Shown here piece by piece: positions 1 to 64,000 of a stretch of DNA of 64,000 nt. Position 1 is the first letter of the stretch. Every line of letters starts with the position of its first letter. The notes under the pieces are model-generated. The model had not been told where the DNA came from and ran no database searches. It was given only the letters and a program-made list of their open reading frames with translations. The position numbers were made by a program, and so were the translations under genes. This DNA comes from Gemmataceae bacterium (GTDB taxonomy: Bacteria > Planctomycetota > Planctomycetia > Gemmatales > Gemmataceae): positions 1 to 64,000 of the forward strand of contig LR594586.1 in NCBI GenBank assembly GCA_901538445.1. Reading direction: 5' to 3'.

Positions 1-99
1 GTGACGGCGGTGTGGCAACCTCCATTCACGGCGAAACCCATGCGGCCCGCTACTCCTCAACGCCGAACTTGAAACTACTGGAATCTCGTTGATTGCTCA

Positions 100-170
100 C
101 TGTAGCCGGCCTCTGTGAGGCCGGTGCTTGGCAACTCTCACAAGCCCGGCCTCACAGAGGCCGGCTACAG
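100..170. repeat. Large palindromic intergenic repeat
   Basis: Two perfect 25-base arms (100-124 and 146-170) are reverse complements. After a one-base bulge the stem continues for five more pairs (126-130 with 141-145), leaving a ten-base loop. The rest of 1-212 shows no supported gene. It resembles the dispersed palindromic intergenic repeats of other planctomycetes, but copy number in this genome cannot be seen here. It lies downstream of the phosphatase gene and could act as a transcript end. Confidence 0.8.
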
Positions 171-212
171 AACGGATACGGATCACGGCGATCCGGTATG
201 AGTGGTGCGGCG

Positions 213-899
213 TCACTCCTCGTAGTCCACCCGCCCTTCCCTACGGTTGCCGCACATGTCGGTCTGCCAGTACCGGCCCTCGTGAACGTCAAGGCACGTC
301 AGCCACCCGGTCGAGAACGCCCGCGTGTCGATGCACACGGCCCCCGGCACCACCTTCGGCACCCCGGACTTCTGCGACGTGTGCCCGCACACGACCGTCT
401 TGCCCGAGTGGTGCCGCATCGCGTCGGGGAGGAACTCCCAGAGCAGCGCGTAATCGGGCTGCGCGTCCATGTCGTACTCGGGCAGCACCGAGGCGTGGAC
501 GAAGATGAACCGGTCGCTCTCGTAGTAATCGACCAACTGCGTCGCGAGCCAGTCCCAGTGCGCGGCGGGCACGTCGTCGAGGGTCGCGTCCATTCCAGCG
601 AAGATGCCGTAGGACGCGAGCGTCTCGACCCCGCCGACGCTCAGCCACATCTTCTTCTGGCCGCGGCCGCCCGTGCGGGCGTCGACCATCATGACCTCGT
701 GGTTCCCGCGGAGGCAGATCAAGTTGTGCGTCTGCTGCATCGCGATGAGGCGCTCGATGACGCCCCGCGTGTCCGGCCCGCGGTCCACGTAGTCGCCCAG
801 CGTGACGACCACGTCGTCGGGGGTGGGCTTCACCCAGTCCAGGAGCGCGTCGAACGCGGCGAGGCAGCCGTGGATGTCTCCGAACGCGAGCACGCGCAT
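213..899 (-). CDS. PPP-family serine/threonine phosphatase-like metallophosphoesterase
   Basis: The 228-residue product carries the calcineurin-like metal-binding motifs in order: GDIHGC near residue 8, GDYVDRG near residue 47 and RGNHE near residue 77, with later histidines (FVHAS, VCGHT). Two metals would be bound to hydrolyse phosphomonoesters. It is close in size to small bacterial PrpA/PrpB or ApaH-like enzymes; the substrate (phosphoprotein or diadenosine polyphosphate) cannot be told. The start at 899 places the first motif near the N-terminus as usual for the family; the longer upstream frame is antisense to the HAD gene. It is divergent from the HAD gene with 36 bases between starts. 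Confidence 0.88.
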   Translation of the reverse strand: MRVLAFGDIHGCLAAFDALLDWVKPTPDDVVVTLGDYVDRGPDTRGVIERLIAMQQTHNLICLRGNHEVMMVDARTGGRGQKKMWLSVGGVETLASYGIFAGMDATLDDVPAAHWDWLATQLVDYYESDRFIFVHASVLPEYDMDAQPDYALLWEFLPDAMRHHSGKTVVCGHTSQKSGVPKVVPGAVCIDTRAFSTGWLTCLDVHEGRYWQTDMCGNRREGRVDYEE

Positions 900-935
900 G
901 GGGAACTCCGGGGGAGCGGTCAGTATAACAACCCC

Positions 936-1610
936 ATGCCGATCCTCCTTTTCGACATCGACGGAACGCTCGTTCGCACCGGCGGCGCGGGCAAGGGCGC
1001 GATGGAACACGCCCTCCAGACCGCGTTCGGGGTCCCCGAGATCCGCGACACGGTCTCGTACTCCGGCCGCACCGACCGCGCCATCGGGCGCGACCTGCTC
1101 CGCGCCCACGGCATCGACCCGACGCCCGAGAACCAGACCCTGTTGCACGAGGCCTACCTCGCGGAACTGCCCGTGCGGTTGAAAACGCACGGCGGCGAGG
1201 TCTGTCCCGGGATCACGGAGTTGCTCGGCGAGCTGCGCCGGCGGTCGGGCGTGGTCCTCGGGCTGCTGACCGGGAACGTGCGGGTCGGTGCCCGGCACAA
1301 GCTCGGCCACTTCGGGCTGTGGGACTACTTCGCGTGCGGCGGGTTCGGCGACGACCACTTCGACCGCGACGACGTGGCCCGCACCGCGGTTTCGGAGGTC
1401 CGGACGCACCTGAAGCGGGAAATCGCGGCCGGCGACGTGTGGGTGATCGGCGACACGCCCCTCGACGTGCAGTGCGCCCGTGCGGTCGGCGCCAAGGCCG
1501 TCGCCGTCGCGACCGGCTGGCACCCGCTGGGGGAACTCGCCTCGCACCGGCCGGACTACGCCCTCGCGGACCTGACGAACCCTGTCGAGTTGCTGCAACT
1601 GTGGCGGTGA
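936..1610 (+). CDS. HAD-superfamily hydrolase, phosphoglycolate phosphatase-like
   Basis: The 224-residue product begins with HAD motif I (FDIDGTL, the first Asp being the nucleophile in the family), has motif II-like LLTGN in the middle and motif IV IGDTPLD near the C-terminus. A helical cap between motifs I and II fits the Gph subfamily, which hydrolyses small phosphorylated metabolites. The ATG at 936 was chosen because motif I follows after three residues; the longer in-frame ORF upstream only runs antisense to the phosphatase gene. The substrate cannot be fixed from sequence. Confidence 0.88.
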   Translation: MPILLFDIDGTLVRTGGAGKGAMEHALQTAFGVPEIRDTVSYSGRTDRAIGRDLLRAHGIDPTPENQTLLHEAYLAELPVRLKTHGGEVCPGITELLGELRRRSGVVLGLLTGNVRVGARHKLGHFGLWDYFACGGFGDDHFDRDDVARTAVSEVRTHLKREIAAGDVWVIGDTPLDVQCARAVGAKAVAVATGWHPLGELASHRPDYALADLTNPVELLQLWR

Positions 1611-1643
1611 CAAAAAGAAAGCGGCGACCCGAAGGCCGCCGCT
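1609..1643 (-). terminator. Rho-independent terminator of rpmA
   Basis: Arms 1620-1626 and 1637-1643 are complementary with a ten-base loop. Read leftward, the stem is followed by a T-rich stretch (TTCTTTTT). It lies between the rpmA stop and the convergent HAD gene. Confidence 0.65.
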
Positions 1644-1661
1644 CGCGAGATTCCGTGCGAC

Positions 1662-1931
1662 TCACATGATCTTGGTGTCGCCCGCGACGGCCGGGATCAG
1701 GTTGATCCGCTTGCTGCCCTGGTCGAAATAGACGGTGCCGTCGGTCAGCGCGAAGAGGCTGTCGTTCTTGGCGCGGCGGACGTAAGAGCCGGCGGCGTAG
1801 CGGGTGCCGCACTGCGTCACGATGATGCTGCCGGTTGTCACGAACTGGCCGGCGTAGGCCTTGATCCCGCGCCGCTTCGAGATCGAGTCGCGGCCGTTGC
1901 GGACCGAGCCCTGGCCCTTCTTGTGTGCCAT
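1662..1931 (-). CDS. rpmA: 50S ribosomal protein bL27
   Basis: The 89-residue product opens with MAHKKGQGS and RNGRDS, the invariant N-terminus of bL27, followed by the family core (GGQFV-like, GTRY, LFALTDG). bL27 sits near the peptidyl transferase centre of the large ribosomal subunit and its N-terminal tail contacts tRNA ends. The length is normal. The usual partner rplU (bL21) is not adjacent, since the upstream gene is a divergent small ORF. A hairpin with a T-tail follows the stop. Confidence 0.97.
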
Positions 1932-2103
1932 GTTGTATGTCCCCCTGATCGGAATGCCGGGTGCTGAAGACTATGCATTTTAGGGACTGCGCACGGGCCG
2001 GCAATCCCGAATCACACACACCTGCCCCGCGACTCACCTTGACCCGGCCCCCCGCGTCGGCTGTGCTAGGTGCGGAGCAGAATTCACACGAGGAGGGCGA
2101 CCG

Positions 2104-2370
2104 ATGGGCATGGAAAACTTCACGAAGCACCAGCAGGGGATCATCAAGCGGTACTACCAGAACATCGACCAGATCACCTGGCAGAAGCTCTCCGAACTCG
2201 TTGGCGACCTGTACCTGGCAGAGGGCAAGAAGCGCGACAAGCTGTGGGCGTCGGCCGCGACCTACATGGAGAAGATGGAGGTGCCCAAGGAGCGGATCGC
2301 ACACCTGACGGCGAAGAAGGACCCGACCCTGCTGGCCAAGTTGGTCGAGGAGCTGATGAGCGGCGCGTGA
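2104..2370 (+). CDS. Hypothetical protein, 88 aa
   Basis: A GAGGAGG Shine-Dalgarno stretch lies just upstream of the ATG, and base use is like that of neighbouring genes, so this small gene looks real. The protein is charged and helical with no signal peptide or membrane segment; an aromatic patch (IIKRYYQNID, QITWQKL) precedes a KER/KKD-rich second half. I do not recognise the family. It is divergent from rpmA and followed by a strong hairpin. Confidence 0.7.
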   Translation: MGMENFTKHQQGIIKRYYQNIDQITWQKLSELVGDLYLAEGKKRDKLWASAATYMEKMEVPKERIAHLTAKKDPTLLAKLVEELMSGA

Positions 2371-2383
2371 CTCAAGACGAACC

Positions 2384-2414
2384 GGGCCGAGGGAGCGAAA
2401 CCGCCCCTCGGCCC
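2384..2414. terminator. Hairpin between convergent genes
   Basis: Perfect ten-base arms at 2384-2393 and 2405-2414 with an 11-base loop sit between the ends of the 88-aa gene and the BY-kinase-like gene. There is no strong T-tract, so termination on either strand is an inference. Confidence 0.5.
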
Positions 2415-2438
2415 AGGCCCGTGTTCTAACGAATCCGA

Positions 2439-3455
2439 TCAGGCCCGGGTCGCGACGTACCCGCGGAGCAACCCGCCGAGTTCCTTGACCCACCCGCGGA
2501 GGCTCAGGAACTCCGGCCGCTCGATGTCGCCGTCGCGGGTCACGAGGTACACCGCGTCGGCGGCCGGGCACGCCGCGTCCCGCTCGGCCATCGCCCCCCA
2601 CACCCCGCTGTCAACCAGCACCCAGTCGTACCACTGGCGAAGCTGCGCCAGGAGCTTCGGTAGGTCGTCGCCGATCGCCCGAGCGGTCGCGTCGGTCGCG
2701 TCGCCGGCCGCCAGGATCTGCATCGTGGGCACGGGCGACTGCTGGACCGCCCACGCCAGAGGGACGCGGTGCGAGAGCACCTCGCACAGTCCCGGGGCCG
2801 ACCGCAGGGCCAGCTTCCCGGCCACTCCGGGCCGGTTCACGTTCGCGTCCACCACCAGGACCCGGGCCTTCGGCTCCTGCGCCAGCGTCACCGCGAGGTT
2901 GAGCAGAACGGTCGTTGTGCCGGCCTCGGGGCTCGCGGCCGAGAACATCAGCACGCGGGAGGTCGCCTCGGGCAACTGCCGGCGGACGTCGTCGCGGAGG
3001 ACGCGGTACTCGCCGCTGATGGCGTGGTCCGGGTAGTGCAGAGCGACCAGGGACGGGTCCGGCCCTTCCGAGCCGACCCGCGGCTGCCGCAGGCTCACGT
3101 CGTGGAACTTCACCGACAGATAGGCGGTCGCCGGCGGTGCCGCGGGAGCGGCCGGGGCCGCGGGTGCCGACGGAACTAGCCGCGGGAACGCGCGCGCCGG
3201 CTCCGGCTTGGGTTCGGGCTTCGGCTCGGTGACGGGCTTCGACGCCCCCGCGGCCGCTTTCGGAGCCGCGGGGGCACGCGGCGCGATCAGCACGGCCGGT
3301 GCCGCCCCCATTCCCGAGAACACGGGACCGGACGGCCCGCCGATCTCAATGAACGGGGCGTCGCCCGGACCCTCCCAGCCCGACTCGTCGGCACTGTCGT
3401 TGTTCGTTCCAGCGGTGCGTGCGACCCCGGTCAGCGCGTTGTATACCCGGCTCAT
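2439..3455 (-). CDS. BY-kinase-like (Wzc/CpsD-type) P-loop ATPase, Walker A lysine absent
   Basis: The N-terminus MSRVYNAL resembles bacterial tyrosine kinases of exopolysaccharide loci (MSRIYEAL type). A Pro/Ala-rich linker (residues 50-110) leads to a MinD/Wzc-like ATPase core with a P-loop region SPEAGTTT (about 175-182) and Walker A' VLVVDAN (199-205). The Walker A lysine expected before TT is threonine, and no C-terminal tyrosine cluster is visible, so it may be a catalytically altered pseudokinase. It lies 21 bases downstream of the ExeA-like ATPase gene and is probably cotranscribed. Such pairs accompany exosortase/EPS systems; no polymerase or exosortase is present here. Confidence 0.75.
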   Translation of the reverse strand: MSRVYNALTGVARTAGTNNDSADESGWEGPGDAPFIEIGGPSGPVFSGMGAAPAVLIAPRAPAAPKAAAGASKPVTEPKPEPKPEPARAFPRLVPSAPAAPAAPAAPPATAYLSVKFHDVSLRQPRVGSEGPDPSLVALHYPDHAISGEYRVLRDDVRRQLPEATSRVLMFSAASPEAGTTTVLLNLAVTLAQEPKARVLVVDANVNRPGVAGKLALRSAPGLCEVLSHRVPLAWAVQQSPVPTMQILAAGDATDATARAIGDDLPKLLAQLRQWYDWVLVDSGVWGAMAERDAACPAADAVYLVTRDGDIERPEFLSLRGWVKELGGLLRGYVATRA

Positions 3456-3476
3456 TCCATGCCTCGTGTGAGTCGG

Positions 3477-4427
3477 TCAGGCGATCCGCGTGTGTGTTGC
3501 ACGATTCATCGGCCCGGGGCCGCCGCCCGCTTCAACTTGCTTGGTCTCGGCGACCCTGCCGGGGTGCAGAAGCAGTACCGGTTCCGCGGCGTCGGCCGGT
3601 TCGTCCGAATCGACGGGCTCCAGGTCGAGCCGGTCGAGCGACTCCAGGGCGGCCTCGACGTCCACGACCCCCGCCTCGTTACCGTCCGCGAGCTCCAGGG
3701 CGAGTGCGGCCGCCCGGTTCAGGATCCGCGGCACGCCGTGGCACGCGCCGGCGATCAGCGTGAGGGCGTCGGACTCGAACACCGCATCCGGCTCCCCGCC
3801 CGCGGCCCGGAGCTGGTGGTTCAGGTACGCGACCGACTCTGCGGCAGTCAACAGTTCGATCGCGGCGCGCGCCCCGATCCGCTGCGCGACCGCCTCGGAG
3901 CCGTGGTCGCGCAGCCGTTCGCGGAGCGAGGGGTGGCCGACGAGCACGGTGAACAGCGCCCCGCCGCGGCGCGTCTCCAGGTTCGCAAGGAGCCGCAGCT
4001 CCTCCAGCGCCACCGGCGCGAGGTGCTGGGCCTCGTCCAGAACCAGCACGGTCGGGTAGCCGGAATCCGTCGCGGCGGTCAGCAGGCACTCGGTGACCGC
4101 GAGTCGCAGTTCCTGCTCCGCGAGACCCTGGTACGGCTTGCCCAGATCGAACAGCACTGCCTGGAGCAGCTCCGAAGGAGACGCCGCCCGTGCCGACGGG
4201 ACGACCACCCGCGGCACATCGGGCAACAAGTGCTCGAGCCACTTGCGGCTCACGAGCGACTTGCCGCAGCCGGTGGGGCCGACGAGCAGGACGGCCGCGT
4301 CGCGGCGGGCGAACGCGCCGGCCACGGCCGCAAGGGCGGCCTCGTGTGACGGCGACGGGAAGTACGAGTCGGGATCAACCGCGGGTCGAAAGGGTTGTCG
4401 GTCCAGCCCAAAGCGCGACCAATCCAT
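3477..4427 (-). CDS. ExeA/TniB-like AAA ATPase (secretion or EPS locus type)
   Basis: The 316-residue product starts MDWSRFGLDRQPF, close to the FGL..PF opening of ExeA-type ATPases, with Walker A GPTGCGKS at 50-57 and Walker B VLVLDEAQHL near 127-136. An AAA lid follows, then a Pro/Gly-rich tail. The ATG at 4427 has a GGAGG site upstream; the longer ORF extends into the intergenic region without support. The family includes GspA/ExeA secretion ATPases and the ATPase paired with exosortase-linked tyrosine kinases. The BY-kinase-like gene directly downstream favours the latter context. Confidence 0.82.
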   Translation of the reverse strand: MDWSRFGLDRQPFRPAVDPDSYFPSPSHEAALAAVAGAFARRDAAVLLVGPTGCGKSLVSRKWLEHLLPDVPRVVVPSARAASPSELLQAVLFDLGKPYQGLAEQELRLAVTECLLTAATDSGYPTVLVLDEAQHLAPVALEELRLLANLETRRGGALFTVLVGHPSLRERLRDHGSEAVAQRIGARAAIELLTAAESVAYLNHQLRAAGGEPDAVFESDALTLIAGACHGVPRILNRAAALALELADGNEAGVVDVEAALESLDRLDLEPVDSDEPADAAEPVLLLHPGRVAETKQVEAGGGPGPMNRATHTRIA

Positions 4428-4777
4428 GCCGGGCCTCCTCCGTCCGTGTTGCGTGTCGGTGACTGCGGGAGCGGGACTTTCAGGTGTGAAGCGGGCACGC
4501 GGACCGGCCCGCCGCGGGGCGAGCCGGACCTGCCGGTCCCGTGTGCTCTGCCGTGGCTCCCCGACAAGCACATCGGCGACCACGGGCGGGAGACTTGAAG
4601 GGTTCGCGGCGACGATTCGGGTTACGCGGGCTCCAATGTTTCTCCGGATTTTTTCGGTCGTCCTGGCATGTGATTTCGTACTTGCGTACCCTACCCCTGT
4701 GGGTGTAATTTGCCCGTGTCGCACGTGCCACCTGTGCCGCTTGTGACACACACACCGCTGCATGGAGGCAGTCGGAC
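4428..4777. promoter_or_regulatory. Divergent intergenic region, about 350 bp
   Basis: This stretch separates the leftward ATPase/BY-kinase pair from the rightward TPR gene and should hold both promoters. It is less GC-rich around 4640-4710 than its surroundings and contains repeated GTG/CAC-rich short words (4715-4760). I see no convincing -35/-10 pair, no RNA gene and no supported ORF. Confidence 0.4.
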
Positions 4778-5578
4778 ATGAGCATGACGCTCTCGTTGGT
4801 CGCCGCCGCCTGGGACTCGATCCGGGCCGCCGCAGAGCAGGGTCGCAACGCCGATGCCCTTCGCCAGACCCGCCAGCTTCTCGCTCTACCCGACCTTCCC
4901 ACCTCCGTTGCGACCCAGGCCCACCGCCTGGCCGGCGAATTCTCCCTTGAGGCCGAGCACTTCGCAGCCGCCCGTCGCCACCTGCGCGCCGCGGCCGCTC
5001 TCAGCCCCGGGTGCGCGTACACCGCGCACCTGCTCGGTCTCGCTTTCGAGCGCGACCCCCAGGGCTGCGACCGACGCGCGGCGCTGGCCTTCCGCCGGGC
5101 CTGCAAATTGGACGCGTCCAACTGCCTGTATCGAGCCAGCTACGGCCGCGCGGCCGTTCGGTGCGGGAAGGTCAAGCTCGGCCGTCGCGAGCTGGTCTCC
5201 GCCGCGAAGGCAGCCCCGAGCGACACTGCGGTCCTGCGCGTGGTGGTTGAAGGGCTCTTGGAAGCCGGCGCGGTTCGCACGGCCGATGTGGTGCTGAATC
5301 GGGCGCAATTCTTGCTACCGAATAATCGCGTCCTGACCGTCCTCCGCGAGCGGGTCCGCTTCGCCGAGGCACGCGAGAACCAGCGAGATCAGGGGCGGAC
5401 CGCACGGCGTAGGCAGGACGCCGAACACGCCATGGATGGCGGCCGTGCGGTCCTCCCCTTTATCCGCCTCGTCACTTCCGACGCCGCTTCAACTCGCGGA
5501 GAAGTTCTGGTCCGCCGCGACGTCGTGTCGTTCCCGCGGCCCCGCTTCCCAAAGTTCCGGGCGCAGGGCCGCCGGTAA
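4778..5578 (+). CDS. TPR-like repeat protein
   Basis: The 266-residue product is alanine-rich and helical with degenerate 34-residue repeats (for example AHRLAGEFSLEAEHFAAARRHLRAA and HLLGLAFERD followed by ALAFRRACKLD), typical of tetratricopeptide-like superhelices that mediate protein-protein contact. No signal peptide or membrane segment is evident. The C-terminal 60 residues are basic and unstructured. It is divergent from the ATPase/BY-kinase pair, so a scaffold role in the same polysaccharide or secretion process is possible but not shown. A strong bidirectional terminator follows. Confidence 0.72.
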   Translation: MSMTLSLVAAAWDSIRAAAEQGRNADALRQTRQLLALPDLPTSVATQAHRLAGEFSLEAEHFAAARRHLRAAAALSPGCAYTAHLLGLAFERDPQGCDRRAALAFRRACKLDASNCLYRASYGRAAVRCGKVKLGRRELVSAAKAAPSDTAVLRVVVEGLLEAGAVRTADVVLNRAQFLLPNNRVLTVLRERVRFAEARENQRDQGRTARRRQDAEHAMDGGRAVLPFIRLVTSDAASTRGEVLVRRDVVSFPRPRFPKFRAQGRR

Positions 5579-5584
5579 AAACGA

Positions 5585-5612
5585 ACGAGCCCCCGGGTTG
5601 CCGGGGGCTCGT
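5585..5612. terminator. Bidirectional terminator
   Basis: A perfect 12-bp stem (5585-5596 with 5601-5612) closed by a GTTG tetraloop lies between the convergent TPR and YTV genes. A-rich sequence precedes it on the + strand, giving a modest T-tail in the leftward direction. Confidence 0.75.
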
Positions 5613-5630
5613 CGCGCAGGCGGGTTCACG

Positions 5631-7589
5631 TCACGGGCAGGTCTCGCAGGTCGGTACGCACACCGGGACGTACCGCTTCACGCACCGCGTGACCGTGTAC
5701 GGCTCCATCGTACAGGTGGTGTGCGGCACCATCCGGCAGTGCGTCTCGGGGATCACCTTGCAGGTGGTGTGCGGCACGTACCGCACCTTCTCCTCGCACA
5801 CGTAGTTCACCCGGCACTGGCGGACGACGCACTGGCGCTGCTCGCACACCATGCGGCACGTCGTGACCGGGACGTGCTTGACGCACTGCTCCTGCACGCA
5901 CTCCTGTACGCACCGGGTCTCGTACCGGACGTGGTCCTCCTTTACCATTCGGCACACCTGGTACGGCACCTTCCGGCACACCTGGTACGGCACGGTGGTG
6001 CAGTGCCGCCGGGTCTCGCACCGCACCCGCTGCTCGGGGACCATCTTGCAGGTCGTGTACGGGATCTGGCACGTCTTCACCTCGCACACCGTGTAGCACC
6101 GCTTCTGCGTCACCATCCGCACGCACGTCTCGGGGACCATGCGGCAGGTGGTGTAGGTGCAGTACCGGACGTGGTGCTCGGGCACCTTGTAGCACCGGTA
6201 CCGGGTCTCGCACCGGACGTGGTGCTCGGGCACCATCTTGCACGTCGTGTACGGGGTGTGGCACACCTTCTCCTCGGGCACCTTGTAGCACCGGGTGCGG
6301 GTCTCGTACCGCACGCAGTGCTCCGGCACCGTGCGGCACACGGTCCGGGTGCAGGTCCGCATCTCGGTCTTGCACACCTTGCGGCACACCGGCACCTGCA
6401 CCGTGGTGCAGACCGGCTTGCACACCATCCGGCACTCGCGGACGACGCGGCACTCCTCGCCCGGCACCCACACCTTGCGGCACACGGTCCGCGGCGGGCA
6501 CTGGACCTGCTCCTTCACCACCTTGCCGGGGCAGTAGTGGCTGGTGCAGGTGCAGGGGTCGAACACGCACGTGCCGGGCAGGCGGACGCAACGGGTGACG
6601 ACCGGCCCGGGGATGCACTCGGTCACCGTCTCGTAGTGGCCGGTGCAGACCTTCACGACCTTTTCGGTGACGACCGGCTCCTGAACGTAGCTCACCCGCG
6701 TCTGCGGGACGTAGTCCACGACCGTCTCGTAGGTCGTGACCGGCACGCAGTACGTCTGCGTCTCGGGCACCGTGCGGTACGTGGTGTACGGGACCGCGAC
6801 CTGGTACTGCTGGGTCTCGGTGCGGTACGTCACGTACCGGTGCTCGCGGACGTGCTGCTCGTACACCGGCTTCATCGTGCAGTACGGGATCTGGACCGTG
6901 TACGGCTCGGTCACGGTCCGGTACGTCGTGTACGGGATCGTCTTGACGTGCTGCTCGTACACCGGCCGCTGCACCGTGTACGTCACCGGCACCTGGAAGT
7001 GCTCGACCACCGGCCGCTGCACGGTGTACGTGTGCTCGCGGACGTGGTGCTCGACCACCGGCTTCATCACGCAGTACGGCACCTGGACCGTGTATTCTTG
7101 CACGACCGGGCGGTAGCGGGTCTCGACCACGTCGCGGACGTGGGTCTCGTACACCGGTCGCATGGTGCAGTACGGGATGGCGACCTGGAAGGTGCGGGTG
7201 ACCGGCCGGTTCACCGTGTAGGTGCGGGCCTCGTAGTGCGTCTCCTGCACCGGCCGCTGCACCGTGTACGTGCGGACCGTGTCGAAGTGCTCGACGACCG
7301 GCCGCTGCACCGTGTACCGCTCCGGAACGCAGGTGGTCTCCTGCACGGTGCGGTACGTGGTGTACGTCTCCGGCTGATAGCACGTCTTGTACACGGGCCG
7401 GTAGCACACTTCTTCTTGCCGCTCGACCACCGGCTGGTACTGGACGCAGGTGGGCTGCGGGCAGCACTGCTCCGGGGCCACGCACCGCTTCGGGTAGCGG
7501 CACGCGCCACAGTGGGCCGCCTGAGACGGGCTTGCGAATCCTAGGAGCCCCCCCAGTGCGAGGAGCCAGACCCCGAACGTCGTCCTCAT
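5631..7589 (-). CDS. Planctomycete cysteine-rich YTV-repeat cell-wall/surface protein
   Basis: The 652-residue product has a signal peptide (hydrophobic core to residue 20, likely cleavage after SQA at 24). The mature protein is built from short repeats. The N-terminal half is rich in TYTVQRPV and PYCTMKPV units; the C-terminal half repeats YTTCKMVPE and TRCYKVPE with many cysteines. This is the composition of the YTV proteins described as cell-wall components in planctomycetes, where disulfide cross-links are thought to stiffen the envelope. The ATG at 7589 was chosen because the signal peptide starts there. The long opposite-strand ORF over it is a shadow of the repeats. Confidence 0.9.
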   Translation of the reverse strand: MRTTFGVWLLALGGLLGFASPSQAAHCGACRYPKRCVAPEQCCPQPTCVQYQPVVERQEEVCYRPVYKTCYQPETYTTYRTVQETTCVPERYTVQRPVVEHFDTVRTYTVQRPVQETHYEARTYTVNRPVTRTFQVAIPYCTMRPVYETHVRDVVETRYRPVVQEYTVQVPYCVMKPVVEHHVREHTYTVQRPVVEHFQVPVTYTVQRPVYEQHVKTIPYTTYRTVTEPYTVQIPYCTMKPVYEQHVREHRYVTYRTETQQYQVAVPYTTYRTVPETQTYCVPVTTYETVVDYVPQTRVSYVQEPVVTEKVVKVCTGHYETVTECIPGPVVTRCVRLPGTCVFDPCTCTSHYCPGKVVKEQVQCPPRTVCRKVWVPGEECRVVRECRMVCKPVCTTVQVPVCRKVCKTEMRTCTRTVCRTVPEHCVRYETRTRCYKVPEEKVCHTPYTTCKMVPEHHVRCETRYRCYKVPEHHVRYCTYTTCRMVPETCVRMVTQKRCYTVCEVKTCQIPYTTCKMVPEQRVRCETRRHCTTVPYQVCRKVPYQVCRMVKEDHVRYETRCVQECVQEQCVKHVPVTTCRMVCEQRQCVVRQCRVNYVCEEKVRYVPHTTCKVIPETHCRMVPHTTCTMEPYTVTRCVKRYVPVCVPTCETCP

Positions 7590-7851
7590 GTCCGTACCCC
7601 CGCGCTGCGACTCGTGGTTGCCGGAGCGGCGAGGATTCCCCCCTCCTCCGACCAGCACCTCAACTGTGCAGCACGGAACGCCGGGGTAAAAGGCGGGTCG
7701 CCCGGTTCACCGGGCTCCACACAAACCCGGGACCAGCGGAACCGGAGCCTTCGGAGCTGGCGGCACGCGCCGCGGACGTGTCGGGTTCGGCGTGACCCGC
7801 ACGGCCGGCGCATGCGGACCGTGCGCGAACGGAAATGTCCACAGAACCACT

Positions 7852-9654
7852 TCAGCCCGGTGCCGCGGCCCGCGCCTCCGCCCCGCGGACCAGCGCCCAC
7901 CCGCACCACAGCCACATGACGAACACAAGCGCGGTCTCCCAGGGGTAGTTGACCCCGGTATCGACGCGCAGCTTCGGCGTCGCGACCGCGGTCGCACCGT
8001 CGGCCCCGGTCGTGGCGCGCGCGTAGTACCCGAACCCGACGGTACCCTGGAGGTCCATGCCACTCATCGCGTTCTCGTAGACGAGCAACAGCACGAACAG
8101 CGTGAGCGGGACCGAGGAGACGTACCCGAGTGCTCGCGGGCCGAGCGGGGCCCATTCGGGCACCGGAACCCGAAGGGAGCGCCCCGCGGGATCAATCGGG
8201 AGGGCCGGCCCGGGCGTGAGGCCGAACGCCCGGGTGGAGCGGAGGAGCCGGGCCGGGTCCGCGAGCAGGCACGCGCACCCGGCCGCGGCGAGGAGCGCGT
8301 CGTAGTACATGAACCGGTAGCACGTCAGGTACGCGCCGAAGAACAGGAACGCGATTCCGACCCCCGTGAAGCGGGTGCGGTCGCCGCGCTTCACGTACAC
8401 CGCCGCGGTCGCCGCGAGGATCGCACCCCAGAGCGCCCAGGCGAGGGACTTTGCCAGTGGCGTGTCGCGCTCCGCCTCGGGCAGCGAGAAGTCGTGCAGG
8501 ATGCGCCGCGGCACGCCCTGCACGTCGCGGCTCAGGTTGATCCAGTTCTGGTTGACGTTGTAAAGCGCCGCCGCCTCGCTCCCGACCTCCAGCCAGTCGC
8601 GCCAGGTCTGCACCCCGACGAACGGGAGCGTCGCCGCCGCGAGGCCGCACCCGGTTACCACCATCGCGGCGCAGAACCGCCACCGCCGCGTGAGCACGGG
8701 GACGAGGAAGAACGCGAGCCCCCACACCGGCTTGAACGCGAACAGCCCCCACACCGCCCCGCCGGCCGCCGTGTAGCCGCGCGACGCTAGCGCCCAACCC
8801 CAGACGGCGATCGCGAGCGTCAGTGTCGGGTTCTGGCCGAGGTCGAGGCCGGACCGCGTTCCGGGGAACAGGAACAACGCGACCGTTGCCACCGACCAGG
8901 GGACGCGGCCGCCCGAGAGAACCGTTACGCCCCGTGCGGCCACGACGAGCGTTAGAACCGCCACGACCTGGAACACCTGGTACGCGACCCGCGGCCGCTC
9001 GATCAGGCCGAGCGGCGCGTAGAGAAACGCGTGGACCGGCGGGTACAGCGGGCCGCCGACCGCGGGGTTGCTCACCTTCGCGACGACGTCGGGCGTGACC
9101 TGGTCGGCGGCCGCACCGACGAGCGCCGCGGTCAGAAGTGGATTGCCGAACGGGTCGGCGGCGAGTCCCGCGGCGCTCGCTCCGCCCACGGCCCGCCACT
9201 CGTTCGGGTCGCGACCCATGAACCAGTACATCAGGTTGTCGGTGTCGTGCCGGACCGTCTCGTCGGGCTTCGCCCACTTGCGCTCGGCCCCCGGCCGGAG
9301 CGAGTCCTCGCGCGCGATCGGCGCCTCGTCCTCAACAGGGTACGCGGCCCGCACCACCTCCCACTGGCGCTGGCGGTGGTACAACTCGCGCGCGCGGCCG
9401 GTGACGACCATCCGGCCCATCACCCACTGGCCACCGAAGTCGATCTGGACGTGGCCGCTGTTGCCGTCGGCTCGCTTGCGCTCGTCGGGGAGCTTGCGGG
9501 AGTCGTTGAACCAAACGAGTGCGTGCCACAGGAAGTACACTCCGACCGCGGCCGCGGCGAGCCACCCCAGCGCCGCGACGGCCCGCGGGGTTCCGAGCCA
9601 CGCCCAGTAGCGGGGGGGGACGACGTATGCGGACTGCTCACCCGGTGACGGCAC
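7852..9654 (-). CDS. Multi-pass membrane protein, GT87/DUF2029-like glycosyltransferase
   Basis: The 600-residue protein has an N-terminal membrane helix (about 27-48), an extracytoplasmic loop containing DNLMYWFMGRDPNEW, and about nine further hydrophobic segments. The motifs PPVHAFLYAPLGL and NPTLTLAIAVWGWAL, followed by an FKP stretch, recall the polyprenol-phosphate-dependent mannosyltransferases of GT87/DUF2029. In that family the acceptor and lipid-linked donor act on the periplasmic side. The start overlaps the end of the acyltransferase gene by 17 bases, so the two are probably cotranslated. Another GT-C family member is possible. Confidence 0.7.
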   Translation of the reverse strand: MPSPGEQSAYVVPPRYWAWLGTPRAVAALGWLAAAAVGVYFLWHALVWFNDSRKLPDERKRADGNSGHVQIDFGGQWVMGRMVVTGRARELYHRQRQWEVVRAAYPVEDEAPIAREDSLRPGAERKWAKPDETVRHDTDNLMYWFMGRDPNEWRAVGGASAAGLAADPFGNPLLTAALVGAAADQVTPDVVAKVSNPAVGGPLYPPVHAFLYAPLGLIERPRVAYQVFQVVAVLTLVVAARGVTVLSGGRVPWSVATVALFLFPGTRSGLDLGQNPTLTLAIAVWGWALASRGYTAAGGAVWGLFAFKPVWGLAFFLVPVLTRRWRFCAAMVVTGCGLAAATLPFVGVQTWRDWLEVGSEAAALYNVNQNWINLSRDVQGVPRRILHDFSLPEAERDTPLAKSLAWALWGAILAATAAVYVKRGDRTRFTGVGIAFLFFGAYLTCYRFMYYDALLAAAGCACLLADPARLLRSTRAFGLTPGPALPIDPAGRSLRVPVPEWAPLGPRALGYVSSVPLTLFVLLLVYENAMSGMDLQGTVGFGYYARATTGADGATAVATPKLRVDTGVNYPWETALVFVMWLWCGWALVRGAEARAAAPG

Positions 9655-10402
9655 GCTCGGTCCTCGCGTCTTCGACGATTCGCGAGGGGTGTTCTACGAC
9701 CGCGTGGCGGGAAAGGTGAACGGCAGGCGGGACGGTGAGGCGGCGGGTGTCGGCCCAGTCCTGCGCCGCGGCGGTCAGCCGGTCCAGTTCGCCCTGCACG
9801 CGAAGGACGTGCGGCGCGAGAGCGTCGGCGTGGAGCCCGGGGGGCACGCTGAACGGCTCCCCGAACAGGCACCGCACCCGCGAGAACGGCCGCGGCACCG
9901 CGAACGAGTCCCAGCTCTTCATCCGCCACGGGCGGCGGTAGCCCACGCCGATGGGGACGATCCGCAGACCGGTGCGCGAGGCGAGGTACGCGATCCCGGG
10001 CTGCACGACCCGCCGCGGGCCGCGGGGACCGTCGGGGGTGACCGCGAGGTGACCGGTGTCGGCACGCAGCAACTCGCGCACGGCCGCCACGCCGCCGCGG
10101 CTCGTCGAGCCGTGGACGACGCGCATCCCGGTCGCCCCGATCAGGCCGCTCAGGAGCTGACCGTCGGCGTGCCGGCTCACGAGCGCCGAGACGCCTGGGT
10201 TGCCGAACTTCGCGATCGGGATCAGGAAGTTCTCGTGCCAGAGCGCGTAGATAAACGGCTCGCGCTCGGGGGGCTGGAGCGGGTCGGCCGGTACCGGGCC
10301 GAGGGAGCGGTGGTCGAACCGGAGCGACGCCGACAGGGAGCGGACGATGGTGGTGCCGATGAACCCCGCGGCGGCGATCATTCGGGGGTCGCGAATTTTC
10401 AT
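9638..10402 (-). CDS. Lysophospholipid acyltransferase-like protein (DUF374 type)
   Basis: The 254-residue product carries IYALWHENFLIPI near residue 52, the HE/HD-type catalytic region of DUF374 acyltransferases. It is followed by SRHADGQLLSGLIGATGMRVV, a GSTSRGGVAAVRELLR stretch and the TPDGPRGPRR motif, which binds the acyl acceptor's phosphate in the family. Such proteins acylate lipid A precursors or lysolipids at the inner membrane. It is followed at once by the GT87-like gene, suggesting an envelope lipid or glycolipid function, and preceded by dapF 22 bases away. Confidence 0.83.
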   Translation of the reverse strand: MKIRDPRMIAAAGFIGTTIVRSLSASLRFDHRSLGPVPADPLQPPEREPFIYALWHENFLIPIAKFGNPGVSALVSRHADGQLLSGLIGATGMRVVHGSTSRGGVAAVRELLRADTGHLAVTPDGPRGPRRVVQPGIAYLASRTGLRIVPIGVGYRRPWRMKSWDSFAVPRPFSRVRCLFGEPFSVPPGLHADALAPHVLRVQGELDRLTAAAQDWADTRRLTVPPAVHLSRHAVVEHPSRIVEDARTERAVTG

Positions 10403-10424
10403 CCGGCGTCCTGCCGTCTCGGGG

Positions 10425-11273
10425 TCAAACGGGCCACTCCCCGGTAAACACCTCGGTTGCCGGGCCCGTCTTATACACGCAGTTGTCGGTTTCGGACCAG
10501 TGCAGTTCGAGGTCGCCGCCCGGGAGGTGCGCGACCAACTTGCGGTCGGTCCGGCCCGTCAGCACGCCGGCGACGCACACGGCGCACGCACCGGTGCCGC
10601 ACGCGAGCGTGATGCCGCTGCCCCGTTCCCAGGTCCGCATCGTCACCTCGCCCCGGGAGTGGACCCGGACGAAGTGCGCGTTCACCCGCCGCGGGAAGGA
10701 GGCGTGGTTCTCAATCTGCGGCCCGAACTCGGCCACGAGGTCGCGTTTGCCGACGAAGAAGTCCTCGCCGACGAAGAACACCGCGTGCGGGTTCCCCATC
10801 GACACGCACGTCGCCTCGAACCGCACCCCCTGGAGGCTCAGTTTGGCGTTCACCGGCGGGTCGCCCGGGAGCGTGGTCGGGATGTCGGCCGCCTTGAGGA
10901 TCGGCTCGCCCATGTTCACGCGGACTCGGCTCACCTTGTCGTTCTTCAGTTCCAGGTCCACGGTCAGCACGCCGCGGCCCGTCTCAATGGCCAGCCGGGG
11001 CTTGCGGGCGATGCCCTTGTCGTACACGAACTTCGAGACGCACCGCAGCCCGTTGCCGCACATCTCGGACTCGGACCCGTCGGCGTTGAACATCCGCATC
11101 CGCGCGTCGGCCCGCTCGCTGGGGCACACCAGGATGAGCCCGTCGGACCCGATGCCGAAGTGCCGGTCGCTGACGGCCCGGCTGAGTGCGGCGGGGTCGG
11201 CCGGCGGCGGGTTGCGGACGCAGTCGAGGTAAACGTAGTCGTTCCCGATCCCGTGCATCTTCACGAACTGCAT
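10425..11273 (-). CDS. dapF: Diaminopimelate epimerase
   Basis: This 282-residue enzyme interconverts LL- and meso-diaminopimelate for lysine and peptidoglycan synthesis. The two active-site cysteines are in place: C72 in MCGNGLRC and C225 in ACGTGAC. The N-terminal [12 protein letters not shown] and the FNADGSE substrate loop also match the family. Length is normal. It is the first gene of a leftward run dapF - acyltransferase - GT87-like, all in close spacing, and it starts about 95 bases from the divergent SWIM gene. Confidence 0.97.
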
Positions 11274-11368
11274 GGCGCGAGCCCCTCAGTGGTTCATCCG
11301 ATTTTAGTCGGGCCGGGGGAGTCGAAAAGCTCAGAACGGCACGCACCGTGCGGGCCTACAATCCCGGT

Positions 11369-11728
11369 ATGGTGAAGGAGACGCCGCGGCCCCGAACGAT
11401 TTCCCTGGCCCGCGAGCCCGACGGGCGCGGGATCGGCGTGTTCTACATCACCAACGGCCGGGACTCGCAGTTCTACACGTTCCGCGAGATCCCGTGCGAG
11501 ATCGGCGGGCGCGGGTTCGCCGTCCACCGGCTCGGACTGGGCACGCTGTACCACGTCCGCGTCGGCGATCCGGCCGAGTGTTCGTGCGAGTGCCTCGGGT
11601 TCCTGCGGTGGGGCCGGTGCAAGCACGTCGCGGGGCTATCGGCCCTTATTCAGCAGGGGCGGTTACCGGTGCGAGCCACCTCGCGATCGCGCCCTCAAGC
11701 TCCGCCGCGAACTTGCTCCTCGGCATGA
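11369..11728 (+). CDS. Small SWIM-type zinc-finger protein
   Basis: The 119-residue protein holds CSCECLGFLRWGRCKHV (about residues 72-88), a CxC...CxH SWIM zinc-finger pattern used for DNA or protein binding. The N-terminal part is a short beta-rich domain (IGVFYITN, SQFYTFREIPC). No other domain is seen. The last 83 bases overlap the convergent receiver-like gene, and its basic Ser/Arg tail lies entirely in this overlap, so the true end may be less conserved. No strong ribosome-binding site precedes the ATG. Confidence 0.65.
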   Translation: MVKETPRPRTISLAREPDGRGIGVFYITNGRDSQFYTFREIPCEIGGRGFAVHRLGLGTLYHVRVGDPAECSCECLGFLRWGRCKHVAGLSALIQQGRLPVRATSRSRPQAPPRTCSSA

Positions 11729-12029
11729 CCCGGTCGCACCCGGCCGCCCGTGCCGCCTTCAGCGTCTCGGCCTCGACGTGCGACCCGTAGGCGACCACCC
11801 GCGGCGCTGTCGGGCATGCCGCCTTGAGTTGCGCCAGAAAGTCAGTCAGGTCGAGGCCAGGTGCCTGCAAATCGACGATGACGCACGTTGGCGGCGACTC
11901 GGTCACGAGCGCGAGCGCGCCGGCCGGCGACTTGGCTTGCCGCACCGCGAACCCGGCGGCGCGTGCCGAACCCGAAATGCGGCTGAAGAAGATCAGGTCG
12001 TCGCCGAGCGCAATTCCGTACGGAGTCAC
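11646..12029 (-). CDS. Receiver-like (response-regulator-type) single-domain protein
   Basis: The 127-residue product resembles a CheY-like receiver: hydrophobic strand and DD pair near the N-terminus (ALGDDLIFF), VIVDLQAPG with the candidate phospho-Asp near residue 53, VVAYGS in place of the usual hTs strand, and a C-terminal helix. The conserved lysine near position 104 may be replaced, as the region reads CDRVMPRSKF. It starts with GTG in a GTGA overlap with the protease gene stop, indicating translational coupling, and overlaps the SWIM gene tail to tail. Confidence 0.7.
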   Translation of the reverse strand: MTPYGIALGDDLIFFSRISGSARAAGFAVRQAKSPAGALALVTESPPTCVIVDLQAPGLDLTDFLAQLKAACPTAPRVVAYGSHVEAETLKAARAAGCDRVMPRSKFAAELEGAIARWLAPVTAPAE

Positions 12030-13336
12030 TTCTTGTCCTCTTTCTTCTCGTCCTTCTTCTCGCCGAGCCCCTGCGAATCGAGCAGGATCTTGAGCGCGTC
12101 GGCGAGGCCCGCGTCGAACTTCTTCTCGCCGAAGTTCTTCAGCAGCGTCTGCTTCACCTTGGTCGCGACCTCGTCCGAAAGCTTCTTGCTCGCGGCCTCG
12201 GCCAGCACCACGTACAGCGACCCCGGGTTCTTGTTGACGACAACGTAGAGCCCGACCATCTTCTCGCCCTTCAGCCGGCCCTCGGCGAACTCCTTCAAAA
12301 CCTTCGTGCGGTCGGCCGCGCTCATCGCCTTGAGTTTGGCCGCGTCCTGATTCGGGAGCGTGTCGAACGTCTCGATGAGCAGGTCGAGCCCCTTCTCCTT
12401 CAGGAGCTTGTCCGCGGCCGGTTGCACCTTGGCGAATGCTTCATCGGAGAAGAACTTCGCCTCGTCCTTGCTCTTGAGCGCCGCGTCGCGGTGCGGCTTC
12501 GCGGGCTCCTTGTCCTTGGCCTTATCCTTGACCTGCGAGTTCGCGGCGACCGCCTCGGTCGAGCGGAGCGTCTGCACCGACCGCCGGTTCAGGAGCCGCT
12601 TCACCTCCGAGAGGTCCACGAACGTGCTCAGGAGCTGCGCGTCGATCGCGCCGCCCTGCGTGACGCCGACGAGTTGCCCCTTGTCATTGACGAGGGGGCC
12701 GCCGCTGTCGCCGGGGTTCGTCGGCGAGTCGGTCTCGATCACCTTCGCCTCGAACGTCAGCACCGTCCGCTCGTCGAGTTTGGCCCGCCACTTCTTGCCG
12801 TACACCTGCCGCACCTTCCCCGGCGTGTAGACCCACAGCGCCCCGCTCTTCCCGGGGTTGCCGACGGAGTGGACCGTCTGACCGGGGTCGGGGCTCTCGG
12901 CCGCGAGGGCCAGTGCCGGCACGCCGTCGGGCACCTTGTCGATGCGGACGAGTGCGAGGTCGCCCTCCTTGTCGATCTCGACGACGTCCCCCGGGATGCC
13001 GAGCCGGTTGGCGTTGTCGAGGTAGTGCTTGCGGTCGGAGATCGCCCGCTGGTCCCGGCCGTAGTCGGGGAAGAACACGGTCGCTCGCTTCACGTCGCCG
13101 ACGACGTGGTAGTTGGTCAGCACGAGCCGGCGGCCGCGGTCCACGAGCGTGCCGGTGCCGGTCGCGAGCCGGCCGCTCCCGCGGTCCGAGTGGACCCACA
13201 CCGTCGAGCGCAGCACGTCGCGGTACACCCCGGCCCCAACGTCGGCGGGTGCGGGGGCGGTCGGCGGGTCGGCCGGCTGTGCGAGCGCGCCCGGGGTGAA
13301 GGGGACGAGAAGGGCGAGTGCGAGGAGCCTGGACAT
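12026..13336 (-). CDS. Secreted trypsin-like (S1) serine protease with C-terminal TPM-like domain
   Basis: The 436-residue precursor has a signal peptide ending near GALAQ (residue 20). The S1 catalytic triad is visible: H77 in LTNYHVVGD, D126 in EGDLALVRI and S211 in NPGDSGGPLV. A Lys-rich linker (about 270-300) leads to a C-terminal alpha/beta domain whose VGLYVVVNKNPGSLYVVL region and KKFDAGLADAL end recall TPM/periplasmic phosphatase-like domains. The function is probably degradation or sensing of envelope proteins. The ATG at 13336 was chosen for the signal peptide; the frame continues far upstream only as a shadow of the SWIM genes. It is coupled to the receiver-like gene downstream. 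Confidence 0.82.
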   Translation of the reverse strand: MSRLLALALLVPFTPGALAQPADPPTAPAPADVGAGVYRDVLRSTVWVHSDRGSGRLATGTGTLVDRGRRLVLTNYHVVGDVKRATVFFPDYGRDQRAISDRKHYLDNANRLGIPGDVVEIDKEGDLALVRIDKVPDGVPALALAAESPDPGQTVHSVGNPGKSGALWVYTPGKVRQVYGKKWRAKLDERTVLTFEAKVIETDSPTNPGDSGGPLVNDKGQLVGVTQGGAIDAQLLSTFVDLSEVKRLLNRRSVQTLRSTEAVAANSQVKDKAKDKEPAKPHRDAALKSKDEAKFFSDEAFAKVQPAADKLLKEKGLDLLIETFDTLPNQDAAKLKAMSAADRTKVLKEFAEGRLKGEKMVGLYVVVNKNPGSLYVVLAEAASKKLSDEVATKVKQTLLKNFGEKKFDAGLADALKILLDSQGLGEKKDEKKEDKK

Positions 13337-13489
13337 GGGGGGGTCCCGTGAGTGGCTGACACTCGAATTGTACCGCCGCCGGGGAACTGTGAAGGACGGG
13401 AAATTCCAGGCTCCCGAGCTTGCGACCGTCGGAACCGCGGTTGATAATCCGGCAACTCGACCGCCCCTCCCTTCACCGCGAGTCGTCAG

Positions 13490-14074
13490 ATGGCCAAGCA
13501 AACCGCGAAGGCTCCCACGAAGAAGGCGACCCCGAAGGCACCGGCCGCGACCGCCCCTGCTCCTGCCGCGGCCACGCCCGCCCCGGCACCAGCACCGAGA
13601 CCAAAGCCCGCGAACATCGGCGAGTTCCTGACGAAACTCGCCCGCGCCACCGACCCGGCGAAGCTCGACAAGGCGACCGCAATGCTCCGGGCCGAGCGGT
13701 TCAAGCTGTTCGCGAAGGTCGCGGACGACCACCTCGTCGGCATCGTGAAGAGCCAGTCGAGCCCCGACCTCGTGTACTCGTGCCGGCTCGCCAGCGACGG
13801 GAGCTACGCCTGCTGCACGCAGAACCTCAACATCTGCGGCGGGCTCCGCGGGTCGCCGTGCAAGCACCTGCTGGTGCTCGTCGTCGGGCTGGCGAAGGCC
13901 GGCGAACTCGACCCCGCCACGGCCCACGACTGGACGCAGGCGTCGCGCAAGAAGAAGGCCGAACTCGACAAGGACGCGATGGCCGCCACGTTCCTTCAGT
14001 ACAAAGGTGCCGAGGCCGGCGAGGTGGACTGGCGGCCCACCGAGACCATTCCCGAAGACTTCTACGCGATGTGA
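13490..14074 (+). CDS. SWIM-like zinc-finger protein A of the MoxR/DUF5682/VWA cassette
   Basis: The 194-residue protein has an Ala/Pro/Lys-rich disordered N-terminus (1-42), a helical segment (DPAKLDKATAMLRAERFKLF) and a divergent SWIM zinc finger (CC..N..IC....SPCKHLLVL), ending in DWRPTETIPEDFYAM. The next two genes encode proteins with the same core and tail, so these are tandem paralogs. SWIM fingers bind zinc and mediate DNA or protein contact. It opens an eight-gene rightward run ending with the VWA gene. The helix FKLFAKVADDHLVGIVKSQ is nearly shared by all three copies. Its role is inferred from context only. Confidence 0.75.
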   Translation: MAKQTAKAPTKKATPKAPAATAPAPAAATPAPAPAPRPKPANIGEFLTKLARATDPAKLDKATAMLRAERFKLFAKVADDHLVGIVKSQSSPDLVYSCRLASDGSYACCTQNLNICGGLRGSPCKHLLVLVVGLAKAGELDPATAHDWTQASRKKKAELDKDAMAATFLQYKGAEAGEVDWRPTETIPEDFYAM

Positions 14075-14083
14075 GGCGCACCC

Positions 14084-15211
14084 GTGGCGAAGAAGAAACC
14101 CGCGGCCCCGGGCACGAAGCCGGCCGCCATTAAGCCCGCGGCGAAGACGCCCGTTGCGAAGAAGCCCGCGAAACCCAAAGTGGACTGGGTCGCGCTCCTG
14201 CGGTCCGGCCCGGACGGCGTCAAGAAGTGGAACAAGCTGACGGTCGCCGAGCGGAAGGCGGTGCGGTTGGGCGCGTGCGACCTTGCCGAGGCCGACCTGA
14301 GCGGCATCAACCTGCGCGGGCTCCGGCTGAACAAGCTCCACGCCCCGGGGGCGAAGTTCGTCGGCGCGAACCTCGGCGACACCTGGATCGAGGGCGGGAA
14401 CCTCCGCGGGGCCGACTTCTCCGGGGCGGCGCTGCGGTCGTTCGGCGGGCACGGGTCCGACTTCGCCGGGGCCAGACTCGCCGGCCTCGATGCCCGCCAG
14501 AGCGGGTTCCCGAAGGCCAATCTCACCGGGGCCGACCTGACCGGCACGAACCTCACGGACTGCGACCTGCTGGGCACGGACCTCACCGACGCCGTCCTGA
14601 CCGGCGCGGACCTCGCCGGGTCCGTGTTCGACCAGCACACCAGGTGGCCCGCGGGGTTCGCGGTCCCCGGCGAGGCGCTGTGGGCCGGCAAGGGGACCGA
14701 CCCGCGGCTGAGCGGCAAGGGGAAGAAGGCCGTCGCCGCCGACATCAACGGGCTGCTGGCCCGCCTCCACGCGAACATCGACGAGCGGCGAATGAAGCGC
14801 GTCCTGGACATGCTCAAGAAGGAGCGCAACCAGATCTTCAGTGAAGTGGAACCGGCGCTCGTTCGGGGGATCGTGAAGAGCCAGCGCGACGTCGATACCG
14901 TGTACTCCTGCGTGCTCACCGACGACGGCACCTACTCGTGCTGTACGCCGGACATGTCGCAGTGCATGGGCCTGGCCGGCGAACCGTGCAAGCACCTGCT
15001 CGTCCTCGTCATCGGTCTCGCGCGGGCCGGCCAGTTCGAGCCGGCGACCGCCGACAAGTGGCTCGTCGCGGCGAACAAGAAGGGGCCGCGGTGGAACAAA
15101 ACCGTCCAGAGCCACATGGCCGACTCGCTCCTGAAGTACAAGGGCGTGCAGGCCGGCGAGGTGGACTGGCGGCCGACCGAGACCATTCCCGAAGACTTCT
15201 ACGCGATGTGA
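14084..15211 (+). CDS. Pentapeptide-repeat plus SWIM-like zinc-finger protein B
   Basis: The 375-residue product starts with GTG nine bases after the previous stop. After a Lys/Ala/Pro-rich N-terminus it has roughly 25 pentapeptide repeats of A(D/N)LxG form (about residues 60-185), a right-handed beta-helix fold. It then has the same helix (RVLDMLKKERNQIF), SWIM-like finger (SCC....QC....EPCKH) and DWRPTETIPEDFYAM tail as protein A. The fusion probably adds a binding surface to the shared finger module. It is followed by a large inverted repeat before paralog C. Confidence 0.8.
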   Translation: MAKKKPAAPGTKPAAIKPAAKTPVAKKPAKPKVDWVALLRSGPDGVKKWNKLTVAERKAVRLGACDLAEADLSGINLRGLRLNKLHAPGAKFVGANLGDTWIEGGNLRGADFSGAALRSFGGHGSDFAGARLAGLDARQSGFPKANLTGADLTGTNLTDCDLLGTDLTDAVLTGADLAGSVFDQHTRWPAGFAVPGEALWAGKGTDPRLSGKGKKAVAADINGLLARLHANIDERRMKRVLDMLKKERNQIFSEVEPALVRGIVKSQRDVDTVYSCVLTDDGTYSCCTPDMSQCMGLAGEPCKHLLVLVIGLARAGQFEPATADKWLVAANKKGPRWNKTVQSHMADSLLKYKGVQAGEVDWRPTETIPEDFYAM

Positions 15212-15239
15212 TACCGGATCGCATGGATTCGTTTCGAAC

Positions 15240-15307
15240 TGGTGGGGCAGGCATTCGTGCCTGCCTCCCGACGCGGTTGGAGGCAGGCACGAATGCCTGC
15301 CCCACCA
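15240..15307. repeat. Perfect inverted repeat, 29-base arms
   Basis: Arms 15240-15268 and 15279-15307 are exact reverse complements separated by ten bases. The element is inserted between SWIM genes B and C and interrupts an otherwise tight operon. It would form a very stable hairpin in the transcript. Its sequence differs from the repeats at 100, 30058 and 32977. Confidence 0.85.
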
Positions 15308-15346
15308 AAAGCAACTGATCCACGCGATTCGATGTGAGGCGCAACC

Positions 15347-16012
15347 GTGGCAAAGGCGAAACCACCCGCGAACGCAAAAGCGCCTGCCAAGGCCAAGCCG
15401 ACTGCGGCGGCGAAATCACCAACGATGGCGAAGTCCGTCGCGAAAGTGAAGCCGGCTACGGCACCCGCGGCACCGGTCGCCGCACCTGAACCCGCGCCGG
15501 CACCAACCCCCGCTCCCACTGCGACGGAGGTGATGCCGTGGTCCGAGTTCGTGCGGCGCGTTCAGAGCGTCAGCGACTGGGGCGGCCTCCGAAAAGCGAC
15601 CACGATGCTCAAGAAGGAGAAGTTCCGCCTCTACGCCGAAGTAGAGCCCGACGTGGTGAACGGGATCGTGCGGAGCCAGTCGTCAGCCAGCCGGGTATAC
15701 GCGTGCCGGCTGGCGAAGGACGGTCGCTACTCCTGCTGCACGCAGAACCTCATCCAGTGCGTCGTTTCCAAGGGCTCGCCGTGCAAGCACCTGCTCGTGC
15801 TCGTCATGGGTCTGGTGAAGGCCGGTGAGTTCGACGGCACCCCCGCGGTTGAGTGGCTCCGCCTCGCCCGGAAGATGGGGAAGACCGCCGACGGCCACAA
15901 GCCCGACAAGGAAGTGGTCGCCGCGACGTTCATCAAGTACAAGGGCGTCGAGGCCGGCGAGATCGACTGGCGGCCCACGGACACCATCCCCGAAGACTTC
16001 TACTCCGCGTGA
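15347..16012 (+). CDS. SWIM-like zinc-finger protein C of the cassette
   Basis: The 221-residue protein (GTG start) has a Lys/Ala/Pro-rich N-terminus of about 60 residues, then the shared module: GLRKATTMLKKEKFRLY, GIVRSQSSASRVYACRL, a finger SCC....QC....SPCKHLLVLV, and the tail DWRPTDTIPEDFYSA. It is closest in layout to protein A (about the same core length) and lacks pentapeptide repeats. The GAGGCGCAACC upstream resembles the spacer ahead of protein B, consistent with duplication of a whole unit. The stop is four bases before the next start. Confidence 0.75.
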   Translation: MAKAKPPANAKAPAKAKPTAAAKSPTMAKSVAKVKPATAPAAPVAAPEPAPAPTPAPTATEVMPWSEFVRRVQSVSDWGGLRKATTMLKKEKFRLYAEVEPDVVNGIVRSQSSASRVYACRLAKDGRYSCCTQNLIQCVVSKGSPCKHLLVLVMGLVKAGEFDGTPAVEWLRLARKMGKTADGHKPDKEVVAATFIKYKGVEAGEIDWRPTDTIPEDFYSA

Positions 16013-16015
16013 CCC

Positions 16016-16339
16016 GTGGACGAGATCGCCGAACTCCGCGACGCGCTCGACCGGCTCCACGCCGCGATGGACGACCTCGTCGTCCGCGGGGTGCGGTCCG
16101 CCGGCGCGACCGAGGTCGCCAAACTCGTGGCGCTGCGCGACGAGTTCCGCACCGCCGGGGCCGAGCACCTTGCGGAGAAGCTCGGCACCCTGCTCGACGC
16201 GGTGAACGACGGCGACCGCTCCGCCGCCCCCGCCCTCATGCGGGCGGTCACCACGTTCCGCCTGTTCGACCGGGTGCTGACGCTTGAAGTCGCGAAGACG
16301 CACCTGACCCCGCCCGAAGACCCCGTCGCGGAGGAGTAG
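16016..16339 (+). CDS. Small helical protein of the cassette, unknown function
   Basis: The 107-residue protein starts with GTG three bases after the SWIM C stop, implying coupled translation. It is entirely helical and acidic, with the stretch RLHAAMDDLVVRGVRSA. The next protein's N-terminus has a similar LSAAIEDLLLGGLTTA, so the two seem to share a domain. I do not recognise a family. Its placement inside the run suggests that it is a structural or adaptor component. Confidence 0.65.
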   Translation: MDEIAELRDALDRLHAAMDDLVVRGVRSAGATEVAKLVALRDEFRTAGAEHLAEKLGTLLDAVNDGDRSAAPALMRAVTTFRLFDRVLTLEVAKTHLTPPEDPVAEE

Positions 16340-16341
16340 CC

Positions 16342-17460
16342 GTGCTGCCGCCCGCCGCCGACCGCCCGAAACTCCAAGCGACGTTCGCCCAGCTCAGCGC
16401 CGCGATCGAGGACTTGCTCCTGGGCGGCCTCACCACGGCGACGGACGCGACGAAGCAGACGATCCACAACGCGCTCCAGGAGGCGGCGCGGTTCCGGCTG
16501 CTCCGGTTCGGCGGCACCATGCGGACCGTCGTGGACGACCTCGCCCGCTTCGCGAAGCACGACCCCACCCTCTCGCGCCGCCGACTCACGCTGTTCCTCA
16601 ACCGGGCGTGGCTCCAGTCGCGGGGGCTGGCCCACGCGCTCCGGGTCGGCGACGAGGCGCTGTTCGACCGCCTGAACTGGACCCCGCCGGCCCGCCCGCT
16701 CCCCGCGGTCGAGGTCGTCTGTCTCGGGGTCGCCAAGAAGGTCACGGCGTCGGTGGTGATCTTCGACTTCCGCCTCCGGGCGCTCGCGGCCGCGGGGCCG
16801 GTGGCGGCCGGTCAGCGGCTCAGTTGGTCCGCGGTGTTCCCCGTGAAACCGGGCCAGGACATTCCGCCCGAGGGGTTCTTGCACCTGCCTCAGAAGCAGA
16901 AGTTCGCGATGACCGCACTCCTCGAACGCAAGGCGATCGCGGTCACGAGCGCGACCGTGTCCGGTGAAGACGCGGAGTTTGCGAGGCTGTCGCTGACCGA
17001 GGCGAGCACCGTGACGCTGGGCAAGCCGTTCGCCGAGTGGGGCCGCTACCTCGCGTGGTCGCCCGACCGCGCTCTCGCGCGTCTCGAGACGCACGCCGCC
17101 GGCCCGCTCGACCTCGAAACCGAACTCCAGGAAGAAGTGGTGCTCCGCGACTACGAGATCGGCGCACCCGTCGCGGGCGAGGAGCCCGGCCAGACCGCGT
17201 ACCCGATCACCGCCGGGCACCTGTCTCTCCAAGCGGTCGTCGGCGCGGGCATCGAGGGCAAGGCGCTCAAGAAGGGTCTCGACGATCTGCGGAAGGCGAA
17301 GAAGGGCCGGCCGCCGCTGTTCGGGCTGATGCACTATGAGCGGTGCCGCCTCGTATTCCAGCCGCTCGCGACGTTCCCCGCGAGCGGGCCCGACTACCTC
17401 ACGATCTCCAAGGAGAGCGTGAACAAGGCCACGCTCCTCAAGGCGCTGAACTTCAACTAA
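16342..17460 (+). CDS. Cassette protein of unknown function, 372 aa
   Basis: The GTG start is two bases after the previous stop. The N-terminal 100 residues are helical (FAQLSAAIEDLLLGG, FRLLRFGGTMRTVVDDLARF) and resemble the small protein upstream. The remainder is a mixed alpha/beta region (VEVVCLGVAKKVTASVVIFDF, LSWSAVFPVKPGQDIP, then RCRLVFQPL near the end) with no signal peptide or membrane helix. I cannot assign a family. In related actinobacterial SWIM-MoxR-DUF5682-VWA clusters an uncharacterised protein often occupies a comparable place; whether this is its counterpart needs a profile search. Confidence 0.65.
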   Translation: MLPPAADRPKLQATFAQLSAAIEDLLLGGLTTATDATKQTIHNALQEAARFRLLRFGGTMRTVVDDLARFAKHDPTLSRRRLTLFLNRAWLQSRGLAHALRVGDEALFDRLNWTPPARPLPAVEVVCLGVAKKVTASVVIFDFRLRALAAAGPVAAGQRLSWSAVFPVKPGQDIPPEGFLHLPQKQKFAMTALLERKAIAVTSATVSGEDAEFARLSLTEASTVTLGKPFAEWGRYLAWSPDRALARLETHAAGPLDLETELQEEVVLRDYEIGAPVAGEEPGQTAYPITAGHLSLQAVVGAGIEGKALKKGLDDLRKAKKGRPPLFGLMHYERCRLVFQPLATFPASGPDYLTISKESVNKATLLKALNFN

Positions 17461-17469
17461 CTTCCCGAC

Positions 17470-17493
17470 GCCCCCGCGTTGCGACGCGGGGGC
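17470..17493 (+). other. Intra-operon hairpin
   Basis: Nine-base arms (17470-17478 and 17485-17493) with a six-base loop sit in the only sizeable gap, 53 bases, between the 372-aa gene and the MoxR gene. No T-tract follows, so it is more likely a processing or stability element than a full terminator. Confidence 0.4.
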
Positions 17494-17513
17494 TCGCAAC
17501 TGACACACAACAC

Positions 17514-18668
17514 ATGGCCAAGAAACCCGCACCCGCTGCTCCCCAGCCCACCACAGCCGACGTCCTGCGCGAGCCGGCCGAGGTGCGGTACGCCGACCAA
17601 CTCGAAGCGCTGCGGCAGAACGACGCCGACGCGCCGCCGGCCAACTGGCGGCTGTCGCCGCGGTCGGTGCTGCTGTACGTCGTCGGCGGCAAGACGCTGA
17701 AGGCGACGATCGGCGGCAAGCCGACCGAGGTGCCGATCACGCGGAAGTTCTTCGGCGACGACGGCATCGTCGAGCGCGCGATCGTCACGCTCGCATCGGA
17801 GCGCGCGCTGCTGCTCGTCGGCGAACCGGGGTGCGGCAAGAGCTGGCTGTCCGAGCACCTCGCGGCCGCGGTGTGCGGAACGTCACTTCTCACAATTCAA
17901 GGCACGGCCGGCACCACCGAGGAGCACATCAAGTACTCGTGGAACATCGCCCGCGTCATCGCCGAGGGGCCGACGCCGCAGAACATGATCCCGTCGCCCA
18001 CGATGGTCGCGATGCGGGCCGGCGGCCTTCTCCGGTTCGAGGAACTCACCCGCTGCGTGCCCGACGTGCAGGACTCGCTCGTCTCGATACTGTCGGACAA
18101 GGCCGTCGCGGTGCCGGAGCTGCCGAACGACAACATGGTGTTCGCGAAGCCGGGGTTCAACGTCATCGCCACCGCGAACACCCGCGACCAGGGCGTGAAC
18201 GAGCTGTCGGCCGCACTCAAGCGCCGGTTCAACTACGTCTACATCCCGATCATCGGCGACCAGAAGACCGAGGTGAAGCTGGTGCAGCAGCGCTCGGCCG
18301 AGTTGCTAGAGCGGTACAACCTCCCGGCCAAGCTCAGTCCTTCGGTCATTGAACTGCTCGCCACGGTGTTCCGCGAGATCCGCAACGGAAAATCGACCGA
18401 CGGCGTGAGCCTCAAGAAGCCGAGTACGCCGATGTCCACCGCCGAGGCGATCGGCGTCGCGCTCGACGCGGCGCTGCACTCGCGGTTCTTCGGGGCCGGC
18501 GAGGTCGGCCCCGCGGACATTGCCCGCAACATGGTCGGGGCCGTCGTGAAGGAAGACCAGGAGGACAAGGTCGCGCTGAAGGAGTACGCGACGCTGGTCG
18601 CCAAGAAGCGCGCCGCGAAGGACAAGAGCTGGAAGGACTTCCACGAGGCGCTCGTCGAACAACTCTGA
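17514..18668 (+). CDS. MoxR-type AAA+ ATPase of the cassette
   Basis: The 384-residue protein has Walker A GEPGCGKS (103-110), Walker B GLLRFEEL (171-178), a sensor-1 type region FNVIATANTRDQG and an arginine-containing ALKRRFNYV box, the layout of MoxR/RavA-class AAA+ ATPases. These act as chaperone-like motors, usually with VWA partners, to insert cofactors or remodel complexes. The ATG at 17514 gives an AKKPAPAAPQ disordered N-terminus like the SWIM proteins; the longer frame is an extension over the gene upstream. The DUF5682 and VWA genes follow at 13- and 19-base spacing. Confidence 0.9.
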   Translation: MAKKPAPAAPQPTTADVLREPAEVRYADQLEALRQNDADAPPANWRLSPRSVLLYVVGGKTLKATIGGKPTEVPITRKFFGDDGIVERAIVTLASERALLLVGEPGCGKSWLSEHLAAAVCGTSLLTIQGTAGTTEEHIKYSWNIARVIAEGPTPQNMIPSPTMVAMRAGGLLRFEELTRCVPDVQDSLVSILSDKAVAVPELPNDNMVFAKPGFNVIATANTRDQGVNELSAALKRRFNYVYIPIIGDQKTEVKLVQQRSAELLERYNLPAKLSPSVIELLATVFREIRNGKSTDGVSLKKPSTPMSTAEAIGVALDAALHSRFFGAGEVGPADIARNMVGAVVKEDQEDKVALKEYATLVAKKRAAKDKSWKDFHEALVEQL

Positions 18669-18681
18669 GCCGGGGGTTCTC

Positions 18682-21090
18682 GTGGCGAAAGCCGCTGCCA
18701 TCGCCGATGCCGGGCTGGACGCCGCCGAGGTCGGGCGGCGCGTCGATGCCGTGCTGTCCGACGCGCTGTACTGGTTCCCGGTGCGGCACCACTCGCCGAA
18801 CACCGCCCGGCACGTCCGAGCCGCGATCGCGGCACGCAAGCCGCAGGTGATCTTCATCGAGGGGCCGTTCGAGGCGAACCACCTCGTGCCGCACATCACC
18901 GACGCCGCGACCGCGCCGCCGGTCGCCATCTACTCGTCGTACCGCGACGACGCCAACGTCCTCGGCCTCAACGGCGTCGCCAGCGCCGCGGCCGACATCC
19001 CCGCCCGATTCGCGGTGTGGTACCCGCTCGTGCCGTACTCGCCCGAGTACGTCGCGATGAAGGCCGCGGCCGAGACCGGCGCGGAGGTCGTGTTCATCGA
19101 CCTGCCGCACCACGCGCTCATCAAGCCGCCCGGCGCGGGGGAGACGCAACCACCGCCCGAGCCGAGCGACGACCGGCTCATCACCACGTCGGGCTTCTAC
19201 CGGCACCTCGCCGAGGCCGCGGGGTACAAGTCGTGGGACGAGGCGTGGGACTCGCTGTTCGAGAACCCGCACGACGCCGACCACGAAGCGTTCCGCCGCG
19301 AACTCGCGACGTTCTGCTGCGCCGCCCGCATGACCTCGGACCACGCCGCGGAGCAACTCGAAGGCACCGTCGAGCGCGAGCGGCACTTCCTGAAGGTGAT
19401 CCGCGAGACGCTCGCCGCGAAGAAGCTGAAGCCCGATCAGGCGATGGTCGTGTGCGGGGGCTTCCACTTGTTCCTCGACCGCGGCGACCGCGCCGCGCCC
19501 CCGCCATGCCCCGACGGCATCGTGTACACCACGGTCGTGCCGTACTCGTACTTCCGCATCTCGGAGATGTCCGGCTATGGGGCCGGGAACCGCGCCCCGC
19601 AGTTCTACCAGGCGTGCTACGACCTCGCGATGACCGGGCGTGCCGGCGACATCGCGATGGACCACGCCATCACCGTGCTTCGGCAGGTGCGGAGGGCCGG
19701 TGACCCGCTCTCGACGGCCGACGCCATCGCGATCACGCACCACGCCGGCATGCTCGCCCGGCTCCGCGGCCGCACGCACCCGACGCTCGACGACATCCAC
19801 GACGCGCTCGTCACCTGCTGTTGCAAGGGGAACCCGGCCGAGGAGGGCACGAAGTTGCTCGCGGCGATGGACGTGGCCGGCGTCGGCACCCGGATCGGCA
19901 AGGTCACCGCGAAGCTCGGCCGGCTGCCGATCGTCAACGACTTCCACACGCAACTGTCCGACCTCGAACTCGGGGAGGTGTTCGGCAAGGAGAAGAAGCT
20001 CGCGCTCAAGCTCGACAAGCGCGAGCCGCTCGCGGCGCGGAGATCGGCGTTCCTGCACCGGGTCGCGTACGTCAAGGTGCCGTTCGCCGCGATGACCAGC
20101 GGTGGCGGCGACTTCTCGGGCACCTTGTTCCGCGAGGACTGGCAGCTCAAGTGGGACCCCAGGACCGAGCCGCACCTGATCGAACAGAACCTGTACGGCG
20201 ACACCATCGAGGCGGCCGCACTCGGGCGGCTGCGGGAGGCGATGGCGAAGGTCGGCACGCACGCGGGCAAGACGTGCGAGCAGTTGGTCGAGGCGGTCAA
20301 CATGGACATGCCGGACCTCGTGCAGTCGGCGGCTGACGCGTGCGGGTCCGCGATCGACGCCGACCCGTCCTTCGTGTCGCAGGCCGCCGCCCTCCAGCAC
20401 CTCGGCCACCTCGACCAGTTCGCCGCGTTCCGCGGGCTGCGCCGCGACACGCTGGACGACCTCCTCACCCGCTGCTACGACCGGGCGTGCTTCGCGCTCC
20501 CCGACGCCGCGAGCGCACCGGAACAGGAGCAGCCGCACGTCGTCGATTCGCTGATCGCGGTCGCCGAAGTGGTTCAGAGGGGCGAGAAGGCGCGGTTCGA
20601 CCGCTCGCTGTTCGCGGAAGCGGCACGGACCGCGGCGGGCGTGTCCACCGTGCCGTTCCTTCGCGGCGCGTTCTTCGGCTTGCTGTGCGAAATACGCGAG
20701 TTGCCAGCCGAGGCGCTCGCCGCGGAGGTTTCGGGGTTGGCTCGCGCCGCGCCCGCGGTGATGGTGACCGCCGGCGACCTCCTCGACGGCATGCTCGCGG
20801 TGTCGCGAACGTCGGTGATGCTCGGGGCCGAGGCGCTCGTCGGAGCGGTGGATGAGTTGTTAAAGGCCGCCGACTGGGAGTCGTTCCTCGTCATGCTCCC
20901 GCGGCTGCGCGCCGCCATCGAGCGGCTCGGCCGCTCCCAAAAGGAGTCGCTCGCCGGCACCGTCGCCAGGCGCTACGGCCTCGGCGGCCACGAAGACGTC
21001 ACCGCGATGCCCGGCGGCCTGAGCGCCACGGCGCTCGTCGCACGGCTTGACGCGGCCGTTGCCGCCACCCTGAAGGACTGGCCGCTGTAA
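18682..21090 (+). CDS. DUF5682-type protein of the MoxR/VWA cassette
   Basis: The 802-residue protein (GTG start, GGGGG upstream) begins with FPVRHHSP at 32-39 and IEGP at 59-62, then repeated short strand/loop motifs (VFIDLPHHA, MVVCGGFHLF, TVVPYSYFRIS). This is the pattern I associate with DUF5682 proteins, which lie between MoxR and VWA genes in many bacteria. The HHSP/IEGP opening resembles the GxxH and E-rich motifs of TraB/ChaN-like folds, suggesting a metal-dependent or hydrolytic activity, but this is inference. The C-terminal 400 residues are helical. No membrane segments are seen, so a cytoplasmic location is likely. Confidence 0.82.
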   Translation: MAKAAAIADAGLDAAEVGRRVDAVLSDALYWFPVRHHSPNTARHVRAAIAARKPQVIFIEGPFEANHLVPHITDAATAPPVAIYSSYRDDANVLGLNGVASAAADIPARFAVWYPLVPYSPEYVAMKAAAETGAEVVFIDLPHHALIKPPGAGETQPPPEPSDDRLITTSGFYRHLAEAAGYKSWDEAWDSLFENPHDADHEAFRRELATFCCAARMTSDHAAEQLEGTVERERHFLKVIRETLAAKKLKPDQAMVVCGGFHLFLDRGDRAAPPPCPDGIVYTTVVPYSYFRISEMSGYGAGNRAPQFYQACYDLAMTGRAGDIAMDHAITVLRQVRRAGDPLSTADAIAITHHAGMLARLRGRTHPTLDDIHDALVTCCCKGNPAEEGTKLLAAMDVAGVGTRIGKVTAKLGRLPIVNDFHTQLSDLELGEVFGKEKKLALKLDKREPLAARRSAFLHRVAYVKVPFAAMTSGGGDFSGTLFREDWQLKWDPRTEPHLIEQNLYGDTIEAAALGRLREAMAKVGTHAGKTCEQLVEAVNMDMPDLVQSAADACGSAIDADPSFVSQAAALQHLGHLDQFAAFRGLRRDTLDDLLTRCYDRACFALPDAASAPEQEQPHVVDSLIAVAEVVQRGEKARFDRSLFAEAARTAAGVSTVPFLRGAFFGLLCEIRELPAEALAAEVSGLARAAPAVMVTAGDLLDGMLAVSRTSVMLGAEALVGAVDELLKAADWESFLVMLPRLRAAIERLGRSQKESLAGTVARRYGLGGHEDVTAMPGGLSATALVARLDAAVAATLKDWPL

Positions 21091-21109
21091 CACTCGACCC
21101 GAGGGCACC

Positions 21110-22252
21110 ATGACCGCTGACCCGCACACGCTCGCCCGGTGGCGACTCGTCCTCGGCAAGGTCGCCGAGCAGCAGGGCATCTCCTGCGAGGGCGACGGCG
21201 ACGCCGAGCGCGTCGAGCAACTCGTCGGGTTCCTGTTCGACGAGGGCGGCAAGGGGAAGCCCAGTCGCCGGCGGCACGGCGACCGCGGGGCCGGCGGCGA
21301 GTCGGAGGGGATCACCGTTCCCGAGTGGGTGGAGGGGGTGAACGAACTGTTCCCGAACCAGTCCAAGGAGGTCATGCAGAAGGAGTTGGTGCGCCGCCGC
21401 GGCATCGCCGAGTTGCTGGAGAAGCCCGAACTGCTCGAAAAGATCGAGCCGAGCCTCGAACTCGCCAAGACCCTGATGACGCACCGCGACCTGATGAACC
21501 CGAAGACCCGCGTGCTGGCCCGCAAGATCATCGATCAGGTCGTCGAGGAGTTGAAGCGGAAGATGCAGGTGCAGGTCGAGCAGACGATCATCGGCGCGAT
21601 CCGCAAGGACCGGCACTCGCCGCGGAAGGTGTTCCGCAACCTCGACGTGAAGACCACCCTCCGCCGCAACCTCAAGAACTTCGACCCCGACTCCGGCAAG
21701 CTCCTGGTGGACCGCGTGTTCTTCTACGCCGCCGAGCGGAAGAAGAAGCCCTGGCACATCGTGGTCGTCGTCGATCAGTCGGGTTCGATGCTGGAGAGCA
21801 CGGTGTTCTCGGCGATCATGGCGTCGATCTTCGCGGAACTCCCGGCGATGAAGACGTCGCTCGTCCTGTACGACACCCGCGTCGTGGACCTGTCCGACAA
21901 GCTCGGCCAGCCGGTGGACGTGCTGATGAAGGTGCAACTCGGCGGCGGCAACGACACCGCCCTGGCGCTGAGGTACGCGACGAACCTGATCCGCCAGCCG
22001 GCCCGCACCATTCTGGTTCTCATCAGCGACTTCTACGAGGGCGACGGCCCCGCGGAGAAGGCGATGGTCGACCAGGTCAAGTACCTCGGCGACTGCGGGG
22101 TGCGGCTGATCGGCCTCGCGGCGCTTGGGTACGACGCGCGGCCGTTCTACAACAAGCCGACCGCGACGAAACTCAAGAAGGTCGGCATGGACGTGCTCGT
22201 CTGCACGCCCGAGAAGCTCGCCGTGTGCATGGCCGAGATCATCCGCGGGTGA
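21110..22252 (+). CDS. VWA domain protein, partner of the MoxR ATPase
   Basis: The 380-residue protein has a helical N-terminal half with basic stretches and a C-terminal von Willebrand A domain. The metal ion-dependent adhesion site is intact: DQSGS at 222-226, T283 in the GGGNDTALAL loop, and D307 in LVLISDFYEGDG. VWA proteins of this class receive or target the MoxR motor's action. It closes the eight-gene run; the following metallophosphoesterase begins 35 bases later on the same strand but has no obvious functional link. Confidence 0.9.
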   Translation: MTADPHTLARWRLVLGKVAEQQGISCEGDGDAERVEQLVGFLFDEGGKGKPSRRRHGDRGAGGESEGITVPEWVEGVNELFPNQSKEVMQKELVRRRGIAELLEKPELLEKIEPSLELAKTLMTHRDLMNPKTRVLARKIIDQVVEELKRKMQVQVEQTIIGAIRKDRHSPRKVFRNLDVKTTLRRNLKNFDPDSGKLLVDRVFFYAAERKKKPWHIVVVVDQSGSMLESTVFSAIMASIFAELPAMKTSLVLYDTRVVDLSDKLGQPVDVLMKVQLGGGNDTALALRYATNLIRQPARTILVLISDFYEGDGPAEKAMVDQVKYLGDCGVRLIGLAALGYDARPFYNKPTATKLKKVGMDVLVCTPEKLAVCMAEIIRG

Positions 22253-22287
22253 GTGCCGCCGCGTGAGGCGTGCCGTACCATGCTCGT

Positions 22288-23481
22288 ATGACGGGAACAC
22301 CCTTACTGCTCGTGGTCGCCGCGGTCGCGTGGGTCGGGCACGCCTGCGTCTGGACGGCGCTACTTAGCAACCTGTTCGGCCGCCCGCTCCCGAAGCCGTT
22401 CCTCAAAGCGTGGCGGCTCGTCACGGCCGCGATCATCCTTGCGTTCCTCCAGATGTGCTGGTGGCTGCTCACGCACCCGTTCACGTTCCTGGACGACCTG
22501 CGCGTGTCGCGGCCGGTGTGGCCCGACCCCACGGACGCGCTCGGGTTCGGCTACGTCGGCGTGTGCCTCGTGGTCGGCGGGCTCGTCTTCCCCGCGATCA
22601 CCGTGCTGCGGCTGACCCGCAAGCCGCCCCCCTGCCTCGTCTCCGAAGTGACCCGCACCCGCGACCTGTGGGCCGAGTTCGGCGAGCCGCTCATCGGCGA
22701 CGGGAAGATGCCGTTCGTCGCGCGGCTCCCGGGCAACCAACTCTTCCGGGTGGACTTCACCGAAACGACGCTTGCCCTTCCCGACCTGCCGCACGAGTGG
22801 GAGGGGCTGACGCTCCTCGTCGTGAGCGACGTCCACTTTCACGGAACGCCGTCGCGGCTGTTCTTCGACCGCGTCATCGACGACGTCCTGTCGGGGCCGA
22901 CACCCGACCTCGTCTGCCTCATCGGCGACTACGTCGATACCGACACGCACCAGGAGTGGATCGGACCGGTACTCGGGCGACTCTCCGCGACCGGGGCGAA
23001 GCTCGCCATCCTGGGCAACCACGACAAGCACCACCACCCGCTACAGGTGCGCGAAGCGCTGGGCGACGCGGGGTACGCCGTGATCGGCAACGGCGTGCAA
23101 ACCTTGACGGTCCGCGGGGTGCCGTGCGTGGTCGTGGGTCACGAGGGACCGTGGTTCGTCCCACCACCGGACCTTACCGGCGCGCCCACCGAGCCGTTCC
23201 GCCTGTGCCTGAGCCACACGCCGGACAACTTCTACTGGGGCGTCGCGAACCAAATCGACTTGATGCTGTGCGGGCACGTCCACGGGGGCGCGATCCGCGT
23301 GCCGGTGGTCGGGTCGATCTTCGTGCCGAGCATCTACGGCCGGCGCTTCGACCAGGGGGTGTTCGAGCGCGCCGGAACGGTGATGGTGGTGGGCCGCGGG
23401 CTGAGCGGGAAGGAGCCGCTTCGGTTCCGGTGCAACCCGCAGGTGATGCGAATCACGCTCGTGCGCCGGGTCACGCGTTGA
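22288..23481 (+). CDS. Membrane-anchored calcineurin-like metallophosphoesterase
   Basis: The 397-residue protein has three N-terminal membrane helices (about 4-24, 38-60 and 85-108) and a soluble phosphoesterase domain with [21 protein letters not shown] and GHVHGG, the full two-metal set. It resembles YaeI/YkuE-type enzymes that hydrolyse UDP-sugars or phosphodiesters at the membrane. The ATG at 22288 was preferred over an in-frame GTG at 22270 because the hydrophobic segment begins just after it. It overlaps the convergent pyrD by 11 bases at the 3' ends. Confidence 0.85.
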
Positions 23482-24388
23482 GTGTGCCGACGACGTCGGC
23501 GACTCGCTCGGCCCCGAGGAGGCGCAGCGCGTCGGGGAGCGCCTCCGCGATCCGCACGCTCGCGGTCGGGTCGTAGAAGCTCGCCGTACCGACCTGCACC
23601 GCACTCGCCCCTGCGACCAGGAAGTCCATTGCGTCGTCGAGCGTCGCGATCCCACCAATCGCCACGATCGGAACCGCCTTCAACTTCGCGATGCGCCACA
23701 CGGCCCGGAGGGCGAGCGGCTTGATTGCCGGGCCGCTGAGCCCGCCGGTCACGTTCCCCAGGATCGGCTTCCGGCGTCGCCAGTCCACGGCCATCCCGAC
23801 GAACGTGTTGACCGCACTCACCGCGTCGGCACCGCCGTCGGCCGCCGCCTTTGCAATCAGGGTGATGTCGGTGACGTTCGGGGTCAGCTTCGCGAGCAGG
23901 GGGATGTTCGGGCACGCGTCGCGGCACCGCCGCACGATCCGCTTCGTCACCTCGGGGTCGGTCGCGAAGTCGAGCCCGCCCGACACGTTCGGGCACGACA
24001 GGTTCAACTCCAGTCCCGCGAGCCCCTGCCCCGATTCGGCGACACGGGCCGCCATCGCAACGAACTCCTCCTCGGTCTTCCCGGCGATGTTGCCGATGGC
24101 CGCGGTCGGGAGCGTCCGCAGGTACGGCAGGTGGTGGCTCAGGAAGTGTTCGAGGCCGTCGTTGTCGAGGCCGATGGCGTTGAGCATGCCGGACGCGGTC
24201 TCGACGGTCCGCGGCGGCGCGTTCCCGGCCCGCGGGGCCTGCGTCACCGTCTTGGGGACGACGCCGCCGAGCTTCATGAAGTCCACGAACGGGGCCATTT
24301 CCTTCGCGTACCCGAACGTGCCGGACGCGACGAGCACGGGGTTGCGGAGCGTCAGGCGGCCGAGGGTCACGGACAGGTCGGGCATCAC
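23471..24388 (-). CDS. pyrD: Dihydroorotate dehydrogenase, class 1
   Basis: The 305-residue flavoenzyme oxidises dihydroorotate to orotate in pyrimidine synthesis. Diagnostic features are [13 protein letters not shown] at the N-terminus, the FMN-binding region, the active-site cysteine (about C132) in [11 protein letters not shown], and the C-terminal [25 protein letters not shown] phosphate site. A catalytic Cys rather than Ser and the short N-terminus place it in class 1; the 1B electron-transfer partner pyrK is not adjacent. The first codon may be GTG at 24388 or the ATG at 24385. Confidence 0.95.
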
Positions 24389-24503
24389 TCGAATCTCACC
24401 GGGGGAGTGCTCTCACCAATTTTTCACGGGCAGGACAGTCCTAGGGCCGCGGGATCGGGGTTTAGAACAGTGTGACCCGCACCCAACGACCACGGAGACT
24501 CAG

Positions 24504-24857
24504 ATGTTTCGGACCGCCGTCGCCGCCCTTCTCTTTACGTTCGCGTGTTCTGTGACACTGTATGCCGAGGCGGCCGAGGAGGCTCCGCCGCCCCGCGAGG
24601 GCGGCGACAAGAAGCCCGGCGAGGGCGGCAAGGGGAAGTTCGGCGGCGGGAAGTTCGGCGGGGGCGACAAGGGCAAGTTCGGCGGCAAGTTTGACCCCGA
24701 GAAGGCCAAGGAGTTCCAGGAGAAGCTCAAGAACCTCGACCCGGAGAAGCTCAAGGAACTCAAGGAGAAGTTCGGCGGCAAGTTCGGTGGGGGCAAGGGG
24801 AAGATCGACCCCGAGAAGCTCAAGGAACTTAAGGAGAAGTTCAAGAAGCAGGACTGA
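24504..24857 (+). CDS. Secreted low-complexity Gly/Lys-rich repeat protein
   Basis: The 117-residue precursor has a signal peptide (MFRTAVAALLFTFACSVTLYAEA). The mature part is made of KFGGGKFGGG and DPEKLKELKEKF repeats, giving alternating glycine loops and charged helices. The DNA repeats make the opposite strand open too, but the signal peptide and the Shine-Dalgarno-like GGAGA upstream support this strand. It is secreted and very basic; binding to envelope polymers is possible. A rho-independent terminator follows. Confidence 0.75.
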   Translation: MFRTAVAALLFTFACSVTLYAEAAEEAPPPREGGDKKPGEGGKGKFGGGKFGGGDKGKFGGKFDPEKAKEFQEKLKNLDPEKLKELKEKFGGKFGGGKGKIDPEKLKELKEKFKKQD

Positions 24858-24875
24858 GTTCACGACGCTCACCCG

Positions 24876-24910
24876 AACCACCCCGAACACCGGGGTGGTT
24901 CTTTCGTTTC
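24876..24910 (+). terminator. Rho-independent terminator
   Basis: A perfect ten-base stem (24876-24885 with 24891-24900) with a five-base loop is followed by CTTTCGTTTC on the + strand. It terminates the low-complexity secreted protein gene. Confidence 0.8.
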
Positions 24911-25005
24911 TGGGCCGGTCCGCGTGACATCCCCGGGCCGCGGCGGTAGTCTACAGGTCGTGGCGAACGCAAGTCGCACGTTCGCCGAGTACCGAGGGCA
25001 CCGCC

Positions 25006-25215
25006 GTGGAACCCGTCAGCGCCGAGGTCAAGCAGAACCGCATGACCGAGTTCATGAAGTTACTTCCGCTCACCCTGGACCTCGCGGGCCTCGCGAAGGC
25101 CGACCCGGCGCGGCCGTTCACGCCGGACCAGATCGAGGGCCGGGCCATGAGCGTCCGCATGGCGTTCAAGGTTGCCCGGTCGCTCGTTAAGGACATCGGC
25201 GAAAACGGGGCGTGA
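25006..25215 (+). CDS. Small hypothetical protein upstream of larC
   Basis: The 69-residue protein (GTG start) is helical and charged (KQNRMTEFMKLLPLTLDLAGLAKAD), with no recognised domain. Its base use and position, ending 33 bases before larC on the same strand, support a real gene. It could be cotranscribed with larC, but no functional tie is evident. Confidence 0.55.
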   Translation: MEPVSAEVKQNRMTEFMKLLPLTLDLAGLAKADPARPFTPDQIEGRAMSVRMAFKVARSLVKDIGENGA

Positions 25216-25248
25216 CCGCCCGGCCCGGGTGGCGTTCAGGGGATCACC

Positions 25249-26424
25249 GTGCAACTTGCGCACTTCGATTGCTTCAGCGGCATCAGCGGCGACATGGTTC
25301 TGGGGGCGGTGCTCGACGCCGGGGTTCCGGCCGACGCGATCCGCGCCGCCCTCGCCTCGCTCGGGCTCCCGATCACGCTCGAAGTCGAGCGGGTGAAGCG
25401 GTGCGGGTTCGCCGCGACCAAGGCGAACGTCGTCGCCGCCGATCAGGAAGACTACCGCTTCTTGCCTGACATCCTCGCGATCCTCGAGCGGGCTGCGATC
25501 ACGCCGAAACAGCGCGAACTGGCCTCGCGCATCTTCCAGAAGATCGCCGAGGCCGAGGCCGCGGCGCACGGGATGCCGCTCGAGCGGGTCCACTTCCACG
25601 AGGTCGGCGCGCTCGACAGCATCGCGGACATCGTGGGGGCTGCGGTCGGCCTCGAAATGCTCGGCGTCGAGCGGTTCACCAGTTCGCCCGTGCCGACCGG
25701 CACCGGCACCGTGAAGGCGGCGCACGGCATCATGCCCGTGCCGACGCCGGGCACGCTCCAACTCCTCAAGGGCGTGCCGCTCGCCCCGTCGAAGGTCGAG
25801 TTCGAACTCACCACGCCGACCGGGGCCGCGATCCTCACTTCGGTGGTGACCGAGTACACCGCGTCGCCGGCGATGGTCGTCGAGACGATCGGCCACGGCG
25901 CCGGCACAAAGGACTTCCTCGACCGCCCGAACATCCTGCGGCTGATGGTGGGCACGGTCCAAGCCCCCGCGGCGCGCCGCGGGGGCTTGGAGGAATCAGA
26001 CACAGTCCTCGTCCTCGAAACCAACCTCGACGACGTGCCGGCCGAGATCGTGGGGTATTGCACCGAGCGGCTCTTCGCCGCCGGCGCGCTCGACGTGTTC
26101 GTCGTGCAGGGGCAGATGAAGAAGGGCCGGCCCGGGTTCCTCGTGTCGGTGATCTGCGATCCGGCAATGGCCGCGGACCTCGAAACAATTCTGTTCCGCG
26201 AGACCGGCACGTTCGGCGTCCGCCGGCACGCGGCCGAGCGCTCCAAGCTCCGACGCGAGGCGGTCACGGTCGAGACGCCGTGGGGGCCGGTGAAGGCGAA
26301 GCGCGGCTGGCGCGGCGACGGCTTCGCGCTCGTCACCCCCGAGTACGACGACTGCGCCCGCCTCGCCCGCGAACAGGGCGTGCCGCTTCGCACGGTTTAC
26401 CAGTCCTTCAACCAGCCACGATAG
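25249..26424 (+). CDS. larC: Nickel-pincer cofactor biosynthesis protein LarC (DUF111)
   Basis: The 391-residue protein (GTG start) opens with HFDCFSGISGDMVLGALLDAG-type sequence, has a VHFHEVGALDSIADIVG region and the TPTGAAILTSVVTEY motif, all hallmarks of LarC. LarC inserts nickel into the sulfur-bearing pyridinium precursor made by LarB and LarE to form the cofactor of lactate racemase-type enzymes, using CTP. larB, larE and larA are not in the window. There is no frameshift of the larC1/larC2 type; the gene is one reading frame. Confidence 0.93.
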   Translation: MQLAHFDCFSGISGDMVLGAVLDAGVPADAIRAALASLGLPITLEVERVKRCGFAATKANVVAADQEDYRFLPDILAILERAAITPKQRELASRIFQKIAEAEAAAHGMPLERVHFHEVGALDSIADIVGAAVGLEMLGVERFTSSPVPTGTGTVKAAHGIMPVPTPGTLQLLKGVPLAPSKVEFELTTPTGAAILTSVVTEYTASPAMVVETIGHGAGTKDFLDRPNILRLMVGTVQAPAARRGGLEESDTVLVLETNLDDVPAEIVGYCTERLFAAGALDVFVVQGQMKKGRPGFLVSVICDPAMAADLETILFRETGTFGVRRHAAERSKLRREAVTVETPWGPVKAKRGWRGDGFALVTPEYDDCARLAREQGVPLRTVYQSFNQPR

Positions 26425-27198
26425 TTACTTCGCCCCGTGCTTGAGCAGCAAGGCGGCGACTTTCTCCCACCCGAGGCAGCGGGCGAGCTGGAGTGGTGTC
26501 ATGCCGTTGCCCGTGGGAGCGTTCGGGTCGGCTCCGAATTCGAGCAAGATCTTCACCGCGGCGTAACTTCCGCCCAGGGCCATGCTGTGCAGTGTGGTCC
26601 AGCCGTTCTCGTCGGGCGACAGGAGGCCGGTCGGGTCTTTCTTCAGGTGTTCTTTGAGCGACGGACCCATGTTCTCGCTCATGGGGTGCTCCTCATCCTC
26701 ACTCTGCGAGTCGGGTAGGACGCGGACGTTCGCAGGGTCACCGAACTTCATCCCCCACGCGGCGTCGTGGCTTTGCCGCTCACGCGGTGACATCCTCGAC
26801 CGCATCACCCCCACTGTGAACCCACCGAACGGCTCGTCGCCGTACGAAAAGAGCCAGTCCGAGATTTCAGACAGCGGCCGGCTGACCCTGTCCCCGGCCC
26901 GGACGGACCGGAGCTTGTTCGGTGTGTTGAGGAGCGTCCCGCTGACGAGCCGGCCGTCGAAGAAGACGTCTCCGAACCACATCTGTTCGACCACCGGCTT
27001 CGCCTTCCCCCTCGGTGGTCCGTCCGAGAACGGTGCCTTCACCGCACTGGCCCCGAGGGCGGGGATGATCCGGCGGTACTCCCACGTCAGTTCGCGCCAG
27101 AGGTAACGGAAGGTCGCACGGGCCTTCTCGTAGGCTTCGAGCATTTCCGGGTCGTCGCCGTCGAAGTTGAAGACCGTGCTCGGCTGGGAATCACTCAT
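26425..27198 (-). CDS. DUF2314-like protein with C-terminal ankyrin repeats
   Basis: The 257-residue protein has an N-terminal domain with ARATFRYLWRELTWE and SGTLLNTPNKLRSVRAGD, which resembles DUF2314. It ends with ankyrin-type repeats (GWTTLHSMALGGSYAAVKILLEFGADPN and NGMTPLQLARCLGWEKVAALLLKHGA). Ankyrins bind proteins; the DUF2314 role is unknown. The start at 27198 gives MSDSQPS; an in-frame ATG at 27228 is also possible. Its stop touches the larC stop, so the two are convergent without a gap. Confidence 0.75.
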   Translation of the reverse strand: MSDSQPSTVFNFDGDDPEMLEAYEKARATFRYLWRELTWEYRRIIPALGASAVKAPFSDGPPRGKAKPVVEQMWFGDVFFDGRLVSGTLLNTPNKLRSVRAGDRVSRPLSEISDWLFSYGDEPFGGFTVGVMRSRMSPRERQSHDAAWGMKFGDPANVRVLPDSQSEDEEHPMSENMGPSLKEHLKKDPTGLLSPDENGWTTLHSMALGGSYAAVKILLEFGADPNAPTGNGMTPLQLARCLGWEKVAALLLKHGAK

Positions 27199-27329
27199 CC
27201 GCGCGTCTCGGTTGGGGGGAGGTTGCATCGTAATCGCGAGCCCTTGAACTTTCGACGGGATTCCGTGTCTATTCCGGTGATGCCTCCGGTCGCTCACGCG
27301 CCCGGCTCGCCAACATTCGGAACCCAGAC

Positions 27330-30038
<2,709 letters not shown>

Positions 30039-30057
30039 CACGCAACATGTATCTAAT

Positions 30058-30121
30058 GGCGAGCCGTGTGTGTCAACACACGGGCTAAGGTTCACCCGTG
30101 TGTTGACACACACGGCTCGCC
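30058..30121. repeat. Perfect inverted repeat, 27-base arms
   Basis: Arms 30058-30084 and 30095-30121 are exact reverse complements with a ten-base loop. It lies between alaS and the sulfatase gene and can serve as a hairpin terminator, though no T-tract follows. Confidence 0.88.
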
Positions 30122-30162
30122 CGGAAGCCGTCCACCCTTCACCTTCCCGTTGGGGACCGTCC

Positions 30163-31710
30163 ATGCCCGCACGCTGCTTTCTTGCTGCCCTCGCACTGCT
30201 CCTCGGGGGCGGTGCGGCGTTCGCCGCCGACGCCCCCAAGCTGAAACAACCGAACATCGTGTTCATCTTCTCCGACGACCACGCCTACCAGGCGATCAGC
30301 GCTTACGGCGACCCGCGGAAGCTGATCGACACGCCGAACATCGACCGGATCGCGACCGGCGGCATGCGGTTCGACCGGTGCCTGGTGCCCAACTCGATCT
30401 GCGGGCCGAGCCGGGCCACGGTGCTGACCGGGAAGTACAGCCACGCGAACGGGTTCTTCAACAACACGAACAACAAGTTCGACGGCTCGCAGGTCACGTT
30501 CCCAAAGCTGCTCCAGAAGGCCGGGTACCAGACCGCAGTGGTCGGCAAGTGGCACCTCGTCTCCGAGCCGACCGGGTTCGACTACTGGCACATCCTGCCG
30601 GGCCAGGGCGCGTACTACAACCCGCCGATGAACGACAATGGGAAGCCCGTGAAGCACGCCGGGCACGTCACCGACGTCATCACCGACCTGTCGCTCGACT
30701 GGATCAAGGGGCGCGACAAGAACAAGCCGTTCGTGCTGATGTGCCAGCACAAGGCCCCGCACCGCGAGTGGGAGCCGGCGCTGCGGCACCTGGGCCACGA
30801 CAAGGACCGCAAGTACCCCGAGCCGGACACGCTGTTCGACGACTACGCCGGTCGCGGGTCCGCCGAGAAGGCGCAGGACATGACCATCGCCAAGACGATG
30901 ACGCAGCGCGACCTCAAGCTCGTCACCCCCGGTGCCCTGACCCCCGAGCAGAAGAAGGAGTGGGACGCCTACTACGAGCCGCGGAACAAGGAGTTCCGCG
31001 AGGCGAACCTCGAGGGCAAGGACCTCGTCCGGTGGAAGTACAACCGGTACATGCACGACTACCTGGGGTGCATCAAGGGCGTGGACGAGAGCGTCGGCAA
31101 GGTACTCGACTATCTCGACAAGGAGGGGCTCACTGACAACACCATCGTCGTTTATTCATCGGACCAGGGGTTCTACCTCGGCGAGCACGGGTGGTTCGAC
31201 AAGCGGTGGGTGTTCGAGGAGTCGCTGCGGACCCCGCTCCTGGTGCGGTGGCCGGGCGTTGCGAAGCCGGGGAGCGTGAACGCGAACATCGTGAGCAACC
31301 TCGACTTCGCCGAGACGTTCCTCGACGCCGCCGGGGTGCCGGTGCCGGCCGAGATGCAGGGCCGCAGCCTCGTCCCGCTGCTGAAGGGAACGCCGCCGGC
31401 CGACTGGCGAACGAGCTTCTACTACCACTACTACGAGTACCCCGGCCCGCACGCGGTCCGCCGGCACTACGCCGTCGTCACTGATCGGCACAAGCTGATC
31501 CGCTTCTACGAGACGCCCGGCGACTACTGGGAACTGTTCGACCTGAAGACCGACCCGAAAGAGATGACGAGTGTGTACGGCAAGCCGGAGTACGCGAAGG
31601 TGCAAAAGGAACTGGAGGAGGAACTGTCGCGGCTCCGAACCTCTCTCAAGGTGACGGAGACCGACCCGCCTGCATCAATGATCGGGCCGCCCAAGAAGAA
31701 GGCGAACTGA
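30163..31710 (+). CDS. Secreted formylglycine-dependent sulfatase
   Basis: The 515-residue precursor has a signal peptide (ending near AAFAAD, residue 22) and the sulfatase S1 core. [13 protein letters not shown] binds calcium, and C80 in [16 protein letters not shown] is the CxPSR cysteine that becomes formylglycine. GKWHL follows, and [14 protein letters not shown] supplies the C-terminal metal ligands. It hydrolyses sulfate esters, probably of algal or mucin-like polysaccharides in planctomycetes. The ATG at 30163 was chosen for the signal peptide; the frame upstream runs into the inverted repeat. Confidence 0.93.
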
Positions 31711-31717
31711 CCGAACA

Positions 31718-31744
31718 GGCCGGCGGAGGTTCGCTCCGCCGGCC
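31718..31744. terminator. Hairpin between convergent sulfatase and DUF1559 genes
   Basis: Perfect 11-bp stem (31718-31728 with 31734-31744) and a five-base loop lie in the 42-base gap between the two stop codons. No T-tract follows on either side; a bidirectional termination role is inferred from position. Confidence 0.55.
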
Positions 31745-31752
31745 CGCTCGCA

Positions 31753-32547
31753 TCACTGCCCGGTGTACTCACTGGCGTTGCTCGTCAGAAACCCGAGCGA
31801 GAACTTGGCCTTCGCGGTGTCCCACGCGGTCTGCGGAAACGGGGCGACGGGCACATCAACCGCGGTCCGCGTCTCGGCGTGACCGTCGGCGAATGCGACA
31901 TTGGCGACCCCCGCGAACCGGAATTGCGTCGCGTTCGCGCCGTACATGTTGAACGCCTGCGTTCCACCGTAGGGACTGGTCTCGTACGGCGAGCCGAAGC
32001 TGTCCGTCACCTCTTGCAGCGTCCCATCGGGGTTCAGTTGCACCTGCTCCGTGAACAAGAACACCTGGCTGGTCGGGAGCTGCGCGAGGCGCTTCGAAGC
32101 AACGTGGCGGTTGTAGGCGTACCCGCGGGCCAGACCGCCGACGGTGGCGGTGATGGGGTACGACTCGACCATCGGGCACTTCGCGACCGCGGTGTTGTTT
32201 TCGTAGTACGGGGCGAGGATGCCCCCGCCCGCGTCCGTTGCAACGACCGCGTAGGTCGTGCTGTTGTAGGTGACCAGTCCGTACCAGTACTGCACGGTGT
32301 ACGTCGGCGACCCGCCCTTGTAGACGGACGTCGGCGGCAACTTCAAAAAGGCGTCGTGGTAGTTGTGCGCCGCGAGTGCCAGTTGCCGGATGTTGCTCGC
32401 ACCCTTGATGCGGGCTGCCGCCATCCGCACCTTCTGCACCGCCGGGAGGAGGAGGCCGATCAGAACGGCGATGATCGCGATCACCACCAGCAACTCGATC
32501 AGCGTGAAGCCCCGGCGTCTCCCCACTCGAGAACCGTAACGAACCAT
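31753..32547 (-). CDS. DUF1559 prepilin-like protein under a cobalamin riboswitch
   Basis: The 264-residue protein has a type IV prepilin-like N-terminus, [19 protein letters not shown], with the Glu at position 5 after the cleavage site. The following body holds [16 protein letters not shown] and ends with [12 protein letters not shown], both typical of planctomycete DUF1559 proteins. The family is very large in planctomycetes and its role, perhaps pseudopilin-like surface fibres, is not settled. An AGGAG site lies before the ATG at 32547. A cobalamin riboswitch begins 156 bases upstream, so expression should depend on B12. Function in vitamin handling is only inference. Confidence 0.88.
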
Positions 32548-32703
32548 CGAACTGCGCTCCTGCCCGTCGGGTCGGACGGGTGAGTCGGGGCGCGACCGAG
32601 GTACGGAACGGGGCGGCTGGCTGCGGGCGCAGCGCAATACGGGACCGGCCCGCCCGCGGCCTGGGTACGAGGCCCCGAACGACAAGCGGCTCGCGCCGCG
32701 AAA

Positions 32704-32880
32704 GTGACGGGCAGGTCTTCTGGCTCTCGGCTCCAGTCGAGTCCGGGCGGCCTTCCCGCGGTTGCCCGCAGTGGCGTCTCGCCCGCACTCTCGCCGAACA
32801 CAGCAGCGGCCCTGCGCCGGATTCTCACCGGCTTCCCTCTTCGGCCCGTGGCGTCGAACGACCCCGCGGGCACCCGTCAC
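32704..32880 (-). promoter_or_regulatory. Cobalamin (B12) riboswitch
   Basis: Read leftward, the region has the conserved core of the cobalamin aptamer. An eight-base P1 (32873-32880 with 32704-32711) encloses a GGGAAGCCGGTGAGAATCC stretch around 32820-32840, the GCAGGGCCGCTGCTGTG junction next to it, GCCACTGC..GGGAAGGCC further on, and the hallmark GCCAGAAGACCTGCC near the 3' end (about 32709-32723). The only gene downstream on this strand is the DUF1559 prepilin-like gene. A short hairpin (CCCGTC/GACGGG) just before its AGGAG site could be the regulated expression platform. Confidence 0.92.
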
Positions 32881-32976
32881 GCTTGAAGATAGAAGGTCAC
32901 ATGAACGAAACAACCCCCGGAGGGCCGGGGGCAGGGCGACGCAGTGTTTCCCAGTGGGTGGTTTGGGTTGTGAAGC

Positions 32977-33054
32977 CACCCCCTCGCTGGCGCTCGGGGT
33001 TCGCCAAGACGTTGCACAGCGTCTTGGCGAACCCCGAGCGCCAGCGAGGGGGTG
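32977..33054. repeat. Perfect inverted repeat, 35-base arms, in a larger imperfect palindrome
   Basis: Arms 32977-33011 and 33020-33054 are exact reverse complements separated by eight bases. Outside them, GAACGAAACAACCCCC (about 32903-32918) and a near reverse complement (about 33094-33109) form a second, imperfect pair, so the whole 32903-33109 region is a nested palindrome. It fills the gap between the riboswitch and the next gene, and no gene is supported within it. It may be a non-autonomous mobile element. Confidence 0.82.
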
Positions 33055-33116
33055 CCCCTGACCCAGATTCAATCTCTGCGTACCCCTGGGCCGGGGGTTG
33101 TTCGGTTCGCACCAAC

Positions 33117-33974
33117 TCACTTCTTCGGGAGCAGCTCCTCGCTCGACGCGATGGTGCCGTCGGCGGTCAGGCTCAGCGTGACCCCGCCGCCCTCCCCTTC
33201 CATCTTGATCGCGAGCGTCCCGGTCATGCGGTTCGTCGGGTCGGTCCCGTCGATGCACGCCTCGCCGGTCATCTTCAGTTTCATGACACTCCCGTCCTTC
33301 AGCTTGACGGGCGACTTCGCCCCGAGGCTCTTCAGCGCGATCGTGCCGGTGTACTCCAGCACCCCGACCTGCTTGCCGCCCTTCTCGAACGTCTTCACCA
33401 GCTTGCCGGTCAGCTCGCTCTTGTCGGCGTCGATCGCCAGCCCGTCGCCGGAGATGCCCGGGAGCTTGGACACGTCCACCTTCCACGTGTCGCCGGGCTT
33501 CACCGGCTTGCCCGGCAGGAGCCGCTCGATCCCCATGCCCCCGTCGCGGTCGAACTCGGCCGTCAGCTTGGCGGAGAAGGCGGGGTCGAGCGGTTGCTCG
33601 GCCGTGGCCGTGTACTTGCCGTTCTTCTTCTCGATCAGGATGGCGGCGTTAAGCGGCGGCCCGTCGGCGGCCTTCCCGCCCTTCGTCACCTCGTACTTCT
33701 CGTAGGTCCGCTTCAGCTTGAGCGGCTTCCCGACGGCGTCGTTCGCGGTGATGACCACGTCGGTGTACACGATCGACTTGGCCTCCACGTCGTCCTTCGT
33801 GTTCGTGTTTCCGCCGGCCGTGAAGTCGATCTTCGAGGTCATCTTCTCGTTCTTGGTGACCTTGACGCGGTCCCCGGCGACGAGCTTGGCGATCTTGATG
33901 GTGACCGCGTCCTGAGCGGGTGCGGACAGAGCGGTGAGCCCGACGAGGGCCCCGGCAAAAGCGAACGTTCGCAT
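33117..33974 (-). CDS. Secreted planctomycete protein of unknown function
   Basis: The 285-residue precursor has a signal peptide ([22 protein letters not shown]). The mature part is beta-rich ([55 protein letters not shown]). The protein encoded just upstream on the same strand shares the layout, including a P.K.G.TW.VDL motif and an LVK.....G.QVGV strand, so the two are paralogs. No catalytic motif is evident. The leftward pair is likely cotranscribed. Confidence 0.75.
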
Positions 33975-34009
33975 CTGTGTCTCCAGCGGGTGTGTGGGTC
34001 GGGACCGGG

Positions 34010-34909
34010 CTACTTCACGGGGGTGACCGTCTGCTCCTGGGTGCCCTCGATCGTCGTCTTGACCTCGTGCCCGATGACGTCGCGGTGGTCGATGCTGCCC
34101 TTGAGAGTCACCTTCATCGTGCCGGCGCGTGACGACCCGTCGATCACTCCGTCGTAGGTGACGGTCGACGGCAGCGACCCGGTGATCGGCGACCCGTTCG
34201 TCGCGTGCGTGTCGAACACGAGGTCGATCTTCCACTCGATCACGCCGCGCTGCTGCCCGTCCTTCTTGTAGGCCCGCACGAGCTTCCCGGTGGCCCGGCT
34301 CTTCTCCTTGTGGTACTCGAACGGCGTGCTCCCCGCGAGCGCCCGCACGGCGGCGAGATCGACCGCCCAGGTCTGGCCCACCTTCACCGGGGCCTTGGGG
34401 AGCATCCCCTCGAAGTTCCCGCGGCCGCCGGTGAACTCGGGGTCCAGTTCCCGCTTCTCGGCGGGCGACACCATCTTGCCGTCGATCGCGTACGTGTAGC
34501 TGCTGACGATCCGCTCGGCGGTCACCGTCTTGCCGGTGAACGGGAGGTTCGTCATCTCGCCCTTCGGGTCGGACCGCTCGGCGACCTTGTACTCGCGCGA
34601 CAGCTTCACGGGCGGCTCGCCGGCCGCGGCTTCGAGGACGGTCTCGATGTAGTCGAGGCGGAGCACATCGTACTGGGTCTGGGTGGCGTTCATGCTGGTC
34701 GCGGACACCGCGCCCTTCCGGTTCTTCACGATCCGGGCGACGTCCCCCTTGTGGGGCTCCCGGATGGTGATCGTGAGGGTCGCGTTGGGGTCCGCAGCTT
34801 CGGGCGGCTGGGCCGGGTCGCCGGGTCGGCCGGACGGTTCCGGACCGGACTTCGAGCACCCGACGAGGGCAGCGGCGAGGACCGCGAGGGAGAGCGTGCG
34901 GTGCGTCAT
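34010..34909 (-). CDS. Lipoprotein paralog of the secreted protein downstream
   Basis: The 299-residue protein has a lipoprotein signal with lipobox LVGC (Cys18). After a Pro/Gly-rich linker it is beta-rich (TLTITIREPHKGDVARIVKN, VKVGQTWAVDLAAVR, GKLVRAYKKDGQQRGVIEW), paralleling the 285-residue protein encoded 35 bases downstream. It is probably anchored in a membrane while its paralog is released. The function is unknown. It is divergent from carB. Confidence 0.75.
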   Translation of the reverse strand: MTHRTLSLAVLAAALVGCSKSGPEPSGRPGDPAQPPEAADPNATLTITIREPHKGDVARIVKNRKGAVSATSMNATQTQYDVLRLDYIETVLEAAAGEPPVKLSREYKVAERSDPKGEMTNLPFTGKTVTAERIVSSYTYAIDGKMVSPAEKRELDPEFTGGRGNFEGMLPKAPVKVGQTWAVDLAAVRALAGSTPFEYHKEKSRATGKLVRAYKKDGQQRGVIEWKIDLVFDTHATNGSPITGSLPSTVTYDGVIDGSSRAGTMKVTLKGSIDHRDVIGHEVKTTIEGTQEQTVTPVK

Positions 34910-35054
34910 GGGATGATTACTCCGGAGAATACGATGGTGACATGCTACCCGTCCGGGTGGCCGGTGTCACCGGCGCGGCGGCCCTTGGTGCTTCGGCCCG
35001 TCGGTCATAGGTTATTCGGAGTTTGCGCCGCACCGTCCCCGCGATAGAGCACCA

Positions 35055-38387
<3,333 letters not shown>

Positions 38388-38390
38388 GCG

Positions 38391-38807
38391 TCACGCGGCC
38401 GCGGGCACCGGCACCCGCCGGCACGCCGGCGTTCCTGGGGTGCCGACCGCCTCGAACACCCGGCGCAAACCCTGCACGTGCTTGCACCCGCACGCGTGCC
38501 GGTAGTCGGCGTGGTAGACCGCGTCGGGACAGGTGCAGTGCCACACGAGGTAGTTGTCGTCGGTCCGCTCGATCGAGATCTGGTACTCGTCGCGGCCGCC
38601 GCGGACCTCCCAGGTTGCGACGCACCCCGCCTCGGTCGGGTCCGGGTTGCGGTACAGGACGCGGAAGTGGTACGGGCTCGGAACCCGCTTCCGGTCCGGC
38701 CCCGGCAGCATCGTTGTGATGAGAGTGAACGACGATTCTGGTGACGCAACCACGGTCCTCTCCTGCCGGTTCGTTTGGGGCGGCTTGGTAGAATCATTAT
38801 ACGCCAC
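38391..38807 (-). CDS. Small SWIM-type zinc-finger protein
   Basis: The 138-residue protein has a beta-rich core (YHFRVLYRNPDP, CVATWEVRGGRDEYQISIER) and a SWIM finger WHCTCPDAVYHADYRHACGCKHV, with the CxC...CxH pattern. It is similar in type, though not in sequence, to the SWIM protein at 11369. Its stop lies four bases beyond the convergent carB stop. The promoter region is shared with the divergent cyclo-ligase gene. A binding role for DNA or protein is inferred from the finger only. Confidence 0.72.
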   Translation of the reverse strand: MAYNDSTKPPQTNRQERTVVASPESSFTLITTMLPGPDRKRVPSPYHFRVLYRNPDPTEAGCVATWEVRGGRDEYQISIERTDDNYLVWHCTCPDAVYHADYRHACGCKHVQGLRRVFEAVGTPGTPACRRVPVPAAA

Positions 38808-38879
38808 GCCCGTTCAGTACGGATGTCCGTAGCCCCCTTCCACCGCAACAATTCCCAGAACCCGAACGGAGCGCGACCG

Positions 38880-39506
38880 ATGTCCGAAACCGACCTGGCC
38901 ACCGACCCGCAGGCCCGCAAGGCCGCCCTCCGCGAACAGGCGCGCAAAAACCGCGTCGCCCAGAAAAACAAGGACGAGGTGAGCCGCGGGATCTGCGAGA
39001 CGTTCACCGCCCTGCCCGCCTACGCCGCGGCCCGGACCGTGATGTGGTACGTCGATGCCGGCAGCGAGGTCCGCACCCGGCACGCGCTGCCGGCGGCGCT
39101 GACCCACGGCAAGCGCGTCGTCGTCCCTTGGTGCGTCGTCGAGTCGAACACGCTGGAGTTGTTCCTGCTCGAAGACATGAGCGAGTTGGTCGAGGGGGCG
39201 TACAAGATCCTCGAACCCAAGGCCGAACTCCGGACGCTTGCGGCGAAGATCGTCCGGCCCGAGGAACTCGACCTGGTGATGGTGCCCGGCACCGCGTTCG
39301 ACCCGCGGGGCGCGCGGATGGGCCAGGGCAAGGGGTACTACGACCGGCTCCTGTCGGCGGCGCGCCCCGACGCCCCGCTCGTCGGGATCGCGTTCGACTG
39401 CCAGGTCTTCGACGAGATCCCCGTCGCCCCGCACGACGTGTTCATGGACCTCGTGCTGACCGAGTCCCGGGCCATCGCGGGCCGCGGCCGGCGGCCGGTG
39501 AGTTGA
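38880..39506 (+). CDS. 5-formyltetrahydrofolate cyclo-ligase family protein
   Basis: The 208-residue protein shows the family signature near its C-terminus: VMVPGTAFDPRGARMGQGKGYYDRLL, which binds ATP and folate. The N-terminal AALREQARKNR helix matches the family start. The enzyme converts 5-formyl-THF to 5,10-methenyl-THF using ATP. The ATG at 38880 was chosen as the one giving normal length; the frame opens 105 bases earlier. The gene overlaps nothing and ends three bases before the convergent flavin oxidoreductase stop. Confidence 0.92.
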   Translation: MSETDLATDPQARKAALREQARKNRVAQKNKDEVSRGICETFTALPAYAAARTVMWYVDAGSEVRTRHALPAALTHGKRVVVPWCVVESNTLELFLLEDMSELVEGAYKILEPKAELRTLAAKIVRPEELDLVMVPGTAFDPRGARMGQGKGYYDRLLSAARPDAPLVGIAFDCQVFDEIPVAPHDVFMDLVLTESRAIAGRGRRPVS

Positions 39507-39509
39507 CGG

Positions 39510-40904
39510 TCACTTCTTCAGCGCGAGCTTCTGCACGTCCTTCCAGATCTCGCCGTAGGCCTCCTTGTCGAACGGCGGGCACCCGGTCGGGAACTGGCCC
39601 ATTGGGTGGTCCTTCGCTCGCATGATCGCGGTGCAGTAACTGAACGTCCGGCACACCCGCTTGCGGTCGAGCTTGCCGTGGTCGAGCAACTGGCGGACCC
39701 AGTCCGGTTGCGAGAGCGTGGCGCGGCCGACCCCGGCGATCGCGACCCGGCCGTCGCGCACGTTCGCCGCGGCCGCCTGCGGCAGGAACTCTTGCAGGTA
39801 GCTGTACCCCGTCCCGACGACCGCGAGGCCCGGGTTCGCGCGCTGCACGGCCTCGGCCGCACGGAAGTGGCGGTCCACGCCGATCAGCGGGTGCTCGGGC
39901 GACTCGTACCCGTCCGGCGGCGGGTACTCGGCCGGCCGGCCGAAGTGCGGCTGCGCGTAGGGGTTCCCCATCGTCAGGTTGACGAGAGTGACGCCGAGCG
40001 TCTGCATGTCGGCGACCCACCGGAGCGGCTCGGTGAGGTCCGGGGTGAACGGGTCGGTCTCGGACATGCCCCAACCGTTCACAAGCGGCAGCGTGTGGGG
40101 GACCGGCTCGCCCGGCGGGTTGAACGGAATGCTGTCGAACGCGTTCATGCGCGTCGCGAGGATGACGTTCGCAGGGACCGCAGCCCGCACCGCCTGGAAC
40201 ACCTCGCGGGCCAGCCGCGTGCGGTTCTCGAAGCTGCCGCCGTACGGTCCCGGACGGTTCCGCGCGCCGAGGAGTTCGTTCAGCAGGTAGCGGTGACACT
40301 GCTTCACGTCGAGGAAGTCGAACCCGACCTCCACGGCCAGCTTCGCGGTGACGACATAAGCATCGACGAGGCGTTTGAGTTCGTCGTCGGTGACGAGCGG
40401 CGTGTCGGCGGTGACCTTGTACCGACCCACGAGGAGCGGGTCGTGCGTCGCGATGACCGGCCGGCGGTAGCTGTACCGGCCCGAGTGCGTGAGTTGCAGG
40501 CCGAACAGCAGGCCGGAGTCGTCGCCGTTAGCCGCCCGGTGGGCGGCGCGGCAGTCGGCGACCATGCGGGCGAAGTCGGCCTTCGTCGCCTCGTTGAGCA
40601 CGATCTGGCGCGGGTTGGCGCGCCCCTCCTCGACCACGGCGCACGCCTCGCCCCAGATCATTTTCGCGCCGCCGGCTCCGAAGCGCACGTACCGCCGGTG
40701 GGTCAACTCGCCCGGTCGGCCGTCGAGTTCGCCGTCGCACCCCTCCATCGGGTGGATGCACCAGCGGTTCCCGAGCGTCCGCCCGGCGATGGTGAGCGGT
40801 TGGAACAGCGGCGTGAGGTCGTCGGAGAACCGCAGGTCGATCCCGAGGCGGGCGTTTTCGGCTTCGAGGTCGGCAGCGGACTTGTACTTGAAGAAGTTGG
40901 CCAT
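39510..40904 (-). CDS. NADH:flavin oxidoreductase, Old Yellow Enzyme family
   Basis: The 464-residue protein has the OYE TIM-barrel features: PLTIAGRTLGNRWCIHPMEG at the start (FMN contact), GLQLTHSGRYS, the FDFLDVKQCHRYLLNELL-type catalytic stretch, FENRTRLAREVFQAVR, and VVGTGYSYLQEF near the C-terminal phosphate site. It is longer than YqjM-type enzymes but has no C-terminal FAD/NAD domain, so it is a single-domain FMN enzyme. The substrate is unknown. Confidence 0.88.
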   Translation of the reverse strand: MANFFKYKSAADLEAENARLGIDLRFSDDLTPLFQPLTIAGRTLGNRWCIHPMEGCDGELDGRPGELTHRRYVRFGAGGAKMIWGEACAVVEEGRANPRQIVLNEATKADFARMVADCRAAHRAANGDDSGLLFGLQLTHSGRYSYRRPVIATHDPLLVGRYKVTADTPLVTDDELKRLVDAYVVTAKLAVEVGFDFLDVKQCHRYLLNELLGARNRPGPYGGSFENRTRLAREVFQAVRAAVPANVILATRMNAFDSIPFNPPGEPVPHTLPLVNGWGMSETDPFTPDLTEPLRWVADMQTLGVTLVNLTMGNPYAQPHFGRPAEYPPPDGYESPEHPLIGVDRHFRAAEAVQRANPGLAVVGTGYSYLQEFLPQAAAANVRDGRVAIAGVGRATLSQPDWVRQLLDHGKLDRKRVCRTFSYCTAIMRAKDHPMGQFPTGCPPFDKEAYGEIWKDVQKLALKK

Positions 40905-40955
40905 TCGGCACTCATCTCTGGAGTCGGGACAGGTGCGGTTAAGATATGCACTCGT

Positions 40956-41522
40956 TTACGACCGGCCGAGGATCAGGTCCACAACCCAGCACCCGCGGAC
41001 GTGGGGCCCCGGCCCGCGGCAGTGTTCGAGCACGGCTTCGTTGTCGCACCCCGCGTCTTGCAGCGCGTCGGCGAGAATGGGCATTGCGGAGAAGTCGCGC
41101 GCCTCGTACATCCCGCGTGCGAGCGCGACCGCCGTGGACGTGAGCCACTCAGGGTCTTGCGCGATGGATCGGAACGAGTTGCCGAAGATGTCCCGGAGCA
41201 GAGCGAGTTGGGCCGCCGCTTCGGCCTGCGGACCGGCGTGTTCGGCGTGGCGTTGCCCGAAGCGCATCACCTGCACCGCCACCGCCGCGGCGTTCGGCCG
41301 CGACAGGTTGAACTGGCGAATCTCTTCTTCGGTCGCTGTTCCCTCGCAGAACCGCTCGGTCGCGTCCACGCCGAGAACGAACTTCGCCGCACCGATCTGC
41401 GGCCGCGCCCGGCGGCCGCAAGCCACAATCAGCAGCCGGAACTTCCGGTCGCTCGCCTGATCGCGAAGGAACCAGCACATCTCGGTGGGGTCTGTGCCCG
41501 CGAGCCACTCGGCATCGGACAT
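40956..41522 (-). CDS. Gemmata-type paralogous-family protein, unknown function
   Basis: The 188-residue protein begins with MSDAEWLAGTDPTEMCWFLRDQ followed by SDRKFRLLIVACGR. It contains ALLRDIFGNSFRSIA with a WL...A..LARGMYE stretch, and ends with ILADALQDAGCDNEAVLEHC and the GPGPHVRGCWVVDLIL tail. I recognise this layout as a highly amplified paralogous family in Gemmata and relatives, but not as a protein of known role. Length is short for the family. It ends four bases before the comM fragment start of reading, so they may have shared a transcript. Confidence 0.75.
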   Translation of the reverse strand: MSDAEWLAGTDPTEMCWFLRDQASDRKFRLLIVACGRRARPQIGAAKFVLGVDATERFCEGTATEEEIRQFNLSRPNAAAVAVQVMRFGQRHAEHAGPQAEAAAQLALLRDIFGNSFRSIAQDPEWLTSTAVALARGMYEARDFSAMPILADALQDAGCDNEAVLEHCRGPGPHVRGCWVVDLILGRS

Positions 41523-41525
41523 GCC

Positions 41526-42233
41526 TCACCCCGCCCACAGTTTGCGGTCGAGGGTGCGGTAGCCGATCGCTTCGGCGACGTGGTCCTGGGTGATCGTCTC
41601 GGCCCCCGCAAGGTCGGCGACGGTCCGGGCGACGCGCAGGATGCGGTCGTGCGCCCGGGCCGACAGGCCGAGTGCCTCCATCGCCTCCTTCAGCGTGACC
41701 TGCCCCTCGGCGTCGAGCTTGCAGTGTGTCCGGATCTGCCGCGAGGTCATGCGGCCGTTGAGCCGCCCGGCTCCCTTCCCGAACCGCCGCTCCTGCACCT
41801 CGCGGGCCGTGTACACCTGCTCGCGCATCGCCGCGCTGCCGGTGCCGTCCCCGGCCTTCGACAGGTCCTCGAACGGCACCGGCGGCACCTCGATGTGCAG
41901 GTCGATCCGGTCCAGGAGCGGTCCCGAGATGCGGCCCATGTACTTCTCGACCGAGATCGGGGCGCACTTGCACTGGTGCTTCGGGTCGCCGAGAAAGCCG
42001 CACGGGCACGGGTTCATCGCCGCGACGAGGACGAAGTCTGCCGGGAACGTCGTCGAGTGCGCCGCGCGGCTGATGGTGACCGCACCCTCTTCAAGAGGCT
42101 GGCGCAGCGACTCCAGGCTGCGGCGGTTGAACTCGGGGAGTTCGTCGAGGAACAGCACGCCGTGGTGCGCGAGCGAGATTTCGCCGGGCTGCGGCGTGCT
42201 CCCGCCTCCGACCATCCCGGCCTCGCTCGGTGT
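41526..42233 (-). pseudogene. comM: comM/yifB (Mg chelatase-like AAA ATPase) 3' fragment, split by prophage
   Basis: About 236 codons encode the C-terminal half of ComM: TPSEAGMVGGGS, LAHHGVLFLDELPEF (Walker B), NPCPCGFLGDP..QCKC, ISGPLLDRIDLH, and the RILRVARTIADL-type lid ending in LDRKLWAG. The N-terminal LonA-like domain and Walker A are missing. Upstream of the conserved Thr the frame continues for 73 codons into sequence unrelated to ComM, which belongs to the prophage. ComM is a branch-migration helicase used in natural transformation. The missing 5' part should lie at the far end of the prophage. Confidence 0.88.
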
Positions 42234-42262
42234 TGAGTAGAATAAGGGGAGGTTTTGGTAGC
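42215..42262. other. Prophage left attachment junction (attL) in comM
   Basis: ComM similarity on the left stops within a few bases of 42231-42236, and the recombinase gene starts just to the right. Base composition drops from this point. The exact core cannot be set without attR, which is outside the window; large serine recombinase sites are usually 35-60 bases with a two-base crossover core. Confidence 0.6.
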
Positions 42263-42287
42263 TGGCACTCACGCGGGGTATCCTCCC

Positions 42288-43982
42288 ATGATCCAAGCGT
42301 TCTCGTTCATTCGCTGGTCGCGTCCCGAACAGGGTAAGGGCGATACGCTGCGGCGTCAGAAGAAGGCTTCCGCGAACCTCTGCGAACGCCACGGATGGAA
42401 CCTGACGGAACTTCCCCCGCTTCAAGGACGTTCGGCCTTCCGTGGCAAGCAACGGGCTGTTGGGCCACTGGCTGAGTTCCTCAAGCTCGCGGAAGACGGG
42501 CGGGTTCCAAAGGGTTCGGTGTTGATTGTCGAGAGCTTGGACAGGTTAACACGCGAAGCCGTCCGCACCGCAGTAAAGTTCTTCCTGTCGATCCTAGACG
42601 CGGGAATCGACATCGCAACGACGAACCCGGAACACATCTTCAAGCACGACGCGGAAAACGACATCCAAGACATCATGATTGCGGTTGTCGTCCTCTCGCG
42701 GGGTCACGAAGAAAGCGCGGTGAAGTCGGAACGGGTCGGAGAGGCATGGGCCAAAAAACGAGAACGCGCGAAAACGGAAAAACTCACTGCCACTTGCCCC
42801 GCATGGCTTCGGCTGCGTGAAGATCGAAGCGGGTTCGAGGTGATCGACAAGAACGCCGATACCGTGCGGTTGATCTTCCGGCTTGCGGCAGACGGCTACG
42901 GGGTGTTTCGCATCACGCGGAAGCTCAACGCGGACAAGGTGCCGACACTGGGCAGCAAGAAGAAGAAAGCTCGCCAGTGGTACGAGTCTTACGTCATCCG
43001 CATTTTGAACAACCGGGCGGTTCTGGGTGAGTATCAGCCTTGCACGCGGAACGGAAACAAGAGCGTGCCGCAAGGCGAACCCATCAAGGACTATTACCCG
43101 CCGATCCTGAAGGAAGCCGACTTCGTAGCGGCCCGTCGCGCCATCGATTCGCGGGCGTTGGGCTTCAAACGAACCGGGAAGGACATTCCGAACGTGTTCG
43201 GGAAGCTCATTCGGAATGCCCGCGATGGTTCGGGTTGGCTGTACGTTCCCGCGAAGAAGAAAAGCCCTATCGCACGCCTCGAACCTGTCGGCGGGCGTAA
43301 CGGCACTTCTGCCCCTCTGTCGATGCGGTATCAGGTTCTCGAAGACGCCTTCCTTGTGTTCCTCTCGGAAGTCAGCGTTCAGGATTTGACGGGAACGCCG
43401 AAGGTGAGCAAGGCTGCCGAAATCGAGTGGAAGATTAAAGACCTAACCAAGCGTATCGGTGTCCTCGAAGCCCGGTTGGACACGGACGACGATTTGTCTT
43501 CGCTGCTGGACAAGTTGAAGGGGTGGAAGCTCGAAAAGGCAGAGCTTGAAAGGAAGCTCGAAGCGGAGAACAACCCGACCGATGAAGGGGCGATTCTGCA
43601 CGACGCGAAAGCGGTAATCGCGAAGCTGAAAGAGAACCCCGAACACTACCGCACGAAACTGAAGCAACTTCTTCATCTGCTGATCGAAGAAGCGTGGTTG
43701 CTGGTCTACGAAGCTCGCGCCATCGGGTCACGCCAACGGGAAATGACGGTGCGGTATGCGAAGCTGCAAGTTCACTTCAAAACGGGTGTCGTGCGGTCGA
43801 TCCAGATTTACCCCGAAGCGGTCGTTGGGGCTGATGCCGAAGGGGAACCCGCAACCTTCTTCGACTTGCGGACGTTGCGAGAAGACAAGGACATGATGAA
43901 GACGTTCTCGAAGCCGATCCCGTTGCCGTCTGCCGCTGACGCGATTCCGGCCCCGCCGCAGTACCGGCCGAAAAAGCGGTAG
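42288..43982 (+). CDS. Large serine recombinase (phage integrase)
   Basis: The 564-residue protein starts MIQAFSFIRWSRPEQ, with the likely catalytic serine at residue 11, and has VESLDRLTRE and IATTNPEHIF in the resolvase domain (1-150). A recombinase domain (TCPAWLRLREDRSGFEVI, ITRKLNADKVPTLGSKKK) precedes a beta region without zinc cysteines and a coiled coil (about 370-450). Such enzymes integrate phage DNA unidirectionally at attB. It lies directly inside the comM junction, as expected for an integrase next to attL. An in-frame TTG at 42255 has an AGGGGAGG stretch but poor spacing. Confidence 0.93.
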   Translation: MIQAFSFIRWSRPEQGKGDTLRRQKKASANLCERHGWNLTELPPLQGRSAFRGKQRAVGPLAEFLKLAEDGRVPKGSVLIVESLDRLTREAVRTAVKFFLSILDAGIDIATTNPEHIFKHDAENDIQDIMIAVVVLSRGHEESAVKSERVGEAWAKKRERAKTEKLTATCPAWLRLREDRSGFEVIDKNADTVRLIFRLAADGYGVFRITRKLNADKVPTLGSKKKKARQWYESYVIRILNNRAVLGEYQPCTRNGNKSVPQGEPIKDYYPPILKEADFVAARRAIDSRALGFKRTGKDIPNVFGKLIRNARDGSGWLYVPAKKKSPIARLEPVGGRNGTSAPLSMRYQVLEDAFLVFLSEVSVQDLTGTPKVSKAAEIEWKIKDLTKRIGVLEARLDTDDDLSSLLDKLKGWKLEKAELERKLEAENNPTDEGAILHDAKAVIAKLKENPEHYRTKLKQLLHLLIEEAWLLVYEARAIGSRQREMTVRYAKLQVHFKTGVVRSIQIYPEAVVGADAEGEPATFFDLRTLREDKDMMKTFSKPIPLPSAADAIPAPPQYRPKKR

Positions 43983-44107
43983 GCAGTTCGGGGCTGTAGC
44001 CGACTTCGGGAGAAATCCTTCGGGCAGTTCGAGAGAGTTCCCGGTGCGGTGCTTGTTAGTGGTGCCGTGGGGCATTCTCGCGGCGAACACCAACAAGGGA
44101 TGATGCC

Positions 44108-44338
44108 ATGAAACGCTTTGAAATGTCGATGAGTCTCATGCAGGGCAAGAAGAAGATCGTACTCACGGCTACGCGGATCGGTGACGATAAGTACCGGCTG
44201 TCACTGGATGGCGGGATGGTGCATTACTTCACGCGGGTGGATGCGGGTATCTTCATCTGTGATTTGCTGCCGAGCTTTCTCGAAGGTATCGGCATCCATG
44301 TGGCATGTGAGCATTTTTCCGAGGTTGAAGAGAGTTGA
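44108..44338 (+). CDS. Small prophage protein, unknown
   Basis: The 76-residue protein has a GGGATGATG stretch before its ATG and a beta-rich sequence (KKKIVLTATRIGDDKYRLSLDGGMVHYFTRVD, then CDLLPSFLEGIGIHVACEHF). No signal peptide or known motif is seen. It lies 125 bases after the integrase on the same strand, in DNA of lower GC than the host. Possible control or accessory role only. Confidence 0.6.
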   Translation: MKRFEMSMSLMQGKKKIVLTATRIGDDKYRLSLDGGMVHYFTRVDAGIFICDLLPSFLEGIGIHVACEHFSEVEES

Positions 44339-44399
44339 CAGGGATTTGAAGGGGGCGTCAGTCAATCAGCCCATTACCGGGAGCAAGTGAGACACAGTC

Positions 44400-44597
44400 A
44401 TGGACATGTCGAATGTGAAAGTGGTGGATGGCAAGGCAATCATCGACGGCATTGAGTTCCGTTGCTTCCCAGTTGACAGCAATGCTGATCCAACGAAGTG
44501 CAACCAAGTGACAATCGACGGAAAGGAGTACAACATCATCCGGGAAGAGGAATACCAAAAGTTCCTGAACTCTTCTGATAGCTTGCGAGAACCGTAA
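44400..44597 (+). CDS. Small prophage protein, unknown
   Basis: The 65-residue acidic protein has strands VKVVDGKAIIDGIEFRCFP and VTIDGKEYNIIREEEY. It follows the 76-residue gene on the same strand at 61 bases. There is only a weak ribosome-binding site, and an ATG two codons later could be used. I do not recognise it. Confidence 0.5.
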   Translation: MDMSNVKVVDGKAIIDGIEFRCFPVDSNADPTKCNQVTIDGKEYNIIREEEYQKFLNSSDSLREP

Positions 44598-44603
44598 CCA
44601 AGT

Positions 44604-45080
44604 CTAGTCGCGAAAAGCGGGGCGTTCGTGCTTCTGGGGCAGACTGGCAATTCTGGAATCAAGAAGGGCAAGAAGTTCTTTTGCGTCGGCCTTCAGTTCG
44701 CGGAAGCTCGCGGGGCCGATGCAAAGACAGGCGTAGCATTCCATCAGTTCGGCCCGCGAGCAAAGCCAGTCATTTTGAACGAAGCCCCTGAGCTTTCCGC
44801 ATCCCTGAGCGAAGTTCAACGCTACCGAAGAACTCGAACGTTGGGCTTGATCCCAGAGTGCTTCCCAACGCGGGGTTTCTCGAACGAACCCGTAGAGGGC
44901 TTGCACGTCTTCGGCGAGCTTGACGGCCCGTTGAAAAACGTCATCGGCTTCGAGTGCGTCAACTGATGTTTTTTTGACGGCTGCCCGCACGTCGAAGGGG
45001 TCAAAGTCAGTCATGCCGTATGTATGCAGCAAGTCAGCGATTTCGCGCGAGGTCATCGAGGTAAGCGATTGCGGCATCAT
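44604..45080 (-). CDS. Four-helix-bundle (S23/Avd-like) protein
   Basis: The product (up to 158 residues) is helical, with VFQRAVKLAEDVQALYGFV, SSSSVALNFAQGCGK and RAELMECYACLCIGPASFRELKADAKELLALLDSRIA. These are features of the four-helix-bundle family related to 23S rRNA intervening-sequence proteins and to Avd of diversity-generating retroelements. No reverse transcriptase is present, so a retroelement link is not supported. The first ATG overlaps the next gene upstream by 47 bases; internal starts at 45056 or 45014 reduce or remove the overlap. Confidence 0.6.
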   Translation of the reverse strand: MMPQSLTSMTSREIADLLHTYGMTDFDPFDVRAAVKKTSVDALEADDVFQRAVKLAEDVQALYGFVRETPRWEALWDQAQRSSSSVALNFAQGCGKLRGFVQNDWLCSRAELMECYACLCIGPASFRELKADAKELLALLDSRIASLPQKHERPAFRD

Positions 45081-45246
45081 CGTTTGCTAAATTCTCTCGC
45101 TCTTCGCTTATGGCCGCGACCAATAGCCGTGTCGTTTCATCCGTGATACCAGAGGCTTTCGCGATCTCGGTAATTCGCCTCTCTGCTTCGGCCTTTGGCA
45201 GTGCAAACAGAGGCTTGAACAGGTCTTCTAGGCTGGTAGTAGGCAT
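45034..45246 (-). CDS. Small prophage protein, unknown
   Basis: The 70-residue helical, acidic protein (LEDLFKPLFALPKAEAERRITEIAKASG, then RLLVAAISEERENL) lies just upstream of the four-helix-bundle gene and overlaps its 5' end. It has an AGGGGAAGATATG approach to its start, supporting translation. The function is unknown. Confidence 0.55.
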   Translation of the reverse strand: MPTTSLEDLFKPLFALPKAEAERRITEIAKASGITDETTRLLVAAISEERENLANDDAAIAYLDDLARNR

Positions 45247-45282
45247 ATCTTCCCCTCAGAACTCGAAGCGAAAGGGCGTGAA

Positions 45283-46602
45283 TCAGGCTGCGTGGGCGTA
45301 TGAATGTTCTTCAACCCACCGTTCAATTTCATGTTGACGGGTGCTGAAGACCAAAACGCCTACACTGTGTGCCAGAACAGGAACCAAGTACACATTCAAA
45401 CGCATACTTGTAGTAATCAAGGTGCTTGGTTGTTTTGTTAAGCCGTCGAGAACGTTCACAACCGCTTCTATTAGTTCTTGTGCAGCCTTAAACTTGCACG
45501 CTTTACCTTTGCTCTTGTCGTCGCCAAAAGAATAGGTGTGATCCTGCCAGTTCAGTAGCCCGCAGTGCGAAAGGTAATCACGAACTTGCTTGTAAACTTC
45601 ATGCCGGTAGCGGTGTTGAAAATGCCCCTCATCGCACATGGTGTTCATGAATTCTTCGTGCCGCTTGTACGGGTTGCTTCCGTCCGCGTTCGGTTCGAGG
45701 ATGCAAAGCGTAGTAATGATTTCGGCGAAGCGACGGGCGGTAATGGCGTGGCGTCCGGGTGCGGTTGTTGGCCGATCCTTGAACCAAGCGTCAACCTTTC
45801 GCGCGAGCGTATCGAGGTTCGCAACTTGTTCGTCGGTGAGTGTGCGGGCGTGAAAGCTACCGGCCTTCCTCTTGGTTGCCTTCGGGCTTTGTGGTGAAAC
45901 TGGTGTAGCTGCCGGTGCCGCATACGGGGTGACAGGCAGAGACGCGACGATAGCTTTCAGTTGCTCTACGGTAATAGGTTTCTGGTCAACGTACTTGTCT
46001 TCCGTTGGACACTTCAGAAGATCGCCGCACTTGACGGAAAGAAGCTGCCCGTTTCCTTCGTTGCGTTCGTAAACTTTGCCCTTCACTTCGATGTGTTCAA
46101 TGTCGAGGTCCGCGCCGAGAAGCTGCAAGCGGCGTTGGAACTCCACAATGAGAGCGTTGTATTCGGTGTCGGTGGTTGTCGAGTGCCAGACGTTCCCGCC
46201 CTTGCATTCGCGGGTTTGGACTACAAGCCAGTTGCTTCCGCCGCGTGCGTTAATGGTGCCGTCGAGTAGTGCGAGGAAGTAGTGGCGTAGCCTGTCGAAC
46301 AGCGTTTTAACGTGTGCGGAGTTTCCCTTCGTGTGCGTGTCGAAGTCGAGGTAGACGAGCGTACTTTTCGAGTCGAGGGTAGGCGATACCTTCAGGTTTG
46401 AACCGTGTGCGTAGGCTGCAACCGGCGGCTTGAAGTATGCGGTAAATCGGTGCTGTAGCTTGTTGTACTGCTTAACGTAAGTTGAGTTCTTATACGATCT
46501 GGGGCAGCCGTTCGCAGTCTTGATGCCGTATACCGGCCCAATAAGTCGATCAATCTTCTTTTGAAGTGGTGTTTTTCGGCGGTTGGATGCTACAATACTC
46601 AT
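45283..46602 (-). CDS. Putative phage replication protein, possibly primase-like
   Basis: The 439-residue protein contains VYLDFDTHTKG (near residues 82-92), then GGSNWLVVQTRECKGGNVWHS and LDIEHIEVKG. These resemble, weakly, the hhDhD, GG.H.W-like and acidic third motifs of archaeo-eukaryotic-type primases. The C-terminal half is helical (HARTLTDEQVANLDTLARKVDAWF, FMNTMCDEGHFQHRYRHEVYKQVRDYLSH) and looks winged-helix-like. The AT-rich repeat region just upstream would suit an origin. The primase call is tentative; it could be another replication initiator. Confidence 0.5.
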   Translation of the reverse strand: MSIVASNRRKTPLQKKIDRLIGPVYGIKTANGCPRSYKNSTYVKQYNKLQHRFTAYFKPPVAAYAHGSNLKVSPTLDSKSTLVYLDFDTHTKGNSAHVKTLFDRLRHYFLALLDGTINARGGSNWLVVQTRECKGGNVWHSTTTDTEYNALIVEFQRRLQLLGADLDIEHIEVKGKVYERNEGNGQLLSVKCGDLLKCPTEDKYVDQKPITVEQLKAIVASLPVTPYAAPAATPVSPQSPKATKRKAGSFHARTLTDEQVANLDTLARKVDAWFKDRPTTAPGRHAITARRFAEIITTLCILEPNADGSNPYKRHEEFMNTMCDEGHFQHRYRHEVYKQVRDYLSHCGLLNWQDHTYSFGDDKSKGKACKFKAAQELIEAVVNVLDGLTKQPSTLITTSMRLNVYLVPVLAHSVGVLVFSTRQHEIERWVEEHSYAHAA

Positions 46603-46616
46603 GTTGGTTCTTTCGT

Positions 46617-46658
46617 AGACGGCACGCTACAACCCCGCTAAAGGTAAGCGTGCCGTCT
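46617..46658. other. Perfect 12-base inverted repeat upstream of the replication gene
   Basis: Arms 46617-46628 and 46647-46658 are exact reverse complements with an 18-base spacer, placed 15 bases before the leftward start codon at 46602. The + strand side is followed by CTATTTTAG. It could be an operator or an mRNA hairpin controlling the replication gene. Confidence 0.55.
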
Positions 46659-46659
46659 C

Positions 46660-46868
46660 TATTTTAGTCTCGTCACATATCGAATTGTTCAACACATCAA
46701 CAAAAACGCCCAGATTTGTATAGATTTTCGTTCTTGTTTCCCAAATCGGTTGTGTAGTCTCAATAAGTGGCTTTCAGTCTCAATAAGGAAGCCTTAGCGA
46801 CACGTCTATAAGCACGCAACGCCGCTCTCTCTCGAAGTGCCGGAAGGAATTTTGCGAAACAAGAACGC
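46660..46868. other. AT-rich intergenic region with short repeats, candidate phage origin
   Basis: About 200 bases without a supported gene are AT-rich relative to the window. A direct repeat AGTCTCAATAAG occurs at 46756-46767 and 46776-46787, a 20-base period. A 12-mer occurs as inverted copies at 46729-46740 and 46856-46867. It lies between the late operon end and the putative replication gene, so promoter, operator or origin roles are all possible. Confidence 0.5.
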
Positions 46869-47552
46869 TCAAAGTGCCGTGTAGCTCGCCCGTGCAAGTC
46901 GGCAATTCTGGTCAACCGCCCATTCCTCAACGCAAACGGGAACGCCAAGCCCCATAGCAACCCAGAGAAGCGAGCTTTGATTGCCGCAGTACCTCGAAGC
47001 CCCGGCAATCACGCGGGCTGCGTCGAGAAGGGTAGGCGTTTCGAGGTGCCGAAGCTCGCCGCAATCGTGAAGGAAGGAACTGTGTTCGTCTGGCGTTCCC
47101 AAGAAGACGGCATCGGCCCCGTACTGAGTAACAGCCCCCTTCATCCCGTATCCGCGATAACGCAAAGTGCGATTGAAGACGGTAGCCGCAACCCGTTCGG
47201 GCCGATCTACGCAAAGCCAAGCGTCTTCGGGGTTCCAACGCGGGAGTTCGAGGGCGTCCGTGTGCCAATCGATGATGTTTCGTTTCTCTCTCCGCAGCCT
47301 CGAACGAACCCGGACGTATCGCCACCGATCCAACGCCACGCCTTCCGGCTTCTCCGCGTACCGAACCGCGTGAACGAAGGGTTGCATTTCGAGGAACGGC
47401 CGAACGCGGTCAACCTTCTTGGGGAACCATGCCTCGCGCACTCTGTCAGAAGGCCATAGCACAAGCTCGCCCCCGCCCAAGAGCTTCAAAGCGGGAAGGG
47501 CTGCGAGACAATCGCCCAAGTCGCCCCCATGCGAGACAACATTACCTTGCAA
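46869..47552 (-). CDS. GT9-like glycosyltransferase of the prophage
   Basis: The 227-residue protein has GGDLGDCLAALPALKLLGGGELVLWP at the start, similar to the GxLGDxL..lP.l opening of ADP-heptose:LPS heptosyltransferases (GT9). It ends with ARVIAGASRYCGNQSSLLWVAMGLGVPV, a typical GT-B nucleotide-sugar site. It is short for GT9, so the middle is reduced. The TTG start overlaps the fibre-GT25 gene end by 11 bases, implying joint expression as the last genes of the late operon. It may glycosylate virion or host-surface structures. Confidence 0.68.
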   Translation of the reverse strand: MQGNVVSHGGDLGDCLAALPALKLLGGGELVLWPSDRVREAWFPKKVDRVRPFLEMQPFVHAVRYAEKPEGVALDRWRYVRVRSRLRREKRNIIDWHTDALELPRWNPEDAWLCVDRPERVAATVFNRTLRYRGYGMKGAVTQYGADAVFLGTPDEHSSFLHDCGELRHLETPTLLDAARVIAGASRYCGNQSSLLWVAMGLGVPVCVEEWAVDQNCRLARASYTAL

Positions 47553-49800
47553 CGGCCCCCCTTCGCTTCAGGCTGCGTTTCTTGGGCTGCCAGTACCGTT
47601 CGGGAAGCTCGCGGCCGTTGATGTCGCTGCGTGAAGCCGATTGCCCGCAAAGCCAAGTCGAGGGCGCGTAAACGTTCCACTTCTTCTGATACTTGCCCCA
47701 AGTGTGATCGATGTGACCGGGTTCTTCAGTCCAGAGCCACAAGAGGAAGTGCAAGCATCCGGGGCGAACAATGTAAGCGTGCGTGCGGTGCGTCTGGTTG
47801 CACTTGAAGACGCCGTTACCCAAGTCGTCGGGCTTTTCTTTGTGCTGCCCGCCCAAGTAAATCATGTTCCAATCTGCGGGAACCTTGTCCATGAACTCGC
47901 GGAACCGCTCGCGGAAGTCGGGAACGAAAGTAACGTCATCCTCGAACACGCTCACATCTTGCCCGGTGGGTATCGCGTCCCGAAGTGCCTGCCGATGCGA
48001 CAATGAGCAACCGTAAGCCCCGGCCCCGGCAGCCTTCCACACGTCCGGCAACGCCAACGCAGAACCGTCAACGGCTTCGACCACACGCGGCTTAACGCCG
48101 ATCTTGGCGAACTCCGAAAGGGCTGCCGTCAATCTGTCGGGGCGTTTCTTGAGGTTGATAAGAACCGAGTTCGGCAGTGCTGGCGCGGGCGTCGGTGCGG
48201 TTGTCGTCACTGGCGGTAGTGCGGGCTTCTCTTTGCATCCGCACGAGCGGGTAATGCGGCCCACTTGTCGAACTTGGGAAGCGGGCCGAACGGGTTGAGG
48301 TGCCATAGGTGCCATACCGAACATTGGGAACGCCGACGAAGAGATTTCGGACGACGAACTAGACGACGACGAACTAGACGACGACGAAGAGATTTCGGAC
48401 GACGAACTAGACGACGACGACGAAACGGAACTGCTGCTACTGCTACTCGAAGTGCAAGAACCGCAATCGGGGCAAAGGTTAATGGAGTAGTTCGAGGGCG
48501 TACCACTGGCGAAGCCCAAGAACACGCCACACGCATTAACCGCGAAGGCAAACGGGGTAACGGTGTAGGTGATCCCGCAGCCGTTCTTTGAAATCGCTGT
48601 GATCGCTGAAAAGACCGGCCCCACGCCCGTGAAGGTATCGACCGCGACAGCCCCCGCCGAAATCGTCAAACCGCAGCCGACTTTCACGCCCAACGTCGAA
48701 CACGCTTCGGGGTCAGCATCCGGCACCACTTCCAAGCCCGGCCCCGCTACGGTGTCGAGGTTCACGGCTACGCCATCCGCCGTAACGTCGATGTGGCACG
48801 AAGGGCGAACCGCGAGCTTATCGCATCCGCTGCCGTCTTCGACTTCCAACCCGTTGCCCGCGAGCGTTGGAACATCGACCGCAACAGCCTTCGCGCCGTC
48901 GAGGACGATTCCGCAACCCGGCTTTACCGCCAGTGAATCGCATCCGCTGTTGTCCTGAACCTGTAGCCCGTCGCCAGCAAGGGAAGCGTGATCTACGCCA
49001 ATGCCACTGGTTCCGACGTACTGCAAACCGCATTCGGGATTCACGCCAAGAAGACAGTTTTCCGCGTCCCAAACCAACCCATCGAAGGCCACTGCTGACA
49101 AGTCAAGTGCTACAGCCCCGCCCGCGTCGATCCCCAAGCCGCAGCCCGTCTTTACTCCCAGTGTCGAGCAAGATAACGGGTTTTCATCTGGCACCACTTC
49201 AAGCCCCGGCCCCGCCACCGTGTCGAGGTTGACCGCAACGCCTTCTTCGGCCGTTACCTCGATGTGACAGCCGGGGCGAACCGCGAACTTGTCGCAACCG
49301 CTTTCGTCTTGCACTTCAAACCCGTCGCCCGCCAAGCCCTCAACATCGACCGCGAGCTTATCGCACGTCCCGCTATCAACGTCCTCAACGACAAGCCCGC
49401 AGCCCGCGAGTTCGCCCGCATTAACGCCTAGCTTGCCCTCTGCGTCGTATTCGAGTGCGCAACCGGCTTCGGGAAGCTCGCCAGTGTCAACCGCGAAGAT
49501 CAAATACCCGTCAATCGCCCCGTAGTTGATCGCACGATACCGCCGGCCTTCGGTGAGTGCTTCGCCGTTCGAGGAAACCGCGTAACTCGTATCCGTGTAT
49601 TCGTTCCATGCTTCAACGTCGCAAGCGAAATCGGTCGTAACGCACGGGTAATAGCCGTCTACTTCGGGGCCAGTAACGCGAATGTGAACATCAAAACGCC
49701 CGGTGCCTCTGAACGTGCTTGCGGGCGTACCGCCTCTGTCGCCCCTCAGTAACAGGCTTTTGACTTTGCGTGCGGTTGTTTTGCTGAGTTGAAAGCCCAT
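47542..49800 (-). CDS. Fibre-like protein fused to a GT25 glycosyltransferase
   Basis: The 752-residue protein has three parts. Residues 1-450 form a repetitive beta region with GCG/SGCDKLAV..GC.I units and two near-identical 60-residue blocks (175-235 and 332-392), as in tail fibres. Residues 451-489 are almost pure serine, a linker. Residues 544-735 match GT25: VLINLKKRPDRL, VVEAVDGS, GCSLSHRQAL, the EDD at 620-622, and WNMIYLGG. GT25 enzymes add galactose or glucose to LPS or collagen. A glycosyltransferase fused to a virion fibre could modify host glycans or the virion itself. It is followed by the GT9-like gene. Confidence 0.8.
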   Translation of the reverse strand: MGFQLSKTTARKVKSLLLRGDRGGTPASTFRGTGRFDVHIRVTGPEVDGYYPCVTTDFACDVEAWNEYTDTSYAVSSNGEALTEGRRYRAINYGAIDGYLIFAVDTGELPEAGCALEYDAEGKLGVNAGELAGCGLVVEDVDSGTCDKLAVDVEGLAGDGFEVQDESGCDKFAVRPGCHIEVTAEEGVAVNLDTVAGPGLEVVPDENPLSCSTLGVKTGCGLGIDAGGAVALDLSAVAFDGLVWDAENCLLGVNPECGLQYVGTSGIGVDHASLAGDGLQVQDNSGCDSLAVKPGCGIVLDGAKAVAVDVPTLAGNGLEVEDGSGCDKLAVRPSCHIDVTADGVAVNLDTVAGPGLEVVPDADPEACSTLGVKVGCGLTISAGAVAVDTFTGVGPVFSAITAISKNGCGITYTVTPFAFAVNACGVFLGFASGTPSNYSINLCPDCGSCTSSSSSSSSVSSSSSSSSSEISSSSSSSSSSSSSSEISSSAFPMFGMAPMAPQPVRPASQVRQVGRITRSCGCKEKPALPPVTTTAPTPAPALPNSVLINLKKRPDRLTAALSEFAKIGVKPRVVEAVDGSALALPDVWKAAGAGAYGCSLSHRQALRDAIPTGQDVSVFEDDVTFVPDFRERFREFMDKVPADWNMIYLGGQHKEKPDDLGNGVFKCNQTHRTHAYIVRPGCLHFLLWLWTEEPGHIDHTWGKYQKKWNVYAPSTWLCGQSASRSDINGRELPERYWQPKKRSLKRRGAVAR
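48325..48450 (-). repeat. Poly-serine linker coding repeat
   Basis: TCG/AGT-rich triplet tracts encode about 39 residues that are nearly all serine, interrupted by V and EI. The DNA itself is a repeated GACGACGAACTA-type pattern on the + strand, likely prone to slippage. Confidence 0.75.
48625..48807 (-). repeat. Fibre repeat block 2
   Basis: This block encodes residues 332-392 of the fibre-GT25 protein and is a close copy of the block at 49096-49278; both carry VNLDTVAGPGLEVVPD and CSTLGVK. Confidence 0.75.
49096..49278 (-). repeat. Fibre repeat block 1
   Basis: This block encodes residues 175-235 of the fibre-GT25 protein. It shares most of its residues with the block at 48625-48807, indicating internal duplication. 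Confidence 0.75.
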
Positions 49801-49803
49801 AGG

Positions 49804-50754
49804 TTACGCAAACACGTTCGTGAAAGAGGTTTCTTGGTACGGGTAAATCGTCTGGTAAACGCTGACTGCGGGAGTACCGCCACCGACGACAAAGAACGGC
49901 AACGGGGCTGCGGGGTTGTCGTTGGGTGCGAGCTTCCGCCCTAGCCCGTTCAACTTCTGCGGGCTGTCTACAGGCATGCCGGTTGTGGTGTTGATAAACT
50001 TCTGTTCGACGTACTGCACGCCGTTGTTGAAGTGTTCGTAGAAGCCTTGATCTAGAACTTCGATGCCCCAACCTACGGGGTTGTATTCAAACTCAACGCT
50101 GCATTGCGTGAACCATCCGTAGCCCTGTTCAAAGGCGTACTGCCCATCCCAAGAGTTGCAACGAAGCGTACCTTGTGCGAAGGCATTGTGTGCCGCAATG
50201 ATTTTGAAGTTCGCATCGTTGCACTTGTTCTGATACGTCTGTTTTTTGGCGATAACGTCAACCAAGCCCTTGTTGAACTCCACCGTAAGCACAGTGGTGC
50301 AGACTTCGACTTCTAGCCCCTCGATGGGTTGGCGTGCGGAGTTCTGAACAGCCTTTCCCGCCCGGTCGCGCGTGAGAGGCACCATGCGGCGGTTGCTGCT
50401 GTACTTCAAGGAAGGCGTGCGTAGCGTCGGGTTCGGTTGCTGCGTGGGGTCTTGCTGCCCCGGATCGCCGCTTGCGTCAGTGCTGCCAACGTCAAACGGC
50501 CGGTTGGTGTACGAATACGACAGGTCGAACCAACCCAACTGCCCATCGATAGCCGTACTGGTGACTTCGACCGCAAGACATGTGCTGTCGTCCGGGTGAA
50601 TGTCGTATTTGTTGATGCCAATAGCGACCAAACCCCACGCGGGGCGAATGTTGGTCGTATCCGCAAAGAATCTGAACGTTCTGGTGAGAGTGACTTCGCC
50701 ATCACGCGAAACTTGTGCTTGCCCTCTGTGGGTTTCTTCTGCCCATGCTGCCAA
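49804..50754 (-). CDS. Phage tail-associated protein, unknown
   Basis: The 316-residue protein starts with TTG preceded by a GGGGGA site. It is beta-rich (EVTLTRTFRFFADTTN, CLAVEVTSTAIDGQLGWFDLSYSY, CTTVLTVEFNKGLVDVI, FTQCSVEFEYNPVGWGIEVLD). It lies between the tape measure and the fibre, where distal tail or baseplate proteins are usual in siphoviruses. I do not recognise a specific family. Confidence 0.62.
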   Translation of the reverse strand: MAAWAEETHRGQAQVSRDGEVTLTRTFRFFADTTNIRPAWGLVAIGINKYDIHPDDSTCLAVEVTSTAIDGQLGWFDLSYSYTNRPFDVGSTDASGDPGQQDPTQQPNPTLRTPSLKYSSNRRMVPLTRDRAGKAVQNSARQPIEGLEVEVCTTVLTVEFNKGLVDVIAKKQTYQNKCNDANFKIIAAHNAFAQGTLRCNSWDGQYAFEQGYGWFTQCSVEFEYNPVGWGIEVLDQGFYEHFNNGVQYVEQKFINTTTGMPVDSPQKLNGLGRKLAPNDNPAAPLPFFVVGGGTPAVSVYQTIYPYQETSFTNVFA

Positions 50755-50766
50755 CTGTCCCCCAAA

Positions 50767-51987
50767 TCAGATTTCCGCCGGTGCTTTGTCTTTGAAAATC
50801 CCCTCTCGGATGTCCGACAGGATGCGGCCGTGTTTTTCGAGTTCGGCAAGTTGCTTTTCAATGGCCTTCTTGCGGTCTTCCTCGAACTTCGACTTGTTGT
50901 TGAACGTGATCTCTGCCGCAGTACCTCGAACCAGAGCGTTTAAGGGCGTGAACTGCTGTGCTTCGAGCTTCTTCAACGCGATAAGCCCCTTGATGCGTTC
51001 GGCCTTGTCCTTGTCGATGCCCTTCTTTAGCAAGTCATCGAGCTTTTCTTCCTCTGCCGTCTTCTTCGTCACGCCCGCCAGTTCGAGAACATCAGCCGTC
51101 AACGTCTTGATGAGGTCGTCTGCGTCTTTGGCGTTCTGTGCCATCTCCTTCGCGGATATTGCGGCCATTGCTTCCCGCATCTGCCCCGAAGTCAGGTTGA
51201 ATTGCTCCTTCAGACGCAGCAACTTCGAGGTTTCCGCACTCTGCCCCTCGATTTCTTTCGTTGCGTACTGCAAATCTCGAATGAAGTCGCGGTGAGCTTG
51301 GACGGCTGCCGGGTTCGTCAGTGGGTCGCGGAGTCTGGCGAGTTGCTTTTGTGCGTCCCTCGCGCTCTTGTCCGCTTCTTCCTTCGCACTTTTCGCCGCG
51401 TCGTACTCCTTCTGTGCGGCCTTCTGCTTCGTTTCAAGCCCGCCAGTCAACCAAGTGCCGAAGTTGTCGAGGCTGTTCCATTTGCTGTCGAGGTCGTCTT
51501 TCGTCTTGCTCGTCTTCTTCAAGTCGGCATCGAGCGTAGCCACTTGGGTTCGGATGCCCGCGATGCGTCCTTCAATCGCGTTCATTCCCTCAGTGGTTCC
51601 CGCGATGCTGCTAAGTGAGCTAATCCATTCTTGCTCTACCTCGATGCTTTCTTTGATCGATTCGCGCCAAAGTTTCTGTACGTCCGAAGCCTTCTCCAAC
51701 TCCTTTTCGAGTGCCTTGACGGGCGTAATCACGTCCCAAATCTCTTTGCCGATCATCGCCACGCCCGCGATACCCGCACCGATCAAACCCGCCTTCCCGA
51801 ACCCGCCGAAGATGCCCTTGTCTCCCCCGGTCGCGTCCCTCAGGAAGTCTTTGCTACCTTCCTTGAAGTTCTGCCCGATGGTTTTGCTTTCGGTCTTCGC
51901 CTTCTGTGCAGCCTTCTTCAACCCCGCGTTAAGCTGCGTGGCGTCGAGGGACAGGACAATTGAGCCTTCGGCAACTGCTTGTGACAC
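50767..51987 (-). CDS. Tail tape measure-like protein
   Basis: The product (about 406 residues from a GTG at 51987 with an AAAGGA site) opens with VSQAVAEGSIVLSLDATQLNAGLKKA, the characteristic tape-measure N-terminus. A hydrophobic stretch (GLIGAGIAGVAMIGKEIWDVI) and long coiled coils follow (for example AQKEYDAAKSAKEEADKSARDAQKQLARL). It sets tail length and is ejected on infection. It is short, suggesting a short siphovirus tail. An upstream ATG at 52029 is also open in this frame. Its 5' end overlaps the frameshifted chaperone. Confidence 0.75.
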   Translation of the reverse strand: MSQAVAEGSIVLSLDATQLNAGLKKAAQKAKTESKTIGQNFKEGSKDFLRDATGGDKGIFGGFGKAGLIGAGIAGVAMIGKEIWDVITPVKALEKELEKASDVQKLWRESIKESIEVEQEWISSLSSIAGTTEGMNAIEGRIAGIRTQVATLDADLKKTSKTKDDLDSKWNSLDNFGTWLTGGLETKQKAAQKEYDAAKSAKEEADKSARDAQKQLARLRDPLTNPAAVQAHRDFIRDLQYATKEIEGQSAETSKLLRLKEQFNLTSGQMREAMAAISAKEMAQNAKDADDLIKTLTADVLELAGVTKKTAEEEKLDDLLKKGIDKDKAERIKGLIALKKLEAQQFTPLNALVRGTAAEITFNNKSKFEEDRKKAIEKQLAELEKHGRILSDIREGIFKDKAPAEI

Positions 51988-52205
51988 TGGTTCCTTTTCT
52001 GGTTCTGCTTCTTCAAGGCTTCGGCCCACGCGACCACTACGCCCCGGCCCCCTTCACGCCACTTCAACGGCTTCGATGCGTTCCGCGTGAGGTCTGCAAC
52101 CAAGTTGATGTAATCGTCTGTCGAGAGGCTTCGCACAGCGTCAGGAAGCCATTTCATTTCGGTACATAGCCGGTAGAAGGTCGCAAGTTCGGTCGACGCC
52201 TTCAG
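51918..52205 (-). CDS. Tail chaperone frameshift extension (gpT-like)
   Basis: After a -1 shift at 52205-52211 reading continues as LKASTELATFYRLC for 95 residues, giving a G-T fusion of about 207 residues. The region has helix-rich sequence (PDAVRSLSTDDYINLVADL, GGRGVVVAWAEALKKQ) and lacks its own ribosome-binding site. In lambda-like phages the minor G-T product recruits the tape measure. The end overlaps the tape measure start by 70 bases. Confidence 0.75.
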   Translation of the reverse strand: MKASTELATFYRLCTEMKWLPDAVRSLSTDDYINLVADLTRNASKPLKWREGGRGVVVAWAEALKKQNQKRNQCHKQLPKAQLSCPSTPRSLTRG

Positions 52206-52540
52206 TTTTTTTTTGCTTCCTCTACCGGATCGCCAGTGAGCTTGTTCATTTCTGCGGCTTGCCGTCCGATCCTCAACACCACTTCGCCGCACTTGGTACA
52301 AAGTCGGTCGTAGTCATCGAGAGTAAACAGCCGGTTCCCGTCGTCGTCGCAAGCACAAAACAGCAACGTGACGACGAAAAGTAACCTGCCTTCTTCTGCG
52401 TCTGCCAGAAAGCGAGACAGTTCGAGGCGTTCGCCCACGTTCAGAAGACGCAAACGAATTGACACGCCCCATTCGGGTACGTCAATCGGTGCCGTCAACC
52501 GCAAGTCTTTCGCGTTGAAGATCGCATCGCGGATACTCAC
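52202..52540 (-). CDS. Tail assembly chaperone (gpG-like)
   Basis: The 112-residue protein (IDVPEWGVSIRLRLLNVGERLELSRFLADA, CACDDDGNRLFTLDDYDRL) fits the small tail assembly chaperone encoded between tail tube and tape measure. Its ATG overlaps the tail tube stop (ATGA-type, 52537-52540), and it ends at the slippery site. It would bind the tape measure with the frameshifted form during tail assembly. Confidence 0.78.
   Translation of the reverse strand: MSIRDAIFNAKDLRLTAPIDVPEWGVSIRLRLLNVGERLELSRFLADAEEGRLLFVVTLLFCACDDDGNRLFTLDDYDRLCTKCGEVVLRIGRQAAEMNKLTGDPVEEAKKN
52205..52211 (-). other. -1 programmed frameshift slippery site
   Basis: On the minus strand the sequence is A AAA AAC immediately followed by the zero-frame TGA stop; nine A's precede the C in all. 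The -1 frame is open for 95 codons. This heptamer is a canonical X XXY YYZ slippery site. Confidence 0.82.
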
Positions 52541-52932
52541 GAAATCACCGGCAAGCCAGTCAATTTGACTTCCCCAGAAATCATGACTTCATCGGCGGGA
52601 GTCACTTGAACATCGAGCTTGGTAAGGAACCCGTCGCAAGTAACGGCAACGTCTTCTTCATCGGGGCCAGTCACGCGCCAACCGATGGTTTCACGAATCT
52701 TGCCTTGAAGGGCGGTGTAAGTGGCTTCTGAGAACTCGCATTCAAACGTGATCGCGCCCGCGTCAACCATGCCCGGCATAAATGACATTGCGAAATCTGT
52801 GTTGCCCAAGTGGGTGGTGTCAACTGACGAGACATTGAAGCCCGGAAAACTGACTGACTTGACGCCCGCGAGAGGCACGAAAGATGAAGTGTCTTCGTAT
52901 TCGAGGGATGCTGAAATTCCGATAACTGCCAA
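52537..52932 (-). CDS. Major tail (tube) protein
   Basis: The 131-residue protein has strands and loops typical of phage tail tube proteins (LAGVKSVSFPGFNVSSVDTTHLGN, GAITFECEFSEATYTALQG, EVMISGEVKLTG). It starts with TTG preceded by GGAGG. Position and size just before the frameshifted chaperone support the call. It polymerises into the tail tube. Confidence 0.82.
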   Translation of the reverse strand: MAVIGISASLEYEDTSSFVPLAGVKSVSFPGFNVSSVDTTHLGNTDFAMSFMPGMVDAGAITFECEFSEATYTALQGKIRETIGWRVTGPDEEDVAVTCDGFLTKLDVQVTPADEVMISGEVKLTGLPVIS

Positions 52933-52962
52933 TGATCCTCCATTGTTACTGTGTGTTCGTAT

Positions 52963-53418
52963 TTAGGGCTTCCGGCCGCTAATTAGTGCGGGAATGACTT
53001 CGGAGAGCTTCCGCAGTGTTGCTTGTGCGAATGCGGCCTTTGCTGAGTTGAGGGCGGAAGCCATGAAGTGACGGCCCGCGAAGTTCTTCGTACCTCTGTC
53101 AACAAGCGGTTGGTACTTGGCGGGTCGCACCAGTTTCCTTTTCGCGTTCCTGCCCCGGCCGATCTTCACGTTTCGCTTGAACGCGGTCGAAGCCCCGATG
53201 ATTGCGGCCCAAGTGTTGTTCGCCTTGTAGTTCCGTACTCGAATCCGAATGGCTTTCTTCAGTAGACCGCTATCGCTTGGGGCTGCCGCAATCACTGCCG
53301 CTTTCATGGGGCTTGCACCGGCCGAAATCGCAATCCGCATGGCCTTGTTCTTGATTCCAGAAGCCAAGCCCGCGAGCGATTGCACCGGGTCGATAGTCCA
53401 CTTGATGCTTGTTGCCAT
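52963..53418 (-). CDS. HK97 gp10-like tail/head-tail joining protein
   Basis: The 151-residue basic protein has the gp10-type layout: APSDSGLLKKAIRIRVRNY, then a glycine-containing GRGRNAKRKLVRPAKYQPLVDRGTKN, then FMASALNSAKAAFAQATL. It is coupled to the preceding gene (TAATG overlap at 53416-53420). It probably forms part of the tail completion ring. Confidence 0.75.
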   Translation of the reverse strand: MATSIKWTIDPVQSLAGLASGIKNKAMRIAISAGASPMKAAVIAAAPSDSGLLKKAIRIRVRNYKANNTWAAIIGASTAFKRNVKIGRGRNAKRKLVRPAKYQPLVDRGTKNFAGRHFMASALNSAKAAFAQATLRKLSEVIPALISGRKP

Positions 53419-53762
53419 TAGCCCTCTATCGTGTAGTCAACAAGAACATCATGTCTGAAGGCGTCGAGGATGATTTCGTTCTCGCCCGCATGGATCGCAT
53501 CGATACGCCAAACGTTCCCGTCGGTGTCTTCAAGAAGGTCGTCAACCGTTACCGTTGGGTAGTTGCGAACGCGGATAGTGGCGTCTGCCCCGGTTTGCGT
53601 TGCCCCGTACTCGCTTTGGTGTCGGCCGTTCGTTTCTTCGACCGCACACCAGAGGTAGCCCGTACCCGCGTGCGTTAAGACTTCCTGCCCCGTTGTGTCG
53701 TCTTGCGTGCGCGTACCAACCAACCGACGCAACCGCGTGTTGTAAATGCCTGCCCCTGCCAT
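53418..53762 (-). CDS. Head closure (head-tail adaptor) protein
   Basis: The 114-residue beta-rich protein (GTGYLWCAVEETNGRHQSEYGATQTGADATIRVRNYP, VWRIDAIHAGENEIILD) fits the SPP1 gp16/Phage_H_T_join type. It is TAATG-coupled with both the connector upstream and the gp10-like gene downstream, and joins the capsid connector to the tail. Confidence 0.75.
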   Translation of the reverse strand: MAGAGIYNTRLRRLVGTRTQDDTTGQEVLTHAGTGYLWCAVEETNGRHQSEYGATQTGADATIRVRNYPTVTVDDLLEDTDGNVWRIDAIHAGENEIILDAFRHDVLVDYTIEG

Positions 53763-54361
53763 TACGCCCCCTCATTCCAACTGCCACAAATGCCCGTGCG
53801 GAACTGGTCACACACTGCCCGCCAACCGGCCGGAACTTCAACTTGTGTCGTGTCGCCGTATGCTTCGCGAACGTTGTACCAGTGTGCCGCAAGGAGCTTC
53901 ACGGCTTGGGCTGCGAGCTTCGGCACCGCAGAGCTATCAGCATGCCCCGCGACGAACTGAACCCGCACGTTTGGTACGGCTGTCGCGTGAAGCTCTAGAA
54001 AGGCGAACCCGGTGCCGAACGTGACACGGGCGGGAGCGTCGGAAAGATCGGTGCTGTAGTCGCTGCTGCTGACGGTTTGCCAAGTTCCCGCCGCGTCGAG
54101 GTATTGCACGCTCGAAACGGCTGTTACCGGATGGGCGGGAATGTAAACGGTGCCGTCAGAAGGCCAACCGTCGAGGCGTAGCCGGTAAGTCGAGGTGATA
54201 AGGACATAGCCCGTTTGCCGTCTGAAAAGATCATCCGCAGCCGTCAACCAGTCTGCCAAGAGGTCATCTTCCGACGTGTCGTTTAGCCGCAGATGGGCTT
54301 TAAGCGTCGCGGTGCTGACACTGGTACTCGCGGGCGGTGTGATTGTCTCGATTCGTTCCAT
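53762..54361 (-). CDS. Head-tail connector (gp6-like) protein
   Basis: The 199-residue protein begins MERIETITPPAS, then TATLKAHLRLNDTSEDDLLADWLTAADD, the conserved start of gp6-like connectors, and continues with a beta region (PAHPVTAVSSVQYLD). The ATG at 54361 was preferred over the longer frame because the family start lies there. It follows the major capsid gene and a terminator. Confidence 0.82.
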   Translation of the reverse strand: MERIETITPPASTSVSTATLKAHLRLNDTSEDDLLADWLTAADDLFRRQTGYVLITSTYRLRLDGWPSDGTVYIPAHPVTAVSSVQYLDAAGTWQTVSSSDYSTDLSDAPARVTFGTGFAFLELHATAVPNVRVQFVAGHADSSAVPKLAAQAVKLLAAHWYNVREAYGDTTQVEVPAGWRAVCDQFRTGICGSWNEGA

Positions 54362-54388
54362 GCGGTATTTAGGGTTCTCGAAACAAGA

Positions 54389-54426
54389 ACGCCCGCCGAT
54401 CCTCGATGAAGAGAACCGGCGGGCGT
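54389..54426 (-). terminator. Terminator after the major capsid gene
   Basis: A perfect ten-base stem (54389-54398 with 54417-54426) is followed on the minus strand by TCTTGTTTCG, a T-rich tail. It would reduce transcription into tail genes and raise the capsid share. Confidence 0.7.
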
Positions 54427-54448
54427 GTGGCATCCGTGCCGAATGGGT

Positions 54449-55723
54449 TTACGGTGCGTCGTAGCTGTTCAGGGTCTTCACGCCAGACTTGTTCAAATAC
54501 CGGCCGTCTGCCCGTTCGAGCATCACGAAGCCGACTTCGCCCGTTGCGGCGTAAAGCTCATCGAGGCGGGTAAGCACGCGGTCGCTACAAGTGCGCCAAC
54601 GGTACTTGCTCAACGCCCCGAACAGGATGAGGGGAGCGTTATCGCCGGGGCTTGCAATGCTGGTCATCTGGTTCGAGATGTACACCGGATACCCAAGCAA
54701 CCGGGGCGTAGTGCCTTCCTGAAGGTTGCCCATGAAAATCGGGAAGTTCTGATCGTCTGCCAACTGGCGGATAGCGGCCCAAGTCGCATCGTGCATGACG
54801 AACCCGGCACCGGGCAAGTTGCGATACGCGATGTCAACGCTTGTTTCCAAGTCGATCAACTTCGCAAGGGTCAAGGCGTTTCCGCTCGCAAGGTTCACGC
54901 CCGCAGACACGCCGTAGAGCATGCCTTCCGGTGCGGCCGATCCCGCGTTGGTGCTGACTACTGCGGCTTCATACGCACGGCCGAACCGCTCGCCGAAGGC
55001 TTCCGCCAAGTAGCTTTCGAGGTCGATTACGCTGTCTTGCAGAAGCTCAACGGACACTTTCACAATCGGGCTTGCGTACTTCCACGCCTTGAAGGTGACT
55101 TTGGTGAAGCTCGGATCGGAAGACGAACCAATCGAACCGGCTTCCGAGACAATCGCGGCAGAGTTGCCCGTGTCGTCAACGACGGTGAAAGGAAGGTCGC
55201 GGCCGTCCGCAGTGGTGAAGCTGGTGACAGCCCCGCCAATCGGGAAGAAGTAGGCGAGCTTCTTTTCGTATTCGCTGGTGAAGTCGGCCGGTACAGGGGC
55301 GTTCGAGGTTGACTTCGAGAGGGCGCGAAGCTCGCGTAGGTTGAGGCTTCGAGAAGCAACGTTCAGCCCAAGCAAGGACGCACGGCCCAACATGTCGTTG
55401 CCAACTTGCCCGGTGCCGTACATCGCCCACGCGCGGAACGCTGCCTTGCGGTCGTTCTCCGAAACGCTGACGCTGGCGAGTTTGCCCGGTGCGGTCTTGC
55501 GGCCGGTCGATTCCCTTTGGTGGGCGTCGGCTGCGAGTACCTTTGATTTGGTTTCTGCGGAAGCGGCTTGGGCGTCGAGTTGATCGGCTTGCGTGAAGAT
55601 CGCTTCGATTTGGGTGTTTTCGTCTGGCGTCAGGTCGCGTTGATCGGCTTCGGCAGCATCAACGATTACCTTCGCATTTGCGATGAGCTTGGCGCGTTGC
55701 TCGCGTAGGTCTTGTGGGTTCAA
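54449..55723 (-). CDS. HK97-fold major capsid protein
   Basis: The 424-residue protein has a helical delta/scaffold region (1-90: QDLREQRAKLIANAKVIVDAAEAD, QADQLDAQAASAE) followed by the HK97 core: LREL...FTSEYEKKLAYFFPIGGAVTSF, AAIVSEAGSIGSSSDPSFTKVTFKAWKYASPIVKVS, and GFVMHDATWAAIRQL. Start is TTG with GGAGA. The prohead protease encoded upstream would remove the delta domain. The capsid gene is followed by a terminator. Confidence 0.95.
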   Translation of the reverse strand: MNPQDLREQRAKLIANAKVIVDAAEADQRDLTPDENTQIEAIFTQADQLDAQAASAETKSKVLAADAHQRESTGRKTAPGKLASVSVSENDRKAAFRAWAMYGTGQVGNDMLGRASLLGLNVASRSLNLRELRALSKSTSNAPVPADFTSEYEKKLAYFFPIGGAVTSFTTADGRDLPFTVVDDTGNSAAIVSEAGSIGSSSDPSFTKVTFKAWKYASPIVKVSVELLQDSVIDLESYLAEAFGERFGRAYEAAVVSTNAGSAAPEGMLYGVSAGVNLASGNALTLAKLIDLETSVDIAYRNLPGAGFVMHDATWAAIRQLADDQNFPIFMGNLQEGTTPRLLGYPVYISNQMTSIASPGDNAPLILFGALSKYRWRTCSDRVLTRLDELYAATGEVGFVMLERADGRYLNKSGVKTLNSYDAP

Positions 55724-55778
55724 TGTTCTCCGTAAGGAAGGGGTCTAAACTCGTTGCTGGTATCTAGTCCGGCAGTTG

Positions 55779-56279
55779 TTATTTTCGTTCAAGTAGTGCG
55801 AGCTTCGCTTTGATGATGTTGTTGCGGCTACGAAGGCCAACGCTGGTTGTCGGATATGCGGGAATCGTTACCGGCCCCAGTTCGTAAACGTCGAGGGCGG
55901 TAAGCTCGCGGGTGCTGCCGTTCCAAACTTCCCCATTCGGCCGCACGCTGAAGGTGAACGAAGCCCCCTTCAAATCGCCACGGCTGACAAGCTCGCGGAT
56001 GTCGTTTGCGGAGTCAGGTAGATCAACCTCGAACCGCACGCCGATGTCATCTTGCGAAAGGCGAAGCGTTCCCGAAGACAACCGGCCCAACAGCCTCGAA
56101 GGGTCATGGTTGAAAGTGGCGATAACGTCCGGCTGCAAGTTCACACTGCCCCGCCGAACGATCTCGTTGAAGGTTCTGCCGCGTTCGGTAATGGTTGTCG
56201 GTGAGTCCCAGACAATCGCATACCCCGCGAGTCGGTTTCCTTCACTGTTGAATTGCGTCTGTCGGCTGCGTGTTTCCAT
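55779..56279 (-). CDS. HK97-family prohead protease
   Basis: The 166-residue protein has RLAGYAIVWDSP, then a catalytic-type His at 58 in FNHD and Ser at 107 in KGASFTF, the conserved pair of the S78 family. Its ATG at 56279 has a GGAGAG site; its start overlaps the portal gene end by 38 bases. It matures the capsid precursor. Confidence 0.92.
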   Translation of the reverse strand: METRSRQTQFNSEGNRLAGYAIVWDSPTTITERGRTFNEIVRRGSVNLQPDVIATFNHDPSRLLGRLSSGTLRLSQDDIGVRFEVDLPDSANDIRELVSRGDLKGASFTFSVRPNGEVWNGSTRELTALDVYELGPVTIPAYPTTSVGLRSRNNIIKAKLALLERK

Positions 56280-57468
56280 TGCTCTCCGTTGGTGCTGGTG
56301 TCGGTGCGGGTTCGGGTTTCGGCGGTAGCGGGATGTTCTCCCAAGTGGCGACAAGTTCGGGAGTCAGGAACCCGGCTTGAATGCCCGTTGCGTAGGCTGC
56401 GTATCTGGTCGTCACGTCGCCCCGTAGCAAAGTGTCCGCGTCGAACTCCGCGAAGTAGGTGCGTCGATCTTCTGGCGAAAGCAACTTGCGGCTTATCTCG
56501 GCTTCGATCTTGCCCGCCCACGGCCGACACGTCACGCCCCAGAAATCCGCGTTCAGAGAGGCGAGATTGCCCCACGTCGCGCGGCCCAGTTCGTGAAGTT
56601 TGACCGGGGTAACGTTGAACAGCCTCGAAACCTCAGTGATTTGGAATTGCCGCGTTTCGTTGTACTGCCCGGCTTCGTTTGAAAGCGTCTGCCGGTTCGC
56701 GGTCATGCCTTCTTCGAGCAAGTACACTTTGCCGGTGTTCTCAACGCCCCCTGCGGAACTCTGGAAGCTGCGTCGGATGTTCTCGCGTGCCGGGTCGCTG
56801 AGTTGTCCGGGGTAAGTGAGGTAGGTTCCCACGTTGCCCGCGTTGGCGAAGTAATGTTGTCCGTAGCGGTCTGCTTGGATCGAAAAGCCGATGTTGTCCC
56901 GTGCGATGCTCAAAAGCTGGTGTCCGTAAACGGTATCGGGTGACAGCCCCGGAACGTGCATCACGTCTTCGGCCGCAAGATCGGCTTCAAGCCCGTTCAC
57001 ACGCACGCGGTAAACGAGTCGGCCGCTTGCGTCCCTGTCAACCGTCACGTTCTTGGGATGAATCACCCAGAGTGCGAGAGGCTGCCCGCTGTTGTCCCTT
57101 TCGATTTCCGCGAAGCCGTTGCCCCAAAGAAGGCAGTGCGACACGAACGTTTCCCAGAACACGCGGGCTGTGCATTCGTAGTTCGGTGCAACGTCGAGGA
57201 TGCTTGCCAACGGGTGATCGGTGGCAACGGTTTGAGCGGTGCCGGTGCGACGGTACAGAGGAAGCGGAAGGCTGCCGATTGACTGGCTAATCACGTTGAC
57301 CGCACACCAGACGGCCGACACGCCCAACGCCGTAGTTTCGTTGACGTGAACACCGGAACGGGTAGGGCTATCGACCAATCCCGAACGGTAGGCGGCTTCC
57401 CAAGTGATCGCACGGTTCGAGGGCTGTTCTTGTTTCCCGAAGCCGAAGAGACGCGAAATAAAACTCAT
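56242..57468 (-). CDS. HK97-family portal protein
   Basis: The 408-residue protein has ALGVSAVWCAVNVISQSIGSLPLPLYRR, FWETFVSHCLLWGNGFAEIERD, VWHIPGLS-type AEDVMHVPGLS, and the ISRKLLSPEDR region, all common in HK97 portals. It ends in a Pro/Thr-rich tail. It forms the DNA entry ring and binds the terminase encoded directly upstream (16-base gap). Confidence 0.95.
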   Translation of the reverse strand: MSFISRLFGFGKQEQPSNRAITWEAAYRSGLVDSPTRSGVHVNETTALGVSAVWCAVNVISQSIGSLPLPLYRRTGTAQTVATDHPLASILDVAPNYECTARVFWETFVSHCLLWGNGFAEIERDNSGQPLALWVIHPKNVTVDRDASGRLVYRVRVNGLEADLAAEDVMHVPGLSPDTVYGHQLLSIARDNIGFSIQADRYGQHYFANAGNVGTYLTYPGQLSDPARENIRRSFQSSAGGVENTGKVYLLEEGMTANRQTLSNEAGQYNETRQFQITEVSRLFNVTPVKLHELGRATWGNLASLNADFWGVTCRPWAGKIEAEISRKLLSPEDRRTYFAEFDADTLLRGDVTTRYAAYATGIQAGFLTPELVATWENIPLPPKPEPAPTPAPTESNGNTQPTDAIQQ

Positions 57469-57484
57469 GCCCTATGTAGTGGGC

Positions 57485-59080
57485 CTACAGAAGAAATACG
57501 CCCCGCCCTTCGTACACACTCTTTCGCGTCTGCCCCGATGCCCCTTGTTCGACAGCCCGCCCGAACGCCATCAGGCTTGAAATTACCGGGTCGATTTTCT
57601 CTGTACTCTTGTCCCTCGAAGGCTTGCAGTTGCCGTAGCTGTCGAGGTCAAGCCGCGTGTTTTGCAAAGCCCAACGCAAGAGCTTGTTCCCATCGTGCTT
57701 CAACCGGCCTTCGCTCACGGCTACCTCGAACTCTTTCACGGGTGCGGTGTATGCCCGGTGGTTCTGCGGTTGGCGGTAAACGGTGATCCCTTCCGCCATG
57801 AGTTCGGCAGCCATTTCAAGGGCGTTGTACTGGTCGAAGACAATCTCTTTGAGTTGGAACCGCGAACGCAGCCCCAAGAGGAAGGCTTTAATCTGGCGGT
57901 AGTCGTTGACGCTGCCCCGTGTGATCGACAACGCCCCTTCAGCCTCGAACGCCCGGTACTTCGGTAGGTTGCTGAGTTCGCGCCGCTTGACGCCCTCTTC
58001 GCAAACGTAAGCATGGTTGCGGACGTAGAACCTTCTCTCACCCAACGCCCACACGCAAGACACGCTGCAAGGGTCGGTTGTCTGGCTTAGGTCGCACCCA
58101 ACGTAAAGCGGACATGTTGCGAGTTCCGCGTCAGTCATCGGCCCCCGGCATGCGTCCCATTTTTCGGGGCTGATGAAAGAGTCTTCCGCTTGGCACCACT
58201 GGTTGAGGCGATACCGCCGGAAGCTCAAAAGGCTTGACGTGTCGGCTTTCGCTGCTTGAAGGTCGCGGCGGAAATCTTCATCAGTGAAGGACACGCCCAA
58301 CGACGGGTTCGCCTTCCGCCATACCGCCGGGTCTTCGAGGTCGTCTTCGGGGTTGCTGGTGAAGATGAGGGGCAAAAGCCCGGTGTCGATGAGTTCGCCC
58401 CGTTCGACCGCTTGCGCGTATCGGAAAAGATCGAACCACAAAGAAGACTGATCTACGCCCGCAGTGCTGATTACGCACGTCAACCCGTCCGGCCGCGCGA
58501 TGGTGGCGTATTCGAGGCTGCGGTAAAGCCTGTCTGACTGGTGGGCGTGAAGCTCATCGACCACAAGGGCAGAAACGTTTTCGCCTTCGGCCGCGCCAGC
58601 ATCGGCAGAGAACGCACGGTAGCGGGCTGCCTTCGAGCTACACCGGATTTCTTTGAAGCTGTCGAGGGCTTTGGTAATCCGCTTTAGCTTGTCGTCGGCC
58701 CGAACGCTGAAGGCCATTTCGCGGTAAAGCTGCCCCGCGTTTTCCCGTGTGGTACTGGCAGAGACGACGAAAGGGGAAGGCTGAACGCCCCCTAGCAACT
58801 CGTAAAGCAAGATGCCCGATTGCGAGACGTTCTTCCCGTTCTTCTTCGCGGTGCTGAGAACTAGCTTTCGGTGTCGTCGTCGGCCCGACTTGTCACGCCA
58901 ACCGTACAGCCGTCGCACCATGTCCCTTTGCCACGCAAGCAACTTGATCGGCTGCCCAAGCGTCGAGGGGCGGTAATAGCGTTCAATGAAGGCAACTGCC
59001 CTGTCTGCCTGTTTCGCATCGAAGTAGCAGCCCTGTTCGAGTGCCTTTCGGTCACTGGCGGTAACGATGTAATCAAGCAA
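57485..59080 (-). CDS. Terminase large subunit
   Basis: The 531-residue packaging motor has Walker A-like STAKKNGKN (76-84) after KLVL, Walker B ALVVDELHAH (171-180), and a C-terminal RNase H-like nuclease with YVGCDLSQTTD and a late EKIDPVISSLMAF acidic site. TTG start; its end and the portal start are close. It pairs with the P27-type small subunit encoded upstream. Confidence 0.95.
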   Translation of the reverse strand: MLDYIVTASDRKALEQGCYFDAKQADRAVAFIERYYRPSTLGQPIKLLAWQRDMVRRLYGWRDKSGRRRHRKLVLSTAKKNGKNVSQSGILLYELLGGVQPSPFVVSASTTRENAGQLYREMAFSVRADDKLKRITKALDSFKEIRCSSKAARYRAFSADAGAAEGENVSALVVDELHAHQSDRLYRSLEYATIARPDGLTCVISTAGVDQSSLWFDLFRYAQAVERGELIDTGLLPLIFTSNPEDDLEDPAVWRKANPSLGVSFTDEDFRRDLQAAKADTSSLLSFRRYRLNQWCQAEDSFISPEKWDACRGPMTDAELATCPLYVGCDLSQTTDPCSVSCVWALGERRFYVRNHAYVCEEGVKRRELSNLPKYRAFEAEGALSITRGSVNDYRQIKAFLLGLRSRFQLKEIVFDQYNALEMAAELMAEGITVYRQPQNHRAYTAPVKEFEVAVSEGRLKHDGNKLLRWALQNTRLDLDSYGNCKPSRDKSTEKIDPVISSLMAFGRAVEQGASGQTRKSVYEGRGVFLL

Positions 59081-59357
59081 TCGCCCCCTTGTGTTCCTTC
59101 TGGTGACATGTCGAACAGAGGGCTTCGAGGTTCGCGGCCGACGTGTTCGCGGTGTTCCTGTCGCGGTGGTGAAGCTCTTTCGCCCACGCCCCGCCGCAAC
59201 GCTGGCAGACAGGGTGCAGCCGAAGGAACGCGGTGCGAATCTTCTGGTGTCGGCTGCCGTACCCGCGTTGCGTTGTGGTTGCTCGCGGTGGCTTGTTCGC
59301 TTTCCGGCGAGGGGTTAGCGGTGGCATCTGCGGCGGTGCGTCACAATCCAAACTCAT
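59073..59357 (-). CDS. HNH endonuclease
   Basis: The 94-residue protein has a CxxC...CxxC zinc pair (VCQRCGG and CSTCHQKEH) and the HH motif ELHHRDRN with NLEALC, the HNH fold. It overlaps the terminase start by eight bases. HNH proteins next to terminases in HK97-type phages assist cos cleavage, so this prophage probably packages by cohesive ends. Confidence 0.9.
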   Translation of the reverse strand: MSLDCDAPPQMPPLTPRRKANKPPRATTTQRGYGSRHQKIRTAFLRLHPVCQRCGGAWAKELHHRDRNTANTSAANLEALCSTCHQKEHKGAIA

Positions 59358-59634
59358 CGGTTTCCGTTCCGGCTTGCGGTGCCTTCGGCTTGTCGCTGTG
59401 CATCCCGAAGCCCTTCGCCAGTTGCTGATAAACCCGCGTCATGGCAACGTATTTGATGATTCCGGTTTTCGGGTCGTCGTCCGGGTCGAGGCGTTCGAGG
59501 ATGCTGTGAGTGCGGCAGAGCATGACGAACGAATCGAAGGTTGCGGGAGTTAATAGCCCTTCGGCCCGTAGTCGTTTGGCGTGTCGATCCCAATACTTCG
59601 AGGCGAGTTCATCGAGGTTCTTCGGCTTGTTCAT
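59341..59634 (-). CDS. Terminase small subunit, P27-like
   Basis: The 97-residue helical protein has LASKYWDRHAKRLRAEGLLTPATFDSFVMLCRTHS, the P27-family core, and a short acidic tail. It overlaps the HNH gene by 17 bases. It recognises the packaging site and recruits the large subunit. Confidence 0.85.
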   Translation of the reverse strand: MNKPKNLDELASKYWDRHAKRLRAEGLLTPATFDSFVMLCRTHSILERLDPDDDPKTGIIKYVAMTRVYQQLAKGFGMHSDKPKAPQAGTETDEFGL

Positions 59635-59724
59635 GTCGGCTTAGGTTGAAGTTGGTTTTGTTTCGTGCGCGGGAGCGGAGTGGGTCAGTAGCACTTACGC
59701 AAAAGTTCGAGGGCGTGCGACGGG

Positions 59725-60090
59725 TCAAGCGGCAGCCCACACGCTGTAACTCTCTTGTGCGTGATACCCGCGTTCTTGCGTGTCGGTCGTGTGTCCGGTG
59801 TTGCGGCACAACTTCACTTCGCCCGCCCGCCAACCGTTAAGCAGTTCGTTCAGCCTGTCAACGATGGGTGCGATGTCTGCCGCGTTCACTGCCCACACGT
59901 CAACGGTGAAGCTGTAGTTGGCAATGCTGCTCATGCCGTCGAGGTTCGTTGATTGCTCGCGGCCGTTCACGGTGTAGAAGAGAAACGGCACCGCTTCGTT
60001 TACCTCTGGTTCGCTTGGGCGGATGCGAGGGCAGAGCGTCGTTAGTGCCGTGTCGGTGCTGAGGCGTTCGTAGAGGATTGCTTCGACCAT
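59725..60090 (-). CDS. DUF3168-like tail completion protein
   Basis: The 121-residue protein has LYERLSTDTALTTLCP.RIRPSEPEVNEAVPFLFYTVNGRE and VDVWAVNAADIAPIVDRLNELL, fitting DUF3168 tail terminators. Its position upstream of the terminase instead of beside the gp10-like gene is unusual. The start is overlapped by 49 bases of the sigma-like gene. Confidence 0.68.
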   Translation of the reverse strand: MVEAILYERLSTDTALTTLCPRIRPSEPEVNEAVPFLFYTVNGREQSTNLDGMSSIANYSFTVDVWAVNAADIAPIVDRLNELLNGWRAGEVKLCRNTGHTTDTQERGYHAQESYSVWAAA

Positions 60091-60404
60091 GCCCTATCTA
60101 GCCACTTCAGCCACAAGACTTTTCGCCGGTGCCGCATCAACAACACGTTTCGGCACGCTGTCCAGAGGTAAGCCGCACAACAACGCTTCCCCACGGTGAT
60201 CTTTGGAACAGCCTTCAGAACTCGAACAATGCAATCCTGCCGGAACTCCTCGAAGTCGTCTGTTCGGTAGTCGCCGCCGTACTGCTTCCAAACGGAATGC
60301 GCCATTATCTCTACGATCTCCGCGAACCGGGGTGACATGCGGTTGCCGCTTTGCACCGCGAGAACTTCGGCTGTGAGTTCGGCTTTCGTGTAATAGTGCT
60401 TCAT
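60042..60404 (-). CDS. Sigma-factor-like protein, possibly late-gene sigma
   Basis: The 120-residue protein starts after an AGAGGA site. Its YRTDDFEEFRQDCIVRVLKAVPK followed by AAYLWTACRNVLLMRHRR resembles sigma-70 region 2 (core-binding helix and the -10 reading segment). No region 4 is present. Phage-encoded sigma-like factors of this size (T4 gp55 type) drive late transcription. It lies at the head of the leftward late operon. The assignment is tentative. Confidence 0.55.
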   Translation of the reverse strand: MKHYYTKAELTAEVLAVQSGNRMSPRFAEIVEIMAHSVWKQYGGDYRTDDFEEFRQDCIVRVLKAVPKITVGKRCCAAYLWTACRNVLLMRHRRKVLWLKWLDRAWSKQSSTNASAPTRH

Positions 60405-60418
60405 TGTCCTCTAAACAA

Positions 60419-60460
60419 CTGCGGGGCTGTCGCGCCAACGCAGCAACGACAGCCCCGCAG
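60419..60460 (-). terminator. Strong hairpin terminator
   Basis: Perfect 14-base arms (60419-60432 and 60447-60460) with a 14-base loop; leftward it is followed by TTGTTTAG. It lies between the 83-residue protein gene and the sigma-like gene, terminating the former. Confidence 0.72.
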
Positions 60461-60486
60461 CCTCAAGGATGAGATGCAAACGCAAC

Positions 60487-60738
60487 CTAATGTAGTGTGT
60501 CCGCGTCGAGATTTATTCCGCTCTGCCGCTCGAAGGCGTAAACGATGAGTGCGGCTATGGTGGCGTGTTCTTGTTTCGAGATGTTGCCTATTTTCGCGTG
60601 CATCCGCCAGAAACGAATGAGTGCGGGAATTTGCTTGCCCGGAACGGCCTCGAACTCTGCTTCCCTGTCGTCGTTCAGCGTTACCGGCATGTCGAATAGC
60701 TGCCGCTTCAACCCGCGTTTAATCCAAGTGTTCTTCAT
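60487..60738 (-). CDS. Small prophage protein, unknown
   Basis: The 83-residue protein (from ATG 60738, MKNTWIKRG; a longer frame opens at 60783) is helical with PALIRFWRMHAKIGNISKQEHATIAALIVYAFERQSG. It is divergent from the HTH regulator gene, which suggests an early-gene switch partner. I do not recognise the family. Confidence 0.55.
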   Translation of the reverse strand: MKNTWIKRGLKRQLFDMPVTLNDDREAEFEAVPGKQIPALIRFWRMHAKIGNISKQEHATIAALIVYAFERQSGINLDADTLH

Positions 60739-60768
60739 GCCTCTATTAAGACTGTTCAGCGTGAAAAA

Positions 60769-61179
60769 ATGTCGGAAGTACACTTATCTATGTGTATGCG
60801 TAGACCATCACAATACTTGAGCATCTCTGAAGTGGCCCGGCGTGTTGGCGTGTCGAGTCACTGCCTTAGCTATCACATCTCGAAAGGTGCCGTTCCCCCG
60901 CCGGTTGCCTTCTACGGTAACTCGCGGTACTACCTGCCTTCCGATGTACCAGTGATCCGCGAGTTCGTTCGGAAGCGTCGGCCCGCTGGTTGTTCGCGTT
61001 GGTCGGTCGAAGACTTGAAGCGTATCCGCGAGCTTTGGGAAGGTGGGGTTCGGCAGAGTCAGATTGCGGCAGAGTACGGCACCACACAAGCAACGATCTC
61101 TTCGCTTCTGACGGGGCGTGTGCGTGTGCAGGGTGCGGAGCGTGCAGACTGGCAGCCCCGCCGAAGGAACACGGGCTGA
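60769..61179 (+). CDS. HTH transcriptional regulator (MerR-like N-terminus)
   Basis: The 136-residue protein has YLSISEVARRVGVSSHCLSYHISKG followed by FYGNSRYYLPSDVPVIREFV, a MerR/excisionase-like winged helix. A second helix-turn-helix follows, SQIAAEYGTTQATISSLLTGRVR. Starts at 60769, 60790 and 60796 are possible. It is the only regulator seen in the prophage and is divergent from the 83-residue gene, so it may be the lysogeny repressor or an excision control protein. Confidence 0.7.
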   Translation: MSEVHLSMCMRRPSQYLSISEVARRVGVSSHCLSYHISKGAVPPPVAFYGNSRYYLPSDVPVIREFVRKRRPAGCSRWSVEDLKRIRELWEGGVRQSQIAAEYGTTQATISSLLTGRVRVQGAERADWQPRRRNTG

Positions 61180-61259
61180 GACACGGGCTTCGCACATTGC
61201 CAGTTGCGTTCGGGCAGGGACAATAGCATCAACGCCCCAAGTTCCCGAAGGCTTTGCCC

Positions 61260-62309
61260 ATGCTCTTTCCCGACTTGAAGAACTTCGTTGCGAACGTCAT
61301 GCAGATGTCCCACGTTTACCAACCCGTAATGCTGCTCGCGCTCATCGAGAAGGGCGGGCGTGCGACGGTGCGAGACATCGCGTGTAGCATCCCCAGTCAC
61401 GACGAAAGCCAAATCGAGTATTACGAGGAAATCACGAAGAACATGCCGGGGCCGGTTCTCTCGAAGCGGAGCGTTGTTGCGAAATACGGCACGGGTCGCC
61501 GGATCGAGGGTTACGAACTGCTTGACTTCGGCACGTTGACCACTGACGAAAAAGCCGAACTCGTCGCACTCTGCTTGGAGAAGTTGAGCCAGTTCAAGGA
61601 AGACCGGGGCGAAGCAATCTGGAACCACCGGAAGCTCTCGAACGGCTACATTTCGGGAACGATCCGTTACGAAGTGTTGAAGCGGGCGAAGTTCCGGTGC
61701 GAACTCTGCGGCGTGTCGGCAGAAGTGAAGGCACTCGAAGTTGACCACATCCTTCCGCGAAACAAGGGCGGCACCGACGAACTTTCAAACTTCCAAGCTC
61801 TGTGCTATTCCTGCAACGCCATGAAGCGGGACACCGACGACACCGACTTTCGCGGCATGGCGGAAGCCTACAACCACCGTGAACCCGGCTGCCCCTTCTG
61901 CGAAATGCCGTCCGGCCGCGTCATCGAACAGAACGAACTGTGCTACGTTGTGCGGGACAAGTACCCGGTTGCGGCAGGTCACACGCTCATCATCCCGAAG
62001 CGTCACGTTGCGGACTACTTCGGCCTTTGGCAACCCGAACTGAACGCCGTGAACGCCCTTCTCAAGAAGCATCAAGAGCTACTACGGGCCGAAGACGCGA
62101 CCGTAACGGGCTTCAACGTCGGGATGAACTGCGGGCCGGTTGCCGGTCAGACGGTAGCCCACTGCCACATTCATCTAATTCCGCGACGTGTGGGAGATGT
62201 CGAGAACCCGGCGGGCGGTGTGCGTCATGTCATTCCGGGCAAGGGACACTATCAGCCCGAAGCGGTTTCATCCGAAGCGGGTTCCGCCGGTGTCGTCGCC
62301 CCGAACTGA
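61260..62309 (+). CDS. HNH nuclease-HIT domain fusion protein
   Basis: The 349-residue protein has an N-terminal helical/winged region (HVYQPVMLLALIEKGGRATVRDIA). An HNH domain follows (CELCG, EVDHILPRNKGGTDELSNFQALCYSCN), then a HIT domain with CPFCEMP, LIIPKRHV and the HxHxH motif HCHIHLIPRR. HIT proteins hydrolyse or transfer nucleoside phosphates; joined to a nuclease this suggests nucleic-acid end processing or defence. The ATG at 61260 was preferred over a TTG at 61254. The 3' end overlaps the convergent GIY-YIG gene by 58 bases. Confidence 0.82.
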   Translation: MLFPDLKNFVANVMQMSHVYQPVMLLALIEKGGRATVRDIACSIPSHDESQIEYYEEITKNMPGPVLSKRSVVAKYGTGRRIEGYELLDFGTLTTDEKAELVALCLEKLSQFKEDRGEAIWNHRKLSNGYISGTIRYEVLKRAKFRCELCGVSAEVKALEVDHILPRNKGGTDELSNFQALCYSCNAMKRDTDDTDFRGMAEAYNHREPGCPFCEMPSGRVIEQNELCYVVRDKYPVAAGHTLIIPKRHVADYFGLWQPELNAVNALLKKHQELLRAEDATVTGFNVGMNCGPVAGQTVAHCHIHLIPRRVGDVENPAGGVRHVIPGKGHYQPEAVSSEAGSAGVVAPN

Positions 62310-63148
62310 AACAGAGGTGCGGCGCGAAACTCCTCGAAGTAGCCCGCGATGAGGTCGTTTTCAACTTCGAGCAATTGCGTTTCGGTGTAGCTCTCTGGCA
62401 TGCTGGCGAACGCGAACGCGGTTAGCCCGCTCCAATCGGTATCCGCGTGCGTTCGCAGCCGGGAAGACAGGTTCAGTGATTGGCCGATGTAAATGATGCC
62501 GTGCGTGCCGTTGCTCAAACGGTAAACGCCCGGCCCACGCGGAACAGACTTCGCGTTGATCTTGTCCAGTGTCAGAGGTGCCGACCAAGCCAACCCCATC
62601 CAATCCCGCGATTCGGCCGTTCCCTGTCTTGCGAGGGGTGCGACACTGGTTCCGCCGGTGTTGTCGGGTTCGTCAGGGTTGAGCTTTCGCCCGCGTTGCC
62701 CCGTTGTGCGGTTCCGCGAAGTGATGTAACGGGGATGAAGTCGGCCGAAGTTGCACAAGGTTGAACGGCACTTCTCTTGTCGGTATCGCCACACAAGCCA
62801 GCACTCCAGCCCCATTCGGTCATTCTTGGGGAGCGTGCTTTCGGTTGCCGACGCCTCGAACTCGAAACCTTCCCCATCGCGGTAAGACCACAACTTCGGG
62901 GCTGCGGTGTGCGGGTCGTTGTACGGCATGTCAGAAGCGTACAAGCCCGAACCAAGCCCTCGAAGGCGTTCGTTGAGGTTGCGGCCCGTCTGCCCGATGT
63001 ACGCCAGTTCGTTACGCCCAACAACGCGAACGCGGTAGACGCCCGCTCCGTTCGGAATCGTCCGCGTCGTTGTCTTCTGCATCGGCAACCGCACGAAGTC
63101 TGTCCACGCTAGGCCGCACCAATCCGGGGCGAAGAAAGTGGGGTTCAC
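62252..63148 (-). CDS. Tandem GIY-YIG nuclease protein
   Basis: The 298-residue protein has two GIY-YIG-like modules, GVYRVRVVGRNELAYIGQTGRNLNERLRGL (about 35-65) and GVYRLSNGTHGIIYIGQSLNLSSRLRTH (about 205-235). Each has the two-part GVYR..YIG motif and Arg after it. It starts with GTG in a GTGA overlap with the small membrane protein stop, so it is translated with it. Two GIY-YIG units in one chain could act as a nickase pair; the substrate is unknown. Confidence 0.82.
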   Translation of the reverse strand: MNPTFFAPDWCGLAWTDFVRLPMQKTTTRTIPNGAGVYRVRVVGRNELAYIGQTGRNLNERLRGLGSGLYASDMPYNDPHTAAPKLWSYRDGEGFEFEASATESTLPKNDRMGLECWLVWRYRQEKCRSTLCNFGRLHPRYITSRNRTTGQRGRKLNPDEPDNTGGTSVAPLARQGTAESRDWMGLAWSAPLTLDKINAKSVPRGPGVYRLSNGTHGIIYIGQSLNLSSRLRTHADTDWSGLTAFAFASMPESYTETQLLEVENDLIAGYFEEFRAAPLFQFGATTPAEPASDETASG

Positions 63149-63318
63149 TTGTCGTCCTTCGGGTAAAGCCAGTCGATCAAAGGCATCGTTTCGAGCATGG
63201 CAGCAACGAGCAACCCGAACACGGCACTAATCGCCACGGTGCGCCAATCGTCGCCCCGGACCAGAACGGCCACGATAGCGACGACAGAGGCGCACACGGC
63301 GAAGCGGAATGGTTTCAT
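63145..63318 (-). CDS. Small membrane protein
   Basis: The 57-residue protein has two hydrophobic segments (RFAVCASVVAIVAVLV and TVAISAVFGLLVAAML) and a basic N-terminus. Its ATG overlaps the PIN-like gene stop (ATGA at 63315-63318) and its stop overlaps the GIY-YIG start, so the three genes are translationally chained. The role is unknown; it may anchor the nucleases. Confidence 0.72.
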   Translation of the reverse strand: MKPFRFAVCASVVAIVAVLVRGDDWRTVAISAVFGLLVAAMLETMPLIDWLYPKDDK

Positions 63319-64000
63319 GTGTCGAGCGTGGTTTCCCAATCCTCTCCGAAAATCCATCGAAGGGCGGAAAGCTTCCCGTTCAGCATCCCCCATTCAAAAT
63401 CATCCCACGGGCCGAGTTCATCGAGTCCGTACTTTTGTTCCAACCTCTTTGCCGACGCAATCGCCCCTTCCCAGATTTTCGGGTCGATGCTGTTCGGGTC
63501 GTACTTGCCCGTGTACGGCTTCAGTTCGATTTCGCCCGCCTCTACCTGTTCTTCCCGAAACTTGTGCCGGTTGTACCAAACTTTGTCGAGTAGCTCCCCG
63601 ATGAGTTCAACTATTTCGTCTGTCGGCCGGGGTTGCTCGCTGTGTTCCTCGAAGTCGTCGTTGAGGTCGTCAAGCACGGCACTTTCGGCGGTCAAGAGGG
63701 CGTCTTTCAGCGTGGCGAAGTATCTCGCTTTCGGTGCCGTAAAGACACTGTCGAAGTCGGGGTGATGCTTTCGGATGTCGCCGTTCGGCAAGCTGAAATC
63801 GTTCTTGTTGTGCGTCACGAATCCGAAACGGTCTTCAGTCTTGTCGGCACTCACCAGTTCGGCGAAAGCTTCAACCAGAATGGCATCGGCTACGCTGTTC
63901 TTCTTGGAATGGAACGGAGCTTTCTTTTGCAACCCACGGTCAACAGCCCGAAGCTTCGCACCGTCGCTTACCGGGATCGGGGTTGCCGCCGCGAGCATCA
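63315..64000 (-). CDS. PIN-domain-like protein (DUF4935 type), 5' end outside window
   Basis: The visible 227 residues hold PIN-like segments: HSKKNSVADAILVEAFAEL with an acidic residue and FGFVTHNKNDFS with the N..D pair. A helical, acidic C-terminal region follows (EIVELIGELLDKVWYNRHKFREEQ). The first catalytic Asp strand expected at the N-terminus is not visible, and the frame is open to the right edge, so the gene probably starts beyond 64000. PIN domains cleave RNA. It is the first gene of the chain with the small membrane and tandem GIY-YIG genes. Confidence 0.7.
   Translation of the reverse strand, partial: MLAAATPIPVSDGAKLRAVDRGLQKKAPFHSKKNSVADAILVEAFAELVSADKTEDRFGFVTHNKNDFSLPNGDIRKHHPDFDSVFTAPKARYFATLKDALLTAESAVLDDLNDDFEEHSEQPRPTDEIVELIGELLDKVWYNRHKFREEQVEAGEIELKPYTGKYDPNSIDPKIWEGAIASAKRLEQKYGLDELGPWDDFEWGMLNGKLSALRWIFGEDWETTLDT

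Follow-up and report, generated by a model that had tools for sequence, protein, structure and literature searches.

A conserved eight-gene cassette with a MoxR-VWA pair, a DUF5682 protein and SWIM-like proteins in a Gemmataceae bacterium, tentatively read as a hub-and-tag machine

What do eight genes packed along one strand of a planctomycete contig do together? The genes, here called A to H, occupy positions 13490 to 22252 on the + strand of the window, the whole 64,000-nucleotide stretch analysed (positions 1 to 64,000 of contig LR594586.1, assembly GCA_901538445.1, from a Gemmataceae bacterium). The gaps between them measure 2 to 135 bp (A-B 9, B-C 135, C-D 3, D-E 2, E-F 53, F-G 13 and G-H 19 bp), and all eight frames are retained by a simple codon-model gene caller. 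The earlier note had described eight closely spaced genes on one strand, as found here, and had proposed a single system built on a MoxR-VWA pair and akin to SWIM-MoxR-DUF5682-VWA neighbourhoods, which the gene order in relatives bears out. Between B and C lies part of a dispersed palindromic element (an inserted repeat, 15230..15330). A search of the genome itself placed this element at 15 sites, the B-C gap included, with at least 92% identity over 99-101 bases, and at further sites with lower identity. In relatives the same gap is 7 bp (locus L042) or 9 bp (L043), versus 135 bp with the repeat in the window. The genes dapF, pyrD and larC are situated near the cassette.

Of 22 close loci, 15 have the complete order SWIM-like (one to five copies), D, E, MoxR, DUF5682 and VWA, and they are spread over at least five bacterial phyla; relatives lacking that order were named in the earlier note as fatal to the idea of one system. 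Five of the seven incomplete loci are truncated at contig ends, and the other two (Schlesneria) lack a linked SWIM-like gene and carry one elsewhere in the genome. Among the complete loci, E is split over two frames in L079, and L082 and L092 reach the contig end inside the first or last gene (L079, L080, L081 and L099 are the same contigs as G005, G003, G010 and G044). D and E are read in one frame twice, in L091 and L098, the hosts being Nannocystis and a deltaproteobacterial MAG. Pairwise distances of the D, E, MoxR, DUF5682 and VWA proteins correlate with r 0.92-0.97 over the 14 loci that hold all five genes (L082, with its cut VWA gene, was left out), and none of 2000 permutations was as high; minus two Loki rows, r is 0.76-0.89. 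In a quick DUF5682 tree, which excludes 16 rows (mostly near-copies from Paenibacillus and Bacteroidota) and proteins shorter than 690 aa, the window-type members all fall on one side of a branch with an SH-aLRT value of 100, and phyla are mixed. Since the order recurs in many other genomes, the neighbourhood is not a product of chance. A fortuitous grouping of unrelated genes, for which no favourable point was found, has against it the same order across phyla, the two single-frame D-E genes and the co-divergence; order and co-divergence together rule it out, and it can hardly be credited. The eight genes form one conserved system, and its architecture is well supported.

The triple SWIM set and its orphan proteins had been thought special to this lineage. 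That idea is ruled out by recurrence, the SWIM-like set with D and E turning up in Lokiarchaeota (Asgard archaea) as well as in five or more bacterial phyla, though SWIM-like genes are rare within Planctomycetota (4 of 392 evenly drawn genomes, the window's own counted and one of the four weak). When the genomes of 20 of the 25 loci L079-L103 were searched, SWIM-like genes were present in 19, unlinked cases included and one of the 19 being a weak fragment only. Such patchiness, with the mixing of phyla in the tree, suits an anti-phage or conflict system, in which a MoxR-VWA switch would restrain a DUF5682 effector, variable N-termini of tagged proteins would sense invaders and the effector would cleave a host or phage protein. 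The ATPase F also has defence-named matches, to a MadB ATPase model (9.3e-10, 38 bits versus a cut-off of 475) and to mad8 (3.3e-5). However, apart from weak ATPase matches for F, of which the mad8 match is the best, PADLOC matched none of the other seven proteins. Among ten flanking proteins from six loci the sole match, at 1e-4, was that of a trypsin-like protein, apparently through its protease domain. A pattern scan of viral contigs found no relative of the SWIM-like module or of DUF5682, and in plasmids there was no relative of protein C. Phages supplied a single DUF5682 record, at 27% identity, and plasmids 40 records, all below 60% identity and some of them chromosome-sized. The nearby dapF, pyrD and larC also speak against a conflict role.

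F (17514..18668, 384 aa) has the characters of a MoxR-type AAA+ ATPase: a Pfam AAA_5 match at 4.8e-34, the Walker A sequence GEPGCGKS and the Walker B-like sequence LLRFEEL. Its start is placed at the ATG at 17514 because the ORF start at 17343 overlaps E. Window-type MoxR homologues keep Walker A in 19 of 19 cases and the Walker B-like sequence in 18 of 19. Linked to F is H (21110..22252, 380 aa), a CoxE-type VWA protein (VWA_CoxE, 6.2e-42) with the MIDAS-like residues DQSGS, GGGNDT and ISDF; DxSGS is found in 20 of 21 homologues, the exception being the contig-cut L082 fragment. By these motifs F and H are a MoxR-VWA pair with intact motor residues, and a hexamer-VWA complex acting on a target is putative.

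The gene between them, G (18682..21090, 802 aa), matches DUF5682 in Pfam at 1.3e-109, so that the MoxR, DUF5682 and VWA identities given earlier all stand. G appears to consist of an N-terminal TraB/Tiki-like domain and a long helical C-terminus. When the DUF5682 N-terminus was compared with a TraB profile, the result was 88.7% over 218 columns, with a score of 53, whereas the highest score from 60 column shuffles was 21; the positive control, TraB against GumN profiles, gave 93.7%. The seven TraB sequences were chosen by the motif GTAHVS. Other alignments gave 73.5%, a poor first TraB set containing two wrong short frames 24.8%, and a GumN-type set 64.9% over only 40 columns; here, as in the other hhalign comparisons, E-values refer to single comparisons. 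The first structural match was 7w5z_E, a TraB family protein (197 residues), at a Z of 9.1, not far above common background values; with Foldseek, no PDB chain matched at E ≤ 1e-3. In PDB sequence searches a DUF5682 profile found nothing relevant and one TraB sequence nothing useful; the seven TraB sequences found 7w5z_E at 0.11. A Pfam scan of 46 DUF5682 proteins touched 43 families, mostly by chance. TraB was the commonest weak match (four members, best 0.039), AAA_lid_2 appeared in three members and ChaN in one (0.0044), and no member exceeded the curated cut-off of PF01963 (TraB), G055 having 23 bits versus 26.8.

TraB/Tiki proteins are defined by two GxxH motifs and an acidic residue. In DUF5682 the second GxxH is present in all 46 members and the first His in all 41 with letters at that position, its Gly being Pro in 23 of 46, the window's protein included. 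The site residues E60, YSPE119-122, D140 and H262 are invariant in the 46, as is H36 in the 41 with letters. The first ~270 residues look like a divergent TraB/Tiki-type domain set on a helical scaffold, and the conserved site is probably a metal-binding hydrolase or peptidase site. The TraB/Tiki proteins are themselves mostly putative metalloproteases only (passages of PMC12329661). The word DUF5682 occurs in no paper of the literature searched.

The CoxE type of H and the ChaN match of G, to a haem-binding model of the Tiki superfamily, could also fit a maturation chaperone. The MoxR-VWA pair would then insert a metal or cofactor as NorQD or CoxDE do, and the SWIM-like proteins and the weakly ChaN-like DUF5682 protein would be metal or cofactor carriers, for which the conserved Cys and His of the SWIM-like module would be suitable. 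NorQ and NorD drive metal insertion (parts of PMC13036017). Against this, a scan of the ten flanking proteins found no recurring metalloenzyme target, and maturation leaves tandem OB folds, BRCT domains, pentapeptide repeats and basic tails unexplained; as an account of the cassette it is unlikely.

The three SWIM-like proteins differ at their N-termini. A (13490..14074, 194 aa) has a Lys/Ala/Pro-rich tail, with a pI of 10.7 over the first 45 residues, and B (14084..15211, 375 aa) has a basic tail and pentapeptide repeats (Pfam, 2.9e-20). C (15347..16012) has 221 aa from the GTG at 15347, or 159 aa from the alternative start at 15533. All three end in a SWIM-like module with conserved Cys/His spacing C-x9-C-x7-C-x7-C-x-H, versus CxCx(n)CxH of strict SWIM. 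A, B and C have no Pfam match to the SWIM zinc finger PF04434, and strict SWIM membership is excluded by this and by the spacing. The module is homologous to the SWIM region of canonical SWIM proteins (hhalign 92.4%, score 53.3 versus a shuffle maximum of 24.4), of which the L063 protein matches PF04434 above cut-off, and it is presumed to bind zinc. The earlier description of three SWIM-like proteins, one with pentapeptide repeats, holds in this looser sense.

Beyond the module, 52 of 55 distinct SWIM-like proteins (67 before identical ones were merged) terminate in the tail [DE]WRPx[ED]xxPED[YF]; the exceptions are L047 2536, which has a broken frame, the divergent L066 protein, and L078 at a contig end. 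Their N-termini vary, with pentapeptide, BRCT and Lys-rich forms. For example, between G008 and G002 the N-termini are 40 and 53% identical, the module 77 and 89%, MoxR 89% and DUF5682 86%. Wider pairs likewise show N-termini more diverged than the module; in the closest pair, G008/G010, they are not (94-97% versus 87-99%). Among the 13 of these 55 proteins scanned with Pfam, all from relatives, BRCT was above cut-off in three, below it in three and unmatched in seven, and A, B and C have no BRCT match. A double BRCT seen by eye in the N-termini of L097 6369-7406 and L217 8451-9521 was rejected, Pfam having found no BRCT there. In L078 8136-9167 the N-terminus has a double BRCT by eye only. 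A constant tag with differing N-termini is proposed to reflect a hub-and-tag design, in which A, B and C would be interchangeable tagged partners.

The constant module and differing N-termini match the design of MoxR-vWA conflict systems, in which pentapeptide repeats also occur (PMC7159879). The terms SWIM, MolR, DUF4132 and YehL are, however, absent from the main text of that paper, and all told the conflict reading is rather unlikely. The tagged proteins could instead be substrates, not adaptors, of a protein-quality or stress machine, MoxR, VWA and DUF5682 processing them at the conserved tail. The C-terminal position of the tail would suit this, as would the occurrence of tagged genes alone elsewhere (unlinked copies in 9 of 12 fetched stretches); yet the OB folds of E and a module of ~150 residues on the tag are left unexplained, and such a role is improbable.

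D (16016..16339, 107 aa) and E (16342..17460, 372 aa) were first taken for two orphan helical proteins. Like A and C, they have no Pfam match. D does look helical and is related to the N-terminal helical domain of E, but the E model comprises a four-helix bundle (5-104) followed by tandem OB folds (113-349) of HIN/RPA/LEF-3-like form. Foldseek matched this model to 30 chains at E 2.3e-6 to 9e-4, all tandem-OB nucleic-acid binders by title (LEF-3, HIN-200, telomere-end-binding protein and RPA). In VIA the best Z was 8.2 (an RPA chain), with 7.7 to RPA70 1jmc over 187 residues; these are loose matches, with TM 0.16-0.30 over the query, and this Z range can mean a common arrangement only. The model thus suggests a tandem-OB protein of RPA/HIN-like type, its DNA binding putative. 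In 12 of 14 members the pI of the OB region lies at 5.2-7.1, acidic to neutral, and only in the window (8.8) and L103 (8.9) is it basic; this tells against DNA binding as a general property. OB folds make protein contacts as well.

Orphan status also fails for E on homology, since it aligns with the C-terminal portion of the canonical SWIM protein (hhalign 69.9%, above all 60 shuffles). The SWIM-like module and E are collinear with that protein, as it occurs in the SWIM-HEAT-MoxR-DUF5682-VWA operon. With few sequences, E and D at first gave no signal against the canonical SWIM protein (0.1%); the signal of E required deeper alignments of 18 to 35 sequences, with reversed and shuffled columns as controls. 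D gave a weak 7.4% against the canonical SWIM protein, still above shuffles, and 9.6% against HEAT. In the D-E shuffle control, one null value probably repeats the preceding one.

Directly seen in the cassette and its relatives are the conserved order, the domain make-up, the intact motor and site residues and the constant tag with its differing N-termini; we infer zinc binding, docking, the DNA target, hydrolysis and the order of events. The evidence leans towards a DNA-linked hydrolase or remodelling machine over stress response, conflict or cofactor insertion. The favoured reading, which we hold at somewhat less than an even chance, combines a MoxR-VWA motor, a TraB-like DUF5682 hydrolase, a D/E platform and tagged recognition partners, probably acting on DNA. 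F, H and G would form the hub, and D and E, the latter with its HIN/RPA-like OB folds, the platform. The SWIM-like module and tail would dock a partner (A, B or C) onto platform and hub, and the partner's N-terminus (Lys-rich tail, pentapeptide repeats, or BRCT in some relatives) would locate the target, probably nucleoprotein or damaged DNA. The motor might then remodel the bound protein, as NorQ does via NorD, and DUF5682 would cleave or modify it. A link to DNA is drawn because BRCT occurs in some relatives and DUF4132 adjoins MoxR-DUF5682 in another branch, outside the window cassette type; the damage evidence belongs to that different branch, in that DUF4132/WGR proteins of D. radiodurans are damage-induced under DdrO/IrrE (parts of PMC8533742).

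A bolder and decidedly doubtful version of this hub-and-tag reading makes the cassette a protease machine for DNA surveillance, new to the literature and shared by bacteria and Asgard archaea. Its sensors, of BRCT, pentapeptide or Lys-rich kind, would be interchangeable and have one C-terminal zinc tag in common, by which trapped nucleoprotein would reach an RPA-like platform together with the MoxR-VWA motor and a peptidase of TraB/Tiki type. If it were true, DUF5682, and with it E. coli YehM, would belong to the Tiki family as a peptidase that works inside the cell under the drive of an AAA+ motor. MoxR-VWA machines are widespread and few have known targets. Placing DUF5682, a family that extends from E. 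coli to Lokiarchaeota, near the TraB/Tiki superfamily yields a hypothesis of enzyme function in which the residues are named. Once E is read as a tandem-OB protein and the SWIM-like proteins as tagged partners, the hub-and-tag machine becomes testable, with handles on it in the tail, in the fusion of D to E and in the site residues.

Several known systems resemble the cassette in part. RavA-ViaA, NorQ-NorD and CoxD-CoxE likewise pair a MoxR AAA+ protein with a VWA partner, of CoxE type in the window, and to our knowledge have no DUF5682, OB or SWIM partners. Their known targets are respiratory or metalloenzymes (parts of PMC7159879 and PMC13036017). The MoxR-vWA conflict systems with VMAP or iSTAND have the same pair, a third component, and constant and variable modules including pentapeptide repeats (PMC7159879); no such third-component family is among the Pfam matches of the eight window proteins, a scan that a divergent one could escape. 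TraB/PrgY/GumN, Tiki and ChaN are like the DUF5682 N-terminus in profile, motif order and top structural match, whereas DUF5682 is very divergent, lies below Pfam cut-offs and has ~500 extra, mostly helical residues. The SWIM-HEAT-MoxR-DUF5682-VWA operon of Paenibacillus, Bacteroidota, Clostridia and many planctomycetes has the core order of the window. Its SWIM protein is a single fused chain of ~480 aa, with the motif CxCx6CxH in L063, and is accompanied by a HEAT protein. Of 58 more distant loci 33 have the two; counts for these loci are lower bounds because the gene caller found no DUF5682 gene in L134, L145, L154 and L156. In the window, by contrast, the SWIM subunit is divided between separate genes and present in several copies, with D in the position of HEAT. 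The E. coli genes yehI-yehK-yehL-yehM-yehP-yehQ encode, in turn, DUF4132, an unknown protein, MoxR, DUF5682, VWA and SWIM, and no functional paper on them was found in the literature searched. Unlike in the window, D, E and a SWIM-like tagged protein were not detected in this operon, and YehQ, compared as a single sequence and so insensitively, could not be related to E, to the canonical SWIM protein or to the SWIM-like module. The core is nevertheless shared: as in the window, yehLMP is a consecutive MoxR-DUF5682-VWA set in the same order, and models built from planctomycete proteins match yehL MoxR at 2.2e-121, yehM DUF5682 at 1.2e-102 and yehP VWA at 2.7e-125.

Eight open reading frames on the forward strand make up the cassette, and all were borne out by translation and a check of each. 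The SWIM-like proteins A (13490-14074), B (14084-15211) and C (15347-16012) are followed by D (16016-16339), E (16342-17460), the MoxR protein F (17514-18668), the DUF5682 protein G (18682-21090) and the VWA protein H (21110-22252). Pfam assigns pentapeptide repeats to B, AAA_5 to F, DUF5682 to G and VWA_CoxE to H, with no match for A, C, D or E. Among the cassette proteins an NCBIfam scan gave nothing above any family's cut-off, and PADLOC returned weak ATPase matches for F only. The gap separating B from C holds a palindromic, REP/MITE-like dispersed element (15230-15330), which recurs many times in nearly identical form on contigs C1-C3 and might fold into a hairpin once transcribed. The divergently oriented neighbour (12026-13336) carries a trypsin-like peptidase and a TPM domain. 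Elsewhere in the window are a prophage-like region (42519-62309) with integrase, terminase large subunit, portal, major head protein and HNH endonuclease, and a pair (2439-4325) resembling an XrtA/PEP-CTERM-associated ATPase and tyrosine autokinase, under the families' cut-offs.

Comparison of deep-alignment profiles relates the SWIM-like module and E to the canonical SWIM protein, the fused chain of about 480 residues found in SWIM-HEAT-MoxR-DUF5682-VWA operons. The SWIM-like module scored 92.4% against its N-terminal SWIM region, and E scored 69.9% over 303 collinear columns against its C-terminal two thirds. E also matched the protein of about 715 residues found in DUF4132-type loci (63.7%), and D matched E's helical N-terminus (32.9%). 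Neither the 60 column shuffles nor the reversed alignment came close to these scores; controls against HEAT or TraB proteins stayed below 1%, except D with HEAT (9.6%). On these alignments the cassette is best read as a version of a known subunit that has been divided among several genes and multiplied. In Nannocystis and in one deltaproteobacterial MAG, D and E share one frame. The earlier note's view of D and E as orphans falls. None of A, B and C is a strict SWIM protein.

The confident AlphaFold model of E (pLDDT 86.5) combines a four-helix bundle with tandem OB folds; the description of two helical proteins is half right, E being only partly helical in its model. Foldseek with this model (E<=1e-3) returned 30 chains, by title LEF-3, HIN-200, telomere-end-binding and RPA, with low TM-scores. 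By VIA, the best RPA, HIN and TEBP chains gave Z 7.0-8.2 over 162-187 residues; the helical part gave Z ~10 with CheA-P1-like bundles, a common shape.

In the SWIM-like set (67 proteins, 55 distinct) the module always extends to the C-terminal end, and 52 of the distinct proteins finish with the tail [DE]WRPx[ED]xxPED[YF] plus 1-4 residues. Module and tail together are termed the tag. Ahead of the module there is either nothing, a Lys/Ala/Pro-rich, pentapeptide or BRCT-like part, or a mixture of these. When 13 such proteins of relatives were scanned with Pfam, BRCT was above the cut-off in three (L046 10200-12281 and both of L084), under it in three (L088 1652-4186, L093, L219) and unmatched in seven. 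Identities for N-termini against module were 40 and 53% against 77 and 89% (genomes G008 and G002), 61% against 87% (protein B, window and G008) and 73-92% against 85-99% (G008 and G013), fast drift being usual for repeats and disordered tails. The closest pair, G008 and G010 (the latter of the window's genus), had 94-97% against 87-99%, hence no excess divergence.

DUF5682 occurs in 27 of 59 related genomes and a SWIM-like protein in nine, own genome included. A scan of named genomes with DUF5682 found 151 relatives, and 80 loci were kept. On reading the loci, three kinds of partner accompany the MoxR-DUF5682-VWA core: the canonical SWIM protein with a HEAT protein, a DUF4132 protein with a protein of about 715 residues downstream, and the window type. 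The order seen in the cassette is conserved: 15 of the 22 closest loci (L079-L100, 44-82% identity) have the whole window-type set, 13 of them as called genes and two, L094 and L098, from a six-frame search, and five more (L080, L083, L086, L090, L100) are cut at contig ends. The two Schlesneria loci (L085, L087) miss only the SWIM-like gene, which is on another contig in both genomes. In the remaining 58, more distant loci the canonical SWIM protein is encoded in at least 36, in 33 cases together with the HEAT protein, and no SWIM-like gene was called. E was seen there only in Lokiarchaeota L101 and L103, and six-frame search of L102, also Lokiarchaeota, gave a short SWIM-like match (2e-8). 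The SWIM-like gene was found in 19 of 20 genomes searched; one Lokiarchaeota MAG is without it, and the other two gave one strong unlinked match (3.3e-34) and one weak fragment (6.9e-5). Of the four copies in the cyanobacterial genome G448, three are unlinked.

In a quick tree of 66 DUF5682 proteins all 21 window-type rows fall to one side of a branch with SH-aLRT 100, and among them planctomycetes, cyanobacteria, proteobacteria, myxobacteria and acidobacteria are intermixed, as horizontal transfer would predict. Pairwise distances of the five linked proteins correlate. Several variants were also observed. Two loci of the same genus (L051 4779-15958, L052 5508-16319) hold a second kind of DUF5682 system, with an upstream DUF4132 protein (Pfam, on L051) and an E-related protein of about 715 residues downstream. 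Two genomes have a protein of 129-150 residues, which we take to be of the GxxExxY kind, between MoxR and DUF5682 (L048 1191-1643, L042 8765-9154); two have tandem VWA paralogues at the cassette end (L043 16372-18716, L048 4181-6803). A divergent core with VWA ahead of MoxR and a DUF5682-like protein of about 985 residues occurs at L066 1260-8637 and L058 6436-12326; L066 also encodes a short SWIM-like protein that lacks the tail.

The DUF5682 model is confident (pLDDT 89.6). The best structural match to its N-terminal part (residues 10-271) is 7w5z chain E (Z 9.1), named a TraB family protein; a later paper on the ciliate supercomplex (PMC10060162) likewise lists a subunit of the TraB family. 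Against a TraB profile DUF5682 scored 88.7% over 218 collinear columns, 73.5% with other alignments and 24.8% with a first, poor TraB set; GumN-type proteins gave 64.9% over just 40 columns at the second GxxH. When 46 DUF5682 proteins were scanned with Pfam, weak matches were most often to TraB (four members), in a list of 43 families that are mostly due to chance. The TraB search of 59 planctomycete genomes gave a single sub-threshold match (G055:C313:48916-49035), inside that genome's DUF5682 gene. The conserved positions (H36, E60, Y119-S-P-E122, D140, R232, H262, Y299) are, as far as sequence can tell, those of an enzyme. PMC12329661 describes Tiki proteins as metalloproteases that act on Wnt, and other family members as putative ones. 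An unannotated record labelled Bacteriophage sp. (MT835988.1 10608-12758) encodes a DUF5682 homologue of 27% identity.

Known MoxR-VWA pairs act by remodelling their targets. In NorQ-NorD, as PMC13036017 describes, the VWA protein pushes a finger into the pore of the hexamer and twisting of a linker makes metal insertion possible. By analogy F and H would form a motor; tagged proteins would bring targets to D/E and the MoxR-DUF5682-VWA hub, where DUF5682 would act on them. A carrier role is suggested by one tag on otherwise differing proteins, by its presence in 19 of 20 hub genomes even when unlinked, and by the D-E fusions. We infer a DNA target because of the OB folds and of the BRCT domains, pentapeptide repeats and basic tails, with DUF4132 and WGR proteins as an indirect pointer; in 12 of 14 members, E has an acidic or neutral OB region, which counts against a DNA role. 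DUF4132 accompanies the sister branch that includes E. coli YehM, and yehF, next to the E. coli DUF4132 gene, encodes a protein of PF05406, the WGR family. PMC8533742 places a DUF4132 and a WGR protein of D. radiodurans under DdrO/IrrE control, up after mitomycin C, which links the cassette to damage by association only.

The cassette would work like other MoxR-VWA machines, and by the sequence tests made its core is a member of the YehLMP type. Its design resembles that of the conflict systems of PMC7159879; no VMAP or iSTAND component was among the Pfam matches of the cassette proteins. We rate the core as known, and the reading of the three subunits and the tagged-partner design as new.
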